From: Nocardia elegans NBRC 108235
Lineage (GTDB): Bacteria; Actinomycetota; Actinomycetes; Mycobacteriales; Mycobacteriaceae
DNA: 64,000 nucleotides
Direction: 5' to 3'
Assembly: GCF_001612845.1 (NCBI RefSeq)
Contig: NZ_BDBF01000002.1
Span: forward strand, 248,001-312,000
The position numbers and the translations under genes were made by a program. Shown here piece after piece: positions 1 through 64,000 of the stretch (positions are counted from its first letter, which is position 1; each line of letters opens with the position of its first letter). The notes below the pieces were generated by a model, which did no database searches, was not told where the DNA came from, and saw nothing but the letters and a program-made list of their open reading frames with translations.

Positions 1-296
1 GACAGTTGCTGCCGATACGCCGACTCGTTCTGCAGTGGTAGCGGCGGCGCCAGCGGATTGGGAGTGGCTCCCGCGGCCAGCACGCCGAAGAAATTCGTCA
101 TGAATCGTTCCGGGGCCGATTCCACGATGGAAACCACCGCACCCGGACGTACGCCGGCCTCGATACAGGCCGCGGCCACCCGCCGCACCTGTTCACTCAA
201 CCGGGGATAGGCGACGCGGCGCCAGTCGCCGTTGTCGGCGATGGTCCAGCCTCGTTCCTCGCCGTCGTAGGCCAGCCAGTCGAGCAATCCGGTCAT
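1..296 (-). CDS. Fatty acyl-AMP ligase / acyl-CoA synthetase (N-terminal part only)
   Basis: Only the first 98 or so residues are in the window; the rest lies beyond base 1. The reading begins MTGLLDWLAYDGEERGW and continues with GVRPGAVVSIVESAPERFM and FGVLAAGATPNPLAPP, the usual N-terminal pattern of ANL-superfamily adenylating enzymes (a substrate 'body' with the 'G-V-x-x-G-D/A-x-V' and 'A-G-A-x-P-x-P-L' elements). The P-N-P-L-A-P-P stretch is typical of fatty acyl-AMP ligases that load acyl carrier proteins. The ATG overlaps the stop of the upstream acyl carrier protein gene (ATGA), so the two are translationally coupled, which supports a role in activating a fatty acid and loading it onto that carrier. 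The AMP-binding core and C-terminal lid are not visible, so acyl-CoA ligase cannot be excluded. Confidence 0.8.
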   Translation of the reverse strand, partial: MTGLLDWLAYDGEERGWTIADNGDWRRVAYPRLSEQVRRVAAACIEAGVRPGAVVSIVESAPERFMTNFFGVLAAGATPNPLAPPLPLQNESAYRQQL

Positions 297-550
297 GGCT
301 GTTTCGCTCGCAGCGCGTCACACACCATCTGCTCGATATCGCCGACGGTCACCACATTCGTCGCACCGGAATCGCCGCCGGCGTCGATGCCGAAACGCAC
401 CTGCAGGCCGAGCGCGAGTTCGATCAGGGCCAGCGAGTCGTAGCCCAGCTGTTCGGCCAGCACATCATCGGAGGCCAATTCCGGCGAAGGCTGGGGGGCG
501 TGCCGACGGACCAGTTCCCGTACCTGGTCGCGCACTTCATTTTCGTCCAC
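293..550 (-). CDS. Acyl carrier protein
   Basis: An 85-aa acidic helical protein with the phosphopantetheine attachment motif LGYDSLALIEL; the serine of D-S-L is the predicted carrier site. Length and helix pattern are those of a free-standing acyl carrier protein. The start is GTG, preceded by GGGAGC eight bases upstream. It lies 24 bases after the R2-like oxidase and overlaps the acyl-AMP ligase start by four bases, so the three genes form an operon. It is probably not the housekeeping AcpM of fatty-acid synthase II, because its neighbours are a dedicated ligase and oxidase and the sequence around the serine is Y-D-S-L-A-L-I. Confidence 0.88.
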   Translation of the reverse strand: MDENEVRDQVRELVRRHAPQPSPELASDDVLAEQLGYDSLALIELALGLQVRFGIDAGGDSGATNVVTVGDIEQMVCDALRAKQP

Positions 551-574
551 GAAATGCTCCCGAATTGTTTGTGT

Positions 575-1540
575 TCATCGAACGAGGTACGTGATGGGAT
601 GTGATTCCCCGTGCAGATCGGCATATTCTCCCGCGGCTGCCGCACAGGATTCCCGCCAATTCTCCGCGAGTTCCGAAATTGTGTCCGAAGGAATTCCGAT
701 CGACGTCATTCTGCGGCCGAGAGAACTCTCCGCGAATTCCCATTGCTCCTGAAGTATTTCGGCGCGTTTCCGCAACACCGGCACCAATCGCGGAAATGGA
801 TCACGCGTTTCCGGATCGACCAATGTCCGGGCGGCCGCCGGAATATGTTTGCGAATCATCGCGACGATATGGTCGCGCTGTCCGCCGCGTACTCCGTTGC
901 GCAATGCCAGCACACCGAAGGAAATATGCCGCGATTCGTCGCGGGCGACATTCGTGATGCCGGTCCGCAGAATGTCGAAGCGCGGCAGCGCCCGCACGGT
1001 TCCCAGCACGGTGTGCAGGCCGGTCATCGCCACCGCACCCTCGACCAGTAGGTGGTAGACCACCACGCCCTCGTACCAGGCAGCGGTGTCGCCCGGGTCT
1101 GCCCGCACCCGCTCGACCGCGTCCACGAGCGCCTTCTCGAACAGGTCACCCACCCGATCGACGCCACTGACCTGCGATAACTCCTCGTTGCCGAGGGTCT
1201 CGGAGAGAAAGGCGAGGTAGCGCCGGAAGAAGACGGTGTGGCGCGCCTCGTCGGCCAGCTGGGTGGCCAGATACATCTTGTAGTCGACCTCGGGCGCGGC
1301 GTAGGCCAGCGGCGCCAGGGTCTCGGTCACGGTCGTCTCGCCGACGAGGAAGCGGGCCAGGGTGGCCAGCAGCGGCAACCGCGCGAAGGCCGGCAGCCGG
1401 GTCCAACCCTCGGCATCACGCTCGTATTCGAGGCTCTGCGCCTGCCATTGCTGCATTTCCCAGCGGCGATAGAGATCGAGTGCGGTTACCCGTTCGGCAA
1501 GATCGATCTCGATCTCGTCGATGACCGTTGAATTGTTCAT
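575..1540 (-). CDS. R2-like (ferritin-fold) di-iron oxidase
   Basis: A 321-aa helical protein of the ribonucleotide-reductase R2 / R2lox superfamily. The metal ligands can be followed: G-E-T-T-V-T-E, then L-A-D-E-A-R-H-T-V-F-F, then L-L-V-E-G-A-V-A, then A-R-D-E-S-R-H-I-S-F-G, which are the paired E / ExxH motifs of the four-helix bundle. Length is close to R2lox proteins (about 310 aa). There is no R1 subunit gene nearby, so nucleotide reduction is unlikely. The next genes are an acyl carrier protein and an acyl-AMP ligase, which suggests oxidation (hydroxylation, desaturation or cross-linking) of a carrier-bound acyl chain; that is inference. The ATG has a GAGA-type ribosome site just upstream. 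Confidence 0.85.
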   Translation of the reverse strand: MNNSTVIDEIEIDLAERVTALDLYRRWEMQQWQAQSLEYERDAEGWTRLPAFARLPLLATLARFLVGETTVTETLAPLAYAAPEVDYKMYLATQLADEARHTVFFRRYLAFLSETLGNEELSQVSGVDRVGDLFEKALVDAVERVRADPGDTAAWYEGVVVYHLLVEGAVAMTGLHTVLGTVRALPRFDILRTGITNVARDESRHISFGVLALRNGVRGGQRDHIVAMIRKHIPAAARTLVDPETRDPFPRLVPVLRKRAEILQEQWEFAESSLGRRMTSIGIPSDTISELAENWRESCAAAAGEYADLHGESHPITYLVR

Positions 1541-1697
1541 CGCGATTTCTCGATCTGTTAGGCGAGCAGGCCGGTGAAAATCGATAGCAGAGTGCTTTCA
1601 TACACGTCGATCAACCCTTCCAACCGCCCAGCTACCCCACGCGCAGCGTCCTCACCTGCTGCGGCGTGTCAATACCCGTGACCACGCATCCGTACCG

Positions 1698-1714
1698 GAA
1701 GGATTAAATCCTTC
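1698..1714. promoter_or_regulatory. Perfect inverted repeat, candidate operator
   Basis: Two 8-base arms, GAAGGATT and AATCCTTC, around one central base. It lies about 160 bases upstream of the R2-like oxidase start, in an AT-richer patch, where a repressor site for that operon could sit. No matching regulator gene is in the window. Confidence 0.35.
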
Positions 1715-1976
1715 GATCTTGTGGACAGCGATTCTGCACGGTGCCCGAGCTTACTCCGGAAATAGCTCGCGAGCCACTCGTAACGGGGAGATCACAGCGA
1801 CAAAAGGTTACCTATGAATTTGCCGCCTTCTCGGCACTCCCGGTGAGTGGACACGGACGTTTCACATTCCGGCTGACAGCCCACCACACCCCACCTCCCC
1901 TATGAGATGCGGAGAGTTAGCTACGAGCGCCGATTCGTCCGCCCCCAGCCGCGAAAAAACGCCAGGACACACCGAA

Positions 1977-2018
1977 ACGGCCGCCGCTCGCAGCTCCTGG
2001 CTACGATGCGGCGGCCGT
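1977..2018 (-). terminator. Possible terminator after glpR
   Basis: An 11-bp perfect stem (ACGGCCGCCGC and its complement) with a 20-base loop, starting 22 bases beyond the glpR stop on the minus strand. A run of six T lies about 15 bases further on. The large loop and distant T-run make it weak. Confidence 0.35.
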
Positions 2019-2039
2019 CGGCGACCGGCTACCCGGCTC

Positions 2040-3248
2040 CTATTCGCCTGCGGCGCGGCGGATTTCACCACCCGCGGCCCGGTTCCGGGTGGCCCGGGCA
2101 GCGGCGGCGTCGAAGTGTTCCAGATGGTCGAACAGCGGGTCCTCGTCATCGACGTCGAGCACCACCGCGCGCCGGCGCAGGGCGCGGGCGGCATCGCGAT
2201 CCATCCCCGGACGACGCTCGGCCCGGACCCTTTCCTGCGCAACGGCTTCGGCGTTCTCGGCGGGGCGCTGCCGCGCTCCGGACAGCCGTGCGGCGCGGCG
2301 GCGGCGGATGTCCTCCTCGAAGCGCACCTGCCGCCGCAGGTAGGCCAGATAGCCCCCGAAGGCCACCACCGAAAGCGCACACCCCCACCACAGGGTCGCG
2401 CTCACGGCGATCGCGAAGGCACCGAAAAGCAGTGTGCTCAGGATCAATCCGAGTGCGGTGCGCTGCCGGAAGCGATACCGGGCCGCGCGCGCGATGGCGT
2501 CGGCCTCCGGATCGAACCCGCCGCGGCCACGCCGGGAGGGGACGAAATCGCGTGCGGCCGATTCGGATTCGCCGTCGGCGCCGTCGCCGTCGCCGAGATC
2601 ATCGAGCTCGTCGTCCGGATCCAGATCGCCGCGCCGGGCCGGAACAGCCGCGTTCGGAGCGGGTGGGATGCGGGCCATGCTCGCCTGCGGGCGATCCTCG
2701 GTCTCGGCGGCGGCCGGGACGTCGTCGGCCTCTTCACCATCCTCGGCATCGTCCGGATCGTCGGCGTGGGCGTCTCCGGCGGGATCGCCGTCGCCGTCGA
2801 CTTCGCCGAAGTCGTCGCGTTCGTCGCCCGGCTCGGCATCGACGGCGTCGCCGGGGGTTTCACGGGCGTGCTCCACGCCCCCGTCGGCGCGACCGGGCGG
2901 ATCACCGGCGCTCCGGTGGGCCCGTGTCACCTCCGATTCGGCGCGCTCGGGTGCGTTCCGGTCGTCCTCGATGACGGGCTCATCGGCCGATGTCGTCATC
3001 CGGTCCTCCGCATCATCGCCGTGGGAAAGCCTTTTCTGCCGAGGGGTCGGCACCCAGTCCGGATCGGTCTCATGCCCGGTGGCCGGCCCTTTCTTCGCAC
3101 GTCGTCTGGTGCCACCTCGATGCAGCACCCGGGTTGCCAGGGCCACGTCCGTGGTGCGGCGGATCCGCGGATGCCGATCGGCCAGCATCGGGAACAGCAC
3201 GAAGACCCAGAGCACGACGAGCGCGATCCACAAGATCGAATTCGGCAT
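2040..3248 (-). CDS. glpR: GlpR-type membrane receptor for the gephyrin-like protein Glp (SepX family)
   Basis: A 402-aa protein that starts MPNSILWIALVVLWVFVLFP, one N-terminal membrane helix (residues about 4-20) followed by L-A-D-R-H-P-R-I-R-R. A long acidic, Asp/Glu-rich disordered middle follows, then two further hydrophobic helices near the C-terminus (LILSTLLFGAFAIAVS and the following stretch) and a basic R-R-R-R-A-A-R tail. The order galU-glp-acetyltransferase-glpR is the arrangement known for Corynebacterium Glp/GlpR, where the receptor anchors Glp and FtsZ at the divisome, and for Streptomyces SepX. I chose the ATG at 3248 rather than one 22 codons upstream because GGGAG sits just before it and the protein then begins at the conserved membrane helix. 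Confidence 0.8.
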   Translation of the reverse strand: MPNSILWIALVVLWVFVLFPMLADRHPRIRRTTDVALATRVLHRGGTRRRAKKGPATGHETDPDWVPTPRQKRLSHGDDAEDRMTTSADEPVIEDDRNAPERAESEVTRAHRSAGDPPGRADGGVEHARETPGDAVDAEPGDERDDFGEVDGDGDPAGDAHADDPDDAEDGEEADDVPAAAETEDRPQASMARIPPAPNAAVPARRGDLDPDDELDDLGDGDGADGESESAARDFVPSRRGRGGFDPEADAIARAARYRFRQRTALGLILSTLLFGAFAIAVSATLWWGCALSVVAFGGYLAYLRRQVRFEEDIRRRRAARLSGARQRPAENAEAVAQERVRAERRPGMDRDAARALRRRAVVLDVDDEDPLFDHLEHFDAAAARATRNRAAGGEIRRAAGE

Positions 3249-3478
3249 CGCGCTCCCACCTCCGTCCCCGCCTGACCACTGTCCCTTCTCGACCGCTGGG
3301 CAGGTTCTCGCCACCTGTTTCGTCCTGGCACCGGACGCACCACCGACGTCCGTAGGTTAATGCGGCGTCACAGGAATATCCCGCAGGCGCGCCGCCCACA
3401 CCTGCCCCACCCGTCACAAGGCGGTCATCACCAGGCCCGGGCGCGTCGCCGCCGAAAAACGCCGCGCGACCGGGCCGC

Positions 3479-4135
3479 TCACGGCGGCGTGGCACGACCC
3501 GAGCGGATGAGGCGATCGACGACCGTGCCGGACACCTCCTCGACGGTCATCGCGACCAGCAGATGGTCGCGCCACGCGCCGTCGACGTCCAGATAGCGCC
3601 GCAAGGTGCCCTCCTCGCGGAAGCCCACATTGCGCAGTACCGCCTGGCTGGCCAGATTCTCCGGCCGCACCGTCGCCTCCACCCGGTGCAGGCCCACGGG
3701 CCCGAAGCAGTGGTCCAGTCCCATCGCCAGCGCGGCGGTGGCGACACCCTGGCCGCCGACGTCCTTGGCGACCCAGTAGCCGATCCAGGCCGAACGCAAC
3801 GCACCCCGCACGATGTTGCCGATGGTCAGCTGGCCGCCGAAGGATCCGTCCACCTCGATCACCAACGGCACCATCGCCCCCCGGCGCGCCTCGGCCTTCA
3901 GACTCGACCACAGCGAGGGCCAGTTGGAGGCGTGATTGCGCGCCTCCCAGCTACCCCGGCCGGTCGGCTCCCACGGCTCCAGATGTTCGCGGTCGCGCAG
4001 GCGGATTCGCGACCAGGCGGCCGCGTCTCGCAGCCGGATCGGGCGCAGGGTCACCCGCCCACCCGCGACTCGAACCGGACCGAGATGTGCGGGCCAGCCC
4101 GGATGCTGGGCGGCCCGGAATACGTTCATGTCCAC
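3479..4135 (-). CDS. rimJ: RimJ/RimL-family GNAT acetyltransferase
   Basis: 218 aa. It reads R-V-T-L-R-P-I-R-L-R-D near residue 27, the usual opening of RimJ-like acetyltransferases, then I-G-Y-W-V-A-K-D-V-G-G-Q-G-V-A-T-A-A, the acetyl-CoA pyrophosphate loop (Q/R-x-x-G-x-G/A), and H-R-V-E-A-T-V-R-P-E-N-L-A-S-Q-A-V-L, the family's C-terminal signature. The substrate is an N-terminal amine by family, but which protein is unknown. It starts three bases after the glp stop, so it is in the glp operon, and it is followed by glpR after 230 bases. An equivalent gene sits here in mycobacteria (Rv0995). Confidence 0.88.
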   Translation of the reverse strand: MDMNVFRAAQHPGWPAHLGPVRVAGGRVTLRPIRLRDAAAWSRIRLRDREHLEPWEPTGRGSWEARNHASNWPSLWSSLKAEARRGAMVPLVIEVDGSFGGQLTIGNIVRGALRSAWIGYWVAKDVGGQGVATAALAMGLDHCFGPVGLHRVEATVRPENLASQAVLRNVGFREEGTLRRYLDVDGAWRDHLLVAMTVEEVSGTVVDRLIRSGRATPP

Positions 4136-4138
4136 AGA

Positions 4139-5392
4139 TCACCCGCGCTGTGCGAGAAATGCGACCTGGACCTCGTCACCGGTGCGAATATCGGTGACCT
4201 CCGGGTCGATGACGATCAGGCTGTTGGCCTCGGCCAGGGTCGAGAGCAGATGCGACGAGCCGTTCACACCCAGCGGCTGCACCAGGTATTCACCGGTCTG
4301 CTCGTCGCGCATCAGTTGGGCGCGCAGATATCCGCGGCGGCCCTCCATCGAGGTGATCGGCATGATCGTGCGGGCCCGCACCACGCGGCGCATCGGATGC
4401 CGGCGGCCCAGCGCGATCCGGATCAGCGGCCGCACCATGATCTCGAAAACGACCAGGGCGCCAACGGGATTCGACGGGAGGAGGAAGGTCGGCACCTCGT
4501 CGCGGCCGAGCCGGCCGAAGCCCTGTACCGAGCCCGGATGCATGGCCACCCGGTCGATGGTCAGCTCACCCAGCCCCTCCAGGGCCTCACGGATCTGCTC
4601 GGAGGCCCAGCCGCCGACCGCACCCGCGATCACGACGACCTCCGAACGCACGAGCTGTCCCTCGACCACATCACGCAGGCGCTTGGGATCGGCGCTGACG
4701 ATGCCGACCCGATTCACATCGGCGCCGGCGTCGCGGGCGGCGGCGGCGAGCGCGTAGGAGTTCACGTCGTAGACCTGTCCCGGACCGGGCGTGCGATCGA
4801 TGTCGACCAGCTCGCCACCGATCGAGATCACCGACAGCCGCGGCCGGGGATGCACCAGCACCTTGTCCCGGCCGACCGCCGCCAGCAGGCCGACCTGCGC
4901 CGCGCCGATGATGGTGCCCGCCCGGACCGCGATATCGCCGGGTTGCACGTCGTCACCGATGCGCCGCACATAATCGCCGGAGCGAACCGGCTCGTAGATC
5001 TTGATCCGGGCCCGGCCACCGTCGGTGAAATCCAGCGGCAGCACGGCGTCGGCGAGGGTCGGCAGCGGCGCGCCGGTATCGATGCGCACCGACTGCCGCG
5101 GCTGCAATCGGATCGGCTGGCGCGAACCGGCCGCGACCTCGCCGACCACCGGCAACGTCAGCTCGATGGGATCGCCGTCCTCGGTGCGGATGTCGGCGCC
5201 GGCGCCCTGCACGTCCACGCTGCGCACGGCATAACCGTCGATGGCGGCCTGATCGAATCCGGGCAGCGGACGCTCGGTGACCACATCCTCGGCACACAGC
5301 AGACCCTGAGCCTCGGAGATCGCGACCCGGACCGGCCGCGGGGCCACGGCCGCCGCGGTCACCTTGATCTGCTGGTCCTCAACCGAGCGCAT
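4139..5392 (-). CDS. glp: Gephyrin-like protein Glp (annotated as MoeA in many genomes)
   Basis: 417 aa with the MoeA fold: N-terminal P-L-P-G-F-D-Q-A-A-I-D-G-Y-A-V-R, G-E-V-A-A-G, the R-I-D-T-G-A-P-L-P loop, G-D-D-V-Q-P-G-D, and the MPT-binding-like domain S-V-I-S-I-G-G-E-L-V. True MoeA proteins have a G-G-V-S-x-G-(D/E)-Y-D loop here; this protein has A-G-A-V-G-G-W-A-S-E-Q instead, so molybdate insertion is doubtful. With galU upstream, a RimJ-like acetyltransferase and the GlpR receptor downstream, it fits Glp, which in Corynebacterium binds FtsZ and GlpR in division. No other molybdenum-cofactor gene except a MoaB-like one is in the window. Confidence 0.85.
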   Translation of the reverse strand: MRSVEDQQIKVTAAAVAPRPVRVAISEAQGLLCAEDVVTERPLPGFDQAAIDGYAVRSVDVQGAGADIRTEDGDPIELTLPVVGEVAAGSRQPIRLQPRQSVRIDTGAPLPTLADAVLPLDFTDGGRARIKIYEPVRSGDYVRRIGDDVQPGDIAVRAGTIIGAAQVGLLAAVGRDKVLVHPRPRLSVISIGGELVDIDRTPGPGQVYDVNSYALAAAARDAGADVNRVGIVSADPKRLRDVVEGQLVRSEVVVIAGAVGGWASEQIREALEGLGELTIDRVAMHPGSVQGFGRLGRDEVPTFLLPSNPVGALVVFEIMVRPLIRIALGRRHPMRRVVRARTIMPITSMEGRRGYLRAQLMRDEQTGEYLVQPLGVNGSSHLLSTLAEANSLIVIDPEVTDIRTGDEVQVAFLAQRG

Positions 5393-5460
5393 GCCGCCCT
5401 TCCCCTTTACTCCGACTGATCACCCGGTCCCGCGGTGACGGGACCCGGCCGACCCCGTCG

Positions 5461-6414
5461 TCACGACGAGATCAGCTGCGGGTTCCAATCCGGAGCAAGC
5501 CGACGCTGCAACCACTCGCGCAAGGCGGGGCCGTATTCGTCTCGCTCCAAAGCGAAATCGACCGCAGCACGAAGATAACCGCCAGGGTTGCCGAGGTCGT
5601 GGCGCGACCCACGGTGGACAACGACATGTACCGGATGTCCCTCCGCGATCAGCAGCGATACGGCGTCGGTGAGCTGCAGCTCACCGCCCGCACCCGGCTC
5701 GATGCGGCGCAGCGCGTCGAAGATCGCGCGATCGAGCAGATACCGGCCCGCGGCGGTGAAGGTCGACGGCGCCTCCTCGAGCGCCGGCTTCTCCACCATG
5801 CCGACCACGCGCAGCACGTCGGGGTTCGTACTGTCGGTCACCGGCTCCACGTCGAAGACGCCGTAGGCGCTGACCTCCTGCTTCGGGACGTCGATCGCGC
5901 ACAGCACCGTGCCGCCGCGTTTGCGGCGCACGCGGCTCATCACGTCGAGGACGCCGCAGGGCAGCACCAGATCGTCGGGCAGCAGCACCGCGATGGCGTC
6001 CTCGTCGGGGTCGAGCGCCTGCTCGGCCTGGGCGACGGCGTGGCCCAGCCCGAGCGGCTCGTCCTGCACGACCGAGGTCACATCGAGCAGGCCCGGGGCC
6101 TTGCGCACCTTTTCCAGCAGCTGGAACTTCCCGCGCTCGGCGAGCGTGCTCTCCAGCACCAGGTCCTCGACGAAGTGGGCGACGACCCCGTCCTTACCGG
6201 GCGAGGTCACGATGACCAGCCGCTCGGCGCCCGATCCGGCGGCCTCGGCGGCCACCAATTCGATACCGGGCGTGTCCACCACCGGCAGCAGCTCTTTCGG
6301 CACGGTCTTGGTCGCGGGCAGGAACCGTGTCCCGAGTCCGGCCGCGGGGACCACCGCGGTACGGAAGCAGGAACGCACGGCCTGCGTCGCGTCCGATCCG
6401 GCGTCAGCTGTCAT
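5461..6414 (-). CDS. galU: UTP-glucose-1-phosphate uridylyltransferase
   Basis: 317 aa. It makes UDP-glucose from UTP and glucose-1-phosphate for cell-wall arabinogalactan, glycogen/trehalose and glycolipid synthesis. The nucleotide-binding signature VVPAAGLGTRFLPATKTVPK is intact near residue 20, followed by P-L-G-L-G-H-A-V, L-P-D-D-L-V and G-M-V-E-K-P. I chose the ATG at 6414; an in-frame frame extends 58 codons upstream but has no ribosome site. A -10 box TAGGGT (minus strand, 6423-6428) ends eight bases before this ATG, so the transcript is probably leaderless. It is divergent from the folate cyclo-ligase gene and heads the glp-rimJ-glpR block. Confidence 0.95.
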   Translation of the reverse strand: MTADAGSDATQAVRSCFRTAVVPAAGLGTRFLPATKTVPKELLPVVDTPGIELVAAEAAGSGAERLVIVTSPGKDGVVAHFVEDLVLESTLAERGKFQLLEKVRKAPGLLDVTSVVQDEPLGLGHAVAQAEQALDPDEDAIAVLLPDDLVLPCGVLDVMSRVRRKRGGTVLCAIDVPKQEVSAYGVFDVEPVTDSTNPDVLRVVGMVEKPALEEAPSTFTAAGRYLLDRAIFDALRRIEPGAGGELQLTDAVSLLIAEGHPVHVVVHRGSRHDLGNPGGYLRAAVDFALERDEYGPALREWLQRRLAPDWNPQLISS

Positions 6415-6422
6415 AAGTGCAC

Positions 6423-6428
6423 ACCCTA
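6423..6428 (-). promoter_or_regulatory. galU -10 box, leaderless promoter
   Basis: TAGGGT on the minus strand, eight bases before the galU ATG. It mirrors the TAGGGT box of the divergent folate ligase gene. Confidence 0.5.
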
Positions 6429-6694
6429 TCCATCGCTCTTGTCGTCGGACCGGCTCAACACCGGCCCGGCATCTGGGAAGCCTAGGCGGCCGCGGCGGCG
6501 CCGTCGCACCGAAACGGTGCGGCAGCAACCCCGCCGAGGTCCGCCGCCGGCCCCCGCGACTACCCGTCGGGGAACCGGCCGCAACCATGGTTTCACTGCG
6601 TTACCAGCATGTTCGCGATACCGCGTCGGGTCAGCGATTCCCCGCCGAGGGCACCTGGAAACACGGGAGCGGGCAAACTCACCGTTCGCCCACC

Positions 6695-6700
6695 TAGGGT
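6695..6700 (+). promoter_or_regulatory. -10 box of the folate cyclo-ligase gene, leaderless promoter
   Basis: TAGGGT followed by six bases and the GTG start at 6707. There is no ribosome site in front of the GTG, which agrees with a leaderless message. Confidence 0.55.
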
Positions 6701-6706
6701 GAGCCT

Positions 6707-7402
6707 GTGGAGATCGCCGGTCAGCGGGACAAGGGGCGGTGGCGAGCGGAATTGCTGGCCGCCCGGGCGGCGGTGCCGCCGGAGGTCAGGGCCGCGGAGG
6801 CCGACGCCCTGGCCCGTTCCGTGACGCGGGTACTGGACATCGACCGGTCGCGTATCGATGGGTCCGGTGGCGAGCGGTGCCGCCCGGCGAGCGGATCCGG
6901 CTCGGGTGCTCCGCGCTCGGAGTGGGTGGCCGGGTATCTCCCGGTCGCGGGTGAACCCGGTTCGGTGGCGATGCTCGACGCGCTGCGGGCCGCGGGGGCT
7001 CGGGTGATGGTCCCCGTGACCGGACCGCCCGGACCACTGGACTGGGCGGAGTACACCGGAATCGAGGGGCTGCGGCGCGCCCGCTACGGCCTGCTCGAGC
7101 CCGAGGGACCGCCGCTGGGCGTGGCGGCGATCGAGTGGCCGGAGGTGATCGTGATACCGGCGCTCGCCGTCGATCGGCGCGGCGTGCGGCTGGGACGAGG
7201 TGCCGGCTACTACGACCGGACACTGCCCGGGGCGCGACCGGACGCACGCCTGGTGGCCGTCGTCCGGGACTCGGAACTGCTGGATGTGTTGCCGGAGGAA
7301 CCCCACGATCGGCGGATGGGGTGGGCCTTGCTGCCGGAGGACGGGCTGTGCACGCTCGACGCGGACGATCGCCGGATCGACGTCCGCCCCGTGCCACGGT
7401 GA
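6707..7402 (+). CDS. 5-formyltetrahydrofolate cyclo-ligase
   Basis: 231 aa. It converts 5-formyl-THF to 5,10-methenyl-THF with ATP. Visible family features: K-G-R-W-R-A-E-L-L-A-A-R near the start, V-A-G-Y-L-P-V-A-G-E-P-G in the substrate region, I-V-I-P-A-L-A-V-D-R-R-G-V-R-L-G-R-G-A-G-Y-Y-D-R (the ATP/folate signature) and the C-terminal P-H-D-R-R-M-G. A Gly/Ser-rich insert of about 25 residues lies between residues 45 and 70. The GTG start is supported by the leaderless -10 box immediately upstream. It is followed 120 bases later by the zinc-ribbon gene, as in mycobacteria (Rv0992c-Rv0991c). Confidence 0.92.
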   Translation: MEIAGQRDKGRWRAELLAARAAVPPEVRAAEADALARSVTRVLDIDRSRIDGSGGERCRPASGSGSGAPRSEWVAGYLPVAGEPGSVAMLDALRAAGARVMVPVTGPPGPLDWAEYTGIEGLRRARYGLLEPEGPPLGVAAIEWPEVIVIPALAVDRRGVRLGRGAGYYDRTLPGARPDARLVAVVRDSELLDVLPEEPHDRRMGWALLPEDGLCTLDADDRRIDVRPVPR

Positions 7403-7522
7403 GAGCGAGACCACCGCGCCGACGCCCGGCCGCACCGGCACCATGGGAATCAATACCGGATTGGCACTGTTGGCACTGTCGGCTGTAGAGTGCTAAAAGA
7501 CGAAAACCGTGGAGGTTCGCAG

Positions 7523-7843
7523 GTGCCTACTTACTCGTATCAGTGCACGCAGTGTGGCGACAAGTTCGACATCGTGCAGTCGTTCTCCGATGACGCCCTG
7601 ACCACCTGCGAGAAGTGCAACGGCAAGCTGCGCAAGCTGTTCAACTCGGTCGGCATCGTCTTCAAGGGCAGCGGCTTCTACCGCACCGACAGCCGCAACG
7701 GCTCCTCGTCGGCCAGTGAGCCCGCCGCGAAGTCGAGCGAATCCAAGTCGAGCGATTCGTCCGCCTCGAGCAGCTCGGCCGGCTCGTCGAGCAGCTCGGG
7801 TTCGTCGTCGAGCTCCTCGTCGACCAGCACCGCCGTCGCCTGA
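7523..7843 (+). CDS. FmdB-family zinc-ribbon regulatory protein
   Basis: 106 aa. It starts PTYSYQCTQCGDKFD and has a second C-E-K-C-N-G-K pair, giving the two CxxC knuckles of the FmdB/CxxC_CxxC_SSSS family, then L-F-N-S-V-G-I-V-F-K-G-S-G-F-Y-R-T-D-S, the conserved end of the fold. The last 45 residues are mostly serine, a disordered tail that varies in length in this family. The GTG at 7523 is chosen because GGAGG lies seven bases upstream and the conserved fold begins right after it; an ATG 11 codons earlier would add only an atypical leader. The M. tuberculosis counterpart Rv0991c has been linked to proteostasis. Confidence 0.88.
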   Translation: MPTYSYQCTQCGDKFDIVQSFSDDALTTCEKCNGKLRKLFNSVGIVFKGSGFYRTDSRNGSSSASEPAAKSSESKSSDSSASSSSAGSSSSSGSSSSSSSTSTAVA

Positions 7844-7911
7844 CCCGGCCCGCACCGGCGGCCACCGACCGCCCGGTGCGGCCATTGTCTTCTGTCCGCG
7901 CCGGTCTCCGG

Positions 7912-7938
7912 TTGTCCACAACCTCTTCGTTATCCACA
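7912..7938. promoter_or_regulatory. Pair of DnaA-box-like nonamers
   Basis: TTGTCCACA at 7912-7920 and TTATCCACA at 7930-7938, same orientation, centres 18 bases apart, in the 158-base gap between the zinc-ribbon and SAF genes. The first is the common actinobacterial DnaA box and the second the E. coli consensus. There is no dnaA, dnaN or further box cluster, so this is not an origin. Confidence 0.5.
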
Positions 7939-8001
7939 GAGAAGTTCTGACCTGCTCTTTTCCGGGATGACCGAGCGGCTGCGGCCCCTACGGTGGCAGG
8001 C

Positions 8002-8736
8002 ATGCGGACCTTGCGATTCGATCGTCTACGCCCCCTCGATACCGATCTCGGCCGTGCTCGCGGCACCGAATTCCTGTCGCGGATGCGGCCGCCCTGGCTC
8101 GACCTGACTCTGATACGGCGACTGTCGGCGGTCGGACTGGCCGCCGCCGCGGCCGTCGTCGCCCTACGCGGCGACCCCGCCGGACACCGCACGGCGGTCG
8201 TCGTCGCGGCGCGGGATGTGGCGCCCGGGCAGGTGCTGTCCCCCGCGGATCTGCGGCGCGCGGACCTGCCACCCGACGCGATACCGGACGGTGCCGTCAC
8301 CGATCCCGCGAAACTGCTCGGCGCGACCTCCACCGGCGCCGTGCACGCCGGGGAAATACTGACCGATCTCCGGATCGTCGGCCCGCGGCTGGCAGCCGCG
8401 GCGACCGGTGTGCCGAATGCCCGGATCGTGCCGATGCGATTGGCGGACAACGCAATTGCCGATATTCTTCGGTCCGGCGACCGGGTGGACGTGGTCGCCG
8501 CGGAAGAGACCGGCGGCCACGGCGATCCGGATACGGTTGCGCCACGGGGGCGTTCACCGTCCGCGCACACCCTCGCCACCGATGCCGCGGTGGTCTTGAT
8601 CTCCGGCGCCGCCGACGCGGGCTCCCGGACCCGCGCCGCCCCCGAACGAATCGTGCTGCTGGCACTCGATCCGGGCCATGCGACCACCGTCGCGGCCGCC
8701 TCGTTGCAGACGGCGCTGACCGTGGTGTTTCACTGA
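8002..8736 (+). CDS. SAF-domain (CpaB/RcpC-like) protein
   Basis: 244 aa. A short cytoplasmic start is followed by one membrane helix (LSAVGLAAAAAVVALRG, about residues 40-57), then a SAF domain: V-V-V-A-A-R-D-V-A-P-G-Q-V-L-S-P-A-D-L-R with the paired R-A-D-L-P element, and an RcpC-like C-terminal part. In pilus systems CpaB/RcpC help assemble Flp pili, but no other pilus gene is nearby, and mycobacteria carry a similar orphan next to mscL, so the role is unknown. TACGGT at 7989-7994 is seven bases before the ATG at 8002, a leaderless promoter that favours this start over the upstream GTG at 7993. Confidence 0.75.
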   Translation: MRTLRFDRLRPLDTDLGRARGTEFLSRMRPPWLDLTLIRRLSAVGLAAAAAVVALRGDPAGHRTAVVVAARDVAPGQVLSPADLRRADLPPDAIPDGAVTDPAKLLGATSTGAVHAGEILTDLRIVGPRLAAAATGVPNARIVPMRLADNAIADILRSGDRVDVVAAEETGGHGDPDTVAPRGRSPSAHTLATDAAVVLISGAADAGSRTRAAPERIVLLALDPGHATTVAAASLQTALTVVFH

Positions 8737-8880
8737 TGTTCGCTGTGTTCGCCAAGCATTTGCCGTAACTGTCCGTTAGCATCCCGAGTACCTCATTCGA
8801 TAGCGGAAAGCGATCGCATCGGATGCCACGACCAGACCGAACGGCGAGGCGGGGGCACGCCGGATGAGACAGGAGCCGCA

Positions 8881-9288
8881 ATGCTGAAGGGTTTCAGGGA
8901 TTTCCTGCTCCGCGGGAACGTGATCGATCTGGCGGTTGCGGTGGTCATCGGTACCGCGTTCACCGCGGTCGTCACCGCCATCGTGAACGGAATCGTCAAT
9001 CCCCTCTTGGAATTGTTCGGCGGCGCGAACGAACACGGCTGGGGCTTCTATCTGGATTCCAGTAAGCCGTCCACGTTCATCGCACTCGGCCCGATCGTCA
9101 CCGCCGTGGTCAACTTCATTCTCATCGCGGCGATTTTGTACTTCATCCTGATCCTGCCGGCGGGCCGCCTGATGAAGCGATTCGGCACCGAGAAGGAAGC
9201 GGTGATGACCGAGGTCGCATTGCTCGCCGAGATCCGCGATCTGCTCTCGGAGAGCAGCAAGAGCGCCGGCGGCCGGCACGAGTTCTGA
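8881..9288 (+). CDS. mscL: Large-conductance mechanosensitive channel
   Basis: 135 aa, the normal length. M-L-K-G-F-R-D-F-L-L-R-G-N-V-I-D-L-A-V-A-V-V-I-G is the amphipathic S1 helix and first membrane helix; A-A-I-L-Y-F-I-L-I-L-P-A-G-R-L is the second, and the charged C-terminal bundle helix E-V-A-L-L-A-E-I-R-D-L-L follows. It opens under membrane tension to release solutes on hypo-osmotic shock. A ribosome site (AGGAG) precedes the ATG. Its place beside the SAF gene and the mprAB-pepD block matches mycobacterial gene order. Confidence 0.95.
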   Translation: MLKGFRDFLLRGNVIDLAVAVVIGTAFTAVVTAIVNGIVNPLLELFGGANEHGWGFYLDSSKPSTFIALGPIVTAVVNFILIAAILYFILILPAGRLMKRFGTEKEAVMTEVALLAEIRDLLSESSKSAGGRHEF

Positions 9289-9327
9289 GATCGAATCCGC
9301 AGGCCGCCAGGTGGATCCGGCTCGGGC

Positions 9328-10014
9328 TCAGCCCAGGCTGAACGGATCGCCCCACAGCGTCACCCATGAGATGACGTTGTCGGTCTCGACCTCGACGCTG
9401 ACGAATGCGCGCGCCTGCGCGTCACCGCCACATCCGGTCAGGCCGATGGTTTCGTCGGTCCAGGCCACCGAACCGCTGTCACCCCGGAACTTGTTGCGGG
9501 GCTTGTGCACATCCTGGCCGACGTCGTCCTTCTCCTCGATGTCTAGGACATAGAACGACTTCGCCTGGCCAGGCGCGAGAATCAGGTTGCCGCCGACATT
9601 TCCGCCGGCATCCGGCTTGGCGTTCTCGCCGTCGCTCCAATCCATGCTCGCGCCGGGACCACCGTCGACGCCTACACCGGAAATGTCGACCTGGCAGCCC
9701 ACGGTGTACCCGGGGTAGATGCTGCCGCCCACGACGGTGGTGGCGCCGGACAGTTCGACATGGGCGCTACCCGAGACCCGGGCAGTACGGTGCACCGCCG
9801 GGACAACGATCGCCGGATCGATGGTCGCGGATTCGCCGTCCAGCCGGACATGCACGACGGTGCCGTCGGACAGCGTCTTGGACAGGTCGCCGCCGGGCAG
9901 CGGGACGAAGGTGCCGGCATTGGCGGCGCCGGTGGAGAACAGGCCGAGCGCGGCGGTCGCCACGGCACCGATGCCGGCGATGCGCGCACCCCAGACCCGA
10001 CCGTTCGTATTCAT
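9328..10014 (-). CDS. MspA-family porin-like secreted protein
   Basis: 228 aa. A signal peptide (residues 1 to about 33, ending S-T-G-A-A-N-A-G) is followed by beta-rich sequence with Y-P-G-Y-T-V-G-C-Q-V-D-I-S-G-V, L-A-P-G-Q-A-K-S-F and a final W-V-T-L-W-G-D-P-F-S-L-G, which recalls the Y-G-E-P-W ending of MspA. Two cysteines (G-C-Q-V and T-G-C-G-G) could form a disulfide, seen in nocardial members rather than in MspA itself. It probably forms pores in the mycolate outer membrane, as MspA does. ATG 10014 has GAGAG upstream. It is not obviously co-transcribed with moaB, being 108 bases beyond the small gene that precedes it. Confidence 0.82.
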   Translation of the reverse strand: MNTNGRVWGARIAGIGAVATAALGLFSTGAANAGTFVPLPGGDLSKTLSDGTVVHVRLDGESATIDPAIVVPAVHRTARVSGSAHVELSGATTVVGGSIYPGYTVGCQVDISGVGVDGGPGASMDWSDGENAKPDAGGNVGGNLILAPGQAKSFYVLDIEEKDDVGQDVHKPRNKFRGDSGSVAWTDETIGLTGCGGDAQARAFVSVEVETDNVISWVTLWGDPFSLG

Positions 10015-10121
10015 ATTTCTCTCATCAGGTTCTTGCGGTCGGCCGCGATGAACGTCGAGATTCACAGCTGCCGACAGGAGACGGTGACATGCCTCGGCAT
10101 CCGAGACACCACAGAGTCCGA

Positions 10122-10343
10122 TTATCCGTGATGTGGCGGGACCTGCGCGCGCAGCCAGTCGTCCCCGGAGCGGGGCAACTCACCGTCGGGGGCGCGCTCG
10201 TCGCTGCTGGTGCGCGGCAGCGTCTCGCCGAAGATCCGCGCCAGGCGCGCGGACTCGGCGGCCGAACGGGTGCGCCCCTTCGCCGGGCGTTCCGCGGAGT
10301 GCGAATCGTCCGGGCGCTGCGCCCCCGCCGGCCGGTCGGTCAT
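10122..10343 (-). CDS. Small conserved-type protein of unknown function
   Basis: 73 aa, not recognised by function. It is charged and helical: S-A-A-E-S-A-R-L-A-R-I-F-G-E-T-L-P, then T-S-S-D-E-R, and ends W-L-R-A-Q-V-P-P-H-H-G. It begins seven bases after the moaB stop, so it is probably the last gene of the pepD-moaB unit. A short protein with an E-T-x-S-D-E-R motif and P-P-H-H-G tail is, to my memory, found next to moaB2 in related actinobacteria, which is why I keep it as a real gene. Confidence 0.65.
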   Translation of the reverse strand: MTDRPAGAQRPDDSHSAERPAKGRTRSAAESARLARIFGETLPRTSSDERAPDGELPRSGDDWLRAQVPPHHG

Positions 10344-10350
10344 ACCGCGA

Positions 10351-10845
10351 TTATTCCGCCAATCCGGACAGTTCGTCGACGACCCGGCTCACCAGCGGAC
10401 CGAGCGTGGCCATGCCGTCGCGGACGGCGTCGCGCGTGCCGGGCAGGTTGACGACCAGGGTGCTGCCCGAGACGCCGGCCAGACCACGAGACAGACCGGC
10501 GTCGAGCGAACCGGCCGCGAGTCCGGAGGCGCGCAGAGCCTCGCTGATTCCGGGCAGTTCGCGATCGAGCACCTCCAGGGTCGCCTCCGGGGTGACATCC
10601 CGCGGCGACATACCGGTGCCGCCCACGGAGATCACCAGGTCGACCCCGCCGATGACGGCGGTGTTGAGGGCATTGCGAATCTCGATCTCGTCACCGGCCA
10701 CCGACACCGTGGCATCCACGAGGAAGCCGAATTCGGTGAGCAATTCGGTCACCAGCGGGCCCAGCGAGTCCACCCCGCCATGCGCGGTTCGATCGTCGAC
10801 GACCACAACAAGTGCCCGGCCCGCCACGGGAGCATCGATTTCCAT
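10351..10845 (-). CDS. moaB2: MoaB/Mog-family molybdopterin-binding-fold protein
   Basis: 164 aa from the ATG at 10845. G-R-A-L-V-V-V-V-D-D-R-T-A-H begins the fold; V-S-V-G-G-T-G-M-S-P-R-D-V-T-P-E is the MPT-binding signature and S-G-S-T-L-V-V-N-L-P-G a second conserved loop. By family it adenylylates molybdopterin, but the clustering with pepD and mprAB is a mycobacterial trait of MoaB2, whose role is less clear. A longer frame starts at 10947, where its ATG overlaps the pepD stop (ATGA) and adds 34 residues. I prefer 10845 because TACGGT (minus strand, 10853-10858) lies seven bases before it, and because the fold starts there. Both starts may be used. Confidence 0.85.
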   Translation of the reverse strand: MEIDAPVAGRALVVVVDDRTAHGGVDSLGPLVTELLTEFGFLVDATVSVAGDEIEIRNALNTAVIGGVDLVISVGGTGMSPRDVTPEATLEVLDRELPGISEALRASGLAAGSLDAGLSRGLAGVSGSTLVVNLPGTRDAVRDGMATLGPLVSRVVDELSGLAE

Positions 10846-10852
10846 GTTGCTC

Positions 10853-10858
10853 ACCGTA
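10853..10858 (-). promoter_or_regulatory. Internal -10 box before moaB
   Basis: TACGGT on the minus strand, seven bases before the ATG at 10845. It would give a leaderless moaB transcript independent of pepD. Confidence 0.4.
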
Positions 10859-10943
10859 GCGTCCGTGGGCGACAACCACTCCGGTCCCCCGGGCTCGTCG
10901 GCGTCGGGTGTCGGGAGCACTGTCAAAGGACGCGGTTCACGGA

Positions 10944-12488
10944 TCATCGGCCACCCTCCGCCGGTGCGGCGCCGAGGGTCACCTCGACGGTTTTCGGATT
11001 CTGTCCCTGTGGATCGGTGTAGGTGACCTTCACCTTGTCACCTGGTTGGTGCGACCGCACGGCGGCGATCAGCGAATTGCCCGAGTCGATGACCTGATCA
11101 TCGACGCGGGTGACGATCGCGCCCGACGGGATGCCCGCCTTGGCGGCCGGACCGTCGGGTGTCACGTCCAGAACCCGGGCGCCGTTGACGTCGTCCTGCG
11201 CGCGCACCGAGATCCCGATCTGAGCATAGGTGGCGTGACCGGACTTGGTCAGTTCGTCGGCCACGCGACGGGCCTGATCGACCGGAATCGCGAAGCCCAG
11301 ACCGATCGATCCGCTCTGCGAACCGGGCATCTCGGAGGCCCCGAGTGTGGCGATCGCGGTGTTGATGCCGATCAGCTTGCCGTTCGTATCGACCAGCGCG
11401 CCACCGGAATTACCGGGGTTGATCGCGGCATCGGTCTGGATCGCGGAGATGACCGTGCCCTGTGAGCCGGCCTCACCACTGGTCGACACCGGGCGGCTGA
11501 GCGCCGACACGATACCGGTGGTGACGGTTCCGGCCAGGCCCAGCGGCGAGCCGACCGCCACCACGGGCTGGCCGACCATGAGGTTGCGCGAGGTGCCCAG
11601 TTCGATCGGCGTCAGGTTGGTCTTGCCGGCCGCCTTGATGACGGCCAGATCCGACACCGGGTCGACACCGACGACCGAGGCATTGGCGGTACTGCCGTCC
11701 TGGAAGGCGACCTCCATCTTCGCGTTGGGACCGGCACCGCTGGCGACATGGTTGTTGGTGAGGATCAGCCCGTCCGAGGACAGCACCACACCCGAGCCCT
11801 CGCCCTCCGCGCGGGCGCCCGCGACGCGGATCATCACCACGCTGGGGAGGACCTTCTGCGCGACCGCGGGGACGGATCCGGGCGGCGCGCTCGCCGAGGC
11901 CGGATCGACCGGAGCGGGCGCGTTCAGGGCATTGTTGACCGGCGCGTTGTTGTTGTCCGAGCGCGTGACGAGGGTGCCGACCGCACCGCCGATACCACCC
12001 GCGACGAGCGCCAGCACGACGGCGCCGGCGAGCAGCCCCGCCCGGCCGCGGCGGCGAGGTGTCCCGGCGTGGACACCGGTGGGATCGGCGCCGGGGGGAT
12101 ACGGTTCGCCCGCGCGATGTTCGCCGGTGGCGGCGTAGGGCGTACCGGAGGGGTACGAGCCGGGCTGCTGATAGCCCTGACCCGACGTGTGGCCCGTCGC
12201 GGCGTACGGGTTGTACGGCGGCATCGGCGCGGTGTGCGCGCCGGGCTGTTCCTGCGGTCCCCCACTCGGACCGGCCGGTCCCGGCGACTGCGCACCGGCT
12301 TCGGCACCTGCCTGCGACGACGGCCCTGCCCACTGCGACGGTTGCCCCCACCCGCGCGACGCGTTTCCGGCATCCCCCTCCGGCGAAGCGGGCTGAGCCC
12401 CACTCGACGGCGACGTCGGCTCGGGCCCTCCCGACTGGGGAGTCGAACCGGTCGGCTCGTCGCGCCTGTCCCTCGAATCCTCGGTCAT
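10944..12488 (-). CDS. pepD: PepD / HtrA-type envelope serine protease with PDZ domain
   Basis: 514 aa. The first 145 residues are Gly/Pro/Gln-rich and cytoplasmic, then one membrane helix (AGLLAGAVVLALVAGG), then a trypsin-like protease with the catalytic set in I-L-T-N-N-H-V-A-S-G (His), V-S-D-L-A-V-I-K-A (Asp) and I-N-P-G-N-S-G-G-A-L (Ser), and a C-terminal PDZ domain (V-L-D-V-T-P-D-G-P-A-A-K-A-G-I). It degrades or senses misfolded envelope proteins. It sits directly downstream of mprB on the same strand, 194 bases away, with MprA-type repeats in that gap, as in mycobacteria where MprAB and SigE regulate pepD. Confidence 0.92.
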   Translation of the reverse strand: MTEDSRDRRDEPTGSTPQSGGPEPTSPSSGAQPASPEGDAGNASRGWGQPSQWAGPSSQAGAEAGAQSPGPAGPSGGPQEQPGAHTAPMPPYNPYAATGHTSGQGYQQPGSYPSGTPYAATGEHRAGEPYPPGADPTGVHAGTPRRRGRAGLLAGAVVLALVAGGIGGAVGTLVTRSDNNNAPVNNALNAPAPVDPASASAPPGSVPAVAQKVLPSVVMIRVAGARAEGEGSGVVLSSDGLILTNNHVASGAGPNAKMEVAFQDGSTANASVVGVDPVSDLAVIKAAGKTNLTPIELGTSRNLMVGQPVVAVGSPLGLAGTVTTGIVSALSRPVSTSGEAGSQGTVISAIQTDAAINPGNSGGALVDTNGKLIGINTAIATLGASEMPGSQSGSIGLGFAIPVDQARRVADELTKSGHATYAQIGISVRAQDDVNGARVLDVTPDGPAAKAGIPSGAIVTRVDDQVIDSGNSLIAAVRSHQPGDKVKVTYTDPQGQNPKTVEVTLGAAPAEGGR

Positions 12489-12532
12489 ATTTCTCGTTTC
12501 TCCTCGAGTCTGTCGCCCAGCCTGGTGACAGC

Positions 12533-12551
12533 GACTGAGAGCGGACTGAGA
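12533..12551 (-). promoter_or_regulatory. Paired direct repeat before pepD, probable MprA site
   Basis: Reading the minus strand, TCTCAGTC occurs twice with three bases between (period 11, one helical turn). The same paired repeat lies before mprA at 14881-14899. It is 45-63 bases upstream of the pepD ATG. MprA boxes in M. tuberculosis are described as two 8-base direct repeats. Confidence 0.65.
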
Positions 12552-12682
12552 CCGTGCTTTCAGTTCTCCGTGACTCCCTGCCGTATCCGGCCGCCGCAGC
12601 CGGGTTTCCGCGGGACGGTACGCATGCGTGCCAGTTTATGGGGCGGCCCCACGCGCGCCCATCGATTCCGGATCGCCGCTGA

Positions 12683-14080
12683 TCACTCCCGGCGATCGGC
12701 GGCGGTCGGCGGTTCGCCGGGAAGGACGATCCGCACCAGCGTGCCACCGCGTTCGGAGGTGTCCACGGTGATCGTGCCGCCGTGCTTGGACACCACCTGC
12801 TTCACGATGGCCAGCCCCAGTCCGGATCCAGGCATCGATCGCGACGCCGTGGTGCGGTAGAAGCGTTCGAAGACCAGTTCCCGTTCCTCCGGCGGAATGC
12901 CCGGCCCGGCATCGTCGATCGCGATCTCCATGAGTCCCGGCCCGGTTTCGCGCATGGTCAGGACGACCTGCGCCTCCGGCGGACTCCACTTCGCCGCGTT
13001 GTCGAGCACGTTGAGGATGGCCCGCTCGAGTCCGGCGTCGTGGCCGTAGACGAACCACGGCCGCAGCTGCGCCGAGAATTCGACGTCCACGCGCCGCCGC
13101 CGCACCCGTTCCAGCGCGCGCTCGGCCACTTCACCGAGATCGACCCGCTCGTAGACGGTTTCGGGCGCGTCCTCGCGAGCCAGGTCCACCAGGTCACCGA
13201 CCAGCGTGGACAACTCCTCGATCTGGGCGATCACATCCGCGCGCAGCCCGGCCATATCCTCCTCGGGAATCGGCGGTGCGTCCGGGCGTGAGGAGGCGAT
13301 GAGCAGTTCCATATTGGTGCGCAGCGAGGTCAGCGGCGTGCGCAGTTCGTGTCCGGCGTCAGCGACCAGCCGCCGTTGCCGGTCGCGAGATTCGGCGAGC
13401 GCCCGCAACATCAGATTGAAACTCTCGGTGAGCCGCGCCAGTTCGTCGTCACCGGTGACCGGAATCGGCGCCAGATCGTCGGTGCGCGCGACGCGTTCGG
13501 TGGCCGCGGTCAATCGCGCGATGGGCCGCAGCCCGGTCCGCCCGACCGTCGCACCGGCGGCCCCGGCGACCAGCACGCCACAGCCGCCGATCGTGAACAG
13601 CAGCCACGCGAGCCGGTCGAGCACTTCACGGGTGGGTTCCAACGACCGTGAAATAACCAGTGTCGCACCGGATTTCGTGCGCCGGGCGAGTACGCGCTGA
13701 TTGTTCGCGGTCCGGAGCGAGACGTCGGCCTTACCGTGCGCCACCGCCATCTCGGCCGGGCCGATCGGCGGATCCATCGGTTGCGGCGGGGCATAGGGCA
13801 CATCGACGTCGGGATAGATCAGCGCGATGCCGATATCGTTGGAGTACAGGCTGCTGAACATGATGATCGCCTGGAAGCCCTGCAGGTCGATGTTGTTCTT
13901 GACCATCACCTCCGAGCGGCTGCGCAACTGACTGTCCACATCGGCGTACAGGGCGCGGGCGACCAGTGCGTAGGCGGCGATCGAGGTCACCGCGACGGCG
14001 ATCGCCACCACCGAGGCGGCCAGCAGGGTCACCCGCCAGCGCAGCGACACCGAGCGGGTCAGCGGCATCGGCGGGCGCAT
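12683..14080 (-). CDS. mprB: Sensor histidine kinase MprB
   Basis: 465 aa from ATG 14080 (461 from the ATG at 14068; a longer frame to 14158 has no support). Two membrane helices flank an extracytoplasmic domain of about 115 residues (first: VTLLAASVVAIAVAVTSIAA; second: LAWLLFTIGGCGVLVAGAAG). A HAMP region follows, then the H-box A-D-A-G-H-E-L-R-T-P-L-T-S-L, the N-box L-D-N-A-A-K-W-S, and ATP-lid motifs D-D-A-G-P-G-I-P and G-S-G-L-G-L-A-I-V. In mycobacteria MprB senses envelope stress and unfolded extracytoplasmic protein and phosphorylates MprA. It follows mprA closely (89 bases between mprA stop and this ATG). Confidence 0.92.
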   Translation of the reverse strand: MRPPMPLTRSVSLRWRVTLLAASVVAIAVAVTSIAAYALVARALYADVDSQLRSRSEVMVKNNIDLQGFQAIIMFSSLYSNDIGIALIYPDVDVPYAPPQPMDPPIGPAEMAVAHGKADVSLRTANNQRVLARRTKSGATLVISRSLEPTREVLDRLAWLLFTIGGCGVLVAGAAGATVGRTGLRPIARLTAATERVARTDDLAPIPVTGDDELARLTESFNLMLRALAESRDRQRRLVADAGHELRTPLTSLRTNMELLIASSRPDAPPIPEEDMAGLRADVIAQIEELSTLVGDLVDLAREDAPETVYERVDLGEVAERALERVRRRRVDVEFSAQLRPWFVYGHDAGLERAILNVLDNAAKWSPPEAQVVLTMRETGPGLMEIAIDDAGPGIPPEERELVFERFYRTTASRSMPGSGLGLAIVKQVVSKHGGTITVDTSERGGTLVRIVLPGEPPTAADRRE

Positions 14081-14169
14081 CTCGTGCGGATCGGGGCGCG
14101 GCCCCAGCCGAGCCACACGATCGGGGCGGCCGCCGTGCCCAGGATGAGCTCTTGCCACGACGACCCGGC

Positions 14170-14859
14170 CTACGGAGGAGTCTCGCGCAGCACGTAACCC
14201 ACCCCGCGCACGGTGTGGATCAATCGCGGCTCCCCCTCGGCCTCGGTTTTGCGGCGCAGATAGCCGATATAGACCTCGAGCGCATTACCGGAGGTCGGAA
14301 AGTCGTAGCCCCAGACCTCTTCCAGAATGCGGCTGCGCGTCAGCACCCGGCGCGGATTCGCCATCAGCATTTCCAGCAGCGAGAATTCGGTGCGGGTCAG
14401 GCTGATGGCACGCTCCCCGCGCGATACCTCGCGCGTCACCGGATCCAGGGACAGATCCGCGAAACGCATCGCCTCCGAGGAATCGGTGGCCGCGTCGGGG
14501 GCGGTGCGGCGCAACAGCGCGCGCAAACGCGCCAGCAATTCCTCGAGCGCGAACGGTTTGGGCAGATAGTCGTCGGCGCCGGCGTCGAGACCGGCCACTC
14601 GCTCCGATACCGAATCCCGGGCGGTGAGCACGAGAATCGGCAGATCGTCACCGGTGCTGCGCAGGCGGCGGCATACCTCCAGGCCGTCCAGCCGCGGCAT
14701 CATCACATCGAGCACCAATGCGTCGGGCCGGGACGCGCTGACCTTCTCCAAGGCGTCGACGCCGTCGACCGCCAGCTCGACGGAATATCCATTGAAGGTG
14801 AGCGACCGGCGCAGCGACTCGCGCACCGCGCGATCATCGTCGACTACCAGAATGCGCAT
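14170..14859 (-). CDS. mprA: Response regulator MprA (OmpR family)
   Basis: 229 aa. The receiver domain starts [12 protein letters not shown] and has the phosphorylated Asp in L-V-L-D-V-M-M-P-R, the conserved T in V-L-T-A-R-D and the K in Y-L-P-K-P-F. The C-terminal winged helix ends [16 protein letters not shown] 14859 is chosen because the receiver beta-strand begins there. The paired repeats at 14881-14899 are 22-40 bases upstream, so autoregulation is likely. Confidence 0.95.
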
Positions 14860-14880
14860 GGCCTCCAGTTTGACCGGATC

Positions 14881-14899
14881 GACTGAGAGCCGACTGAGA
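14881..14899 (-). promoter_or_regulatory. Paired direct repeat before mprA, probable MprA autoregulatory site
   Basis: The same TCTCAGTC-N3-TCTCAGTC arrangement (minus strand) as at 12533-12551; 18 of 19 bases agree between the two sites. Confidence 0.65.
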
Positions 14900-15179
14900 A
14901 CCGACCATTCGACACGCCGCGCATCCACAACAGGTGACCTGCGGAATCATCGAAAATAGTTCCGAGAAGTATCTGTTGCACACGAAAGTTGTTGCGCCGA
15001 GCCGTTTTAGACCGTTGTCGCCGGACCCCTCCAAATTGCCGCGAACGTGTTCTCGCGGTATGTTGCCTGCGGTAAAAGTAAACCTCTAGTTGGTTCTCAA
15101 CCCGTTGGACCCGAACGGCCAGACGCGGGCGGCGGCCGGAACCCGGGGCACGTGCGCGAGCGGAGGCGACGGAAGCGGG
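14900..15179. other. Divergent region between mprA and the conservon operon
   Basis: About 280 bases that must hold the conservon promoter. A TTG at 15090 opens the cvnA frame but no ribosome site precedes it. No further repeat or hairpin of note is seen. Confidence 0.5.
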
Positions 15180-18107
15180 ATGGGCACTGCACCGCGGCCA
15201 TGGCAGAGGAGTCTGTCCAATCTGTCCGTGACTAGCAAGGTCGGCATCGTGCTACTGCTGCCGGTCGTGCTGGCATCGGCATTCGCCGTTCTTCGAATCA
15301 AGGACGAACTCGGCACCATCTCACAGCTGAACACGGCCAGTGAGCAGGCGCGGATCATTCGGCCGACCCTCGACTTCGGTTCGGCGGCCAACAATCTCGC
15401 CGTGACCCTCGGCAACGGCGAACACGTTCCGCAGTCGGCGCTGGACCAGGCCGCGGCCCGGTTCGACCAGGCCGCGGCGGATCTGCAGACAGCGCTGCAG
15501 AATTCGGCGACCGACAAGCGGGTCGCCACCGAACTCACCGAGGCGCTGGCGGCCGGGCGCACGTTGCGCAACAGCCTGCACGGCGGCGCGCCGCAGGAGG
15601 TCGTCAAACAGGCGAGCGAGGTGAACGGCCACGTCAGCAACGCCGTCTCGTCCCTGGCGACGCCGAAGGAGACGACCCTCGAGCGCTATTACGTGCAGAT
15701 GGGTGTCATCGCCATCGCCCGCCAGATGTTCACGCAGCAGCAGCTGGCCCTCGAGAGCGGTGAGATCGGCAACAACCCGGCCGTGCTGGCCCAGGTCCTG
15801 ACCGCCACCGGCGCCGAACTCACCATGATCAACCAGTACGCGGTCGTGCAGCCGGAATCGGCGCTGAAGCCGGATGTGCTGCTGGGCGCGCTGCAGACGC
15901 GTATCGCGGCGATGAGTCAGAACGCGGTCGAGCCGATCAACGTGCCCGGTGTCGTGCAGTCGATGCAGACCAGTACCGACACCTACAACGAGGCCACCAA
16001 CCATCTGGTCGACCTGATCGACTCCGGACTGTCGGACCGCTCGGTCGACGCGCGCGGCACGGTCCTGCGCGATGTGGCGCTGGTGGTCGTGACCCTGCTG
16101 GCCGGTCTGGCCCTGGCGCTGGCGGTCGCCCGCTCGCTGGTCGTCCCGATTCGCCGCCTGCGCCGCGACTCGCTGCAGGTCGCGCACACCGACCTGCCCG
16201 CCGAGCTCGCGGTCGTGCGCGGTGGCGGCGCGACTCCGGAGATCGTCCCGGTCGACGTGCAGACCACCGAGGAAATCGGTCAGCTGGCCCGAGCGGTCGA
16301 CGACATGCACCGCCAGGCGCTGTTCCTAGCCGCCGAACAGGCCCGCCTGCGCCTGCAGATCAGCAATATGTTCGAAACACTCTCGCGGCGTAGCCAATCG
16401 CTGGTCGAACAGCAGCTGTCGCTGATCGAGGATCTGGAACGCGACGAGGACGACTCCGATCGGCTGCAGAGCCTGTTCCGCCTCGACCACCTCGCCACCC
16501 GCATGCGCCGAAACGGCGACAACCTGCTGGTGCTCGCCGGTACCGCGTTGCGCCGCGGCCATCTGCCGCCGGTACCGCTGTCGGACATGCTGTGGAGTGC
16601 GGTCTCCCAGGTCGAGGACTATCAGCGCGTCGAAATCGGTTCGGTGCCCGACGGTATCGTCGCCGGTGAGCCCGCCGTCGACATCGAACATCTGCTGGCC
16701 GAGCTGATCGACAACTCGCTGCGCTACTCGCCGCCGAACACGCCGGTGGCGGTCTCGGTGTCGCGCGCGGTGGACGGCGGATATCTGATCGAGATCACCG
16801 ACCGCGGCCTCGGCATGTCCGCCGAGGATATGCGCGCGATCAACGAACGCCTGGCCTCCGGTGGTGAGGTCACCATCGAAACCGCGCGCCGCATGGGTCT
16901 TTTCGTGGTCGGCCGGCTGGCGGCACGGCACACCATCACGGTCAGCCTGCGCCGCACCTCCACGATGGCGCAGCAGCCGGGCATCACGGCCAGCGTGCAT
17001 CTACCGGGTGCGCTGGTCTCGCCCGCGGAGGCCGTGGTCCCGCCGGCCATCTCGACCTTCACCACGCCGATCGCGGACTTCCCCTCCCCGGTCACCGAGT
17101 TCCCCGCTCCGGGCCGCACTCTCACCGCGGTGCCGAATCCGCCGGAGCGGTTCGGGGACAGCTCGGAGCCGGCCCGATTCACCAGCGCCGGACTGCCGCA
17201 GCGACGCCCGGCCGGCCAGTCGGACTCCGAACCCGCGGCCCCGGTCACCCGGCTCACCCCGCTGCCCGACGTCGCGGAGACCGACAACCGGGCGGCGGAA
17301 CCCGTGGACGACGGCGTACTGCGCGGTGCCGAGACCGGACGTGAGGACGTTTTCCACGACGACCACGCCGAGGAGACTCCGCGCGACGAGCGCGCCGAGG
17401 CCGAGGAGCCCGAAACCGCGGGCCGCGGCGAAAGTTTCGCGCCGGTCTCCGATCCGTGGAACCCGGTGACCGACCGCGACCTGGAACAGATCGCGCCGCC
17501 CCGGCGTCCCGCCCCGGCCGATCCGCGGCCGCAACCCCAGCCGCAGCCCATCGATATCTGGGCCGAAACGGCGATCATGGCCCCGGCGCAGCGCGCTCCG
17601 GACCGCGAACCGGCGCCGCTGTCCCGCCACGGCGCGACCCTCGCGCCACCCCGGCCCGACGCCTACCAGCACGATGCCCACCAGCAGGATGCTCAGGCGC
17701 CGGCCAAACCGGAATCCCCCACGCCGATCTATCAGCGCATGGTGTCGGAATGGCTGGTCGAACCGTCCTCGAACGCGCCGACCGGCGCCTGGTCGTCTCC
17801 CGCCGACGAGGGCTGGGCGGCGGCAGCGGACGCCAGCAGCCCGACCGCGACCACCCGTACCTCGGGTGGCCTGCCCATCCGCCGTCCCGGTGCGCAGCTG
17901 GTGCCCGGCGGACTGACGCAGGAGGATGTCGTCGAGGCTCGGGATCCGGAGGAAATCCGCAACAACTTGTCCAGGCATCTGAGCGGCGTCCGCAGCGGCC
18001 GCGTCAGCGTCCGAGACAACACGGCCCAGTACGACCCGGCCGATACGGCCGGCTACGACCCGGCCGGGCGGAACAACGCTCAGCAGAACGACGGAGGCTT
18101 TGCATGA
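15180..18107 (+). CDS. cvnA: Conservon sensor kinase-like protein CvnA
   Basis: 975 aa from ATG 15180 (GGAAG just upstream; a TTG at 15090 would add 30 residues). Membrane helix 1 is [13 protein letters not shown]; an extracytoplasmic helical domain like nitrate/nitrite-sensing domains follows to about residue 295; helix 2 is [15 protein letters not shown]. Then a HAMP-like segment, the H region [12 protein letters not shown] and a GHKL ATPase domain with [10 protein letters not shown] and D-R-G-L-G-M-S. The last 370 or so residues are proline-rich and disordered. It heads a cvnABCD operon, where it is thought to act with a small GTPase as a membrane signalling unit. Confidence 0.88.
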
Positions 18108-18514
18108 CCGACACTGCGCAGAACACCACAGACGAGAATTTGAACTGGCTCGTCACCCGCTTCACCAGAGAAGTGCCTGGAGTCTCGCACGCGGTGCTCG
18201 TGTCGGCCGACGGCCTGCTCCAGGCGACCAGCCCGCATCTCCCGTCCGATCGCGCCGAACAGCTCTCCGCGGTGACCGCCGGTCTGGCGAGTCTGTCGGC
18301 GGGGGCGGCGCAATTGTTCAACGGCGGCAAGGTGATGCAGTCGATCGTCGACATGCAGCGCGGCTACCTGCTGGTGATGAGCGTCGGCAACGGCTCGCAC
18401 CTGGCGGTACTGGCCAACAAGCAGCACGACATCGGCCGCATCGGTTACGAGATGGCCTTGCTCGTCGATCGAGTCGGATCGGTCGTGCAAGCCACGGCCC
18501 GTTCGGCGGTCTGA
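18104..18514 (+). CDS. cvnB: Roadblock/LC7-domain protein CvnB
   Basis: 136 aa. [26 protein letters not shown] is the start of the Roadblock/LC7 fold, and [18 protein letters not shown] is its central sheet. Its ATG overlaps the cvnA stop (ATGA), so translation is coupled. By family it modulates the nucleotide state of the partner GTPase CvnD, as MglB does for MglA. Confidence 0.93.
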
Positions 18515-18522
18515 CGATTGCG

Positions 18523-18897
18523 ATGTCCAGCTCGTTCGGAGCCGGGTCCGGCCGGCCAACCACACGCGTCCGTCCTTATGCGCTGACCGCTGGGCGCACC
18601 GAGCCCGCGGTCGAACTGCCCCTCGAGGCGGTCGTGGAAACACTGCCCTACGCCAATCAATTCGATTGGCCCGCAGGCGATATTCGAACAGATATTCTGC
18701 GTCTGGGCGCGGGTCGGCTCTCGGTCGCCGAAATCGCCGCCCATCTACAACGTCCCCTGGGCATGATCCGGGTGGTGATCGGCGACCTCGTGGTGGCCGG
18801 AACCCTCCGGGTGCACACCACGCTCAGCGAGGACGCCAGTTTCGACGAGCGGCGATCCCTGATGGAGAGGACCCTGCGTGGACTCCGTGCCCTTTGA
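18523..18897 (+). CDS. cvnC: DUF742 protein CvnC
   Basis: 124 aa with the DUF742 pattern: R-V-R-P-Y-A-L-T-A-G-R-T near the start and a winged-helix-like segment, I-L-R-L-G-A-G-R-L-S-V-A-E-I-A-A-H-L, then L-G-M-I-R-V-V-I-G-D-L. It begins eight bases after cvnB and its end overlaps the cvnD start by 20 bases. Function within the conservon is not established. Confidence 0.9.
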   Translation: MSSSFGAGSGRPTTRVRPYALTAGRTEPAVELPLEAVVETLPYANQFDWPAGDIRTDILRLGAGRLSVAEIAAHLQRPLGMIRVVIGDLVVAGTLRVHTTLSEDASFDERRSLMERTLRGLRAL

Positions 18898-19672
18898 CAC
18901 CGCGGCACCGCCCCAGAATGCCGCGGCGCCCTCGACTGCCGAGCGTTATCCGCCGCTACCGCAGACGAATTCTTCGCAGATCGCTCAGCCCGGAGCCAAT
19001 TCCCCCGGCTCACACCCACAACCGCCGCTTCCATACCAGAATCCCCCCATGCACTTTCAGAACTCGACGGCTCCGACGCCGCCCCACCCGGAGCTCGACA
19101 GCCGCACCGCCTCGACCAAGATCGTGGTCGCGGGCGGGTTCGGCGCCGGGAAGACCACCTTCGTCGGTGCGGTCTCGGAGATCGTGCCGCTGCGCACCGA
19201 GGCCATGGTGACCGGCGTATCCGACGGTATCGACGACCTGTCCGCCACCCCGGGCAAGGAAACCACCACGGTGGCCATGGATTTCGGCCGCATCATCCTG
19301 CCCGGCAATCTGACGCTGTATCTGTTCGGCACGCCCGGACAGCGCCGATTCTGGTTCATGTGGGACGACCTGATCCGCGGTGCGATCGGCGCCGTCGTGC
19401 TGGTCGACACGCGCCGGATCGAGGACAGCTTCGCCGCGGTCGACTTCTTCGAGGCGCGCGGGCTCCCGTTCCTGGTGGCCGTCAACAGGTTTCCGAGCGC
19501 GCCGCGTTTCCCGGTCGCCGAACTGCGGGAGGCGCTGTCGATCCGCGAGGGTGTGCCGGTGGTCGACATCGACGCCCGGGACGCCGGGGAGGTGCGGCGG
19601 GCGCTCGCCGCGGTCACCGAATACGCGATTCAGCGATTGACCGCCACCCACGCGACGGTGGGACAGAGCTGA
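18878..19672 (+). CDS. cvnD: Conservon small GTPase CvnD
   Basis: 264 aa. About 70 disordered Pro/Ala-rich residues precede a P-loop GTPase: K-I-V-V-A-G-G-F-G-A-G-K-T-T (Walker A), the switch region T-T-V-A-M-D-F-G-R, F-G-T-P-G-Q-R-R-F-W (the G3 position, with P-G-Q like Ras/MglA) and V-A-V-N-R-F in place of the usual N-K-x-D. The variant G4 is typical of conservon GTPases. The GTG start has GAGAGG upstream and lies inside the end of cvnC. Confidence 0.92.
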   Translation: MDSVPFDTAAPPQNAAAPSTAERYPPLPQTNSSQIAQPGANSPGSHPQPPLPYQNPPMHFQNSTAPTPPHPELDSRTASTKIVVAGGFGAGKTTFVGAVSEIVPLRTEAMVTGVSDGIDDLSATPGKETTTVAMDFGRIILPGNLTLYLFGTPGQRRFWFMWDDLIRGAIGAVVLVDTRRIEDSFAAVDFFEARGLPFLVAVNRFPSAPRFPVAELREALSIREGVPVVDIDARDAGEVRRALAAVTEYAIQRLTATHATVGQS

Positions 19673-19695
19673 GCGGTGCGAGCGGAGGGGAAGCG

Positions 19696-20523
19696 ATGAA
19701 CTACTTCACCATGGGGTACTGGGTGCTGGGCCTGGCACTCGGGGTTTCCGCGGCCGGCGCGGTCGTAGGACTGGCGTGTGTTCGCCAGTCGACGCTCTCG
19801 GTCACCGCGCGGTTCCGGATGGTGTGGCTCACCGCGGCGGCAGTATCCATCGGCGGCGTCGGCACCTGGCTGGCGGTCTACGTCACCATGCTCGGCATCG
19901 GGGTGTCGACCGGTGAGATCCGTTACGACATCGCCCGGATGGTCGTCGCGACGGTCGTCGCGGTGGCGGGGGTCCTGGCGGGACTGGTGATCACGGGCAA
20001 GGTGAGCACGATCGTGCGAGTGGTCACCGGCGGCGTGGTGATGGGCCTCGGCATCGGGATCATGCATCTGCTCGCCATGGGCGCGATCCGAGTGCAGGGA
20101 TCGGTCGATGTGAACATCTGGATGTCGCTGGCGGCGGGAGCGCTGGGCATCGCGGCCTCGATCGGTTTGCTCTGGGCCACCACGCGTTTCGGCACGATGC
20201 TGCCCCTGGCCGGTGCGGCCGTGCTGTACGCGGTGGCGGTCACCGCTGTGCACTACCTCGGTCAGGCCGGGGTGCACGTCCATCTCGACAACGCGGTCGG
20301 CCAGCCCGACGGCGACGATCTGTTCACCCTCTTCGTCCCGGTCTTCGTGGTGGGCACGCTGTCGCTCGCGGTACCGATCACCGCGGTCCTGGTCGCACCC
20401 GACCGCACCGGCACCACCCGCTCGCGGCAGCTGGCTCAGGCGGCGAATTCCACTGCCGGGCAGACCGCGTCGCCGGCCGCCAAGGCGCGGCCCGCGGGAC
20501 GGGCGCCGCAACCGGTGGGCTGA
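19696..20523 (+). CDS. MHYT-type multi-pass membrane protein
   Basis: 275 aa with about seven hydrophobic helices and a short basic tail. Two MHYT-like elements occur, G-I-M-H-L-L-A-M-G-A and V-T-A-V-H-Y-L-G-Q-A-G. MHYT domains are predicted to bind copper and sense a gas such as oxygen, CO or NO. The gene starts 23 bases after cvnD with GGAGGGG ahead of the ATG, so it is the fifth gene of the conservon operon and could supply the input signal. It has no GGDEF or EAL output domain, unlike many MHYT proteins. Confidence 0.82.
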   Translation: MNYFTMGYWVLGLALGVSAAGAVVGLACVRQSTLSVTARFRMVWLTAAAVSIGGVGTWLAVYVTMLGIGVSTGEIRYDIARMVVATVVAVAGVLAGLVITGKVSTIVRVVTGGVVMGLGIGIMHLLAMGAIRVQGSVDVNIWMSLAAGALGIAASIGLLWATTRFGTMLPLAGAAVLYAVAVTAVHYLGQAGVHVHLDNAVGQPDGDDLFTLFVPVFVVGTLSLAVPITAVLVAPDRTGTTRSRQLAQAANSTAGQTASPAAKARPAGRAPQPVG

Positions 20524-20568
20524 ACCCCTTGGCGCCGGCCGGACGGGGCCGAGCCGCACACAGACGAG

Positions 20569-20600
20569 AATCGGGGCGGGCCGTACGGCCCGCCCCGATT
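20569..20600. terminator. Bidirectional terminator between the MHYT gene and the convergent secreted-protein gene
   Basis: A perfect 32-base palindrome (16-base arms ending GGGCCGT / ACGGCCC), located between two convergent stops (20523 and 20620). No T-run, as is usual in this GC-rich group. Confidence 0.8.
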
Positions 20601-20619
20601 GCGTTGCGCTGTGGCGAGA

Positions 20620-21270
20620 TTACGATTCGGCGGGCGCGTTGATCCGGTTGAAGTACTCGATCGCGACCAGCACGCCGGAGATACCGCCGACGCCGACCAG
20701 ACCGGCCGCGGCACCCAGCGGGGCGCCCAGGGCGGCACCGGTCAGGCAGCCGCCGATCCAGCCCGGAACGACCAGGAACGGGGTGCCGAGGGCAGCGCCG
20801 AGCACGCAGCCGCCGGCCAGGCCGATCGCGGTGCCGACGAGGGTGCCGATGCTGGTGGCGATACCGAGCTCGTTGATCGCGCTCTGGTTGGCCGCATCGA
20901 GATCCGAACGGCTGGCCACGTCGTGCAGCATCTGCGCCGGGTGGGCGGCAGCGCGGTCGGTGCTCGGGACCAGCGTGGCCTGATTGCCGTCGATCTGCGC
21001 GGCGATCGGGTACTCCAGACCGTCGTGCTGATAGCTCAGCGGAAATCCGGCTACTACCTTGCCCTGGTTGTCGCGAACCTGGAACTCGTTGCCTTCGGTC
21101 GTCAGCGATCCGGCGTCGGTCTTCACCACGACGGATTTGTCGACAACGTTTGCCGTGTAATGAATATCGGGGTTGGCGGCCGGAGCGGGAGCTGCGAATG
21201 CGGTGCCTGTGGAGATCCCAAGAGCAGCGATGACCAGAGCCGATGTTGCGGCGAACTTCCTGAGCTTCAT
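20620..21270 (-). CDS. Secreted glycine-rich protein, unknown function
   Basis: 216 aa. It starts MKLRKFAATSALVIAALG with a signal peptide ending A-F-A-A-P, a globular region of about 80 residues with D-N-Q-G-K-V-V-A-G-F-P-L-S-Y, then a long Gly/Ala-rich hydrophobic C-terminal half (G-T-A-I-G-L-A-G-G-C-V-L-G-A-A-L-G-T-P and repeats of A-L-G-A-P-L-G-A-A-A-G) resembling Gly-zipper domains. Proteins of this shape are common in Nocardia and related genera but have no assigned role that I know. A GTG four codons upstream (21282) is an alternative start with GAAGAAA before it. Confidence 0.75.
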   Translation of the reverse strand: MKLRKFAATSALVIAALGISTGTAFAAPAPAANPDIHYTANVVDKSVVVKTDAGSLTTEGNEFQVRDNQGKVVAGFPLSYQHDGLEYPIAAQIDGNQATLVPSTDRAAAHPAQMLHDVASRSDLDAANQSAINELGIATSIGTLVGTAIGLAGGCVLGAALGTPFLVVPGWIGGCLTGAALGAPLGAAAGLVGVGGISGVLVAIEYFNRINAPAES

Positions 21271-21282
21271 TCCCTCATACAC

Positions 21283-21661
21283 TTTCTTCAGCAGTTTGCG
21301 GCGCCGATACCCCGGCGCCTGAGCTCGAAATCGAAACCCTTAGACAGGCTGTCTTGACCCCATTACGAACACGTAACAAAGGCCGTTAATAAGGCGCCAA
21401 GAAGATGCCAGGAATGTTAAGAAGCTGAAAATTCGGACATTTTCGGGCCGGTGAGCACGACTCGGCAAATGTGCAGCCGACCGCGAACCGGCCTCTTCCA
21501 CTCCCGCATCGCGGCGGCGTCCGCACCCCTCACGGCCACGCCGGAACCCGTCGCCCCACGGTATGGGCGCCCCGGTCTCGATGCACGGGAGGGGCTCCGC
21601 GAATTACAGTGTGGAGCAGGCATTTCGGCCCGCCGCGGGAGCGATGAGAGAGGTACCGGAT
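21283..21661. other. Divergent intergenic region, locally AT-richer
   Basis: About 380 bases between two divergent genes. The part near 21340-21430 is clearly AT-richer than its surroundings and probably carries the promoter of the secreted-protein gene. AGACA-GGC-TGTCT at 21342-21354 is a short inverted repeat. I see no gene. Confidence 0.5.
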
Positions 21662-22078
21662 GTGACTCCGGAGCAGGAAGCGATGTTGCGCGATGTACAG
21701 GTTCAGCTGCGTGGCCCCGGTTTGGCGGGCTGGCCCCAGCTGGGCGACGACGATGGCACGGACGGCAGCGCCATTTCGGAGCGGACGGTCGTCGAGGCGC
21801 TGGGAGCCGCGCTGCGGCAAATCGGCGAGCTGCGCACCGAGATCGCCGACCTGGAGACGACGGTGCTGGAACTGACCGGACAGACACCGCCGCCGGCCGA
21901 ATTGCCGTGGCCGCTGTCGCTGGTGGCCGCCCTGCTGGAGAATCCGGCGGCGGTGATCGGCGAGCAGATCGCACGCTGGGAGTCACTGCTCGACGCGCTG
22001 CGACCGAAGCCGGACGAGGCGCCGCAGCCGGGGCAACGAGCCCTGGAAGCGCCGCCCTCTTCCGAACGACAGGGGTGA
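21662..22078 (+). CDS. Small protein with a GWPQLG motif
   Basis: 138 aa from a GTG at 21662 that has GAGAGG eight bases upstream; other in-frame starts as far up as 21563 are possible. The start T-P-E-Q-E-A-M-L-R-D-V-Q-V-Q-L-R-G-P-G is followed by G-W-P-Q-L-G, a motif I know from the C-terminal part of actinobacterial and phage N-acetylmuramoyl-L-alanine amidases. Here it comes first, followed by a coiled-coil-like helix (I-G-E-L-R-T-E-I-A-D-L-E-T-T-V-L-E-L) and a hydrophobic stretch. No catalytic domain is present. Function unknown; a cell-wall link is inference from the motif. Confidence 0.6.
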   Translation: MTPEQEAMLRDVQVQLRGPGLAGWPQLGDDDGTDGSAISERTVVEALGAALRQIGELRTEIADLETTVLELTGQTPPPAELPWPLSLVAALLENPAAVIGEQIARWESLLDALRPKPDEAPQPGQRALEAPPSSERQG

Positions 22079-22100
22079 AAGGCCCCGAAAGTGGCGATGA

Positions 22101-22130
22101 GCGGGTTCTCCTGTCACCAGGAGAACCCGC
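22101..22130 (+). terminator. Terminator after the GWPQLG gene
   Basis: A 13-bp perfect stem (GCGGGTTCTCCTG and its complement) with loop TCAC, 22 bases beyond the stop at 22078. Confidence 0.75.
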
Positions 22131-22350
22131 CCTCAGCGACGAGGGTACCGGCATCGGCCTCGGAAAGCAGCGTTTCCACCGGACTTTTTCCGTGCCAAAA
22201 ACCAACCAGCAGTTGCCGATTCACGTTCCAGCTACCACATCGCAAGCACAGTGGCGGCGATATCCCAGCTGACTCCGGTTTGTTCGATAACCAAATGATC
22301 GCTCGATTCAGGCAAACGACACAAACCATCGACTGATCGGAACGTGTGTC

Positions 22351-22524
22351 CTACAGCCGGTTCGGGTCGACCAGCCCACGCCGGACAGCGGCGACCAATC
22401 GGCGCGGAACCTTGTGGACGACGCCCCCGACACTCACCGGCACCAGGTCGGGAGGAGTCGCCTTCCAGTTCGAACGCCGGCTGTGGGTATTGGCGCGCGA
22501 CAGGCGTCGCTTCGGGACCGCCAT
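22351..22524 (-). CDS. rpmF: Ribosomal protein L32, zinc-free form
   Basis: 57 aa: [21 protein letters not shown] is the L32 N-terminus. The usual CxxC pairs are absent (no cysteine at all), so this is the cysteine-less paralogue made under zinc limitation. It starts one base after the L31 stop and is the last gene of the COG0523-L31-L32 operon. Its start lies inside a longer open frame; ATG 22524 is fixed by the conserved MAVPKRR opening. Confidence 0.93.
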
Positions 22525-22525
22525 A

Positions 22526-22804
22526 TCAGTTCTCCCCGCGCACCGAGCCGGGACGCGGTGTACGCCTGCCGTATTTGCGTTCGAATTTCTCCACCCGGCC
22601 CTGGGTGTCGAGGACGCGGTGCGCGCCGGTCCAGAACGGGTGGGAATCCGCGGTGACATCGACGGTGATCAGCGGATAGCTGTTGCCGTCGGACCATTCG
22701 ACGGTGCGGATGCTCGTCGCCGTCGAACGAGTGAGGAAGCGTGTGCCGGTGCTCACATCCTCGAAGACCACCGGGTGGTACTCCGGGTGAATCCCTGATT
22801 TCAT
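22526..22804 (-). CDS. rpmE2: Ribosomal protein L31, type B (zinc-free)
   Basis: 92 aa: [16 protein letters not shown] is the type B L31 opening, and [20 protein letters not shown] its conserved end. The four cysteines of zinc-binding L31 are missing. The final 15 residues are a basic tail. It sits four bases after the COG0523 GTPase gene. Type B L31 replaces the zinc form on ribosomes when Zur is released, freeing zinc. Confidence 0.95.
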
Positions 22805-22808
22805 CGTC

Positions 22809-24113
22809 CTACCTTTCATTCGGTCGGGAATCGACACCGCGGCCGCCCGAGTTGTCGGATTGTGTTGTCTCGCAAGGGTCCTCGTGGAATTCGCCGAACG
22901 GATCGGCCCAGTGCGCGACCAGATCCGGCGCATTGCGCAGCAGGATCATCTCGGCCTCGTCGAGCAGCGCCCAGTGCAGCGCGGTACGGATCTCGTCCGC
23001 ATCGGCGCCGCAGGTGAGGATCACCAGCGAGATGTCGCGGTCCCCGAAATCCTCGTCCCAGCGCAGTGCCGCCAGCGCGCGCCGATCAGGGTCGGCGCAC
23101 GCCAGTTCCGCGGGACTCATCGCCGCGAGCCACCGTCCCGCGTCGCCGACTCGCAATCCGCCACCGGCGGATTCCAGCCACACCACACGCTCGGGCTGAG
23201 TCGCCAGCCATATCCGCCCGCGCGCGGTGATCACACCCTCGAAGAGCACATCCAGCGCTTCGTGCAGGCGGGTCGGATGAAATGGGCGAGCGGCGGCGAA
23301 TTCGATCAGCGCCACACCGTGTTCCGCCACCAGCGGCGGCCGGCCACGCAACAGCGGCGCGTGCGCGTCGAAGACGCGGCCGCGCCGGGAATCGGCGGGA
23401 ATGCGGTCGAGCAGCATCTCGATGCGCGCCGCGGCGATGTCGCGCCCGTCACCGGCCCAGATCGACGGAGCCCGGGGCACCAGCCGATCCACGACCGCCC
23501 GCACCACGTCTCGCTCCGCGTCGCTCACCTGATCGGCCGCGAAAACCACCAGCGCATCGGCGAATTCGACCTGTCCGACGGCGAGCTGCGCCACGGTCCG
23601 ATCGTCGTCACCAGGCCCTCCCGCCCGTTCGTCGACGGTCTCGTCACTCAGCGCGTCCGCCGGCCAGCTGCGCGCATCGAGGCCCGTGACCACCGCCTCG
23701 ATCCGCACATCGCGACCGGCAGGACCGTCCACGCGGCCCACCAGGTCGACCACGGGCACGGAATCGATCGCGTGACACACGGCTTCCGCCTCGAAGGCCG
23801 GGTCGAGCGCGATCACGATGCGGCGCACCGAATCCCGGGCCGCCAACCGGCACAGCAGCGGCAGCAGATCGGCGCGCAGGGTGCAGGAGACGCAGCCGTG
23901 CGCGAGTTCGTGCACGCTCGCGGTCTCCCGGCCGTCGAGGCGCACCCGGCGACGCACCACACCTTCCCGCAGCGAACTCAGATCGTGTCGCACGACGACC
24001 GTGCCGGGCGCCGCGCCCAGCAGTCGCGCGATGTGGTCCATGCCGTCCGCGACCGGCCCCTGAAAGCCCGCCAGCAGCACGACGGGCGTGCGGCGGTCGG
24101 GATGTGACAGCAC
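22809..24113 (-). CDS. COG0523 (CobW/YciC-type) GTPase of the zinc-limitation operon
   Basis: 434 aa. [14 protein letters not shown] stands where COG0523 proteins have the P-loop GFLGxGKTT, so the Walker A lysine is lost. The metal motif is present as G-C-V-S-C-T-L-R. Conserved parts such as [10 protein letters not shown] and the C-terminal G-R-I-W-L-A-T-Q-P and W-D-E-D-F-G-D-R are seen. It is co-transcribed with zinc-free L31 and L32 behind a Zur-type box. In mycobacteria a relative in such an operon, Mrf, brings the hibernation factor Mpy to zinc-free ribosomes; the degenerate P-loop and GCVSC motif fit that better than a metal chaperone, but this is inference. The start is GTG with AAAGGGG upstream. 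Confidence 0.82.
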
Positions 24114-24126
24114 CGGAACCCCTTTC

Positions 24127-24140
24127 GATAACGATTTTCA
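24127..24140 (-). promoter_or_regulatory. Zur-type box for the COG0523-L31-L32 operon
   Basis: GATAACGATTTTCA (plus strand), an AT-rich imperfect palindrome 13 bases upstream of the GTPase start. It matches the second box nearby at most positions and resembles the actinobacterial Zur consensus TGAAAATCATTTTCA. Confidence 0.7.
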
Positions 24141-24180
24141 TTTGCTACAGCCTCACGGTACAGTCTGCGGCGACCGTTGT

Positions 24181-24195
24181 CGAAAATCATTTTCA
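24181..24195 (+). promoter_or_regulatory. Zur-type box for the L28-L33-S14-S18 operon
   Basis: CGAAAATCATTTTCA, a near-perfect palindrome ending 12 bases before the L28 ATG, close to the ribosome site AAAGGAG. Confidence 0.78.
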
Positions 24196-24207
24196 GAAAG
24201 GAGCCCC

Positions 24208-24516
24208 ATGTCGGCCCACTGCCAGGTCACCGGCCGCAAGCCGGGCTTCGGTAAGTCCGTTTCGCACTCCCACGTTCGGACCAACCGGCGCTGGGATCCG
24301 AACATCCAGCGCAAGACCTACTTCCTGCCCAGCGAGGGCCGCCGCATCACGTTGCGGGTCTCGGCCAAGGGCATCAAGACCATCGACCGCGACGGGATCG
24401 AAGCGGTCGTGGCCCGGATCCGGGGTCACGGCGGGAGCGACGGGACCGGTGGCGGCAGCCCGCGTAACCACGGAGGGACCCGCGGACGCCGACGCAAGCA
24501 CAGCGAGAAGGTCTGA
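24208..24516 (+). CDS. rpmB: Ribosomal protein L28, alternative form with a C-terminal tail
   Basis: 102 aa: [20 protein letters not shown] is the L28 opening and [15 protein letters not shown] the conserved core. Bacterial L28 is normally near 78 aa, so the final 25 or so residues (Gly/Arg/His-rich, [10 protein letters not shown]) are an extension. Only one cysteine remains. First gene of the plus-strand zinc-limitation operon, immediately behind a Zur-type box; its stop overlaps the L33 start by one base. Confidence 0.93.
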
Positions 24517-24683
24517 TGGCGCGCAGCAACGAGATCCGTCCCCTCGTGAAACTGCGGTCGACGGCCGGTACCGGCTACACCTACGTCACCCGCAAGAACC
24601 GCCGCAACGACCCCGACCGTATGGTGCTGCGCAAATACGATCCGCTGCTGCGCCGGCACGTCGAATTCCGCGAGGAGCGGTGA
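24516..24683 (+). CDS. rpmG: Ribosomal protein L33, zinc-free form
   Basis: 55 aa: [31 protein letters not shown] is L33, with no cysteine. Overlaps both neighbours by one base (TGATG), so the first three ribosomal genes are read as one coupled message. Confidence 0.95.
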
Positions 24684-24988
24684 TGGCGAAGAAATCCAAG
24701 ATCGCGCGCAACGAGCAACGCCGCGACATCGTGGCCCGCTACGCCGAACGCCGCGCCGAGCTCAAGGAGCTGATCCGCGATCCGGCCACCGACGACGATC
24801 GCCGGGCCGCAGCGCAGCTCGCGCTGCAGCGGCTGCCGCGCGACGCCAGTCCGGTACGATTGCGCAATCGGGACGCCACCGATGGCCGCCCCCGCGGTCA
24901 TCTCCGCAAGTTCGGACTATCCCGGGTACGTGTGCGCGAGCTGGCCCACCGGGGGGAGCTGCCCGGTGTACACAAATCGAGTTGGTAG
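24683..24988 (+). CDS. rpsN: Ribosomal protein S14, zinc-free long form
   Basis: 101 aa: [14 protein letters not shown] start, [13 protein letters not shown] in the middle and [19 protein letters not shown] at the end. This is the 101-aa type without CxxC pairs, the form induced when zinc is scarce. Confidence 0.95.
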
Positions 24989-25085
24989 ACCATCGCAGAT
25001 CTCGTCGGATGGAACCGGCAGGAGCGGTCGGGGCGCCCGCGCGACAGCGTAGGACCAGAGCTCACGCCGAGAAAGGATGGCCCAC

Positions 25086-25340
25086 ATGGCAGTCAAGCGA
25101 GCACCGTCGAAGCGGATCCGCGCCGAACAGGCCCGGCGGCCCAAGAAGAACCCGCTGATCGCGGCCGGCGTCGAAACCGTCGACTACAAGGATGTGAACC
25201 TGCTGCGCACATTCATCTCCGACCGCGGCAAGATCCGCAGCCGCCGCGTCACCGGCCTCACCCCGCAGCAGCAGCGGCAGGTGGCGGTCGCGGTGAAGAA
25301 CGCGCGCGAGATGGCACTGCTGCCGTTCACCAGCAGGTAG
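25086..25340 (+). CDS. rpsR: Ribosomal protein S18, zinc-free form
   Basis: 84 aa: [25 protein letters not shown] and [13 protein letters not shown] are the S18 core; no cysteines. It follows S14 after 97 bases that show no separate Zur box, so it is probably part of the same operon. GAAAGGA precedes the ATG. Confidence 0.95.
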
Positions 25341-25353
25341 CGAACGGACAAAC

Positions 25354-25387
25354 GAGCGCCCCCGATGCCGCGGCATCGGGGGCGCTC
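25354..25387. terminator. Bidirectional terminator between S18 and the LysM gene
   Basis: A perfect 34-base palindrome (17-base arms, GAGCGCCCCCGATGCCG and complement) between two convergent stops at 25340 and 25401. Confidence 0.82.
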
Positions 25388-25400
25388 GGCAGTTTCCCGG

Positions 25401-25961
25401 TCAGGGAATGGTCAGCAGCTGACCCTCGTTGATGACATCCGGATTCTCGATGCCGCTCGCCCCGGCGATCTCCAGGTAGCGGTTGCCGTCGCCGTAGAAC
25501 CGTTCCGCGATGGCCCACAGCGTGTCACCGGACTCCACGGTGTAGGTGCGGGGTTCCGGCGCCGCCGGCGGCGGAGGCACCTGCTCGGCAGCGGGAGCGG
25601 CGACCGGCTCCTCGACCACGATCGGGCTGTCGGTGTTGGTGCCCGACGCCCACAGCGAGGCGCCGTCCCGGCCGTACAGGACGAGGTTGCGGTCCGATTG
25701 CAGGACCAGGTGATCGGCGGCCTGCCCGTTGGTGTCGGTGGCCCAGACGGGCCCGCTGCCGGAGTACAGCACGAAGTTGCCGTCCTCCTGCAGGACGGCG
25801 CGCTCGACGCCCCGCTCATGGGTCATGGTCGCCCACACCACGGTGCCGTCGGGCTCGGAAAGCACCAAGTTGCCGTCATTTTGGAGAGTCAGCGTGTACG
25901 CGCCACCCTGAATGGCCTGACCCAGGCCGAGTTCCTCGCCTACCTGCAACGTGTCGCCCAC
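25401..25961 (-). CDS. Bulb-type lectin + LysM domain protein
   Basis: 186 aa. Residues 1-115 form a bulb-type (mannose-binding) lectin domain with the repeated pattern L-x-L-Q-x-D-G-N-L-V-L-Y seen three times: T-L-T-L-Q-N-D-G-N-L-V-L, A-V-L-Q-E-D-G-N-F-V-L-Y and L-V-L-Q-S-D-R-N-L-V-L-Y, each followed by a V-V-W-A-T/S-G-T-like end. After a Pro/Ala linker comes a LysM domain (Y-T-V-E-S-G-D-T-L-W-A-I-A-E-R-F-Y-G-D). There is no signal peptide. The start is GTG at 25961 (AAAGGA eight bases upstream); a longer frame from 26030 is not supported. Binding of glycans or peptidoglycan is inferred from the domains. Confidence 0.85.
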   Translation of the reverse strand: MGDTLQVGEELGLGQAIQGGAYTLTLQNDGNLVLSEPDGTVVWATMTHERGVERAVLQEDGNFVLYSGSGPVWATDTNGQAADHLVLQSDRNLVLYGRDGASLWASGTNTDSPIVVEEPVAAPAAEQVPPPPAAPEPRTYTVESGDTLWAIAERFYGDGNRYLEIAGASGIENPDVINEGQLLTIP

Positions 25962-26136
25962 GCGGTGGATCCTTTCGAGAAGAGGTCGTGTCGATCGGTG
26001 ATTCGATGGCGCAGAACCGCATTCGCTCATCGTTTGCGAACACTACTTGGCACGCCCCGGATTTCGCAGCAGTTACGCGCCGACGTTCGCAGAATGTTCA
26101 CTGGGACGTGGCTCACAGCCACCTCGCGCCCGCCGA

Positions 26137-26142
26137 TAGGGT
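26137..26142 (+). promoter_or_regulatory. -10 box of the lipoprotein gene, leaderless promoter
   Basis: TAGGGT followed by six bases and the ATG at 26149. Confidence 0.5.
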
Positions 26143-26148
26143 GACTCC

Positions 26149-26610
26149 ATGGACTCCATCCCCGGACGACGCCGCATCGCAGCGGCGGCATTCGCGCTCC
26201 TCGCACTACCGGCCCTCCTGGTCACCGCCTGCGGGAACTCCGACAACGGTGGGGCACAAGCGAATACGACGACAGCCGCGGTGAGCACCCCCACCGAGCA
26301 GAATCCGCCGCAACCCGGCCGGATGTTCACCGCCAACTCCACGATCACCAATCCGCACCCGCTGCCGTTCGACAGTTGGAGCCGCGTGGCACCGGACCGG
26401 ATCGCGGTGAATTTCCAGATCGGCTCACCGGAGTGTTACGGCGTGGACGCGACCACCACCGAAACCGACAGCACCGTCACCGTCGCCCTGAAGGCCGGCA
26501 CGCTGCCCGAGGCGGCCGGGCGCATGTGCACGATGATCGCCGTCTTCGGCACCCTGGAGATTCCGCTGAAGAAGCCGCTGGGCGACCGGAAAGTGTTGAG
26601 CGCGAACTGA
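26149..26610 (+). CDS. Lipoprotein, unknown function
   Basis: 153 aa. The signal ends with the lipobox L-L-V-T-A-C (Cys near residue 28), so the protein is lipid-anchored outside the membrane. A Thr/Pro/Asn-rich linker leads to a small domain with two cysteines (S-P-E-C-Y-G-V and G-R-M-C-T-M-I) that could pair. The start is supported by a leaderless -10 box. I do not recognise the domain beyond general actinobacterial lipoprotein similarity. Confidence 0.8.
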   Translation: MDSIPGRRRIAAAAFALLALPALLVTACGNSDNGGAQANTTTAAVSTPTEQNPPQPGRMFTANSTITNPHPLPFDSWSRVAPDRIAVNFQIGSPECYGVDATTTETDSTVTVALKAGTLPEAAGRMCTMIAVFGTLEIPLKKPLGDRKVLSAN

Positions 26611-26643
26611 TTCGCCCGGATCAGCGAACGGCCCCGTCGAACG

Positions 26644-26682
26644 ACGTCGCCGCCCGCCGGAGACTCCGGCGGGCGGCGACGT
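26644..26682. terminator. Bidirectional terminator between the lipoprotein gene and purH
   Basis: An 18-bp perfect stem (ACGTCGCCGCCCGCCGGA and complement) with a 3-base loop, between convergent stops at 26610 and 26696. Confidence 0.85.
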
Positions 26683-26695
26683 TCGTGTTCACCGA

Positions 26696-28285
26696 TCAGT
26701 GCGCGAAGTGGCGCGCCCCGGTGAGGTACATCGTGACTCCGGCCTCCCGGCAGGCATCGATGGTCAGCTGATCGCGCACCGAACCACCCGGCTGCACAAT
26801 GGCTTTCACGCCCGCGGCGATCAGCTGCTGCGGACCGTCGGGGAACGGGAAGTAGGCGTCGGAGGCCGCCACCGACCCCTTGGCGCGGTCACCGGCGCGC
26901 AGCACCGCCAGATGGACGGCGTCGACCCGGTTGACCTGCCCCATGCCGACCCCGACCGAGGCGCCGTCGTGGGCCAGCAGAATCGCATTCGATTTCACGG
27001 CCCGGCATGCGCGCCAGGCGAATTCGAGGTCGGCGAGAGTTTCGGCATCGGCCGCTTCGCCGGTGGCGAGCGTCCAGTTGGCGGGGTCGTCACCGTCCGC
27101 GTCGACGATATCGGTCTGCTGCAGCAGCGCGCCGCCGCTGATCGGCCGCAGTTCGACGCCACCGCGCCGGGGTTCGTCGGCGATCAGGATGCGCACGTTC
27201 TTCTTGCGCTGCAGCACCTCCACCGCGCCGTCGGCGTAGCCCGGAGCCACGATGACCTCGGTGAAGATCTCGGCCACCTGTTCGGCCATCTCGACGGTGA
27301 CCTGGCGGTTGGCCGCGATCACGCCGCCGAACGCACTCACCGGATCGCAGGCGTGCGCCTTGCGGTGCGCCTCGGCGATATCGGCACCGACCGCGATGCC
27401 GCACGGATTGGCGTGCTTCACGATGGCCACCGCGGGTTCGGCGTGGTCCCAGGCGGCCCGCCAGGCGGCATCGGCATCGGTGTAGTTGTTGTACGACATC
27501 TCCTTGCCGTGCACCTGCTTCGCCTGCGCCAGCCCGGCCGGGCCGGAGTCGTTGCGATACAGCGCCGCCGCCTGATGCGGATTCTCGCCGTAGCGCAGCA
27601 CCGCGTCGCGGGTCCACACACCACCCATCCAGGACGGGAACCGGCTGTCCGCGTCGGAGTCCGCGGAATCGCCGGCGGTCAGCACGTTGGTCATCCAGCT
27701 CGCGACCGCGACGTCGTAACTCGCGGTGTGCTGGAAAGCCTTGGCCGCCAGCGTGGTTCGCTCGGCAAGGGTGAAGCCGCCACCGCGCACCGCCGTCAGC
27801 ACGTCGTCGTAGTCACCGGTGTCGACCACGACCGCGACCGAGGGGTGGTTCTTCGCGGCCGCGCGCACCATCGACGGGCCGCCGATATCGATCTGCTCGA
27901 CGCATTCGTCGGGTGTGGCGCCACTGGCGACGGTCCGGGTGAACGGATACAGGTTCACCACCACCAGCTGGAATGCCTCGACGTCCAGCTCCACCAGCTG
28001 ATCGAGGTGTTCCTGCTTGCGGGTGTCGGCGAGGATGCCGGCGTGCACGCGGGGATGCAGCGTCTTCACCCGGCCGTCGAGGGTTTCGGGGAAACCGGTG
28101 AGGTCTTCGACCTTGGTCACCGGAATTCCGGCGTCGGCGATGCGGGCGGCGGTCGAACCGGTCGACACCAGCTCGACACCGGCCTCGTTCAGTCCGGTGG
28201 CCAGCTCGATGAGCCCGGTTTTGTCATAGACGCTCACCAACGCCCTGCGGATCGCCCTGCGTGCACTAACCGGGGCCTCACTCAT
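26696..28285 (-). CDS. purH: AICAR transformylase / IMP cyclohydrolase
   Basis: 529 aa, full length. It does the last two steps of IMP synthesis. The N-terminal cyclohydrolase has [28 protein letters not shown] and N-L-Y-P-F; the transformylase part has [22 protein letters not shown] (with the catalytic K-H) and a final G-G-S-V-R-D-Q. It overlaps the end of purN by eight bases, so the two are coupled. Confidence 0.97.
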
Positions 28286-28922
28286 CTGGAATTACTGCCT
28301 TTCGTCCGTCGCAGACAATGCCTCGCGTGGCGACGGCGGCGACGGTCTCCGCCAGCAGCCGACGCTCCACAACTTTGATGCGCTCGTGCAGACTCGCCTC
28401 GTCGTCGCCGGGCAGCACCGCGACCGGCTCCTGAGCGAGGATCGGTCCGGTGTCGACGCCCGCGTCGACCAGATGCACGGTCGAACCCGTCACCCGCACT
28501 CCGTATGCCAACGCGTCGCGCACCCCGTGCGCGCCCGGGAAGGCCGGCAGCAGCGCGGGATGGGTGTTGATGATCCGGCCCTCGAATCGCTCGAGGAATT
28601 TCGGACCGAACAGGCGCATGAATCCCGCCGACACCACCAGGTCGGGGGCGTAGGCGGCGACCGCGTCGGTGAGCGCGATATCCCAGGCGGACCGATCGGG
28701 ATGGTCGGCGGGGGCGACGCGGAAATCCGGGATGCCGGCCCGCACCGCATGGTCGGTCGCCGCGCAGATCCGGTCCACGCCCACGGCGGCGATGCGCGCC
28801 GGATAGTCCGGGCGCTCGGTGGCCGCGATCAGCGATTGCAGCAGCGATCCCGTGCCCGAGGCGAGTACGACGAGGGTCGCAGGCGCGGTCGGAGGGACCA
28901 GCTGGGCGGGCGGGGTGGTCAG
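28278..28922 (-). CDS. purN: Phosphoribosylglycinamide formyltransferase
   Basis: 214 aa if started at a CTG at 28922. It transfers formyl from 10-formyl-THF to GAR in purine synthesis. [14 protein letters not shown] is the phosphate-binding start of the fold, [10 protein letters not shown] and [15 protein letters not shown] hold the catalytic N/H/D region, and D-T-G-P-I-L-A-Q its end. The first ATG/GTG in frame (GTG, 28784) lies inside the fold and would delete the first strand and G-T-G-S loop. AGGGAG sits seven bases before the CTG, giving [10 protein letters not shown] as the start. The gene is followed by purH with an 8-base overlap. Confidence 0.88.
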
Positions 28923-28987
28923 CGCTCTACTCCCTGTGCGTCGGGGCTGCCGGAGGGCGGCGAACCCGAGGTCCGCCGGGTTAGAGC

Positions 28988-30751
28988 CTAACGACCGCCC
29001 CTGCCGGGACTCTCCGGCAGGTCACCCTCTACCACTTCGGCGTCGACGATGTCGGAGTTTCCGGCGTCGAATTCGTCGTCCGGATCGGCGTGCGCGGGCG
29101 CGAGGTCGTCGTCGAGCAGTTCGCCGTCGACCTCCACCACCTCGACAGAGCCGGTGCGGCGGTAAGCCGGTCGTGGATAGTCGTCCTCGACGGCGGCATT
29201 GTCGACATCGTCCTCGAATTCGTATTCGACATAGCGCGGGTCGTCGTACAGCTGGTCGATGTAGCCCGGTTCGGCGCGGTCGTCGTAGTCGTCGTCGCGG
29301 TCGAAATCCGGGTCGTAGCCGTGATCCCGGTGCTCGTGGTCGTACCCGTCCCTGTCGTACCCATCCCTGTCGTACTCGTCCCGGTCGTTCTCGTCACTGT
29401 CGTACTCGTCGCGCGAGTAGTCGGTGGGCAGGTACCGGCCGCGGTGGCCGGAACGCCCGCCGAACCCCGGCTCGACCACCGCGGGCGGAATTCCGAGAAA
29501 CCTTCTCCCACACAGCAATCCGAGATATCCGGCCACGGTCAGCCAGGCGAAGGTCAATCCCGCGGTGACCAGCACGCCGGGGCCGATCTCCCCGAACGAC
29601 CCGACCGCGCCGCCCGCCGGCAGTCCCAGCAGCACCATGGCGAGCGCCGCGAGCGCCGCCGAGAACACCGTCGCCCACGGACTGCGCATCTCGTCGGCGG
29701 AGTCGCGCGCGCAGTCCAGCCCGCCACGCACCCCGACCGCCGCCGGAACCAGCAGCAACACCGGCCACCAGCCGGCCGCGGGCCCGCTCGGCACCGCCGC
29801 GAGTACCGGCAGCGCGGGCACCGGCGCCCCGGCGACCGAGAAGACGCTCAGCGCCCCGGCGCCGATGTGCACGTCCGCACCGATCAGCACGCTGGTCGCC
29901 GCGATCACGACGTTCGGCAGATAGGCCAGCGACAGCACGGTCAAACCGACGACACCCGCGAAATTCCCTGCGGCCGCATAGGTATCACCGATCACCGACC
30001 AGTGCAGCACGAACGACACCAGCGTGAGGATCGCCCCGCCGAGCAGCAGCCGCCACAGCGCCCGCGCCGCCGCCCGCGCCCCGGCGAAAACCCAGTCCGG
30101 CAGATAAGAGGCGATCCGGTCGCGCAGCGCGTTGGGCCGGGTCGCGATCCCGGTGGCCGCCGCGAGCAGATGTAAACCCCCCACACAGCAGAAGGCGGTG
30201 AGCGTATCGGGCGACTGCAGGGGCACGGCCGTGGCGGCGTCCTCGGCCACGGCCAGGCAGACGGCGGTGACCAGCAGCGGGCCCGCGAGCGCGGCGCCGA
30301 CGATCCAGCCCAGATCGGCCCGCGAGGAGCGCGGCGAGACGGCATGCGCGCAGTCGCGCATGGTCAGCCACAACACCACCGCGGTCGGCAGCAGCGGCAG
30401 CAGGCCGAGCGAGGTCTTGCCGACCACGACCGGCACCTGGTGCACGGCCAGCCATCCGGCCGCGATCGCGCCGGACGCGCCGGTCATACCGCTGCCCGCA
30501 GCCATCAGCGTGACCAGCACGATCGCCACGATGGCGACCACGGTGAAACTCGACGCGCGAGCCGCGATGATGAGCAGCACCTTGGCCCGCTCGGGACTCA
30601 GTGAGAGGAATACCGGATCCTCGGGTCCGTCCGCGCCCGGGCCGCGACCGCTCCGCTGCTGCGGCGCAACGCCATGCGAGTGAGCCTGCGCCGGTCTCGC
30701 GCCGGCCCGCTGTTCGCGAAGGTCGGCCCATCGGACCAGTGCGGACTTCAT
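28988..30751 (-). CDS. perM: PerM-like integral membrane protein (DUF6350)
   Basis: 587 aa. A charged N-terminal segment is followed by about ten hydrophobic helices (from S-F-T-V-V-A-I-V-A-I-V-L-V to about residue 420) with a conserved-looking V-V-L-W-L-T-M-R-D loop, and by an acidic C-terminal tail rich in Asp/Tyr (repeats such as D-R-D-G-Y-D, D-E-Y-D). It sits directly upstream of purN, as does Rv0955 (PerM) in M. tuberculosis, where it is tied to divisome stability and persistence. The gene ends 65 bases before the purN start and is probably transcribed with purNH. Confidence 0.82.
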   Translation of the reverse strand: MKSALVRWADLREQRAGARPAQAHSHGVAPQQRSGRGPGADGPEDPVFLSLSPERAKVLLIIAARASSFTVVAIVAIVLVTLMAAGSGMTGASGAIAAGWLAVHQVPVVVGKTSLGLLPLLPTAVVLWLTMRDCAHAVSPRSSRADLGWIVGAALAGPLLVTAVCLAVAEDAATAVPLQSPDTLTAFCCVGGLHLLAAATGIATRPNALRDRIASYLPDWVFAGARAAARALWRLLLGGAILTLVSFVLHWSVIGDTYAAAGNFAGVVGLTVLSLAYLPNVVIAATSVLIGADVHIGAGALSVFSVAGAPVPALPVLAAVPSGPAAGWWPVLLLVPAAVGVRGGLDCARDSADEMRSPWATVFSAALAALAMVLLGLPAGGAVGSFGEIGPGVLVTAGLTFAWLTVAGYLGLLCGRRFLGIPPAVVEPGFGGRSGHRGRYLPTDYSRDEYDSDENDRDEYDRDGYDRDGYDHEHRDHGYDPDFDRDDDYDDRAEPGYIDQLYDDPRYVEYEFEDDVDNAAVEDDYPRPAYRRTGSVEVVEVDGELLDDDLAPAHADPDDEFDAGNSDIVDAEVVEGDLPESPGRGGR

Positions 30752-30843
30752 AGAACTACCTCGCGGGATCCTGGTTGACTCGTCCGGTTGACTCGCCGAA
30801 GCACGACACGACCACCGACATGTCAGGGTGTCAGCTGGAAACG

Positions 30844-30889
30844 GATCGGCGAGTCAGGCGCGCCGTGAAGAGCGCCTGACTCGCCGATC
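30844..30889 (-). terminator. Terminator after the DUF5336-type gene
   Basis: An 18-bp perfect stem (GATCGGCGAGTCAGGCGC and complement) with a 10-base loop, starting 18 bases beyond the minus-strand stop at 30907. Confidence 0.82.
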
Positions 30890-30906
30890 GTCGCGTCGGA
30901 GCGGAT

Positions 30907-32031
30907 CTACTTCTGGTCGTCCTCGGGACGGAAGGCCTTGGTGGCGTCGGCGGCCGGGTTGCCGGTCTGCTCGCCACCGAACGGCTGGGCGCCGGGCTGA
31001 CCGGTCTGCCCCGCCTGGCCCTGCTGGCCCTGCTGACCGAAGTTCAGCGAACCGTACTGCTGGCCGGGCTGGCCGGGCTGCTGGCCCGCGGCGCCGAAGT
31101 GCTGGGTCGCGGCCTCGTCACCACCGGTCTGCGGGCGCTGACCGTAGGGCGACTGGGCACCCTGCTGGCCGTAACCCTGCTGCCCCGGCTGACCGTAGGG
31201 CTGCTGGCCGGGCTGGCCGTACGGCGAGGGCTGCTGGCCGTACTGCCCCTGGGCGTACTGCTGGCCGTACTGCCCGTAGCCGGCCTGCTGCTGACCTGCC
31301 TGCTGCTGGGCCTGACTCTGCGCCTGGCCGTACTGCTGGCCGTACTGGCCGTAAGCGGCCTGCTGGCCGGCCTGGGCCTGACCGTAGGACTGCTGCTGGG
31401 CCGGCTGGCTCTGGCCGTAGGAGGACTGCTGGCCGTAGGCACTCGATCCGCCGGCGCCGGGAGCGGCGGTCGCGGGCTTGGCCTCGGGCGCGGAGAGGAT
31501 TCCGGTCTCGAACAGCAGCGCGACCACGGCGGCGGCGAGCTGCACGAGCGCCAGAAAGACCAGGACCCATGCGGTGCCCGCGGTCTTGTACAGCGTCGGC
31601 GTCACGAACGCCTGGAACAGGACGCCGAGGAAGCCGGCCGCCGAAGCCGCCGCGACCACCCCGTTCTTGGCTTCCTGCTTGGGCAGCAGGGCGATACCGG
31701 CCACGAGACCCGCGAACAGCAGCAACAACAGCGGGGCCGTGCCGCCCTCCTGGAACAGGCTCATGCCCTTGTCGGGCTCCTTGGAGCTGTTCATCGCGCC
31801 CTCGTCGAAGGTCGAGAAATCGAGGAAGCCCAGGAAGAAGTTGATTACGCCCAGCGCGGCGATTCCGACGGTCAGGTAGAACGTCAGACCCTTGCCGCTC
31901 AACGCCGAAAGCCCCGAGCCGCCGCCGGTACTACCTGTCGGCTGCTGGCCGAAGCTCGGGGCGGACGAGGGTGTGGGCCCGGGCGTCTGATTGGGCGCGT
32001 TGTACCCGGATCCCCCGGTCGGGTAGGACAT
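30907..32031 (-). CDS. DUF5336-type membrane protein with Gln/Gly/Tyr-rich tail (34 kDa antigen family)
   Basis: 374 aa. About 45 flexible residues, then four hydrophobic helices between residues 50 and 190 (L-T-F-Y-L-T-V-G-I-A-A-L-G-V-I-N-F-F and following), with F-L-D-F-S-T and K-Q-E-A-K-N in the loops. The last 170 residues are low complexity, made of G-Q-Q-Y-G-Q, Q-Q-S-Y-G and Y-G-Q-P-G-Q units, a prion-like composition. ATG 32031 has GGAG upstream. The counterpart Rv0954 in M. tuberculosis lies beside perM and is reported to act with the division machinery; the family role is still loosely defined. Confidence 0.83.
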   Translation of the reverse strand: MSYPTGGSGYNAPNQTPGPTPSSAPSFGQQPTGSTGGGSGLSALSGKGLTFYLTVGIAALGVINFFLGFLDFSTFDEGAMNSSKEPDKGMSLFQEGGTAPLLLLLFAGLVAGIALLPKQEAKNGVVAAASAAGFLGVLFQAFVTPTLYKTAGTAWVLVFLALVQLAAAVVALLFETGILSAPEAKPATAAPGAGGSSAYGQQSSYGQSQPAQQQSYGQAQAGQQAAYGQYGQQYGQAQSQAQQQAGQQQAGYGQYGQQYAQGQYGQQPSPYGQPGQQPYGQPGQQGYGQQGAQSPYGQRPQTGGDEAATQHFGAAGQQPGQPGQQYGSLNFGQQGQQGQAGQTGQPGAQPFGGEQTGNPAADATKAFRPEDDQK

Positions 32032-32352
32032 GTGGTCGTCTCCTATCGAGTCCTTCATCGGCTTTCAGGCTGAATGCCCTTGACGCTACTGCACTCGAGC
32101 GCGCCGGTCACGGCCACGACGCCACTGGCGGCAAGCTCGGGAATTCACTATGAACCGCATACCCGTCTCGATCGTGTTGTCACCGAAGACGATCGGAGGT
32201 ATCGGATGGACGTTTCGGAAATGTTCTGCACGGTGGTGCGGACGCTGGGCCTGTGCCACCTGCTCCCGGCACCCTGAACGACGGTTGTTCCCTGCCCACG
32301 ACAACCGCTGCCACCTGCCCGGCAGCACGTCGTTCACCTGCCGAGATGAAAG
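32032..32352. other. Intergenic region with one small candidate ORF
   Basis: About 320 bases carrying the promoter of the DUF5336-type gene. Apart from the 23-codon frame at 32206 and the sucD terminator at its right edge, nothing is recognised. Confidence 0.5.
32206..32277 (+). CDS. Candidate small protein or leader peptide (23 aa)
   Basis: MDVSEMFCTVVRTLGLCHLLPAP is preceded by GGAGGT with five bases to the ATG, one of the best ribosome sites in the window. It has two cysteines and a hydrophobic second half. There is no gene downstream on this strand for 2.8 kb, so it is not an obvious attenuator. It may be a stand-alone small protein or chance. Confidence 0.3.
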   Translation: MDVSEMFCTVVRTLGLCHLLPAP

Positions 32353-32382
32353 AAGGCCGCCTTGTCGCAACAAGGCGGCCTT
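32353..32382 (-). terminator. Terminator of sucCD
   Basis: A 13-bp perfect stem (AAGGCCGCCTTGT and complement) with loop CGCA, 14 bases beyond the sucD stop. On the minus strand it is followed by TTTC. Confidence 0.85.
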
Positions 32383-32396
32383 CGCAGTACCTGCGA

Positions 32397-33311
32397 TCAA
32401 GCGGTGATCGAGGCCTTCTCCAGGATCTCGCGCGCCAGGGCGGCGGTCTCGGACGGGGTCTTGCCGACCTTCACGCCCGCGGCCTCGAGGGCCTCCTTCT
32501 TCGCGGCCGCGGTACCCGAGGAACCGGACACGATGGCGCCGGCGTGGCCCATGGTCTTGCCCTCCGGCGCGGTGAAGCCCGCGACGTAGCCGACGACCGG
32601 CTTGGTCACGTTCTCCTTGATGTAGGCCGCGGCCCGCTCCTCCGCGTCGCCGCCGATCTCGCCGATCATGACGATGAGCTTGGTCTCCGGGTCCTTCTCG
32701 AACGCCTCGATGGCGTCGATGTGGGTGGTGCCGATGACCGGGTCGCCGCCGATGCCGATGGAGGTCGAGAAGCCGAAGTCACGCAGCTCGTACATCATCT
32801 GGTAGGTCAGGGTGCCCGACTTCGACACCAGGCCGATCGGACCCTTGCCGGTGATGTTGGCCGGGGTGATGCCCACCAGCGACTCGCCCGGGGTGATGAT
32901 GCCGGGGCAGTTGGGGCCGATGATCCGGGTCTTGTTGCCCTTCTCCCCGTTGTAGGCCCACGCGTAGGCGGTGTCCTGCACCGGGATGCCCTCGGTGATG
33001 ACCACGAGCAGCGGGATCTCCGCGTCGATGGCCTCGATGATGGCGTCCTTGGCGAACTTCGGCGGCACGAAGGCGATCGACACGTCGGCGCCGGTCTCCT
33101 TGATGGCCTCGGCGACGGTGCCGAACACCGGCAGCTCGACGGCCGAGCCGTCCTTGGCGGTGTGCGACACGGTGGTGCCGGCCTTGCGGGCGTTGACGCC
33201 GCCGACGACCTGGGTGCCCGCCTTCAGCATCAGGGCGGTGTGCTTGGTGCCCTCACCGCCGGTGATGCCCTGGACGATGACCTTGGAGTCCTTGTTCAGG
33301 AAGATAGACAT
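32397..33311 (-). CDS. sucD: Succinyl-CoA ligase alpha subunit
   Basis: 304 aa. [17 protein letters not shown] is the CoA-binding start; [10 protein letters not shown] and [12 protein letters not shown] hold the active-site histidine (phosphorylated during the reaction). With SucC it interconverts succinyl-CoA and succinate with formation of ATP or GTP in the TCA cycle. It follows sucC after 12 bases. Confidence 0.97.
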
Positions 33312-33323
33312 GTTCTCTTGTCC

Positions 33324-34490
33324 TTACTTGGCCGCAGCCAGTTCGGCGGCCTTGTCGGCGCCTTCGTCCATGGTCTGGGCGAGGGTGACCAGCGGGTGGT
33401 TGGCATCGACGAGGATCTTGCGACCCTCCTCGACCTTGTTGCCGTCGAGGCGGACGACCAGCGGCTTGTTCGCCTCCGACCCCAGGATCTCCAGGGCCTT
33501 GACGATGCCGTTGGCCACCGCGTCACACGCGGTGATGCCGCCGAACACGTTCACGAACACGCTCTTGACCTGCGCGTCGTTGAGGATCACGTCGAGACCG
33601 TTGGCCATCACCTCGGCCGAGGCGCCACCACCGATGTCGAGGAAGTTGGCCGGCTTCACGCCGTTGTGCTTCTCACCGGCGTAGGCGACGACGTCCAGGG
33701 TCGACATGACCAGGCCGGCGCCGTTGCCGATGATGCCGACCTCACCGTCGAGCTTGACGTAGTTGAGGTCGTTCTCCTTGGCCTTGAGCTCCAGCGGATC
33801 GGTGGCGTCACGATCGGCGAACTCGGCGTGGTCGGGGTGGCGGAAGTCGGCGTTCTCGTCCAGGGTGACCTTGCCGTCCAGCGCCAGGATCTCGTTCTCC
33901 GGCGTGCGGACCAGCGGGTTCACCTCGACCAGGGTCGCGTCTTCGGCGACGAAGACCTCCCACAGCTTTTGAATGGTCACCGCAGCGGCGTCCAGCACGT
34001 CGGCGGGCAGGTGGCCCTGCTCGGCGATGGAGCGCGCGAAGGCCAGGTCCACACCCTTGACGGCGTCGACCGGCACCTTGGCCAGGCGGTCGGGCTTGGT
34101 GGCGGCGACCTCTTCGATCTCCATACCGCCCTCGACCGAGCACATGGCCAGGTAGGTGCGGTTGGCGCGATCGAGCAGGAAGGAGATGTAGTACTCCTCC
34201 GCGATGTCCTTGGCCTCGGCGACCAGGATCTTCTTGGTGACGTGGCCCTTGATGTCCAGGCCCAGGATGTTGGAGGCGTGGGTGAAGGCGTCGTCCGGGG
34301 TGGCGGCGTACTTCACACCACCGGCCTTACCGCGGCCACCGACCTTGACCTGCGACTTGATCATCACAGGCTTGCCGATTTCGGTCGCGATGGCACGGGC
34401 GTCCTCGGCCGAGTCCGTGACGCGGCCCTCCGACGAAGGCACTCCGTGCTTCACGAAGAGTTCCTTCGCCTGATATTCGAAGAGATCCAT
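33324..34490 (-). CDS. sucC: Succinyl-CoA ligase beta subunit
   Basis: 388 aa: [12 protein letters not shown] is the classic start, followed by an ATP-grasp domain ([20 protein letters not shown]) and the C-terminal ligase domain ([11 protein letters not shown]). ATG 34490 is used rather than one 11 codons earlier, because the family begins at MDLFEYQ. First gene of the sucCD operon. Confidence 0.97.
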
Positions 34491-34900
34491 GTACTCACCG
34501 TCTCGTCTGCGTTGTTGTGACAACGACTTTGTTGGCGGCCCGTCGTCGGAAGCGGGTCGAGTCGGACTCTAATCAGTTCGATGTCGCCGAAATCAGCCGC
34601 ATACAGCCTAAGTGGCGCAGGTCACGAGCGGGCATCCGCCCGGGCAAAACCGCTGGCCAAGGCTACTGGCGAGTAGCTTGCCGACACGGCGCCAGGTAGG
34701 GCGGACGATGGTCCGAATTGCCACATTGGCTACTACATAGTGTAGTTGTCTATTCTCACTCGCGTGCCCAGCGGGATGTGAGATATTCCGAGAGCCAGAC
34801 GTGATCAATCTCACAAGTACCCCCTTATCGAGCGGAGCGCTTGCCCACCTGCAATCGTTTCGTTACCGTCGATGCGGTCGATGTCACAGCCAGATCACAG
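34491..34900. other. Divergent intergenic region between sucC and the M23 peptidase
   Basis: It must contain the sucCD promoter (minus) and the M23 gene promoter (plus). Patches at 34500-34610 and 34720-34800 are AT-richer. No gene is seen. Confidence 0.5.
34732..34746. promoter_or_regulatory. Inverted repeat ACTACA-TAG-TGTAGT
   Basis: Six-base perfect arms around three bases in an AT-rich stretch, resembling BlaI/MecI- or PadR-type operators. It lies 240 bases upstream of sucC and about 380 upstream of the M23 gene. Confidence 0.35.
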
Positions 34901-35123
34901 GCGTGACGGGAATACTCGTCACTCGGTCGAAAGACCCAGCTGGTAGAACACCTGGTACAAGACGTCGGCGAACCCACCCGGATGAGGCCGCGTACACCGC
35001 ACCGATCAGGAGGACGGCAGGCTTGTTGCAGCACAGTGCTCCGCAGGTAGCGAGCCGTTGTACCGGCGCAGCGCGTCCCGCGTCATCCGGCTCCCCCGCG
35101 TTATCCGGTCTCGGAGTCCGCCG
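34900..35123 (+). other. Possible structured 5' leader of the M23 peptidase gene
   Basis: The stretch contains GTGACG...CGTCAC (34901-34922), GGTC-GAAA-GACC (a tetraloop hairpin near 34927-34938) and further pairable segments to about 35010, all on the transcript side. Cell-wall hydrolase genes of actinobacteria often carry c-di-AMP riboswitches, but I could not match the ydaO consensus, so I only note structure. Confidence 0.3.
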
Positions 35124-36416
35124 ATGAGTCACGGTCGCCTACAACCCGGGCATCGGCCGCAGTCCGCTCGCCGTTACCGCGCCGACGGTGAATCCCTCGA
35201 CCAGCATCCATACTTCGGTGGTAACCAATCCTTCGGCGGTTACACCGGTTCCCGTTCCGAGGAGCCCGCGGCCACGCCCGTCCGCAGTATGCCGGGGCGT
35301 GCCGACAGCTGGATGCCGTCCGGTGGCGCGGCCGTCGTCGGTCTCACCGCGACCACCGCACACTCGGCCGAGAACACCTGGGGCGCAACCGGTTCGGACG
35401 ATTCCGGGCAGTGGCAGCCGTGGGGCGCCCAGGCCCGGCCCGACGGTGACTGGACCGCCGACCCGCAGTGGCCGCGGACCGATGAATGGGCCGCCGCCGA
35501 TCCCGGTTACGACGACAGCCGGGGCGTGCACTACCCCGAGGACGAGGCCGACTATGAGGCCGCCGACGGCTATGACGAGCCCGCCGGCAACGTGCCCTTC
35601 AACCTGGCCCGGCTGCGCAGCCCCTGGAAGCGTGACGGCGCCGAGGCCGAAGAGGCCGACGCCACCGCGGAGGGCCCGAAGCGGTTCAGCGGCGCACACC
35701 GGGTGCCGACCCCACCGGCCGCGCTCAAGGGCCGTGCCGCCGTGGTGGCGGTCGCCGCCGGCGCGGTGGTCGCCGCCGGACAGGCCGGAATGGAGTCCGG
35801 CAGCCAGCACCACAATGCGACCGCCGACTACGACGCCGCCGGTCAGGTTCACGAAATCGCGGCCCAGGCGGTCAGCACCCAGGCGGGTAATCCGCAATCG
35901 CCGCAGGTTCTCAATGTCGCGCCGGTCGCGGATCTCAGTCAGTTCCAGGACATCCTGCAGCACGGTCAGGAATTCGCCGCCGGACTCGCGGCCCAGGAAT
36001 CGGCGAAACTGCGCCCCCTGTTCTCCAAATTCGCCAACGGCACCTTCACCTCCGGTTTCGGTAGCCGCTGGGGTGTGCAGCACCTGGGTGTCGACATCGC
36101 CGCCCCGATCGGGACCCCGATCTACGCGGTCGAGGACGGCGAGGTGATCAGCGCCGGCCCGGCCTCCGGTTTCGGCATGTGGGTCCGCCTGCGGCACGCC
36201 GATGGCACCATCACGGTCTACGGCCACGTCGACACCGCCACCGTCTCGGAAGGCCAACACGTGCTGGCCGGCGACCAGATCGCCACCGTCGGCAACCGCG
36301 GCTTCTCCACCGGCCCGCACTGCCATTTCGAGGTGTGGCTCAACGGCCAGGACAAGATCGACCCTCTCCCCTGGCTCGCCTCCCGCGGCATCTCCCTCGG
36401 CCCCGAACGCGACTAG
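35124..36416 (+). CDS. M23-family (LytM-type) peptidoglycan endopeptidase or activator
   Basis: 430 aa from the ATG at 35124 (GGAG eight bases before). An acidic, Trp/Asp-rich cytoplasmic half (to about residue 200) is followed by A-L-K-G-R-A-A-V-V-A-V-A-A-G-A-V-V-A-A-G, a weak membrane anchor, a helical linker, and a C-terminal M23 domain: G-F-G-S-R-W-G-V-Q-H-L-G-V-D-I-A-A-P-I-G-T-P, then Y-G-H-V-D and G-P-H-C-H-F-E-V-W. The zinc ligands (H in Q-H-x-G-x-D, the D, and H-x-H) are all present, so it may be catalytically active. It occupies the place of Rv0950c beside sucC. Confidence 0.88.
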   Translation: MSHGRLQPGHRPQSARRYRADGESLDQHPYFGGNQSFGGYTGSRSEEPAATPVRSMPGRADSWMPSGGAAVVGLTATTAHSAENTWGATGSDDSGQWQPWGAQARPDGDWTADPQWPRTDEWAAADPGYDDSRGVHYPEDEADYEAADGYDEPAGNVPFNLARLRSPWKRDGAEAEEADATAEGPKRFSGAHRVPTPPAALKGRAAVVAVAAGAVVAAGQAGMESGSQHHNATADYDAAGQVHEIAAQAVSTQAGNPQSPQVLNVAPVADLSQFQDILQHGQEFAAGLAAQESAKLRPLFSKFANGTFTSGFGSRWGVQHLGVDIAAPIGTPIYAVEDGEVISAGPASGFGMWVRLRHADGTITVYGHVDTATVSEGQHVLAGDQIATVGNRGFSTGPHCHFEVWLNGQDKIDPLPWLASRGISLGPERD

Positions 36417-36442
36417 GTCCGCGCGGCGGTCACTCCGGCGTC

Positions 36443-36970
36443 ATGATCGAAATCAGGGTGGTCGGCGCCGAGGACTGGCGGATCTGGCGCCGAGTTCGGC
36501 TGGCAGCACTGGCGGGGGCACCGCGGGCGTACCGGACCCGGCTGGCGGAATGGCAGGGCGACGGCGATCGCGAGCACCGCTGGCGCGCGCGGTTGGATAT
36601 CCCGGGAGCCCGCGATCTGCTGGCGTTGCACCACGGCGAACCGGTGGGAATAGCCAGCGGAGTGCCGGGGCCGGAAGATACTGCGGCCAGGGTGATTTCG
36701 ATGTGGGTCGACCCGTCCGCGCGGGGTTTGGGCGTCGGCGATCTGCTGCTGAGGACTGTCGAGCTCTGGGCTGCCGAACGCGGCTACACCACGCTCCGGC
36801 TCGGTGTCTTCGCCGACAACGAGCCCGCCATCGCGCTGTACCGCCGCAACGGATTCGAATTCGAGACCGGGCCCGGCGAAGACGCCGAACGGTTCCGGCG
36901 CACCGATCTCGACTCGGACGACCGCGTGGAACTCGTCATGGTCAAGGCCGTGGTTCCGGCGCGCCGCTGA
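36443..36970 (+). CDS. GNAT-family N-acetyltransferase
   Basis: 175 aa. I-E-I-R-V-V-G-A-E-D-W opens the fold, R-V-I-S-M-W-V-D-P-S-A-R-G-L-G-V-G-D-L-L is the acetyl-CoA loop and E-P-A-I-A-L-Y-R-R-N-G-F-E the conserved end. It starts 26 bases after the M23 stop. Substrate unknown. It is convergent with uvrD1, with 24 bases between the stops. Confidence 0.88.
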   Translation: MIEIRVVGAEDWRIWRRVRLAALAGAPRAYRTRLAEWQGDGDREHRWRARLDIPGARDLLALHHGEPVGIASGVPGPEDTAARVISMWVDPSARGLGVGDLLLRTVELWAAERGYTTLRLGVFADNEPAIALYRRNGFEFETGPGEDAERFRRTDLDSDDRVELVMVKAVVPARR

Positions 36971-36994
36971 GCGCGAGCCCGCCGGAACAACCGC

Positions 36995-39544
36995 TCAGAG
37001 CTTGACCAGGGTCCGGCTGTACTGCGGGATGAGGCGGATCTTGCCGGCGGTGCCGAAGTCGATGGTGACCGTGGCGAGGGCGCCGAAGCCCTCGGCGGCG
37101 ACCACTCGGCCGAGGCCGTACTTGTCGTCGCTGACGCGGTCACCCACCGCGAGGACGAGGCCGGAGTTGTTGTGTTTGGCCGCGGGCCGGGCGGGACCGC
37201 GGTCGCGCAGGCCGGGGCGCTGCTGGGACCAGCCGTCGCCGCGGGTCCAATCGCGTTCCAGGCCGTCGTCCTCGCCGCGGCGGCGGAAGCCACGTCCGCC
37301 CGAGGGAGGAGTCGGCTCCAGACGCTGCCAATCCATCAGATGACCCGGAATCTCCTGCAGGAAGCGGGACTCCGGATTCGACACCGCCTGTCCCCACCCG
37401 GACCGCACCACCGCACGGGTCAGGTAGAGCCGTTTCCGGGCGCGGGTGATGCCGACGTAGGCCAGGCGGCGTTCCTCGGCCAGTTCGGCCGGATCGCCCA
37501 GCGCGCGCATATGCGGGAACTGGCCGTCCTCCCAGCCCGTCACGAACACCACCGGGAACTCCAGCCCCTTCGCGGTGTGCAGGGTCATCAAGGTGACCAC
37601 GCCGGAGCCCTCGTCCGGGATCTGATCGGTATCGGCCACCAGCGAGACCCGTTCCAGGAACGCCGCCAGGGAACCGGGGTCCGGCTCGCCGTCGGCCGCC
37701 TCGGGCAGCAGGCCCTCCTCGCGGGCGGCCTCCACATTGTTGCGCGCCTCGGAACTGAATTCCCTTGCCACGCTGACCAATTCGTTCAGGTTGTCCAGCC
37801 GGGCGCCGTCCTGCGGATCGTCGGAGGCCTCCAGTTCGGCGCGGTAGCCGGTCTTGTCCAGCACCGCCTCGACGACATTGCCCACATCCGGGAATTCGGT
37901 GTTCCCGGTAACACCCGCCGCGCGGATCTCGTCGAGCAGATCGAGGAAGCCGGCGATCGCACGCTGCGCGCGGGTGTTCAGCAGGGCCACCTTGCCGTCG
38001 GCGGCGTCACGCAGCGCGGCCGCGAAGCCGATATCGCGCTGTTCGGCGTGCACCGCCACACAGGCCTCGGCGCGGTCACCGATCCCCCGGCGCGGCGTGT
38101 TGAGGATGCGACGCAGGCTCACCGCATCGTCGGGGTTCTCCAGCACACGCAGGTAGGCGACCACATCGCGGACCTCCTTGCGCTCGTAGAACCGGACTCC
38201 GCCGACCACCTTGTAGGGCAGGCCCATGCGGATGAAGATTTCTTCCAGCGCGCGCGAATTGTTGTTGGTGCGATAGAACACCGCGACATCGCCGTAGTTG
38301 TAGTCGCCCTGTTCGACCAGCCGGTCGATCTCGCGCGCGACGAACGACGCCTCGTCGTGTTCGTTGTCGGCGACGTAGCCGACGATCAGATCACCCTCGC
38401 CGGAATCGGTCCACAACTTCTTGTCGCGCCGATTCTCGTTGCGGGAGATGAGCGCATTTGCCGCCGAGAGAATGTGCTGGGTGGACCGGTAGTTCTGTTC
38501 CAGCAGAATCGTTTCCGCGTCCGGGAAATCGCGCTCGAATTCCTCGATATTGCGGATGGTCGCCCCGCGGAACGCGTAGATGGACTGGTCGGCGTCACCG
38601 ACCACGCACAGTTCGCTGGGCGGCACCACATCGTCGCGGCGCGCCGGTGTGAATTCCGGATCTGCGGCCTCGGCACCCGCGTCGGCGTCGTCGAGTTCGC
38701 CGGCCGGCGGTCGCACATGATGGCCGACCAGCTCACGCACCAGTACGTACTGGGCGTGGTTGGTGTCCTGGTACTCGTCGACCAGCACATGCCGGAAGCG
38801 ACGGCGGTAGTACTCGGCGACCTGCGGGTGGCTCTGCAGGAGCGCGACCGTCTCGCCGATCAGATCGTCGAAGTCGAAGGCATTGGCCGCGCGCAGCCGC
38901 CGCTGGTATTCGGTGTAGACCCGGGCGACGATGCCGGGCAGTTCGGTCTCGTCGGATTCCGCGTCCGCCGTGGCCGTTTCGGGGTCGATGAGCTCGTTCT
39001 TGAGATTGGAGATCGCGGTCGCGAGCAGTCGCGGCGAATACTTCTTCGGATCCAGATTCTGGTCGCGAATGATCATCGCCAGCAGGCGGCGCGAGTCGTC
39101 GGCGTCGTAGATGGAGAAGTTCGAGTTCAACGCGCCGGGCAGCAGGTTCGCCTGCATGCGCAGGATGCGCACGCAGGAGGAGTGGAAGGTGGACACCCAC
39201 ATGGCGGCGGCACGCGGACCGACCAGGTCGGTCACGCGCTCGCGCATCTCCGCGGCGGCCTTGTTGGTGAACGTGATGGCGAGGATCTGCCCGGGCGTGA
39301 CTCCGCGTTCGGCCAGCAGATAGGCGATGCGCCGGGTGAGGACCGCGGTCTTCCCGGAGCCGGCGCCGGCCACGATCAGCAGTGGCGAACCCGCGTGCAC
39401 GACCGCCGCCCGCTGCTGCGGATTCAAGCCCTCGAGCAGGCGCTGCGCCTGCCCCTCGGCCCGCGCGGATCCGACCGCGCCTCGCGTTGCCGCCGTACTC
39501 ACCGTTGCCGTCCCCGCCGCTGTTGCCGCCACCGTCGTCTCCAT
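36995..39544 (-). CDS. uvrD1: ATP-dependent DNA helicase UvrD1/PcrA
   Basis: 849 aa. A 30-residue Ala/Thr-rich start precedes the UvrD fold: L-N-P-Q-Q-R-A-A-V (Q motif), A-G-A-G-S-G-K-T (Walker A, residues 59-66), F-T-N-K-A-A-A-E-M-R-E-R (motif Ia), V-D-E-Y-Q-D-T-N (Walker B), V-G-D-A-D-Q-S-I-Y-A-F-R-G-A (III), and L-M-T-L-H-T-A-K-G-L-E-F-P-V-V-F (V). The C-terminal 90 residues include a tudor-like R-V-S-D-D-K-Y-G-L-G-R-V-V module that in UvrD1 helps dimer formation. A superfamily 1 3'-5' helicase for nucleotide-excision repair and replication stress. Confidence 0.95.
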   Translation of the reverse strand: METTVAATAAGTATVSTAATRGAVGSARAEGQAQRLLEGLNPQQRAAVVHAGSPLLIVAGAGSGKTAVLTRRIAYLLAERGVTPGQILAITFTNKAAAEMRERVTDLVGPRAAAMWVSTFHSSCVRILRMQANLLPGALNSNFSIYDADDSRRLLAMIIRDQNLDPKKYSPRLLATAISNLKNELIDPETATADAESDETELPGIVARVYTEYQRRLRAANAFDFDDLIGETVALLQSHPQVAEYYRRRFRHVLVDEYQDTNHAQYVLVRELVGHHVRPPAGELDDADAGAEAADPEFTPARRDDVVPPSELCVVGDADQSIYAFRGATIRNIEEFERDFPDAETILLEQNYRSTQHILSAANALISRNENRRDKKLWTDSGEGDLIVGYVADNEHDEASFVAREIDRLVEQGDYNYGDVAVFYRTNNNSRALEEIFIRMGLPYKVVGGVRFYERKEVRDVVAYLRVLENPDDAVSLRRILNTPRRGIGDRAEACVAVHAEQRDIGFAAALRDAADGKVALLNTRAQRAIAGFLDLLDEIRAAGVTGNTEFPDVGNVVEAVLDKTGYRAELEASDDPQDGARLDNLNELVSVAREFSSEARNNVEAAREEGLLPEAADGEPDPGSLAAFLERVSLVADTDQIPDEGSGVVTLMTLHTAKGLEFPVVFVTGWEDGQFPHMRALGDPAELAEERRLAYVGITRARKRLYLTRAVVRSGWGQAVSNPESRFLQEIPGHLMDWQRLEPTPPSGGRGFRRRGEDDGLERDWTRGDGWSQQRPGLRDRGPARPAAKHNNSGLVLAVGDRVSDDKYGLGRVVAAEGFGALATVTIDFGTAGKIRLIPQYSRTLVKL

Positions 39545-39589
39545 CGTCCATCCACGCTACCGGCGGCCACCGACATGCTGTAGTCCGGC

Positions 39590-39631
39590 GCGATCTCAGC
39601 GCATTCTCGACCGCGATTTCAGCGCATTCTC
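39590..39631. repeat. Two-copy 23-base direct repeat
   Basis: A 19-base unit (GCGATCTCAGCGCATTCTC / GCGATTTCAGCGCATTCTC, one mismatch) begins at 39590 and 39613. It lies in the 326-base gap between the divergent uvrD1 and chorismate mutase genes, 46 bases from the uvrD1 start. The remainder of the gap (39632-39870) holds no recognised feature. Confidence 0.6.
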
Positions 39632-39870
39632 AACGACGAGAACTTTGCCTCACTTGCCCCACGTGGCAGACTGGCCACATGACCAGCGCGCTCACGACCT
39701 CTGCTGTTCAGGCGTACGAAGGTATTCGTGGTCGCCGATTTCGCACGTGAGCGCACACTCGACGGGGGACAATTCAAGGCCGAACAGGTCTGTTTCACGG
39801 TGGAGGAACTAGATCGGTAACGGGGCAGGGCCGCACGCCGATCGAAGTTCTGACACGAGGAGAAGAAAGT

Positions 39871-40179
39871 ATGAGCACCTCTACTGAGCCGATTGATCAG
39901 CCCGCGACCGGTTCCGATGCGACGTTGCCGAGTAGCGAGGCGGAGATCGAGAAGCTCCGCAAGGAGATCGATCGCCTCGACGCCGAGATTCTCGCGGCCA
40001 TCAAGCGACGCACCGAGGTCTCGCGCATCATCGGCCGCACCCGTATGGCCAACGGTGGCCCGCGCCTGGTGCACTCTCGCGAGATGAAGGTGCTGGAGCG
40101 CTTCAGCGAACTGGGTCAGGAAGGTCACACGCTGGCCATGCTGCTGCTCCGCTTGGGCCGCGGCCGCCTCGGCCACTGA
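39871..40179 (+). CDS. Chorismate mutase (AroQ type, cytoplasmic)
   Basis: 102 aa. It rearranges chorismate to prephenate for phenylalanine and tyrosine synthesis. I-E-K-L-R-K-E-I-D-R-L-D-A-E-I-L-A-A-I-K-R-R is helix 1, with the substrate-binding arginine in L-R-x-x-I-D; I-G-R-T-R-M-A-N-G-G and the second half follow the small actinobacterial form (Rv0948c), which works in complex with DAHP synthase through its C-terminus (here L-L-R-L-G-R-G-R-L-G-H, matching the partner-contact tail). GAGGAG precedes the ATG. The 3' end lies in a tandem repeat. Confidence 0.92.
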   Translation: MSTSTEPIDQPATGSDATLPSSEAEIEKLRKEIDRLDAEILAAIKRRTEVSRIIGRTRMANGGPRLVHSREMKVLERFSELGQEGHTLAMLLLRLGRGRLGH

Positions 40180-40248
40180 TCTACAGCCGCCTCGGCCACT
40201 GATCTACAGCCGCCTCGGCCACTGATCAACGGCCGCATCGGCCACTTA
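40163..40248 (+). repeat. 23-base tandem repeat over the chorismate mutase 3' end
   Basis: Unit GCCGCCTCGGCCACTGATCTACA begins at 40163, 40186 and 40209; a fourth, partial and degenerate copy begins at 40232. The first copy encodes the last residues and stop of chorismate mutase; the others repeat the coding end and stop codon in non-coding DNA. Copies 1 and 2 are identical. Confidence 0.9.
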
Positions 40249-40315
40249 CCGGACTGCCGCATAGGCAGCCCCTCGAGACCACGCGGCGATCGTCTCGACG
40301 AACTCCGCGACCCCA

Positions 40316-40348
40316 GGCCGCCCCGGGTGCCGATCCCCCGGGGCGGCC
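40316..40348 (-). terminator. Terminator of the aldehyde dehydrogenase gene
   Basis: A 12-bp stem (GGCCGCCCCGGG and complement) with a 9-base loop, 24 bases beyond the minus-strand stop at 40373. Confidence 0.7.
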
Positions 40349-40372
40349 GTTTCGTATCCGGGAACTGCCGGA

Positions 40373-41824
40373 TCAGGGCAGGGCGATGTACTTCGTCGAC
40401 AGATACTCCTCGATTCCCTCGAAGCCGCCCTCCCGGCCGAATCCGGAGGCCTTGACCCCGCCGAACGGCGCCGCCGGATCGGAGATGACGCCGCGGTTGA
40501 TGCCGACCATTCCGCTCTCCAGCCCCTCCGCGATGCGCAGCGCACGATCCAGATCGCGGGTGTACACGTAAGCGACCAGACCGAATTCGGTGTCGTTGGC
40601 GGCGGCGAGGCCCTCCTCCTCGGTATCGAATCCGACGATCGGCGCGACCGGGCCGAACACCTCCTCGCTGAGAATGCGGGCCTGCTCGGGCACCTCGCAC
40701 AGCACGGTCGCCGGGTAGTAGTACCCGGTCCCGCCGGGCGCCTTACCGCCGATGCGCACCTCGGCGCCGCGTTCGACCGCGTCCTCGACCAGTTCGCTGA
40801 CGGTGTCGAGCTGGTCCTGGTTGATCAGCGGGCCGAGGGTGGTCGACGGGTCGTCACCCGGGCCGAGCTTGACCTCCTGCATGGCGGCGACGAGTTTGTC
40901 GGTGAACTCCGCGCGGACCGAGTTGTGCACGTGGAACCGGTTGGCGGCGGTACAGGCCTCGCCGCCGTTGCGCAGCTTCGCCAGCATCGCGCCCTGCACC
41001 GCGGCATCGATGTCGGCGTCGTCGAAGACCACGAACGGGGCGTTGCCGCCCAGCTCCATCGAGGTGCGCAGCAGGCCGTTGGCGGACTTCTCGACCAGTT
41101 TCTTGCCCACCCCGGTCGAGCCGGTGAAGGTGAGTTTGCGCAGCCGCGGATCGTTGATCAGCGGCTCGGTCACCGCGCCTGAGTGGCTGGAGGTGATCAC
41201 CGACAACACGCCGTCCGGCAGCCCGGCCTCACTGCACAGCTTCGCCAGCAGCAGCATGGTCAGCGGCGTGGCCGACGCGGGCTTGACGATCATCGTGCAG
41301 CCTGCGGCCAGGGCCGGGCCGATCTTGCGGGTACCCATCGCGAGCGGGAAATTCCAGGGTGTGATGGCCAGGCACGGTCCGACCGGCTGCTTGTGGACCA
41401 CGATGCGGCCGGTGCCGGTGGGCGCGGTCTGGTAGCGGCCGTGCACCCGGACCGCTTCCTCGCTGAACCAGCGGAAGAATTCGGCGCCGTAGCGCACCTC
41501 GTTGCGGCTCTCCGGCAGCGCCTTACCCATTTCCAGGGTCATCAGCAGTGCGAAGTCCTCGGTGCGCTCGACGATCCGCTCGTAGACCGCGCGCAGGATC
41601 TCACCGCGTTCGCGGGCCGGGGTCGCCGCCCAGCTGTCCTGAGCGGCCACGGCCGCGTCGAGGGCCCGCACGGCGTCCTCGGGGGTGGCGTCGGCAACGT
41701 GTGCGAGGGGCTCTCCGGTCGCCGGATTCTCGACCGCGAAGGTGGCGCCACCGGTGGCATCCACCGGCCCGCCGATCCAGAGTTGAGTGGGGACGGATTC
41801 GAGTAACTCGGTTTGCGACACCAT
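40373..41824 (-). CDS. gabD: NAD(P)-dependent succinate-semialdehyde dehydrogenase
   Basis: 483 aa from ATG 41824. The aldehyde dehydrogenase set is clear: T-P-W-N-F-P-L-A-M (cofactor), F-T-G-S-T-G-V-G-K, E-L-G-G-N-A-P-F-V-V-F (general base Glu) and N-G-G-E-A-C-T-A-A-N-R (nucleophile Cys). The G-E-A-C-T-A-A-N-R pattern is typical of succinate-semialdehyde dehydrogenases (GabD). It would feed succinate to the TCA cycle near sucCD. The longer frame to 41863 is rejected because TACCCT (minus strand, 41831-41836) lies six bases before this ATG, a leaderless promoter. Confidence 0.9.
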   Translation of the reverse strand: MVSQTELLESVPTQLWIGGPVDATGGATFAVENPATGEPLAHVADATPEDAVRALDAAVAAQDSWAATPARERGEILRAVYERIVERTEDFALLMTLEMGKALPESRNEVRYGAEFFRWFSEEAVRVHGRYQTAPTGTGRIVVHKQPVGPCLAITPWNFPLAMGTRKIGPALAAGCTMIVKPASATPLTMLLLAKLCSEAGLPDGVLSVITSSHSGAVTEPLINDPRLRKLTFTGSTGVGKKLVEKSANGLLRTSMELGGNAPFVVFDDADIDAAVQGAMLAKLRNGGEACTAANRFHVHNSVRAEFTDKLVAAMQEVKLGPGDDPSTTLGPLINQDQLDTVSELVEDAVERGAEVRIGGKAPGGTGYYYPATVLCEVPEQARILSEEVFGPVAPIVGFDTEEEGLAAANDTEFGLVAYVYTRDLDRALRIAEGLESGMVGINRGVISDPAAPFGGVKASGFGREGGFEGIEEYLSTKYIALP

Positions 41825-41830
41825 GTGCTC

Positions 41831-41836
41831 AGGGTA
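41831..41836 (-). promoter_or_regulatory. gabD -10 box, leaderless promoter
   Basis: TACCCT on the minus strand, six bases before the ATG at 41824. Confidence 0.45.
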
Positions 41837-41938
41837 GGCCGCGATGGACACAGGCGCGGGCAACTGCAGGGTGGGCGGTGACTGTCTGCGACGGCAGAGC
41901 CAGCGACATCACTCCCTGCGCGTACGGGAACCGGTCTG

Positions 41939-41944
41939 TAATCT
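41939..41944 (+). promoter_or_regulatory. pgi -10 box, leaderless promoter
   Basis: TAATCT, seven bases before the pgi GTG at 41952; divergent from the gabD promoter about 100 bases away. Confidence 0.5.
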
Positions 41945-41951
41945 CGCGGGA

Positions 41952-43604
41952 GTGAGCAGCGACATCACCGCGACGGCGGCCTGGCGGAAACTGCACGATC
42001 ACTATTCGGCCGTGGCCGACCGGCATCTGCGCGAATTCTTCGCCGAGGATCCGGACCGGGGACGCGAGCTGACCGTCGAGGTCGGCGATCTCCACATCGA
42101 CTACAGCAAGCACCGCATCACGCGCGAAACCCTGGATCTACTGCTCGATCTGGCGGAGACGGCGGGTGTGGCGCGGCGCCGCGACGCGATGTTCGCGGGC
42201 GAGCACATCAACACCTCCGAGGACCGCGCGGTGGGGCATGTGGCACTGCGCCTGCCGGCCGGCGCGTCGATGATGATCGACGGCGCCGACGCGGGTGCGC
42301 AGGTGCACGAAGTCCTGCGCCGGATGGGCGATTTCACCGATGCGGTGCGGTCGGGACAGTGGCGCGGCGCGGGCGGTGAACGCATCTCCACGGTGGTGAA
42401 CATCGGCATCGGCGGCTCGGATCTGGGTCCCGCCATGCTGTATCAAGCGTTGCGGCACTACGCGGATGCCGGGATATCGGCACGATTCGTCTCCAATATC
42501 GATCCGGCGGATCTGACCGCGAAACTCGACGGCCTCGATCCGGCGCGCACTCTGTTCGTCGTTGCCTCCAAGACGTTTTCGACGCTGGAGACGCTCACCA
42601 ACGCCACCGCGGCGCGGCGCTGGCTGGTCGCGGCGCTCGGCGAGGACGCGGTCGCCAAACATTTCGTGGCGGTGTCCACCCACGCGCAGCGGGTGGCGGA
42701 TTTCGGTATCGATACCGCGAATATGTTCGAGTTCTGGGATTGGGTCGGCGGCCGTTATTCGGTGGATTCCGCGATCGGGCTGTCGATGATGGCGGTGATC
42801 GGGAAGGAGCGGTTCGCCGAATTCCTCGCCGGAATGCACAGTGTGGACGAACATTTCGTCTCCGCGCCGCCGGAGCGCAATGCGCCGATCCTGCTCGGCC
42901 TGCTCGGGGTCTGGTACTCGAATTTCTTCGGTGCGCAGTCGCGCGCGGTGCTGCCGTACTCCAACGATCTGGCGCGCTTCCCGGCCTATCTGCAGCAGCT
43001 GACCATGGAGTCGAACGGCAAATCGGTACGGCTGGACGGCAGTCCGGTGACGACCTCGACCGGCGAGATCTTCTGGGGCGAGCCCGGAACGAACGGGCAG
43101 CACGCCTTCTACCAGCTGCTGCATCAGGGCACCCGGCTGGTGCCGGCCGATTTCATCGGATTCGCCCGTCCCACCGACGATCTCGCGACGCGCGATGGGT
43201 CCGGCAGCATGCACGACATTCTGATGAGCAATCTGTTCGCGCAGACGAAGGTGCTGGCCTTCGGGCGCACGGCGGAGGAGATCGAGGCCGAGGACGGCGG
43301 AACTCCGGGGTTCGATCCGGCCCTGGTGCCGCATCGCGTGATGCCCGGTAACCGGCCCTCCACCACGATCCTGGCCCCGCAGCTCACCCCGTCGGTGGTC
43401 GGGCAGTTGATCGCGCTCTACGAACATCAGGTCTTCGTCGAGGGCACCATCTGGGGAATCGACAGTTTCGACCAGTGGGGCGTGGAGCTGGGCAAACAGC
43501 AGGCGCTCGCCCTGGAGCCGCTGCTCACCTCCGCGGAAGATCCGGCACCGCAATCGGATTCGTCGACCGATGCGCTGATTCGGTGGTATCGCGGCCACCG
43601 CTGA
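41952..43604 (+). CDS. pgi: Glucose-6-phosphate isomerase
   Basis: 550 aa, full length. It interconverts glucose-6-phosphate and fructose-6-phosphate. Signatures: [11 protein letters not shown] (phosphate binding), [29 protein letters not shown] (family signature with the active-site Glu/His) and D-Q-W-G-V-E-L-G-K. The GTG at 41952 is supported by the leaderless -10 box and by the usual V/M-S-S-D-I-T start; an earlier frame to 41844 is not supported. Confidence 0.97.
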
Positions 43605-43696
43605 CCCGCGACCACGGAAAATACCCCGCCCGGATGCGTAATTGATCTCATGCCGGGAATGTGAGCAGGGCACTGCCATGGCCCGATGCCCCGTTG

Positions 43697-43702
43697 TAAC
43701 GT
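43697..43702 (+). promoter_or_regulatory. -10 box of the small membrane-protein gene, leaderless promoter
   Basis: TAACGT, seven bases before the ATG at 43710. Confidence 0.4.
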
Positions 43703-43709
43703 CCGGAAT

Positions 43710-44135
43710 ATGACCTCGGTTGCACAACATCTGCTGTGGTTCCTGCCGATGCTGTGGCTCGGCATGGTGCTGGCCATCTCCTTCCTGGAGGCGCCGCTGA
43801 AGTTCCGCGCGCCGGGAGTGACGCTCGCCCTCGGGCTGGGTATAGGTCGGCTGGTGTTCAAGGCGCTGAACATCACCGAGGCCGTCTTGGCGGTGCTGTT
43901 GCTGATTTCGGCGGCCGTGGTAGGCCCGAGCGGGGCGACCTGGGGATGGCTGATCGGCGCGGCGGTCGTACTGGCGATACAGGTGGGGGCGGTCCGGCCG
44001 CCGCTGACCCGGCGTTCGAACCGGGTCCTGGCCGGTGAGGACGGACCGCGCTCGACGGCGCACTACTGGTACATCGGGCTCGAGCTGCTGAAGGTGGTCG
44101 CGCTGATCGGCCTGGCCATCGCCGCCGCGCCCTGA
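43710..44135 (+). CDS. Four-helix membrane protein, unknown function
   Basis: 141 aa with four hydrophobic helices (L-L-W-F-L-P-M-L-W-L-G-M-V, I-T-E-A-V-L-A-V-L-L-L-I-S, W-L-I-G-A-A-V-V-L-A and L-E-L-L-K-V-V-A-L-I-G-L-A-I). The pattern F-L-E-A-P-L-K-F-R-A-P-G and R-S-T-A-H-Y-W-Y-I-G-L-E resembles a small DUF-type membrane family of actinobacteria; I do not know a function. ATG 43710 is favoured over one eight codons earlier by the leaderless -10 box. Confidence 0.8.
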   Translation: MTSVAQHLLWFLPMLWLGMVLAISFLEAPLKFRAPGVTLALGLGIGRLVFKALNITEAVLAVLLLISAAVVGPSGATWGWLIGAAVVLAIQVGAVRPPLTRRSNRVLAGEDGPRSTAHYWYIGLELLKVVALIGLAIAAAP

Positions 44136-44188
44136 CATCAGCGACGACCAACGGCGCCGTATCTTCGCCTGCTTGCTCACCCGACCCG

Positions 44189-44218
44189 TTGACTTATGCA
44201 GGTAAATGCCTGCATAAT
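44189..44218 (+). promoter_or_regulatory. Complete promoter with embedded operator for the ArsR-SRPBCC gene
   Basis: -35 TTGACT (44189-44194), 18 bases, -10 CATAAT (44213-44218), then six bases to the GTG at 44225. A perfect inverted repeat, TTATGCAGG and CCTGCATAA with a 6-base spacer (44194-44217), fills the -35/-10 space and overlaps both boxes, the position of an autorepressing ArsR-type operator. Confidence 0.75.
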
Positions 44219-44224
44219 TTTCCC

Positions 44225-45019
44225 GTGCAACCCGAACCGGATTTGGACGTGGTCTTCAAGGCATTGGCCGACCCGACGCGGCGGCTGGTGCTGGATCGGC
44301 TTCGCGAGCAGAACGGGCAGACTCTGCGCGAATTGTGCGAGCGGGTCGAGATGGCGCGCCAGTCACTGACGCAGCATCTCGACATCCTGGTGCGAGCGGG
44401 ACTGGTCACCGTGCTGCGACGCGGGCGGGAACGGGTGCACTACATCAATCCGGCACCTATCCACGACATCGAACAACGATGGATCTCCGTCTTCGACAGG
44501 CCGCGACTGGATGCGATCCGGGCCATCAAAAACCAGGCTGAGGAGTACGCCATGAGCACCACCGTGCCCAACTACGTCTACGTCACCTATATCCATGCCA
44601 GCGCCGACGAGGTGTGGAAGGCACTGACCGACGCCGATCTCACCGCCCGGTACTGGGGACACGCGAATGTGTCGGACTGGCAACCGGGTTCGAGCTGGGA
44701 GCACCGCCGCGTCGACGGCTCGGGGGCCGTCGACGTCGTCGGCGAGGTGATCGAATCGGATCCGCCGCACCGCCTCGCGGTGACCTTCGAGGATACGCCC
44801 GACGCCGACCGCTCGCCGTCGCTGGTCACCTTCCTCGTCGAACCGCACCGCGATATCGTCCGGCTCACCGTCACGCACGAGAATCTGCCGAATCAGGAGA
44901 TGCTGCAAGGCATTTCGAGCGGCTGGCCGGCCGTGCTGGCCAACCTCAAGTCCCTGCTCGAGACCGGCGACGTACTGCCGCAGGCCCCGTGGGAGATGTC
45001 GAGCGAACCGGTCGGCTGA
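44225..45019 (+). CDS. ArsR-family regulator fused to an SRPBCC/AHSA1 domain
   Basis: 264 aa. Residues 1 to about 100 are a winged helix: V-F-K-A-L-A-D-P-T-R-R-L-V-L-D-R-L is the ArsR opening and M-A-R-Q-S-L-T-Q-H-L-D-I-L-V-R-A-G-L the recognition helix; no metal-binding C-x-C is present. Residues from about 115 are an AHSA1/SRPBCC lipid-binding-type domain: V-Y-V-T-Y-I-H-A-S-A-D-E-V-W-K-A-L-T-D and W-E-H-R-R-V-D-G-S. Usually the two are separate adjacent genes; here they are one frame, so the second domain may sense a ligand for the first. The GTG is fixed by the leaderless promoter at 44189-44218; a longer frame from 44189 would overlap the promoter. Confidence 0.88.
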   Translation: MQPEPDLDVVFKALADPTRRLVLDRLREQNGQTLRELCERVEMARQSLTQHLDILVRAGLVTVLRRGRERVHYINPAPIHDIEQRWISVFDRPRLDAIRAIKNQAEEYAMSTTVPNYVYVTYIHASADEVWKALTDADLTARYWGHANVSDWQPGSSWEHRRVDGSGAVDVVGEVIESDPPHRLAVTFEDTPDADRSPSLVTFLVEPHRDIVRLTVTHENLPNQEMLQGISSGWPAVLANLKSLLETGDVLPQAPWEMSSEPVG

Positions 45020-45055
45020 GCCGGATCGGGCGAATCCGGATCAGACGAATTCGGA

Positions 45056-46675
45056 TCAGACGAAGGCGCGCTGCAGGATCGCCTCGGTATCCACTCCCAC
45101 CGGGAGGGTGCCGAAGGCGATTCCCCAGTCGCCACCGAATCGGCTGGCGCAGAAGGCATCCGCCACGGCGGCATGGCCGTGGCGCACCAACTGCGCGCCC
45201 TGCAACACCAACGCCATCAGTTCGACCACCCGCCGGGCGCGGAACTCGATATCGCTGAGGTCGGTGAGCTCCTTGCCGATTCGGTCGATCGCGTCGTCGA
45301 GGTGGTGGTTGGCGCCGCGGGCCAGCGAGACCTCGTTGAAGTAGGCCTCGACCGTCTCCGGCTGCCGGCCCATGGCGCGCAGGGCGTCCAACGCCGCCAC
45401 ATTGCCCGAGCCCTCCCAGATCGACATCAGCGGCGCCTCCCGATAGAGCCGCGGCATACCGGATTCCTCGACATAGCCGTTGCCGCCGAAGCATTCCAGC
45501 GCCTCGGCCGCGTGTGCGGGGGCACGCTTGCAGACCCAATACTTGGTCACCGCCAATGCGATTCGACGCAGCGCCGCCTCGGCGGGATCGGTCGCGGCGC
45601 GGTCGGTGGCACCGGCCAGCCGCATCATCACCGTCGTCGCGGCATCGGATTCGATGACCAGGTCGGCCAGCACATTGCGCATGGCCGGCTGGTCGACGAG
45701 CTTGGCGCCGAACGCTTCCCGATGCCGGGCGTGGTGAGCGGCGTAGACCACGCCGGTGCGCATGCCGGTCGCGGAACCGATCACACAGTCGAGACGGGTC
45801 ATATTCACCATCTCGATGATGGTCTTCACACCCGCGCCCTCGGCGCCTACCAGCCAGCCCGTCGCGTTCTCGTACTCGATTTCCGAGGACGCGTTGGACT
45901 TGTTGCCCAGCTTGTCCTTCAGGCGCTGCAGCCGCAGCGCGTTACGGCTGCCGTCGGGCAGCACGCGCGGCAGCAGGAAGCAGGACAGGCCGCCGGGCGC
46001 TTGCGCCAGCGTCAGGAACATATCCGACATGGGCGCGGAGGTGAACCACTTGTGCCCGACGATGCGATAGGTACCGTCGGATTGCGGTGTGGCCGTGGTG
46101 GTGTTGGCCCGCACGTCGGAGCCGCCCTGCTTCTCCGTCATGGACATCCCGGCGATCAGCCCGGCCTTCGACGAGGGCTCGCGCAGGCCGAAATCGTAGG
46201 TGCGCGAACCGAGTAGCGGCTCGAAGCGAGCGGCCAGTTCGGGATTGTGGCGCAGTGCCGGAACCGCGGCGTAGGTCATGGAGATGGGACACATGTGTCC
46301 GGCGTCGGCGACGCCCCAGGTGTAGAACTTCGCGGCGCGGGCGACGTGCGCGCCGGGCCGATCGTCGAGCCAGGGGCTGCCGTGCAGGCCGTGCTGTACG
46401 GCGACGTCCATCAGGTTGTGCCAGTACGGGTGGAACTCCACCTCGTCCACCCGATTGCCGTAGCGGTCGTGGGTATGCAGCACCGGCGGGTACTCGTTGG
46501 CCAGCCGGCCCCACTCCTGCGCCTCGAAACTTCCTGCCAGCGCGCCCAATTCGCGCACCTCGGCTTCGGCCCAGCCCGCACCCTCACGGTGCAGGCCCTC
46601 GGTCAGGGCCGGGTTGCGGGAGAAGTCGAACGGAGTGATCGGCGGGACCTGGTTGAACACTTCGTGGGTGGCCAT
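45056..46675 (-). CDS. AidB-like acyl-CoA dehydrogenase
   Basis: 539 aa. The start V-F-N-Q-V-P-P-I-T-P-F-D is that of the AidB subfamily. Flavin-site motifs include M-T-E-K-Q-G-G-S-D-V-R and K-W-F-T-S-A-P-M-S-D, and E-C-F-G-G-N-G-Y-V-E-E-S and M-S-I-W-E-G-S-G-N follow. AidB in E. coli is induced by alkylation and binds DNA; actinobacterial relatives are usually labelled acyl-CoA dehydrogenase, so the substrate is open. ATG 46675 has GGAG upstream; a long N-terminal frame overlapping the TetR gene is spurious. It is ten bases downstream of the TetR gene, so the two form a unit. Confidence 0.9.
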   Translation of the reverse strand: MATHEVFNQVPPITPFDFSRNPALTEGLHREGAGWAEAEVRELGALAGSFEAQEWGRLANEYPPVLHTHDRYGNRVDEVEFHPYWHNLMDVAVQHGLHGSPWLDDRPGAHVARAAKFYTWGVADAGHMCPISMTYAAVPALRHNPELAARFEPLLGSRTYDFGLREPSSKAGLIAGMSMTEKQGGSDVRANTTTATPQSDGTYRIVGHKWFTSAPMSDMFLTLAQAPGGLSCFLLPRVLPDGSRNALRLQRLKDKLGNKSNASSEIEYENATGWLVGAEGAGVKTIIEMVNMTRLDCVIGSATGMRTGVVYAAHHARHREAFGAKLVDQPAMRNVLADLVIESDAATTVMMRLAGATDRAATDPAEAALRRIALAVTKYWVCKRAPAHAAEALECFGGNGYVEESGMPRLYREAPLMSIWEGSGNVAALDALRAMGRQPETVEAYFNEVSLARGANHHLDDAIDRIGKELTDLSDIEFRARRVVELMALVLQGAQLVRHGHAAVADAFCASRFGGDWGIAFGTLPVGVDTEAILQRAFV

Positions 46676-46685
46676 ATGAATTCTC

Positions 46686-47282
46686 CTATTCGTGCGCGCC
46701 GAGCGCGCGTAGCGCGAAGGCGACGAGTTCGGGCACCACGGATTCGCTCTGCAGTTGCTCGGCCAACGGTCCGACCAGCACCTCACCGATCGCGCCGACC
46801 AGGGCGGTGGCGGTGGTGCGCGGGTCCTGGGGCGGCAGTTGCCCGGCGCCGACACCGTCGGCGATCGCGGACTCGAAGGTTTCGGCGAAGGCCCGGCGGA
46901 AGCGCAGGCGTTCGGTATCGACGCTCGCGTCCACGGGTTCGGCGAGCAGGACGTAGGCGAGTTTGGGATTCTTCAGCGCGCGCCCGGCGAAGGTCTCCAC
47001 CGCGGCGGTGACACGCTCGACGACGCCGCCCTCCGCCCCGGCCTGTGCGACCGCGGCGACCTCGCGCGTCACGACGTCCCGGAACACAGCGGTGACCAAC
47101 TCGGCCTTCCCGCTGAAACTCTTGTAGACGGTTCCCGTGGCGACTCCGGCCTCCGCCGCGACAGTGGCCATCGACAGCCCGCCGAAGCCCTGCTCCGAGA
47201 GCACCTTCATGGCCGCGTGCACGATCGCGCGCGACTGTGCGTCCAGTCGCGCCTGCACGGCGGGTGTTCTGCGGTACGCCAC
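46686..47282 (-). CDS. TetR-family regulator
   Basis: 198 aa. The N-terminal HTH reads A-M-K-V-L-S-E-Q-G-F-G-G-L-S-M-A-T-V-A-A-E-A-G-V-A-T-G-T-V-Y-K-S-F-S-G-K. The ligand domain (residues 60-198) is diverse. It sits between the acyl-CoA dehydrogenase gene (same operon) and the divergent crotonase gene, and a near-perfect operator lies directly at its GTG start, so autoregulation and control of the crotonase operon are likely. Confidence 0.88.
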   Translation of the reverse strand: MAYRRTPAVQARLDAQSRAIVHAAMKVLSEQGFGGLSMATVAAEAGVATGTVYKSFSGKAELVTAVFRDVVTREVAAVAQAGAEGGVVERVTAAVETFAGRALKNPKLAYVLLAEPVDASVDTERLRFRRAFAETFESAIADGVGAGQLPPQDPRTTATALVGAIGEVLVGPLAEQLQSESVVPELVAFALRALGAHE

Positions 47283-47284
47283 CC

Positions 47285-47311
47285 AAGAAGTGAATCACAA
47301 ATTCATTTCTT
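47285..47311. promoter_or_regulatory. TetR operator between the TetR gene and the crotonase gene
   Basis: AAGAAGTGAAT-CACAA-ATTCATTTCTT: arms of 11 bases match at 10 positions. It touches the TetR GTG and partly overlaps the TTGACG (47310-47315) that would be the -35 of the crotonase gene. Confidence 0.65.
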
Positions 47312-47347
47312 GACGCAAGGGCCGGGGCGGGCCGTATGGTCGAATTC

Positions 47348-48109
47348 GTGAGCGTACGAATCGAGCGCAGCGGGCCGGTCTTCACGGTGATCCTGGATCG
47401 CCCCGAGGCACGCAATGCCGTCGACGGACCGACCGCACAGGCGCTGGCCGCCGCGTTCCGCGAATTCGATGCCGACGACACCGCGGCGGTCGCGGTGCTC
47501 TGGGGCGCGGGCGGTACCTTCTGCGCCGGAGCGGATCTGAAATCGCTGGGCACCGAGAAGTCCAACCGGGCGGCCGAGGACGGCGACGGACCCATGGGCC
47601 CCACCCGCATGACGCTGTCCAAGCCGGTGATCGCCGCCGTCTCCGGCTATGCCGTAGCCGGTGGACTGGAACTGGCGCTGTGGTGCGATATGCGGATCGC
47701 CGAGCAGGACAGCACATTCGGTGTGTTCTGCCGCCGCTGGGGCGTCCCGCTGATCGACGGTGGCACGGTGCGCTTACCGCGCATCGTCGGCGCGGGCCGG
47801 GCGATGGACATGATTCTCACCGGCCGAGCCGTCGCCGCACCCGAGGCTTTGCAGATCGGGCTGGTCAACCGGGTCGTCGGCCCCGGTGAATCCCGTTCCG
47901 CCGCAGAGCGACTCGCCGCCGAGCTGGCCGCCCTGCCGCAGACCTGCCTGCGTTCGGACCGGATGTCGGCGCTGGAGCAGTGGGGGCTGGACGAATCGGA
48001 GGCGATGGCCCGCGAGTTCCGCTACGGCTTCACCGCGCTGGCCGACGGTGCGCTCGAGGGCGCGCAGCGGTTCGCCGGCGGTGCGGGCCGGCACGGATCG
48101 CCGGCCTGA
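47348..48109 (+). CDS. Enoyl-CoA hydratase/isomerase (crotonase) family protein
   Basis: 253 aa. The crotonase set: L-D-R-P-E-A-R-N-A-V-D, G-G-T-F-C-A-G-A-D-L-K-S-L (oxyanion hole), G-Y-A-V-A-G-G-L-E-L-A-L-W-C-D-M-R and W-G-V-P-L-I-D-G-G-T-V-R-L-P-R. The second catalytic Glu of true hydratases (E-x-x-L-G) is not seen at its usual place, so the reaction may differ. The GTG at 47348 is chosen because TATGGT (47335-47340) with TTGACG upstream gives a leaderless promoter; an ATG at 47336 lies inside that box. It heads an operon with the next gene. Confidence 0.88.
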   Translation: MSVRIERSGPVFTVILDRPEARNAVDGPTAQALAAAFREFDADDTAAVAVLWGAGGTFCAGADLKSLGTEKSNRAAEDGDGPMGPTRMTLSKPVIAAVSGYAVAGGLELALWCDMRIAEQDSTFGVFCRRWGVPLIDGGTVRLPRIVGAGRAMDMILTGRAVAAPEALQIGLVNRVVGPGESRSAAERLAAELAALPQTCLRSDRMSALEQWGLDESEAMAREFRYGFTALADGALEGAQRFAGGAGRHGSPA

Positions 48110-48115
48110 ACGGCG

Positions 48116-49342
48116 ATGGGCCGGCTCAGCGTCGTCGACGAGATCTTCCTGCGCGCCCATCGCGGTCTGGGCACTCCCAGTGCGCTGCAGGGATTGTGGC
48201 GCACCGCCGACCCGATAGACAGGCGGCTGCTGGAACAGATCCACGCCGCCCTGCGCGTCGGCCCCCTCGGCCGCCGCGTCGTCCGCCCCCGAGTGCCGGG
48301 CGCGCGGCCGTACTGGCGGCGCAACAACGGCGCCCATCCGTTGCGCATCGCCGGCGGCGGCATCGCCACCGCCGACCTGCTGAGCTGGGCCGACGAACAG
48401 GGCTACGATCTGGATCCGGAATTCGGGCCGGGGTGGCGGCTGTCCGCGGCGGCGCTGCGCGAGGGCGGTTCGGTGGTGGCACTGACGTGTTCGCATGCCC
48501 TAGCCGATGGACGCGGCCTGGCGCTGGCCGTCGACCACGCGCTGTCCGGCTCGCCGCTCACGGATTATGCCGCGCCGCAGTCGGATTGGGCCGATGCGGC
48601 CAAGCAGTGGACCACCGTGTTGTCCGGCAGTGCGCGCGCCCTGCGACACGGGGTGCCACGGGAACCCGGTGACGGAGCGTGCCGCAGCGCCGAGACGGCG
48701 ACGACAACCGACGCGGTCCTGCAATTTCCGGCGGCGGACTGGGAGCTGGCCGCGGCGGGGCGGGGCGGAACGGCGAACAGCCTGTTCCTCCACGTCGTCG
48801 CGAAGATGCTGTGGGACAGCGGTTTTCCCGATTCGCCGATAACCGCCGCCGTTCCCGTCGACACCCGCGACGATCGCCGCGTCAACAACGACATGGCCAT
48901 GACCGAAGTGGTGGTCGAGCGCACCGATACTCCCGCGACCCTGCGTGAGAAGTGCCGTGCCGCATACGAATACCGGATGTCCGGTCCCCCGGGCATGCCC
49001 GCGGAACTGCTGCAGGTGCTGCCCGCGCGCGTCGCGCACCGGCTCTCCCGGGGTGCGGGCGAACGTGACATTCTGTGCTCGAACATCGGCACCCTCCCGG
49101 CCTCGCTGGCACAGCTGGGCCCGCATCGCTGCACCGGCGTCGCCGCCCGGGCCATCCATCCCGGACTGCAACCGACGGCGCTCCCCCGCACCCGCCTCGC
49201 GGCCTACCTGTGCCGGATCGGGCACACGTACACCCTCGCTCTGGTGGGCCTGGACCAGGAGCGGATCGAATCCTCCGATGCGCTGGTCGATTTCGCGCGG
49301 AAGGCGATCGAACGATTCGAGGTACCGGTCACCGCGTGGTGA
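48116..49342 (+). CDS. Condensation-domain / acyltransferase-fold protein
   Basis: 408 aa. The core T-C-S-H-A-L-A-D-G-R-G-L-A-L matches the HxxxDG active site of NRPS condensation, PapA and BAHD acyltransferases (first H of HHxxxDG replaced by S). L-L-Q-V-L-P-A-R-V and C-S-N-I-G-T-L-P (like the D-F-G-W-G / N-x-G loop region) support the fold. It starts six bases after the crotonase gene and its stop lies 14 bases inside the end of the next gene. It may transfer an acyl group made available by the crotonase; substrate unknown. Confidence 0.78.
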   Translation: MGRLSVVDEIFLRAHRGLGTPSALQGLWRTADPIDRRLLEQIHAALRVGPLGRRVVRPRVPGARPYWRRNNGAHPLRIAGGGIATADLLSWADEQGYDLDPEFGPGWRLSAAALREGGSVVALTCSHALADGRGLALAVDHALSGSPLTDYAAPQSDWADAAKQWTTVLSGSARALRHGVPREPGDGACRSAETATTTDAVLQFPAADWELAAAGRGGTANSLFLHVVAKMLWDSGFPDSPITAAVPVDTRDDRRVNNDMAMTEVVVERTDTPATLREKCRAAYEYRMSGPPGMPAELLQVLPARVAHRLSRGAGERDILCSNIGTLPASLAQLGPHRCTGVAARAIHPGLQPTALPRTRLAAYLCRIGHTYTLALVGLDQERIESSDALVDFARKAIERFEVPVTAW

Positions 49343-50003
49343 GGATCCGCGCCGTCACGTGGTCCGGGACGGCGCCCGGGCGTACCAGGTCGGGCGCCGG
49401 GATCGGAGTGCCGAAAACCTGACGGACCGGGAGCAGGCCCGCCCAGGCGTCGCTGTTCAGGTCGGCGGGATCGTCGGAGGGATCGCCGGTGCGGGTCTTC
49501 ACCGAGGCCTCGGCGAGGTCGAGGGCCAGGACCAGAGTGGCCGCCAACTCCTTCTTGTCGGGCGGACGCACGGTGTCCCAGGCGCCGGGGGCGGAATGGT
49601 CGACGATGGCGCGCAACGCGCGTAGCCGCTCCTCGGGGTCGGTGACTTCGACCGGGCGCCCGTGGATCACGGCGGAGCGGTAGTTCATCGAAAAGTGCAT
49701 GGCCGCACGGGCATACACGATCGCATCGACCAGACTCACCGCGACGCAGATGTCACCGGTGAGGGCGGCGCGCAGGTTGCCGGCGCCGGTGGACCCGTGC
49801 AGATACAGCGTGTCGGCGCTGCGACCGTAGACCGTCGGCAGCACGACGGGCGCGCCGTGCAGGGTCACCCCGATATGGCAGATCAGTCCGGCGTCGAGCA
49901 CTTCGTCCAGGGCCGCGCGGTCGGTGGCGGCGCGGTCCCGGTAGCGGGTGACGGTGCTCCGCTGGGTCGGCGAGAGCTTCGGACGCGTGGGTGTTCCTGT
50001 CAT
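49329..50003 (-). CDS. Pyridoxamine 5'-phosphate oxidase-like (flavin/F420-binding split barrel) protein
   Basis: 224 aa. I-C-H-I-G-V-T-L-H-G-A-P-V-V-L-P-T-V-Y-G-R and L-Y-L-H-G-S-T-G-A-G-N-L-R are the PPOX-type split-barrel strands; F-S-M-N-Y-R-S-A-V-I-H-G-R completes the cofactor cleft. The gene is divergent from a MocR regulator, an arrangement seen often in actinobacteria for this family, and its start codon lies in one of two repeats that probably bind that regulator. Length exceeds simple PNPOx proteins and the function is not assigned. Confidence 0.85.
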   Translation of the reverse strand: MTGTPTRPKLSPTQRSTVTRYRDRAATDRAALDEVLDAGLICHIGVTLHGAPVVLPTVYGRSADTLYLHGSTGAGNLRAALTGDICVAVSLVDAIVYARAAMHFSMNYRSAVIHGRPVEVTDPEERLRALRAIVDHSAPGAWDTVRPPDKKELAATLVLALDLAEASVKTRTGDPSDDPADLNSDAWAGLLPVRQVFGTPIPAPDLVRPGAVPDHVTARILTTR

Positions 50004-50043
50004 ATGACCAGGTTCTATGATCGGGTGGCATCGTCATATGGCC
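49999..50043. promoter_or_regulatory. Paired direct repeat, probable MocR binding sites
   Basis: GTCATATGACC at 49999-50009 and GTCATATGGCC at 50033-50043, 34 bases apart. The first overlaps the ATG of the PPOX gene; both lie upstream of the MocR gene. MocR/PdxR regulators commonly bind two direct repeats. Confidence 0.6.
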
Positions 50044-50115
50044 AATCAGGAGCTATTCCGGAAGTCCACTTGTGCGGACGCCGCGCTGTCGGGCATCCGA
50101 GCCGAAGGGAGCATC

Positions 50116-51486
50116 GTGGAGGACCTCCCGCTGTCGATCGATCGCGATGCACCACGCCCGCTGTCGGTTCAGGTGGCCGACGAACTGCGCGCCGCGGCGA
50201 CGGCCGGCCGGCTGCAAGGTGGCGAGCGACTCCCTTCGTCCCGTGCTCTGGCCGAACGCCTGGGCGTCAGCCGCACTGTTGTCACCGCCGCCTACGACCA
50301 ACTACATGCCGAGGGCTGGATCTCGGGACGGCACGGCTCGGGCACCTACCTCACCACCGCACCGGCATCGGTACCGGAACCCGTTGCGGCGAACGCTCTT
50401 TCGGATGCCGTCGGCGAACTGCTCGACCTGGCCCCGGGCGCCCCCTGCGTGGCGGCGATAGACCGCGCGGCCTGGCGTCGCGCCTGGCGCGCCGCGAGTG
50501 ACCGGCTGCCGTCGGCGCGCAAGGACCGCGGCGGCGAACCGGATTACCTCGCCATGATCACCGAACATCTGCTCCGCCATCGTGGCCTCGCTCCCGGCAC
50601 CGACAGTGTCGTCCTCGCCACCTGCGGTACCAGTTCGGCGGTCGGCGAACTCGCCCACGCCATGCTGCGCCGCGGCGACACCGTGGCCGTCGAGGATCCC
50701 GGCTACCTCCGCGCGGTCGGCGCCTTCCGCGCCGCGGGAATCGAGGTACTGCCGATCCCTCTGGACGACAAGGGCATTCGAGTGGACAGGATTCCCGCCG
50801 ATGTGCGCGCCGTCTACTGCACCCCGGCCCATCAGTTCCCGCTCGGTGCCCGGATGCCCGCCGCCCGCCGCGTCGAACTGATCGACTTCGCCCGGCGTAC
50901 CGGCGCGCTGATCATCGAGGACGACTACGACGGCGAACTGCGTTACGACAGCGCCCCTTTGCCACTGCTGGCGAGCCTCGACCCGAGTCGGGTGATCCAT
51001 CTCGGCACCACCTCGAAAATTCTATCCACCACGCTCGGCGTCGGCTGGCTCGTCGCCTCCCGGGCTGTCACGGACGCCGTGACGGCCCATCGGGAAAGCA
51101 CCGGCACCTGCCCGGCCCCCGCCGGTCAGCTGGTGTTCGCCGAACTCGCCCGGCACGGCGACCTGGCCCGTCATCTGCGCCGCCTGCGCCGTGAGATGCC
51201 GCCGCGCCGGGCACTCGTGGTTGCCGAACTTCGCGCCCGCGGGCTCGATGTCGTCGGCGACCATGCCGGATCACATGTGCTGGTTCCGCTCGAATCCGCC
51301 GCGGTCGAGGAAGCCGCGATCGCCCGCGCCCGTGATCGCGGGGTACGGCTCGACGGCCTCGCCCGCCATCACGCCGGGAGCCCGCATACCTTCGGCGCGC
51401 CGATCGGGTACGCGGCTCCTACCCAATCCGAATTGAACTCGGCGATTGCCATTGCCGCCGAATGCCTCGCACACCCCCACAGATGA
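50116..51486 (+). CDS. MocR/PdxR-type regulator (GntR HTH + aminotransferase fold)
   Basis: 456 aa. Residues 15-80 are a GntR winged helix (L-S-V-Q-V-A-D-E-L-R-A-A-A and L-P-S-S-R-A-L-A-E-R-L-G-V-S-R-T-V-V). The rest is a fold-type I aminotransferase with E-D-D-Y-D-G-E-L-R-Y (PLP-binding Asp region) and the Schiff-base lysine in T-T-S-K-I-L-S. PLP probably acts as the effector. The GTG at 50116 has GAAGGGAG upstream; a longer frame from 50017 would cover the operator. Likely controls the divergent PPOX-like gene. Confidence 0.9.
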   Translation: MEDLPLSIDRDAPRPLSVQVADELRAAATAGRLQGGERLPSSRALAERLGVSRTVVTAAYDQLHAEGWISGRHGSGTYLTTAPASVPEPVAANALSDAVGELLDLAPGAPCVAAIDRAAWRRAWRAASDRLPSARKDRGGEPDYLAMITEHLLRHRGLAPGTDSVVLATCGTSSAVGELAHAMLRRGDTVAVEDPGYLRAVGAFRAAGIEVLPIPLDDKGIRVDRIPADVRAVYCTPAHQFPLGARMPAARRVELIDFARRTGALIIEDDYDGELRYDSAPLPLLASLDPSRVIHLGTTSKILSTTLGVGWLVASRAVTDAVTAHRESTGTCPAPAGQLVFAELARHGDLARHLRRLRREMPPRRALVVAELRARGLDVVGDHAGSHVLVPLESAAVEEAAIARARDRGVRLDGLARHHAGSPHTFGAPIGYAAPTQSELNSAIAIAAECLAHPHR

Positions 51487-51782
51487 GATCCGCACGAATG
51501 CTTCGAATCGGAGCCGCAAGCCACCACATCACTGCGCTCGCGCCGCCGCTGATGAAGTCCGGGCGCAGCGACTATGCCCGATCAGACCGGCCCGGCGGTC
51601 GAGCTTTCCATGGCTGGTAAGGGAGACGGCTTGCACTTGGCCCCCCGATCGCGGAATCTGCGATCCAAGTGTGGTCCTGCCCAACCGGTCGAAGCGATCG
51701 TGGGAATCGCATCCGACGCTCTCCAGACGAGGTGCGCAGGGCCGCTTGCTGGGCAGAAGGTCAGCTGACGTGGGAGTGTGCT
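51487..51782. other. Intergenic region before the secretion/toxin-like locus
   Basis: About 295 bases. It contains GATCGC-N7-GCGATC (51647-51665), a short inverted repeat, and a 64-codon frame (51574-51768) without a ribosome site. It presumably carries the promoter of the three-gene unit that follows. Confidence 0.45.
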
Positions 51783-53189
51783 GTGATCGGTTCCGGGGGT
51801 GCGGAGCTCGCGGAGTTGGCCGATCGGATCGTCGCCGGACTGCGCGGTATCGCGCCGCCGGGATGGCAACGCCTGGAGGCTTCGTTCGCTATAACCGTTG
51901 TCGCCGAATCGGCGTTGTTCCTCGCCCATGATGGCGACAGCCCGGTCCGGTGTCAGGTGTCCGAGGAAGTGTCGGAGTTGGTGCGCCGGCACCGACAACT
52001 GTCGGGGGCGCTAACGGACGGACCATGGTGGCGGCTGATGGTGTACGTCGATGCCGACGGAGCCGAGGTGGTCACCGATCAGGGCGCGGAGCCGTTTCCC
52101 GGTGAGCAACTGTTCGCGCCGCAGGCGTATCTGGCCGATCTGGAACGTTATCCGCGCGGTCGGCTGCCGGTGTGGCTGGCCGCCTATATCGGGCGCGGTG
52201 CACCCCAGTCGAGGCCACCACGCGCGGCTGCGGACGATGTGCGCGCGGACCGGAGTGCGGGTGTGCAGGCGATGCCCGTCACCGGCGAGTTGCCGGACCT
52301 GGCGGTGTTGTGGGCACGGTGGGCGGTACTGGCCGGGGCCTTCGTCGCGGTCGGATCGGAACGAGGGCCGCGGATCGGTCCATCTGTCGGCGTTTTCGAA
52401 AGTGCAAGACACAGTGGTTCGACGTTGACGCTGCTGCCCGGCGATCGGGCGGTGCTATCGGGAGGCGTTTGGGATGCGCCGATCTTGGATGCCGCCTACA
52501 ACGGTGAGGGCGCAATGCCGAAATTGTTTGCGGGAGCGCCTGACTGGGTGGTAGACCCGGTGCTCAACCCCCGAGTGATGACCGGCATGCTCTCGTTCTG
52601 CTATTGGTGGGAGAAGGGGCAGTGGTACCGCGGTGAATCCGCTCCGATCTCGGAATGCGCGGCGGCGTTGCCTGCCGTGTGGACGGGCGACATGGTGGCG
52701 AAAGTAGTGGCCGGTGTGTTGGACAGCCCATCAGCCGATGCCGCGGCGCTGCTGGTATCGGCCGCGCAGGCCGCGGCTGTGACGCGCGAGGCGATCATGC
52801 AGGTCGTCGGGGACGACACCGAGGCCGATGTCGACGGTGCACTGTTCCAGTTCCTGCTCGCGGATCTGGTTGCCGGTGATGTCGCCGGGATCCGCGAAAC
52901 GAAGGCGTTGCACCTGGTCCGCGAGCACATCCGTGGGCGGGGCGAGGACACGACCGGGTACCCCCTCTCGACGTTGCGGGCCGAGCGGATCAGCGTGGGC
53001 TGGATGGTGCGATCGCCGGTGCCGGACAACGAGATAGCGCTCGACCGGGCAGTCTTCTATGTCGCAGACGATGGGGTCGTGGAGCGTTCGAGCTCATCGG
53101 TGCCGCTGTCCGCCTTCATCACCGACTTCGAGCGGCGGTTCCGGCTGCGGGTCAGCGGCGGGACATTACCGGCCCGAGGCGGGCGATGA
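51783..53189 (+). CDS. Conserved-type protein of type VII/polymorphic-toxin loci
   Basis: 468 aa. I recognise it by type, not function. The first 150 residues (A-P-P-G-W-Q-R-L-E-A-S-F-A-I-T, then P-W-W-R-L-M-V-Y-V-D-A-D-G and R-L-P-V-W-L-A-A-Y-I) resemble the YezG-like / ESX-associated proteins found beside WXG100 toxin genes in actinobacteria. The middle has repeats of a second strand-rich domain (L-P-G-D-R-A-V-L-S-G-G-V-W-D-A) and the C-terminus closes with R-S-P-V-P-D-N-E-I-A-L-D-R-A-V-F-Y-V-A-D-D. GTG 51783 has GGGAG six bases upstream. Its TGA overlaps the next ATG. An immunity or chaperone role is possible. Confidence 0.7.
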   Translation: MIGSGGAELAELADRIVAGLRGIAPPGWQRLEASFAITVVAESALFLAHDGDSPVRCQVSEEVSELVRRHRQLSGALTDGPWWRLMVYVDADGAEVVTDQGAEPFPGEQLFAPQAYLADLERYPRGRLPVWLAAYIGRGAPQSRPPRAAADDVRADRSAGVQAMPVTGELPDLAVLWARWAVLAGAFVAVGSERGPRIGPSVGVFESARHSGSTLTLLPGDRAVLSGGVWDAPILDAAYNGEGAMPKLFAGAPDWVVDPVLNPRVMTGMLSFCYWWEKGQWYRGESAPISECAAALPAVWTGDMVAKVVAGVLDSPSADAAALLVSAAQAAAVTREAIMQVVGDDTEADVDGALFQFLLADLVAGDVAGIRETKALHLVREHIRGRGEDTTGYPLSTLRAERISVGWMVRSPVPDNEIALDRAVFYVADDGVVERSSSSVPLSAFITDFERRFRLRVSGGTLPARGGR

Positions 53190-54811
53190 GCGGCGAACTT
53201 CGATTGGACTTGGCCGGCCTGCGCGAGCGCGCCGCACGGCTGGCCGACATCGCCGATCGGGTGAAGCAGACCCATGCCGGGCTACAGGATTGCCTGAACC
53301 GAGCCGAAGGTAGCTGGGGCGACGACCACATGGGTCGAGCATTCGCCGATCAGTTCACGCCACATGCCGATCAAGTACTGGCCAACGTGCAGGCAATGCA
53401 GGAACACCTGCGCAGTACCGCTGCCGGAATCAACAGCACCGCAAACGAATTCGGCATACAGGATGCCGACAACGCCGCGCGCGTGGCCGGGGCGGCCGAC
53501 GCTCGGGGCCCGGGGGCAGACAACCTCACCGGGTCGTGGCCGAATGATGTGGCCGGCCCGTCCTCGCCCGGCGATGTGCGTTCACCGGTGCCGTCCGATC
53601 GGGCCGGTCTGTCCCCGGAGCAGTCGTCTGCGCGATACCCTGCTCGCGGAGCGAGCCGCACCGAACAACATCCGCCCGGCGGACAACAGTTACCCGGGGG
53701 GCAACAGTCGGTCGGTAGCGCCCGGTCGCCGGAGGGATCCCAGGGTCGGGCCGTTCCGAATGATGATCGGCCGTCGCGGGCGCCGTGGAGTCGTTCTCGG
53801 CCCGAGACAGGTCCGGACAGTCGCGATGCGGCCGGCGAATCCGGCAACCGGTCCCGGCCCGCCTCGGCGCCCCCGTCCGCTGCGGTATCACCGCCGCGCG
53901 GTCGGCGGGACGCGCGCCGGACGCCGGGTGGGCCGACCGGAAGTCGGGCAGCGGGCCCCGTCGGGCAGCGCGAAACCCCATGGACCGGGCAGCCTCCCGG
54001 GACAACCGCTCCGCCTCGAATGCCGGGCGCGCCGGGCAACTCCGGGAGTCCCGGTAACACCGGGACGGATCCTCAGCACCGCACCCCGCCACGGCCGAAC
54101 ACGCCCTCCGGTGACAAGGCCCGTGAGCGTGATCGGCGTGGCACCCGTGAACGGCCGGCCTCCGATCCCTCGATCGTCCGGCTGGCACGCGCATTGGCCG
54201 AGCGGCACAGCGTCCAGGTGGCCGGGTTCGACTCCCCCGGCCTCCAGCTCGCGGCCGTCCAGGATTTCGTGACCGCGGTGGACCGAGTGCTCACCGACTA
54301 TCCGATGATCGCGCTGGATATCGTCGCGGTGGCCGAACTCGACGACGAATTCGGAATCGTGCGGTGGAGTTGCGAACCGCCCGACGACCGGGACGGCACC
54401 ACGTCGATGACGCTCGACCGCCGCACCGCCCAAACGTCGACGGCTACCGGCCGAACCACGGGATCCGACGAGCCGACACCGCCGGACATCTATCCGGCGA
54501 CGCTACGAGCGTTCGGCAGGGCTCTCGATGCCGCCGGCGGTGGCGTCGCACGCAGACAGGCGCAGCGTGCCCTGATCGCGGAATACCTGCACACACAGGC
54601 GCCACTCGACAGTACGCTCGCCGCGGTGGTGCGTGGCTACCGGGACTGGCGTGCCGAATTGGCCGGGAATGCCACGGCACCAGGCGAATTCGATGTGGAC
54701 GAGGCACTCGGCATCGCGTTCGCGACGGTGGTCCAGCACGGCGAGACGGCGGGTATCCAGGCGAGACTGCTGCATGCGGTGCTGGTCGCCGCGGCATCCC
54801 GGCCGGGGTAG
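53186..54811 (+). CDS. WXG100-like N-terminal domain with long linker and C-terminal helical/strand domain
   Basis: 541 aa. Residues 1-95 form a helical hairpin with S-W-G-D-D at 43-47 (W44) as in WXG100/ESX proteins, flanked by helices of A-A-R-L-A-D-I-A-D-R-V and L-A-N-V-Q-A-M-Q-E-H-L. Residues 100-325 are Pro/Gly/Arg/Ser-rich and disordered. The C-terminal 210 residues hold A-L-A-E-R-H-S-V-Q-V-A-G-F-D-S-P-G-L, a motif I know from large actinobacterial toxins, then a helical part. It ends nine bases before the giant gene. The WXG part suggests secretion by a type VII system, though no secretion genes are in the window. Confidence 0.75.
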   Translation: MSGELRLDLAGLRERAARLADIADRVKQTHAGLQDCLNRAEGSWGDDHMGRAFADQFTPHADQVLANVQAMQEHLRSTAAGINSTANEFGIQDADNAARVAGAADARGPGADNLTGSWPNDVAGPSSPGDVRSPVPSDRAGLSPEQSSARYPARGASRTEQHPPGGQQLPGGQQSVGSARSPEGSQGRAVPNDDRPSRAPWSRSRPETGPDSRDAAGESGNRSRPASAPPSAAVSPPRGRRDARRTPGGPTGSRAAGPVGQRETPWTGQPPGTTAPPRMPGAPGNSGSPGNTGTDPQHRTPPRPNTPSGDKARERDRRGTRERPASDPSIVRLARALAERHSVQVAGFDSPGLQLAAVQDFVTAVDRVLTDYPMIALDIVAVAELDDEFGIVRWSCEPPDDRDGTTSMTLDRRTAQTSTATGRTTGSDEPTPPDIYPATLRAFGRALDAAGGGVARRQAQRALIAEYLHTQAPLDSTLAAVVRGYRDWRAELAGNATAPGEFDVDEALGIAFATVVQHGETAGIQARLLHAVLVAAASRPG

Positions 54812-54820
54812 GTCACGGCG

Positions 54821-57800
54821 ATGGACGGTTCGCTGTTCAGCCCGGTCGTGGAGCTGCGGAACGCTTTCGAAAGTCTGCCCGGCTTCCTGCGGACTCCCAT
54901 CGAAATGGTGGTGTTCGGCGGAGAGCTCCCGCGCGCCGACATTTCCGAGATGCGCCGGATGGTCGCGGAGTTGCGCGCCTGCGGCCGCGAGCTGGAAGAC
55001 CATTCGTCTGATATCAAAAGCCTTTTGGCACAGGAGGATTCGGTCGGAGAGCTGGCCGACAAGCTGCGCGAGGCACTGCGGTCGTACCGGAAGGGCGCGG
55101 CCCGGCTCGGCGATGACGTGAACACCCTGGCCGATCAGGCGCAGCAGGCAGCCAACGATGCGGAGAAGTGGCTGTGCGTGATGTTCGCGTTCGGAATCCA
55201 CTTGGCATGGCGGATCTACGGATTGATGGCCGGCGCTGCCGCAGCGGGCCCGGCCGGACAGGTCGCGGCGGCGCCGGCCGTGGAGTCCGCGTTGATCGAG
55301 GGACGCACCGAGGTCGCCGCGATGCGCACGGGTCTGGAGCGGGCAATTGCGGCGGGCGGCGCGGAGACGGCTGCCCGGTTGAGCAGTATGGGGCCCTTGC
55401 AGCTCGTCACCATGATGGGCAAGGCAGCCGCGCTGCCCGTGGCTGTCGACGCGGGTGTGCAGGCGCTGCAGGTTGCCACCGGTGATCGCACCGCCGACAT
55501 CATCGGGTCGGACGGTTCGAATCCGACCGGTATCGATCTGAAGTCGATCGAAGTCGCCGCCTTGGCCGGCGCGGGTGGAGCGGCGGGCGGCATGCTCGCC
55601 GGCAGGTTCGCGCCGATGGTGTTCCCCCGGATCGGGAGCAGTCGCTTGGCCATGGGCCTGGTGCACGGCACCGCCGGTGCGATATCGGGTTTGGGTGCGG
55701 CGTCACTCGTGGCCGGTTGGCCGCAACATTATGACCAGGTGCTGGCGCCGCTGCTCAACGGCGCTTTCGCCGGGGGCGTGCACGCCCGAGGCGGAGCCCA
55801 TCCCGCAGCGGTCGACGGCGCCGGGACGTTCATGCCGCCCGATCCCATCTCGGCGGGGCATGAAAAAAGCACGCCGGCGGCTCGGCCACCGGTCGAGGTG
55901 GCGCCGGAATCGAAACGTGCGTGGGATGCCGCGAAGCAAGCCTGGGGGACCGGGCCGGATGCCGCGAAATCCGGAGGTGAGCGCGGCGCGGCGCCTGCCG
56001 AGGTCACCGCGAACCCGAAAACCGGGACAGCGGAGGCCCGGTCACCCGAGGTACCGGGCGCATCGGTCTCGGCCGACAGCGCCGCCGGGCGCCCGCCCGG
56101 GCCGCAGATCACTGCCCGTCCTGCTGCCTCCGACGCTGCCGCGGCACGGTCGGGCGCGCATTCCGAGACGGCCGCTCCGGGCGAGCGGCCACCGGTCGAT
56201 AAACCGGTCGCCGCCGGGAAGGCGACCTCGCCCCGATCGGTCGAGGCGGTGGGCGAAACCTCGCCGCCACCGAAGCTCCGGGCGAGCGCCACGCCACGCC
56301 CAGTCGGCGAAGTTCACGAAAAGGCCGGCACCCCAACCGAGAACCGCGCACACGCGAAAGCCGGTCCGGGCCCGTCCGGAGAACACACCGCGGTCGCGGA
56401 CGGTGCCGGCAACGAGACATCGGCACGGCCTCACCCCGTGGCCGAGGGCGAAGCGGGATCGCCGGGCGCTCATGCCGAACACGGATCGTCGGGTAGCGAA
56501 GCGCATGCGGCCCCGCAACGGGATGCGACCGCCGAGCAGTCCGGCCCGGAAAGTCCCCAGAGCTCGGGACGGACCGAGGCGGACGGCACGGAAATGCCTG
56601 CCACAAGCGGACATTCGTCATCGGTGCATGACGAGCAGAGTGTTCCGGCCACCGACCACGACAGTCTCGCCGACGCTGCCGGTCTGCCACGCAGCGACCG
56701 CGACCGGGCGGTCGATCTGCTGATCGACTTCCACCAGGCCTCCGCCGAGCATGTTCCGGAAGGTCAACGCCTGCACAACCTTCCGGACGAGGTGGTGATG
56801 GCCGGACTGTTCGACGGCGATCCGCACCATTCGATGCTGGCCACAATGGAGATCATCCGGCGCGGCACGGTCAGTGACGCGGTGCCGGGGGGGATGGTGC
56901 TGCGGGCCGAGCAGGCGGAAGCGGTGTACGCGCTGGCCGCGCGTCCGGTGGAGATGAAACCGGGCGAGGGCAAATCGCTGGTATTCATGGCGGCCGCAAT
57001 GCAACGTGCGGTGCGCAACGAGTCGGTTCTCCTTGTGACCACCACCGATGGGCTGGCCAATCGAGAAGTCGTCAAGTACCAGAAGTTGTTGACCGACTTC
57101 GGGATCGACGTGTTCCGAGCCGATCAGCAGGGTGGCTTCGGACCGATCACGAAGGGCCGGCCGGCGATCGTGGTTGCCACCGGCGAGACGGTCGGACATT
57201 TGTGCAACGCTGGGCACGCACCACCACGACATGTGCTGATCGACGAAATCGACGGGATCATCGACCGCGGTGAGCGGCAGTTCCTCCGGTCGGAAGGTGC
57301 CGAGCAGGCCGCGCCGGAGACAACGGCCCGGCAGGTGTTCGACGCACACGATTTCCTCGCCGATGCGCTGGGGAACGGGACGCTGTCACATGAGGATTTC
57401 GGCCTCACGCGACTCGCCGAGGAAGTCGGGGTACAACCCGACGGCACACCGGAGGTCATGTTCTGGTACGACGGTCAGCCCGAGCTCACGCCCGAGGGGC
57501 GGGCAAAGGTCGAGGCGCTGCCCGGCGGTGGGAACTGGCTGAACGGAATGGGAGCTTCCCGGCTGGAGACCGCGGCCCATGCCGAATTCCTCGTCCGTGC
57601 GGGTGTCCACTACGAAATGGACACGGGCAAGATCGTCATCATCGACCAGGCCGAGCATGGCCTGCAACGCAATCCGAAAACTTCGAGCGAATCACGGTGG
57701 AGCGCGGAGCCCGGTAAGGCGAGTCTCGCACAGGCCATCGAAGCGAAGGAGATCCGCGCGGCCGAGGCCCGCGGGGTGAATGCCGAGGAGCATCGGATCG

Positions 57801-60800
57801 TCGTGCGCGCGGATGCGGATTCCGCCAAACGCATCGATTCGGTCGAAATCTACCGTGCCGGAGGCACGTTCTTCGATGAGGTAACCGGTGCGTCCGGCAC
57901 TCTCGCCGACCTCAACCCGGTGCTGCAGAAGATCTACGGTCTGGAGCCGGCGCACGAGGTCGGGCGGTCGCAGTCGCACCGGCTGGTGGAGGGCGCCCCC
58001 GACGTGGTCGAGAGCACCCACGCCAAACTGCGTACGATCGCCGACTACGCGAACGAGATGCGGGCCGACGGTGAAGGCCGGTTTCAGCAAATCTTGTGTC
58101 ACCGCAACGATCTCGTCGCCCGGCAGGTGGACGCACTGGTGCGCGCCGGGGTGCCGCGAGATGCTATCGAAGCGGTCGACGCCAAGCGGATCATCGGGTG
58201 GGGCGCGGACTGGGAAGCCCAGTTGCAGAAGGTTTTCGATAATGCCGGTGAGCAGGGCAAGATCCTGGTGATCAACCGGCAGGGCCAGCGCGGCGTCGAT
58301 ATCTCGGTATCTGATGCGGTGCGGGCCAAGGGCGGCATGCACGTGTGGATGACCGAGGCCCCGGAGCAGTCGTACATCCACGAGCAGGCCAAGAACCGCA
58401 CCGCACGGAACGGTCAGCGCGGTAGCGCGCAAGTGGTGATGTCGCCCCAAGACGCTCTGATTCGCAATGCCATGCATCTGCGCGGTGTACGTGCGGCGGT
58501 GGTTCACTACGAACAGGCTGTGGCCTCCCATGCCGCCGATCCCACCCCCCAGACCCACGATGCGGTCGTCGCGGCGAGCCACGCAGTCCGGGAGCTGGCA
58601 CCCGAATTGCAACAGCGTGCGCTGCGGCAGTCCACCGCGGCTTTCATCCGCCACCACGCCTTCTCGACCTACATGCCCACCCTCACCCTCGCCGAAGCCG
58701 AGACCGGGCAGTACCGCAGTGACACCGACTTCACCCGCCCGGATGAGCCGGCGGACCGCACGGCGCGCCTGGCCGGGTTGCTGGGGATCCCGGCTCCGGC
58801 CCTCGCGAACCAGATAGCCGCGCTCGAACGCAACGGCGCCATCGACCCGCTTCGCGAGCTGCTGGACCAGGCCGGCATCGCGCCCGCCGCGGCGGAGGCA
58901 CTGCGTCAACATGTCGAGGCCACCGCGCCCGCGACGGCGCTGCAACGCGCGCTGTTCACCGATGAACAGGCGTTGAATCACCTGACGCCGTTGCGGAACC
59001 GGCTCGCCGCCGAACTCGGGATGCCGATCGCGGCTATCGACGGCGCCGAAGGTATGCGCACTCTCGATCCCGCGCTGACCGAGGCCAGGGACACCCTCGC
59101 GGCAGCGCTGGGATATCCCGCCGCCACCGTTACCCCCGCCATCGCGCGCGACATCCTGGGCGAAGCGGTCGGCGATCACTCGACCGCCACGAGCGCCGGG
59201 CAGTTCGCCGCCGGAGACGGTATCAATTCGGCTGCGGTAGTTTCCGGACCGGTGAGCCGGGACGCCCACAATCCGGACACCCAGAACGCGGAGTCCCAGA
59301 ATCTGGCCGTCCAAGCGGCGAACGTCCGAGATGAAGACGTCCAGAACGCGGATACGCGGGATGTCGCTGACGGGGCGGCCGATGACATCATTGCCGCCGC
59401 GTCTCGGTATTTGGCCATTGCGGCCCTGCTCGACTCGGTCGTGCAGATCAATCGACTCACACCCAACAGTTGTGTCAACAATGCTGTGACCGGTATGCGA
59501 GTGTTGTGCCCCGACAACGCGGGTCGCTTCCAGATGCCCGCCGCCAGGTTGGGCGGCCACGGCCGCGACACCGTGCGCAAGATATTCGGCGCCGGGCTCG
59601 AGCAAGCCGGATCCCTGGACCAGGTAGCCGAATCGTTGAAGTCCCGGCCCGGTGGAATTACCGTTCTGGTCTACAAGTGGAAGGACACCCGAGCCGCCGG
59701 CACCAGCGTCGACGCTGACGACCATATGGTGCTGCTGGTCAACGACAGCACCTCGGTCGACGACCCGAACCTGGTCGTCGTCGACCTGGCCGCGTCGCGG
59801 GACGGTAACACCGAGAACGACTACGGCCCCAAGGACCTCCGAAACCGCCGCGCATTGCTGAACAAGGCTGTCGGATTCGATGAGTGGCGCCGCCGGCAAC
59901 AGAAGTTCATCGATCGGCTGCCGGTGGAGCGGCGACTGTTCGAGACCATCGAGTTCGACCGCGACGGCAACCTCACCGCGGATCCTCGCCGAGGCGCCCC
60001 CACGGCCGAGAGCCTGCCGCCGTCGCAGCGCGTCGCCGTCCCCTCCGCCATGGTGGACGAGATCAATTCGGTGCCCGCCGGGCAACCCGGCCTGAGCACG
60101 CCGGCACCGGATCGACCGTTCGCCGCCGCGGACACAGACCGGGACGAACTCTCGCCGGTCGGCAGCAGACCCCACGAGGGCTCTGCCGACGATCACACGA
60201 ACGCATCCGATCGTCCCCTTCCGTCAACGCTCCAGCTGATCCAGGACCGTGACCAGCTGAACCGCCTACGTTCGCGCCGTGACGAGCTGCGAGGACAGCT
60301 GCGCCGGCTCGGGGGTGCGGCCGTCGAGCCGTTCGGCAGAAGGCCAGTCGAACTGCTCTATCTGAGGCTGCGCGACGAGCTGCGTGCAGGTGTGGGGCCG
60401 ATGGCGGACAACCAGCGCCTCGTCGAGCTGATCGAGCAGTACCAGGAGCTCGACACGCTGGTCGTATCCGCCGACGAAAGCCTCCTGGTCGCGGGCGTCC
60501 GGACCTACGACGCCGGCTCTGCAGAGGCGATGCCGTTCTACCGTCCCTGGCAGGGGACGGCCGAGGAATTCAACGCGCTCTCCGATGCGGACAAACATGC
60601 CGTAGCCAAGGCCGAACTGTCCGAGGGCACAGTGGATTTCGACAACCCCGCAGCGGGTGCAGAGTACGCCCGGACGCACATCGGGACCATCGCGGCCGAA
60701 CATGCCGAGTCTATTCAGTGGGCAAAGCAGGACGCCAACGGCGCCTCGTTGTTCGGATATTCGGCGGTCAGCCGGTACGTGGCGACACCCTACGAGGAGA

Positions 60801-63800
60801 AGACGGTCGACGATCCGTCCCGGCCGCATGTCCGACACCTCGATACCGCCATCCTGAGCAACCGTACAACCGTCGACTCCTGGGTAGTCGCCGAGACCGT
60901 ACTGGACCCGGCCGACAACCATGATCCTGCAGGCATGCGCGGCCAACTGTGCGACGCCCAGGGCTATCTGTGCGGCGAAATGGGCAGCACACCATCGGCC
61001 CGCTTGCGGGATTCCGATGTCGTCCATCTGCGGGTACCGGCCGGAACTCCCCTGCTCGGCACCGAATCGGTCACCGGCATACCGGAAGTCCTACTCATGC
61101 ACGGAACTCGGTACGTCGTCACGCGATCATTCGCCGACGAGCATGGATTGGTTCATGTGTACGGGTTCGTCCTGGCCGACGAATGGGGACCGGTCCCGGG
61201 GTCGTCGCCATACGAGCACCCTCCCGTCGAGAACGACGTCGCGGAATTCGACGACGAACCGGGGTTGCGGTTCGACGGCCTTACCGCCGGCGACGAGGAG
61301 CAAGCCGACCGGGTGGAACGACAGATCGTCGAGTTGTTGGACGGCTGGTCGGATCCGGCTTACGTGCGGGAGATCGCCGCGGCCGTCGGCGCGTCGATTC
61401 GATGGGGACAGGGACCGATATCTCTCGGAGTCGAGCTCGGGGCCGAGCAGGTGCACGTAGATCTCGTCGATATCACGGGGAACAACAGCTATGTGCGGGT
61501 CGAGTGGCGGCTGGCACGGACGCCCGGTCCGGTGGAACGGGCCGCCGAGCCGCCGGTCGAAAGGTCCTCGGAAGAAATCGATCTCGACCGTCTGATGGAG
61601 ATGTTCGGCGAATCCGAGCCCGAGGAGATACCGCCGTACCAGCGGGAGGTTCGCCGGATTCGCAATGCCGTCGAGGAACGGCTGCTGGAAGACGATGCGT
61701 ACATCTCCGGCGACCTGGTCGACAGCATCATGCGAGCGGTGAGCGAACTGGTCACCAACGCGAAGAAGCACCTGCACAGCAATGCCTCGTCAGCAGGCCT
61801 GGCGCCGGAGGAAGTCCTCGATCTGGCGATTCGGGGTACCAGGGGCGACCGCCAAGTGCACCTCGCGGTCACCAATGACATCGCCCCGGGCATCGCCGCG
61901 AAACTGCCGAAGTGGACAGCCGACGAACAAGCTGTGGACCGGGAAGGCGGCCGCGGCACACAGCTCGTGGTCGCCGAGAGTACGGTCGCGGTCCGCCACA
62001 TCACCTTCGCCGACAGCAAGAACACGATTGAGCATTCGGTGGAATACCACGCGGCACCTCCTACGGGTGATGTCGCGGTAACGCACAGCCGCAGCACAGC
62101 GCGCAAGCCCGCCACCTCCCGGTACGCCACGACGGGCCGTTTCCTGCGCCGCGCCACCCAGGAGCCGGCCGATGCCGTACCCGATCACGTCGTCGCCTGC
62201 GCCGGCGCGACCATCCGGGCCGCGTGGGCCGACGGATTGGACGATGCGCTCATTCCGCATCAGGACGCGGAGAGCTGGGACGAACTCGTCACCGGCCTCA
62301 CCACCGGTCTCGCCGAAATCGTCGATGCCGAAGGGGCTCTTGCGGAGCGCCTGGATCACGAAATCGACAGTCTGCTCAACCCCGAAAACCCGCGGTACAG
62401 TTCGGTCTTCGTCGCCGAGCGCGACGGAATCGCTCACGCCTTCTATGTCACCCAGCTCGACGGCGTCCTCTTCGTCTACGACACCAACGTCCCTCGCATC
62501 GCAGACCCCGACCTGGGCGGCAAACCCATCGCCCGAATCCGCGACCGCGACACCTGGCAGCAATTCTTCCGACAGTCGTTCCCCCGGGTGGACCGAGCCT
62601 TCTTCGCCCACTTCGAAAAGACTGCAGGCCGTCTCACGCCTCTCCCGCACGAGACGGGCGCCGTACTCGCCGGCACGAATGCACCGGTCCGGGGACAGCC
62701 GAACGACCCGACATCGTCAACGCTGCGTCGCGCCCAGAGCGGTGATGGCACGGCGTTCCGAGAACTGCGTGAACGATACGGTGAGGAGACGTTCCGACGC
62801 GTGCTCGTCATGTTGGCCCCGGGCACAAGACCTTCGGTCGGCCCTGAATTCGACCGACTGCGGACCGTGGCTCAATACATCAATCGGACCGTCTTTCGAA
62901 TTGCGGAGACTCGGCGCTGGCCGGTGGCTGCGGAGGAGGACACCGGAACGTGGATCCTCGGCGTAGCGCAACTCGCCGTGCGGGCATGGACCGGCCTGAC
63001 CCCCACACAGCGTCGGATCATCACCGAAGCAATCACTTCACCGCGACAAGACAGCACGCCATCGCAGCGCGGGGCGTTCGGCGCGTTTGCCCAGTCCATC
63101 GAGGCGCTACTCCAGATCGACGTCGCGTCGGCAGGCGACGAACACATCGAATTGACCACTGAAGCCCCGGATCACGGCCTGACCGATCTCGAGCTCCAAT
63201 TGATCCGGATGGTTGCCGCCGGGTTGTCGAATGACGACATCGCAAGTCGGCTGGACCGCTCGGCGAGCCGAGTCAAGTTCTACCTGAAGCAGATCGGTGA
63301 CAAGCTGGGGGATCACGGCCGGATCGGAATCGTCTCGGCAGCAAGAGATCTGGGCCTGCTTTCGGAAAACGATATCGCGTTGCCGCTGGAGAAGCCGTCG
63401 AACCGAGCACTGACTTCGCGAGAAGTATCGGTCCTTGAATTGGTTGCCGACGGTATGTCGAACAAGGCCATCGCTGCGCAACTCGGCGTGTCACCGCTGA
63501 CGGTGAAGGCCCATCTTGCCCGCATCGGCGGCAAACTCGGCATCAGCGATCGCGCCGGGATGGTGGCACGGGCCATCCACGCCAGCCTCCTCTCCTCGAC
63601 CGATGACCACCCGAGCTTCGATCTGTCCGAAGCGGAACGCGAGGTGCTCGGGTTGGTCGCAGAAGGCCTGAGCAACAAGGAGATTGCAGTCCTACTCGTG
63701 GTATCCCCCGACCAGGTGAAGGGCCATCTGAACAGGATCGGCGCCAAGCTCGGCGTTCGCGATCGTGCAGGCCTGGTAGGTAAGGCAATGCGTGCCGGCA

Positions 63801-64000
63801 TTCTCTCGCTCGCCCAAGCCCCCGCGAATGGCAACACCGGCCTGTATGCCGGCGTGGGTGCGTTGTCCGAAACCGAGGCCAAGATTCTTGGCCTGGTCAA
63901 GCAGGGTAAGACAAACAGACAAATCGCGGCGACGCACAACATCTCACCCACAACCGTCAGTGCGTACCTGATTCGCATCGGACTCAAACTGCACACCAGC
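54821..64000 (+). CDS. Giant multidomain protein: SecA-like ATPase, papain-like, ART-like, GHKL ATPase and four LuxR-type HTH domains (3' end outside window)
   Basis: 3,060 codons are open to the window edge with no stop. N-terminus (1-320): helices and a hydrophobic Gly/Ala-rich part, reminiscent of CpnT-like toxins. 320-610: low complexity. 619-1215: SecA-like ATPase with M-K-P-G-E-G-K-S (712-719), I-D-E-I-D (807-811), R-G-V-D (1157-1160) and H-E-Q-A-K-N-R-T-A-R-N-G-Q-R-G (from 1187, like SecA motif VI). 1540-1680: papain-like, C1551, H1635, D1655. 1804-1830: coiled coil. 1925-2115: ART-like, P-E-V-L-L with E2089, S-T-P in place of S-T-S. 2280-2420: GHKL ATPase, E2309/N2313 and G-G-R-G-T (2376-2380). 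2455-2600: second papain-like candidate, C2460, H2539, D2554. 2634-2700: sigma-region-2-like. 2785-3060+: LuxR HTH at 2785, 2862, 2933 and 3015. GGGTAGG precedes the ATG. Confidence 0.85.
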   Translation, partial: MDGSLFSPVVELRNAFESLPGFLRTPIEMVVFGGELPRADISEMRRMVAELRACGRELEDHSSDIKSLLAQEDSVGELADKLREALRSYRKGAARLGDDVNTLADQAQQAANDAEKWLCVMFAFGIHLAWRIYGLMAGAAAAGPAGQVAAAPAVESALIEGRTEVAAMRTGLERAIAAGGAETAARLSSMGPLQLVTMMGKAAALPVAVDAGVQALQVATGDRTADIIGSDGSNPTGIDLKSIEVAALAGAGGAAGGMLAGRFAPMVFPRIGSSRLAMGLVHGTAGAISGLGAASLVAGWPQHYDQVLAPLLNGAFAGGVHARGGAHPAAVDGAGTFMPPDPISAGHEKSTPAARPPVEVAPESKRAWDAAKQAWGTGPDAAKSGGERGAAPAEVTANPKTGTAEARSPEVPGASVSADSAAGRPPGPQITARPAASDAAAARSGAHSETAAPGERPPVDKPVAAGKATSPRSVEAVGETSPPPKLRASATPRPVGEVHEKAGTPTENRAHAKAGPGPSGEHTAVADGAGNETSARPHPVAEGEAGSPGAHAEHGSSGSEAHAAPQRDATAEQSGPESPQSSGRTEADGTEMPATSGHSSSVHDEQSVPATDHDSLADAAGLPRSDRDRAVDLLIDFHQASAEHVPEGQRLHNLPDEVVMAGLFDGDPHHSMLATMEIIRRGTVSDAVPGGMVLRAEQAEAVYALAARPVEMKPGEGKSLVFMAAAMQRAVRNESVLLVTTTDGLANREVVKYQKLLTDFGIDVFRADQQGGFGPITKGRPAIVVATGETVGHLCNAGHAPPRHVLIDEIDGIIDRGERQFLRSEGAEQAAPETTARQVFDAHDFLADALGNGTLSHEDFGLTRLAEEVGVQPDGTPEVMFWYDGQPELTPEGRAKVEALPGGGNWLNGMGASRLETAAHAEFLVRAGVHYEMDTGKIVIIDQAEHGLQRNPKTSSESRWSAEPGKASLAQAIEAKEIRAAEARGVNAEEHRIVVRADADSAKRIDSVEIYRAGGTFFDEVTGASGTLADLNPVLQKIYGLEPAHEVGRSQSHRLVEGAPDVVESTHAKLRTIADYANEMRADGEGRFQQILCHRNDLVARQVDALVRAGVPRDAIEAVDAKRIIGWGADWEAQLQKVFDNAGEQGKILVINRQGQRGVDISVSDAVRAKGGMHVWMTEAPEQSYIHEQAKNRTARNGQRGSAQVVMSPQDALIRNAMHLRGVRAAVVHYEQAVASHAADPTPQTHDAVVAASHAVRELAPELQQRALRQSTAAFIRHHAFSTYMPTLTLAEAETGQYRSDTDFTRPDEPADRTARLAGLLGIPAPALANQIAALERNGAIDPLRELLDQAGIAPAAAEALRQHVEATAPATALQRALFTDEQALNHLTPLRNRLAAELGMPIAAIDGAEGMRTLDPALTEARDTLAAALGYPAATVTPAIARDILGEAVGDHSTATSAGQFAAGDGINSAAVVSGPVSRDAHNPDTQNAESQNLAVQAANVRDEDVQNADTRDVADGAADDIIAAASRYLAIAALLDSVVQINRLTPNSCVNNAVTGMRVLCPDNAGRFQMPAARLGGHGRDTVRKIFGAGLEQAGSLDQVAESLKSRPGGITVLVYKWKDTRAAGTSVDADDHMVLLVNDSTSVDDPNLVVVDLAASRDGNTENDYGPKDLRNRRALLNKAVGFDEWRRRQQKFIDRLPVERRLFETIEFDRDGNLTADPRRGAPTAESLPPSQRVAVPSAMVDEINSVPAGQPGLSTPAPDRPFAAADTDRDELSPVGSRPHEGSADDHTNASDRPLPSTLQLIQDRDQLNRLRSRRDELRGQLRRLGGAAVEPFGRRPVELLYLRLRDELRAGVGPMADNQRLVELIEQYQELDTLVVSADESLLVAGVRTYDAGSAEAMPFYRPWQGTAEEFNALSDADKHAVAKAELSEGTVDFDNPAAGAEYARTHIGTIAAEHAESIQWAKQDANGASLFGYSAVSRYVATPYEEKTVDDPSRPHVRHLDTAILSNRTTVDSWVVAETVLDPADNHDPAGMRGQLCDAQGYLCGEMGSTPSARLRDSDVVHLRVPAGTPLLGTESVTGIPEVLLMHGTRYVVTRSFADEHGLVHVYGFVLADEWGPVPGSSPYEHPPVENDVAEFDDEPGLRFDGLTAGDEEQADRVERQIVELLDGWSDPAYVREIAAAVGASIRWGQGPISLGVELGAEQVHVDLVDITGNNSYVRVEWRLARTPGPVERAAEPPVERSSEEIDLDRLMEMFGESEPEEIPPYQREVRRIRNAVEERLLEDDAYISGDLVDSIMRAVSELVTNAKKHLHSNASSAGLAPEEVLDLAIRGTRGDRQVHLAVTNDIAPGIAAKLPKWTADEQAVDREGGRGTQLVVAESTVAVRHITFADSKNTIEHSVEYHAAPPTGDVAVTHSRSTARKPATSRYATTGRFLRRATQEPADAVPDHVVACAGATIRAAWADGLDDALIPHQDAESWDELVTGLTTGLAEIVDAEGALAERLDHEIDSLLNPENPRYSSVFVAERDGIAHAFYVTQLDGVLFVYDTNVPRIADPDLGGKPIARIRDRDTWQQFFRQSFPRVDRAFFAHFEKTAGRLTPLPHETGAVLAGTNAPVRGQPNDPTSSTLRRAQSGDGTAFRELRERYGEETFRRVLVMLAPGTRPSVGPEFDRLRTVAQYINRTVFRIAETRRWPVAAEEDTGTWILGVAQLAVRAWTGLTPTQRRIITEAITSPRQDSTPSQRGAFGAFAQSIEALLQIDVASAGDEHIELTTEAPDHGLTDLELQLIRMVAAGLSNDDIASRLDRSASRVKFYLKQIGDKLGDHGRIGIVSAARDLGLLSENDIALPLEKPSNRALTSREVSVLELVADGMSNKAIAAQLGVSPLTVKAHLARIGGKLGISDRAGMVARAIHASLLSSTDDHPSFDLSEAEREVLGLVAEGLSNKEIAVLLVVSPDQVKGHLNRIGAKLGVRDRAGLVGKAMRAGILSLAQAPANGNTGLYAGVGALSETEAKILGLVKQGKTNRQIAATHNISPTTVSAYLIRIGLKLHTS

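Follow-up and report, generated by a model that had tools for sequence, protein, structure and literature searches.

Type VII-secreted polymorphic toxins headed by a WXG100_2 domain represent the CpnT type. Giant multi-toxins have been described from actinobacteria, the longest being SACTE_5178 of Streptomyces with 13,652 aa, and comprise lethal-factor-like metallopeptidases, caspases, ARTs and MCF1-SHE (Zhang et al. 2012, PMC3482391; this and the other papers are cited from parts of their texts). The MARTX toxins of vibrios possess repeat-containing arms, the CPD protease and up to five effectors (PMC6315884). From the genus Nocardia, NOCYR_4710 of N. cyriacigeorgica is on record as an unusually large gene with a carboxypeptidase annotation (PMC3751702).

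The locus described here was met in a window of 64,000 nucleotides of Nocardia elegans NBRC 108235 (contig NZ_BDBF01000002.1; G000:C2:248001-312000 in the genome search), at the end of which a gene for a protein of 13,398 aa begins. Like the giants of Zhang et al. (2012), this protein exceeds 10,000 aa, unites several effector-type domains in one chain and is of actinobacterial origin; unlike those covered by the cited parts of that paper, it has a head with SecA-like and papain-like parts, linkers of the IGSRP type and a cargo of regulator- and transporter-like modules. The first 300,000 of the 357,715 characters of PMC3482391 contain no mention of sigma factor, helix-turn-helix, major facilitator, PP2C, LuxR or Nocardia, and mention SecA once, for Amoebophilus effectors. 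A literature search retrieved no such Nocardia giants by title, and the part of PMC11573180 covered does not mention Nocardia. An earlier note, made from the window alone, did not know the arrangement from the literature; giant multi-toxins as such were described in 2012, whereas a head of SecA-like and papain-like parts, the linker and a cargo of regulators and transporters appear to be new against the part of PMC3482391 covered. The closest analogy, in the sense of a working comparison, is with the MARTX toxins: both are single giant chains with modular effectors and a built-in cysteine protease, here a predicted one, that would cut between them, and in both the effector modules vary between alleles (cf. 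the cited part of PMC6315884). The giant is not a member of that family; it differs by its SecA-like part, the WXG100-like partner gene and a larger number of modules, and Pfam scans of the whole 13,398-aa chain, in 11 overlapping pieces, yielded no CPD family at E ≤ 0.01.

The giant gene extends on the plus strand from 302821 to 343017 of the contig (13,401 codons as a frame in the genome search), ending 31,017 bases beyond the window. From position 54821 the frame is stop-free to the window end, it is immediately preceded by an in-frame stop, its sequence contains no N, and GC by codon position is of the coding type in 14 of 14 blocks. The single frame of at least 3,060 codons seen in the earlier note is thus real and continues: 3,060 residues (23 %) were visible then, and 10,338 of the 13,398 were outside its view. 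Features within the window are compiled in the following table.

Table. Genes, domains and motifs of the giant locus in the window (positions in the window; residues of the giant protein)
Feature	Position	Strand	Residues	Remarks
Conserved 468-aa protein, first gene of three-gene cassette	51783..53189	+		upstream in 16/17 relatives, 73-83 % identity
541-aa WXG100-like partner protein	53186..54811	+		Pfam WXG100 E 1.1e-4, 22.9 bits vs cut-off 27.3
Giant gene, in-window part	54821..64000	+	1-3060 of 13,398	
Head: helical N-terminal domain	54821..55855	+	1-345	66-87 % identity across 14 aligned relatives
Head: SecA-like ATPase	56681..58690	+	~621-1290	Pfam SecA_DEAD 33.7 bits, cut-off 24.6
Head: papain-like domain	59363..60130	+	~1515-1770	candidate Cys1551 and His1635
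First linker motif VGSRPH, end of constant head	60158..60175	+		G-x-R-P in 17/17 aligned heads, own included
Stretch called ART-like in the earlier note	60518..61195	+	~1900-2125	
GHKL/HATPase_c_2-like domain	61637..61969	+	2273-2383	Pfam E 0.001, below cut-off
Second papain-like candidate	62168..62650	+	~2450-2610	Gln_amidase E 0.036, below cut-off
LuxR/GerE HTH 1	63179..63337	+		39.7 bits, cut-off 23.5
LuxR/GerE HTH 2	63407..63565	+		65 bits
LuxR/GerE HTH 3	63623..63778	+		51.1 bits
LuxR/GerE HTH 4, cut by window end	63863..64000	+		51.5 bits, contig 311863-312024

Two genes directly precede the giant. The 468-aa protein has 224 invariant positions across 17 sequences, no Pfam match at E ≤ 0.01 and no PDB sequence match at E ≤ 10; at a guess, it may be a chaperone. 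The WXG100-like gene lies upstream in 17 of 17 relatives, in one of them (G133b) with its C-terminal part only. Downstream, a DUF2630 gene follows at about 90-200 bp and then a carboxylesterase gene, both here and in six relatives. No immunity gene is located between the giant and the DUF2630 gene in N. elegans or in the six relatives for which both flanks are available, which would be compatible with a target other than kin or with an effect short of killing. The genome harbours three EccB loci.

Residues 1 to ~1790 form a constant head. The model of its N-terminal domain is all-helical, with low confidence (pLDDT 51.5), and Foldseek returned 216 rows at E ≤ 10 for this model, none of them at E ≤ 0.001; no WXG100-, LXG- or WXG100_2-type Pfam match was obtained for the N-terminus. 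The SecA-like ATPase recognized in the earlier note was borne out by a SecA_DEAD match above the Pfam cut-off, and P-loop_SecA matched just below its own (26.4 vs 27 bits). Next to the Pfam match, this part shares with the preprotein translocase ATPases SecA and SecA2 a Walker A motif (MKPGEGKS, 712-719), DEID (808-811), GVD (1158-1160) and an R-rich motif (QAKNRTARNG, 1189-1198); the helicase-type ATPase motifs of SecA translocases are present in all 17 aligned heads, and P714, G715, G717, K718, S719, D808, E809, D811, G1158, V1159, D1160, R1193 and R1196 are invariant in the own and the 16 other heads. Unlike SecA and SecA2, it sits inside a giant chain, and identity with true SecA was rejected, the best NCBIfam SecA model scoring 59 bits vs a cut-off of 862. 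The papain-like domain had no Pfam match at E ≤ 0.01; its model looks papain-like, and the best structural alignments were to proteins which we take to be papain-like effectors. Candidate Cys1551 is kept in 17 of 17 aligned heads. The domain is a predicted cysteine protease. PDB sequence searches with the papain alignment, the N-terminal alignment and the C-terminal module of the giant yielded nothing useful. Relatives part company at about residue 1790-1811.

Behind the head, the cargo begins with the putative ART, for which Pfam had no match at E ≤ 5, so that this assignment was not confirmed by profile; a relative of the stretch (33 %) lies within a 40,807-codon giant. The GHKL ATPase is backed by a HATPase_c_2 match, which remains below the cut-off, and the module bearing it (2135-2635) is common to relatives at 58-82 %. 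For the second papain-like candidate the sub-threshold Gln_amidase match is the sole profile support, and a sigma-region-2-like stretch proposed near residue 2640 found none in Pfam. All four LuxR HTH modules of the earlier note score above the cut-off.

Beyond the window, the chain continues with a second HATPase_c_2-like domain (E 6.7e-4, below cut-off), further HTHs (two sigma-region-4-type, one LacI, four more LuxR), and Sigma70_r2 (11382-11442) accompanied by zf-HC2 (11546-11580). At 12018-12268 lies a PP2C-like domain, for which NCBIfam Stp1 gave 79.4 bits (cut-off 230) and Pfam nothing at E ≤ 0.01. Of two MFS-like modules, module 2 (about 9515-9915) matches Pfam MFS_1 with 41.5 bits, above the cut-off, and module 1 (about 5830-6240), which has no Pfam match, is MFS-like only through its likeness to module 2 (25 %, E 5e-15). 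One internal repeat of about 190 aa occurs in three copies (6451-6645, 8299-8479 and 11107-11287; 39-48 % identical), another of about 150 aa in two (74 %). Long stretches are without any profile match. Most of the profile-matched cargo is not toxin-type, the sub-threshold Gln_amidase match being the only sign of a toxin domain. A ChaN/Tiki-like (Cofac_haem_bdg) match below the cut-off at residues ~5171-5320 is unusual as cargo. Inspection by eye also suggested kinase-like parts (12400-12620 and 12690-13398), a metalloprotease-like part with HEFGH near residue 4727 and more papain-like stretches; none of these had a Pfam match, and the readings were discarded, as was an NRPS/PKS reading, no such domain having appeared in the Pfam scans of the whole chain.

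Matches to the SecA-like part (residues 601-1300) at E ≤ 1e-10 were detected in 77 of 148 same-genus genomes, own included; among the matches listed, no frame is shorter than 1,426 codons, and the longest has 20,471. From the upper part of this list, 17 giants of 16 genomes were taken as relatives. Their stop-to-stop frames range from 2,938 to 18,823 codons (G002 runs off its contig), and the stretches fetched contain no N. The head is common to 17 of 17 at 58-77 % identity, partly by construction because relatives were picked by the SecA-like part. Behind it, modules recur in other combinations at 46-94 % identity (filter ≥45 %), mostly in the same order; G102 and G031 carry shared modules in a different one. 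Overall, 9,175 of 11,608 cargo residues have a relative at ≥45 % identity among the 17, and 2,433 have none. A constant N-terminus with variable C-terminal modules, the trait of polymorphic toxins in the sense of Zhang et al. (2012), is thus present. Further Nocardia frames of 19,559 to 20,955 codons were noticed (G103:C94, G018:C82, G144:C2 and G082:C1).

Six relatives (G134, G078, G037, G133a, G102 and G035) occupy the same chromosomal site as the own giant, with the same GntR-type regulator gene on one side and the pair of DUF2630 and carboxylesterase genes on the other; for G002 the left flank alone is visible, and for the other ten neither flank lies within the stretch fetched. At this common site, alleles measure 7,178 to 15,998 codons, each within one frame. 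The allele of G134 (7,178 codons), a genome marked as the same species, agrees with the own one in the head, in a piece of 160 aa and in the 766 C-terminal residues (94 %); at ≥45 % the two have no further cargo in common. In wider searches, the N-terminal model was found in 2 of 298 genomes of the order (own and one of the same genus), i.e. in 1 of 76 genera, and all 38 loci retrieved in a GTDB scan with two peptide patterns bear the title Nocardia. Among 43 large homologues (five of them nameless), P0040, labelled Streptomyces gardneri, bears the sole non-Nocardia name; 30 of the 43 carry some HTH family and nine have precomputed Pfam domains of toxin type (8) or ART (1). The class is hard to see in databases because its members are named after single cargo domains: public names include LuxR regulator, MFS transporter, NUDIX, amidase and GNAT.

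The cargo belongs to a wider pool. In 78 genomes of the genus, own included, the tandem-LuxR module was located at 48 places (E ≤ 1e-15, a threshold favouring tandem arrays, and several places share one frame), none of them in a frame shorter than 4,779 codons, and the C-terminal module at 15, where no frame is below 1,584 codons; these modules are therefore not confined to separate genes. The MFS module has 21 places in the 78 genomes. Fourteen, among them all seven of ≥35 % identity, belong to frames no shorter than 2,098 codons; the other seven (26-29 % identity) belong to frames of 434-616 codons, which have the size of ordinary MFS proteins. Five more giants in three of the 78 genomes have WXG100_2-type N-termini (3/5 above the Pfam cut-off) and share cargo with the own protein at 23-49 %. 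With these WXG100_2-headed giants the N. elegans protein has the LuxR array, the C-terminal module and an MFS-like module in common; unlike WXG100_2-headed toxins, its head is without a WXG100_2 match and adds SecA-like and papain-like parts. In a single-contig Nocardia genome (G051:C1:1939687-2062110), a stop-free frame of 40,807 codons precedes two same-strand frames of 10,828 and 15,942 codons; they have WXG100_2-type heads, and five pieces scanned revealed arrays of LacI and of LuxR type, sigma-4 HTHs and, weakly, a PP2C match. Selection was assessed with a Nei-Gojobori script: dN/dS was 0.28-0.43 in 14 of 14 comparisons (2 head, 12 cargo; cargo with close relatives). These substitution ratios show the cargo modules compared to be evolving as expected under purifying selection.

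A short motif, [IVLM]G[SAT][RKAH]P[HTAQ] (IGSRP linker), occurs 62 times in the 18 giants; 20 shuffles gave 3.75 on average and never more than 6. Fifty of the 62 sites are no more than 40 aa away from a homology breakpoint, vs a mean of 9.06 and a maximum of 16 for random positions (200 draws); the converse is weaker, the motif being near just 60 of 328 breakpoint clusters. The linker thus marks a part of the module junctions. G146 and G133b possess none of the 62 sites, the motif ends at residue 4860 in the own giant, and no match was found in the five WXG100_2-headed giants (two of them covered partly). In relative G003, where the giant frame is interrupted, cargo resumes in the next frame with a linker motif near its start. 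For codon usage the motif was relaxed a little, which gave 104 sites, of which 74 remained once those with similar flanks had been dropped. Arg is encoded by AGR in 34 of 56 Arg-bearing sites, compared with 8.2 % of all Arg codons and with 30 of 272 [SA]RP control sites; for Ser, AGY is used in 43 of 48 vs 31 %. Linker DNA has therefore probably been copied, which fits cassette exchange by recombination at linkers. The 14-mer ATCGGCAGCAGRCC has two exact copies in the genome, each of them in the giant gene; with one mismatch it has 56 genome sites vs 15 for the reversed control, and a site-specific recombination system is not claimed.

The MFS-like modules are less hydrophobic than ordinary transporters. 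In the two own modules (borders by eye), no 19-residue window reaches a mean hydropathy of 1.6. Fifteen giant-embedded modules (2 own and 13 others) were compared with seven standalone MFS proteins from the same search on the aligned stretches, in which loops differ somewhat. The two groups do not overlap in GRAVY (0.27-0.64 vs 0.76-0.98), in the mean of the ten best windows (1.06-1.41 vs 1.67-1.85) or in the number of these windows at ≥1.6 (0-5 vs 6-8); the Mann-Whitney p of 1.2e-5, obtained for GRAVY and for the ten-best-window mean, is too small because several modules are close relatives. In type III/IV effectors, the hydrophobicity of transmembrane segments is reported to stay, for the most part, slightly under the level at which they would be directed to the inner membrane of the producer (Krampen et al. 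2018, cited part of PMC6110835). Those membrane-protein effectors are likewise transmembrane-type cargo of lowered hydrophobicity; here, unlike there, whole MFS-like modules and another secretion system are concerned. By analogy, the lowered hydrophobicity would let the MFS-like modules leave the producer; alternatively, they are degenerate, soluble relatives of MFS proteins. A weak hint of export may be seen in the Cys content, which is 0.06-0.34 % in 16 of 18 giants (own 0.29 %) and 0.49 and 0.65 % in G121 and G135, compared with 0.55 % for 54 pooled neighbour genes, 19 of which have ≤0.30 %.

The preferred reading, held with middling confidence, is that of a type VII-linked multi-effector polyprotein with a constant head and exchangeable cargo, which would be exported, pulled by its motor and partly self-cut. 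It has to be weighed against four others. That separate genes were joined artificially by misassembly or frameshift hardly deserves credence: the own assembly consists of 117 contigs and the frame of G003 is broken, but large frames with the same head occur in the single-contig genomes G133, G121 and G135, which makes an assembly error unlikely, and the giant gene is free of N and of coding-type composition throughout. Captured gene pieces could also pile up in one frame without selected function, as the large size variation at one site, the reordered modules and the conserved linker DNA might suggest; the low dN/dS in all comparisons, 12 of them of cargo, and stop-free frames of up to 40,807 codons render this very improbable.

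The two remaining explanations concern what the cargo does, and each appears unlikely, if less so than the foregoing. Regulatory domains of the kinds found here work with bacterial RNA polymerase. They are abundant in the cargo, and HTH families are common among the large homologues. The giant might stay in its producer, where cutting would free sigma, LuxR, LacI, GHKL and PP2C parts that reprogram transcription in the producer itself. Such an intracellular switch is disfavoured because cargo at one site within one species differs strongly (13,398 vs 7,178 codons in G134), unlike a housekeeping regulon, and because the transporter-like modules are weakly hydrophobic for normal insertion into the own membrane; the WXG100-like gene upstream likewise speaks against it. 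A classical antibacterial polymorphic toxin with several killing domains, its immunity proteins being encoded elsewhere, would account for the constant head and variable tail, the weak Gln_amidase match and the toxin-type or ART domains of nine homologues, and has a precedent in the giant actinobacterial multi-toxins (cited part of PMC3482391). Its probability is similarly low, given the empty interval between giant and DUF2630 gene here and in six relatives, and a profile-matched cargo that is mostly not toxin-type. Among the options raised in the earlier note, delivered effector and self-processing polyprotein are hence favoured in combination over the internal switch; nothing in the analysis shows the action in a nucleus that it had also considered.

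Under the favoured reading of an exported polyprotein, the giant may leave the cell together with its WXG100-like partner through one of the three ESX loci, while the SecA-like ATPase would unfold or pull the chain; the predicted papain-like protease would partly cut it at or near the IGSRP linkers, and the cargo would act in another cell. The target is, at a guess, rather a bacterium than a eukaryote, because much of the cargo looks like components of bacterial control and transport (GHKL, PP2C, sigma, zf-HC2, LuxR, LacI, MFS). A more speculative proposal, doubtful as it stands, goes further: Nocardia might export, in giant polyproteins equipped with a motor and a protease, control kits of regulators, signalling enzymes and transporters tuned in hydrophobicity, drawn from a shared cassette pool by recombination at the conserved linker, and thereby reprogram neighbouring bacteria rather than simply kill them.

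The linker provides a testable rule for some of the module borders. If the preferred reading is right, a single polypeptide equipped with its own motor, protease and strain-specific train of effectors would constitute a new Gram-positive design of protein delivery, and its cargo of regulators, phosphatases and transporters would hint that type VII-linked giants reprogram their targets and do not only poison them.
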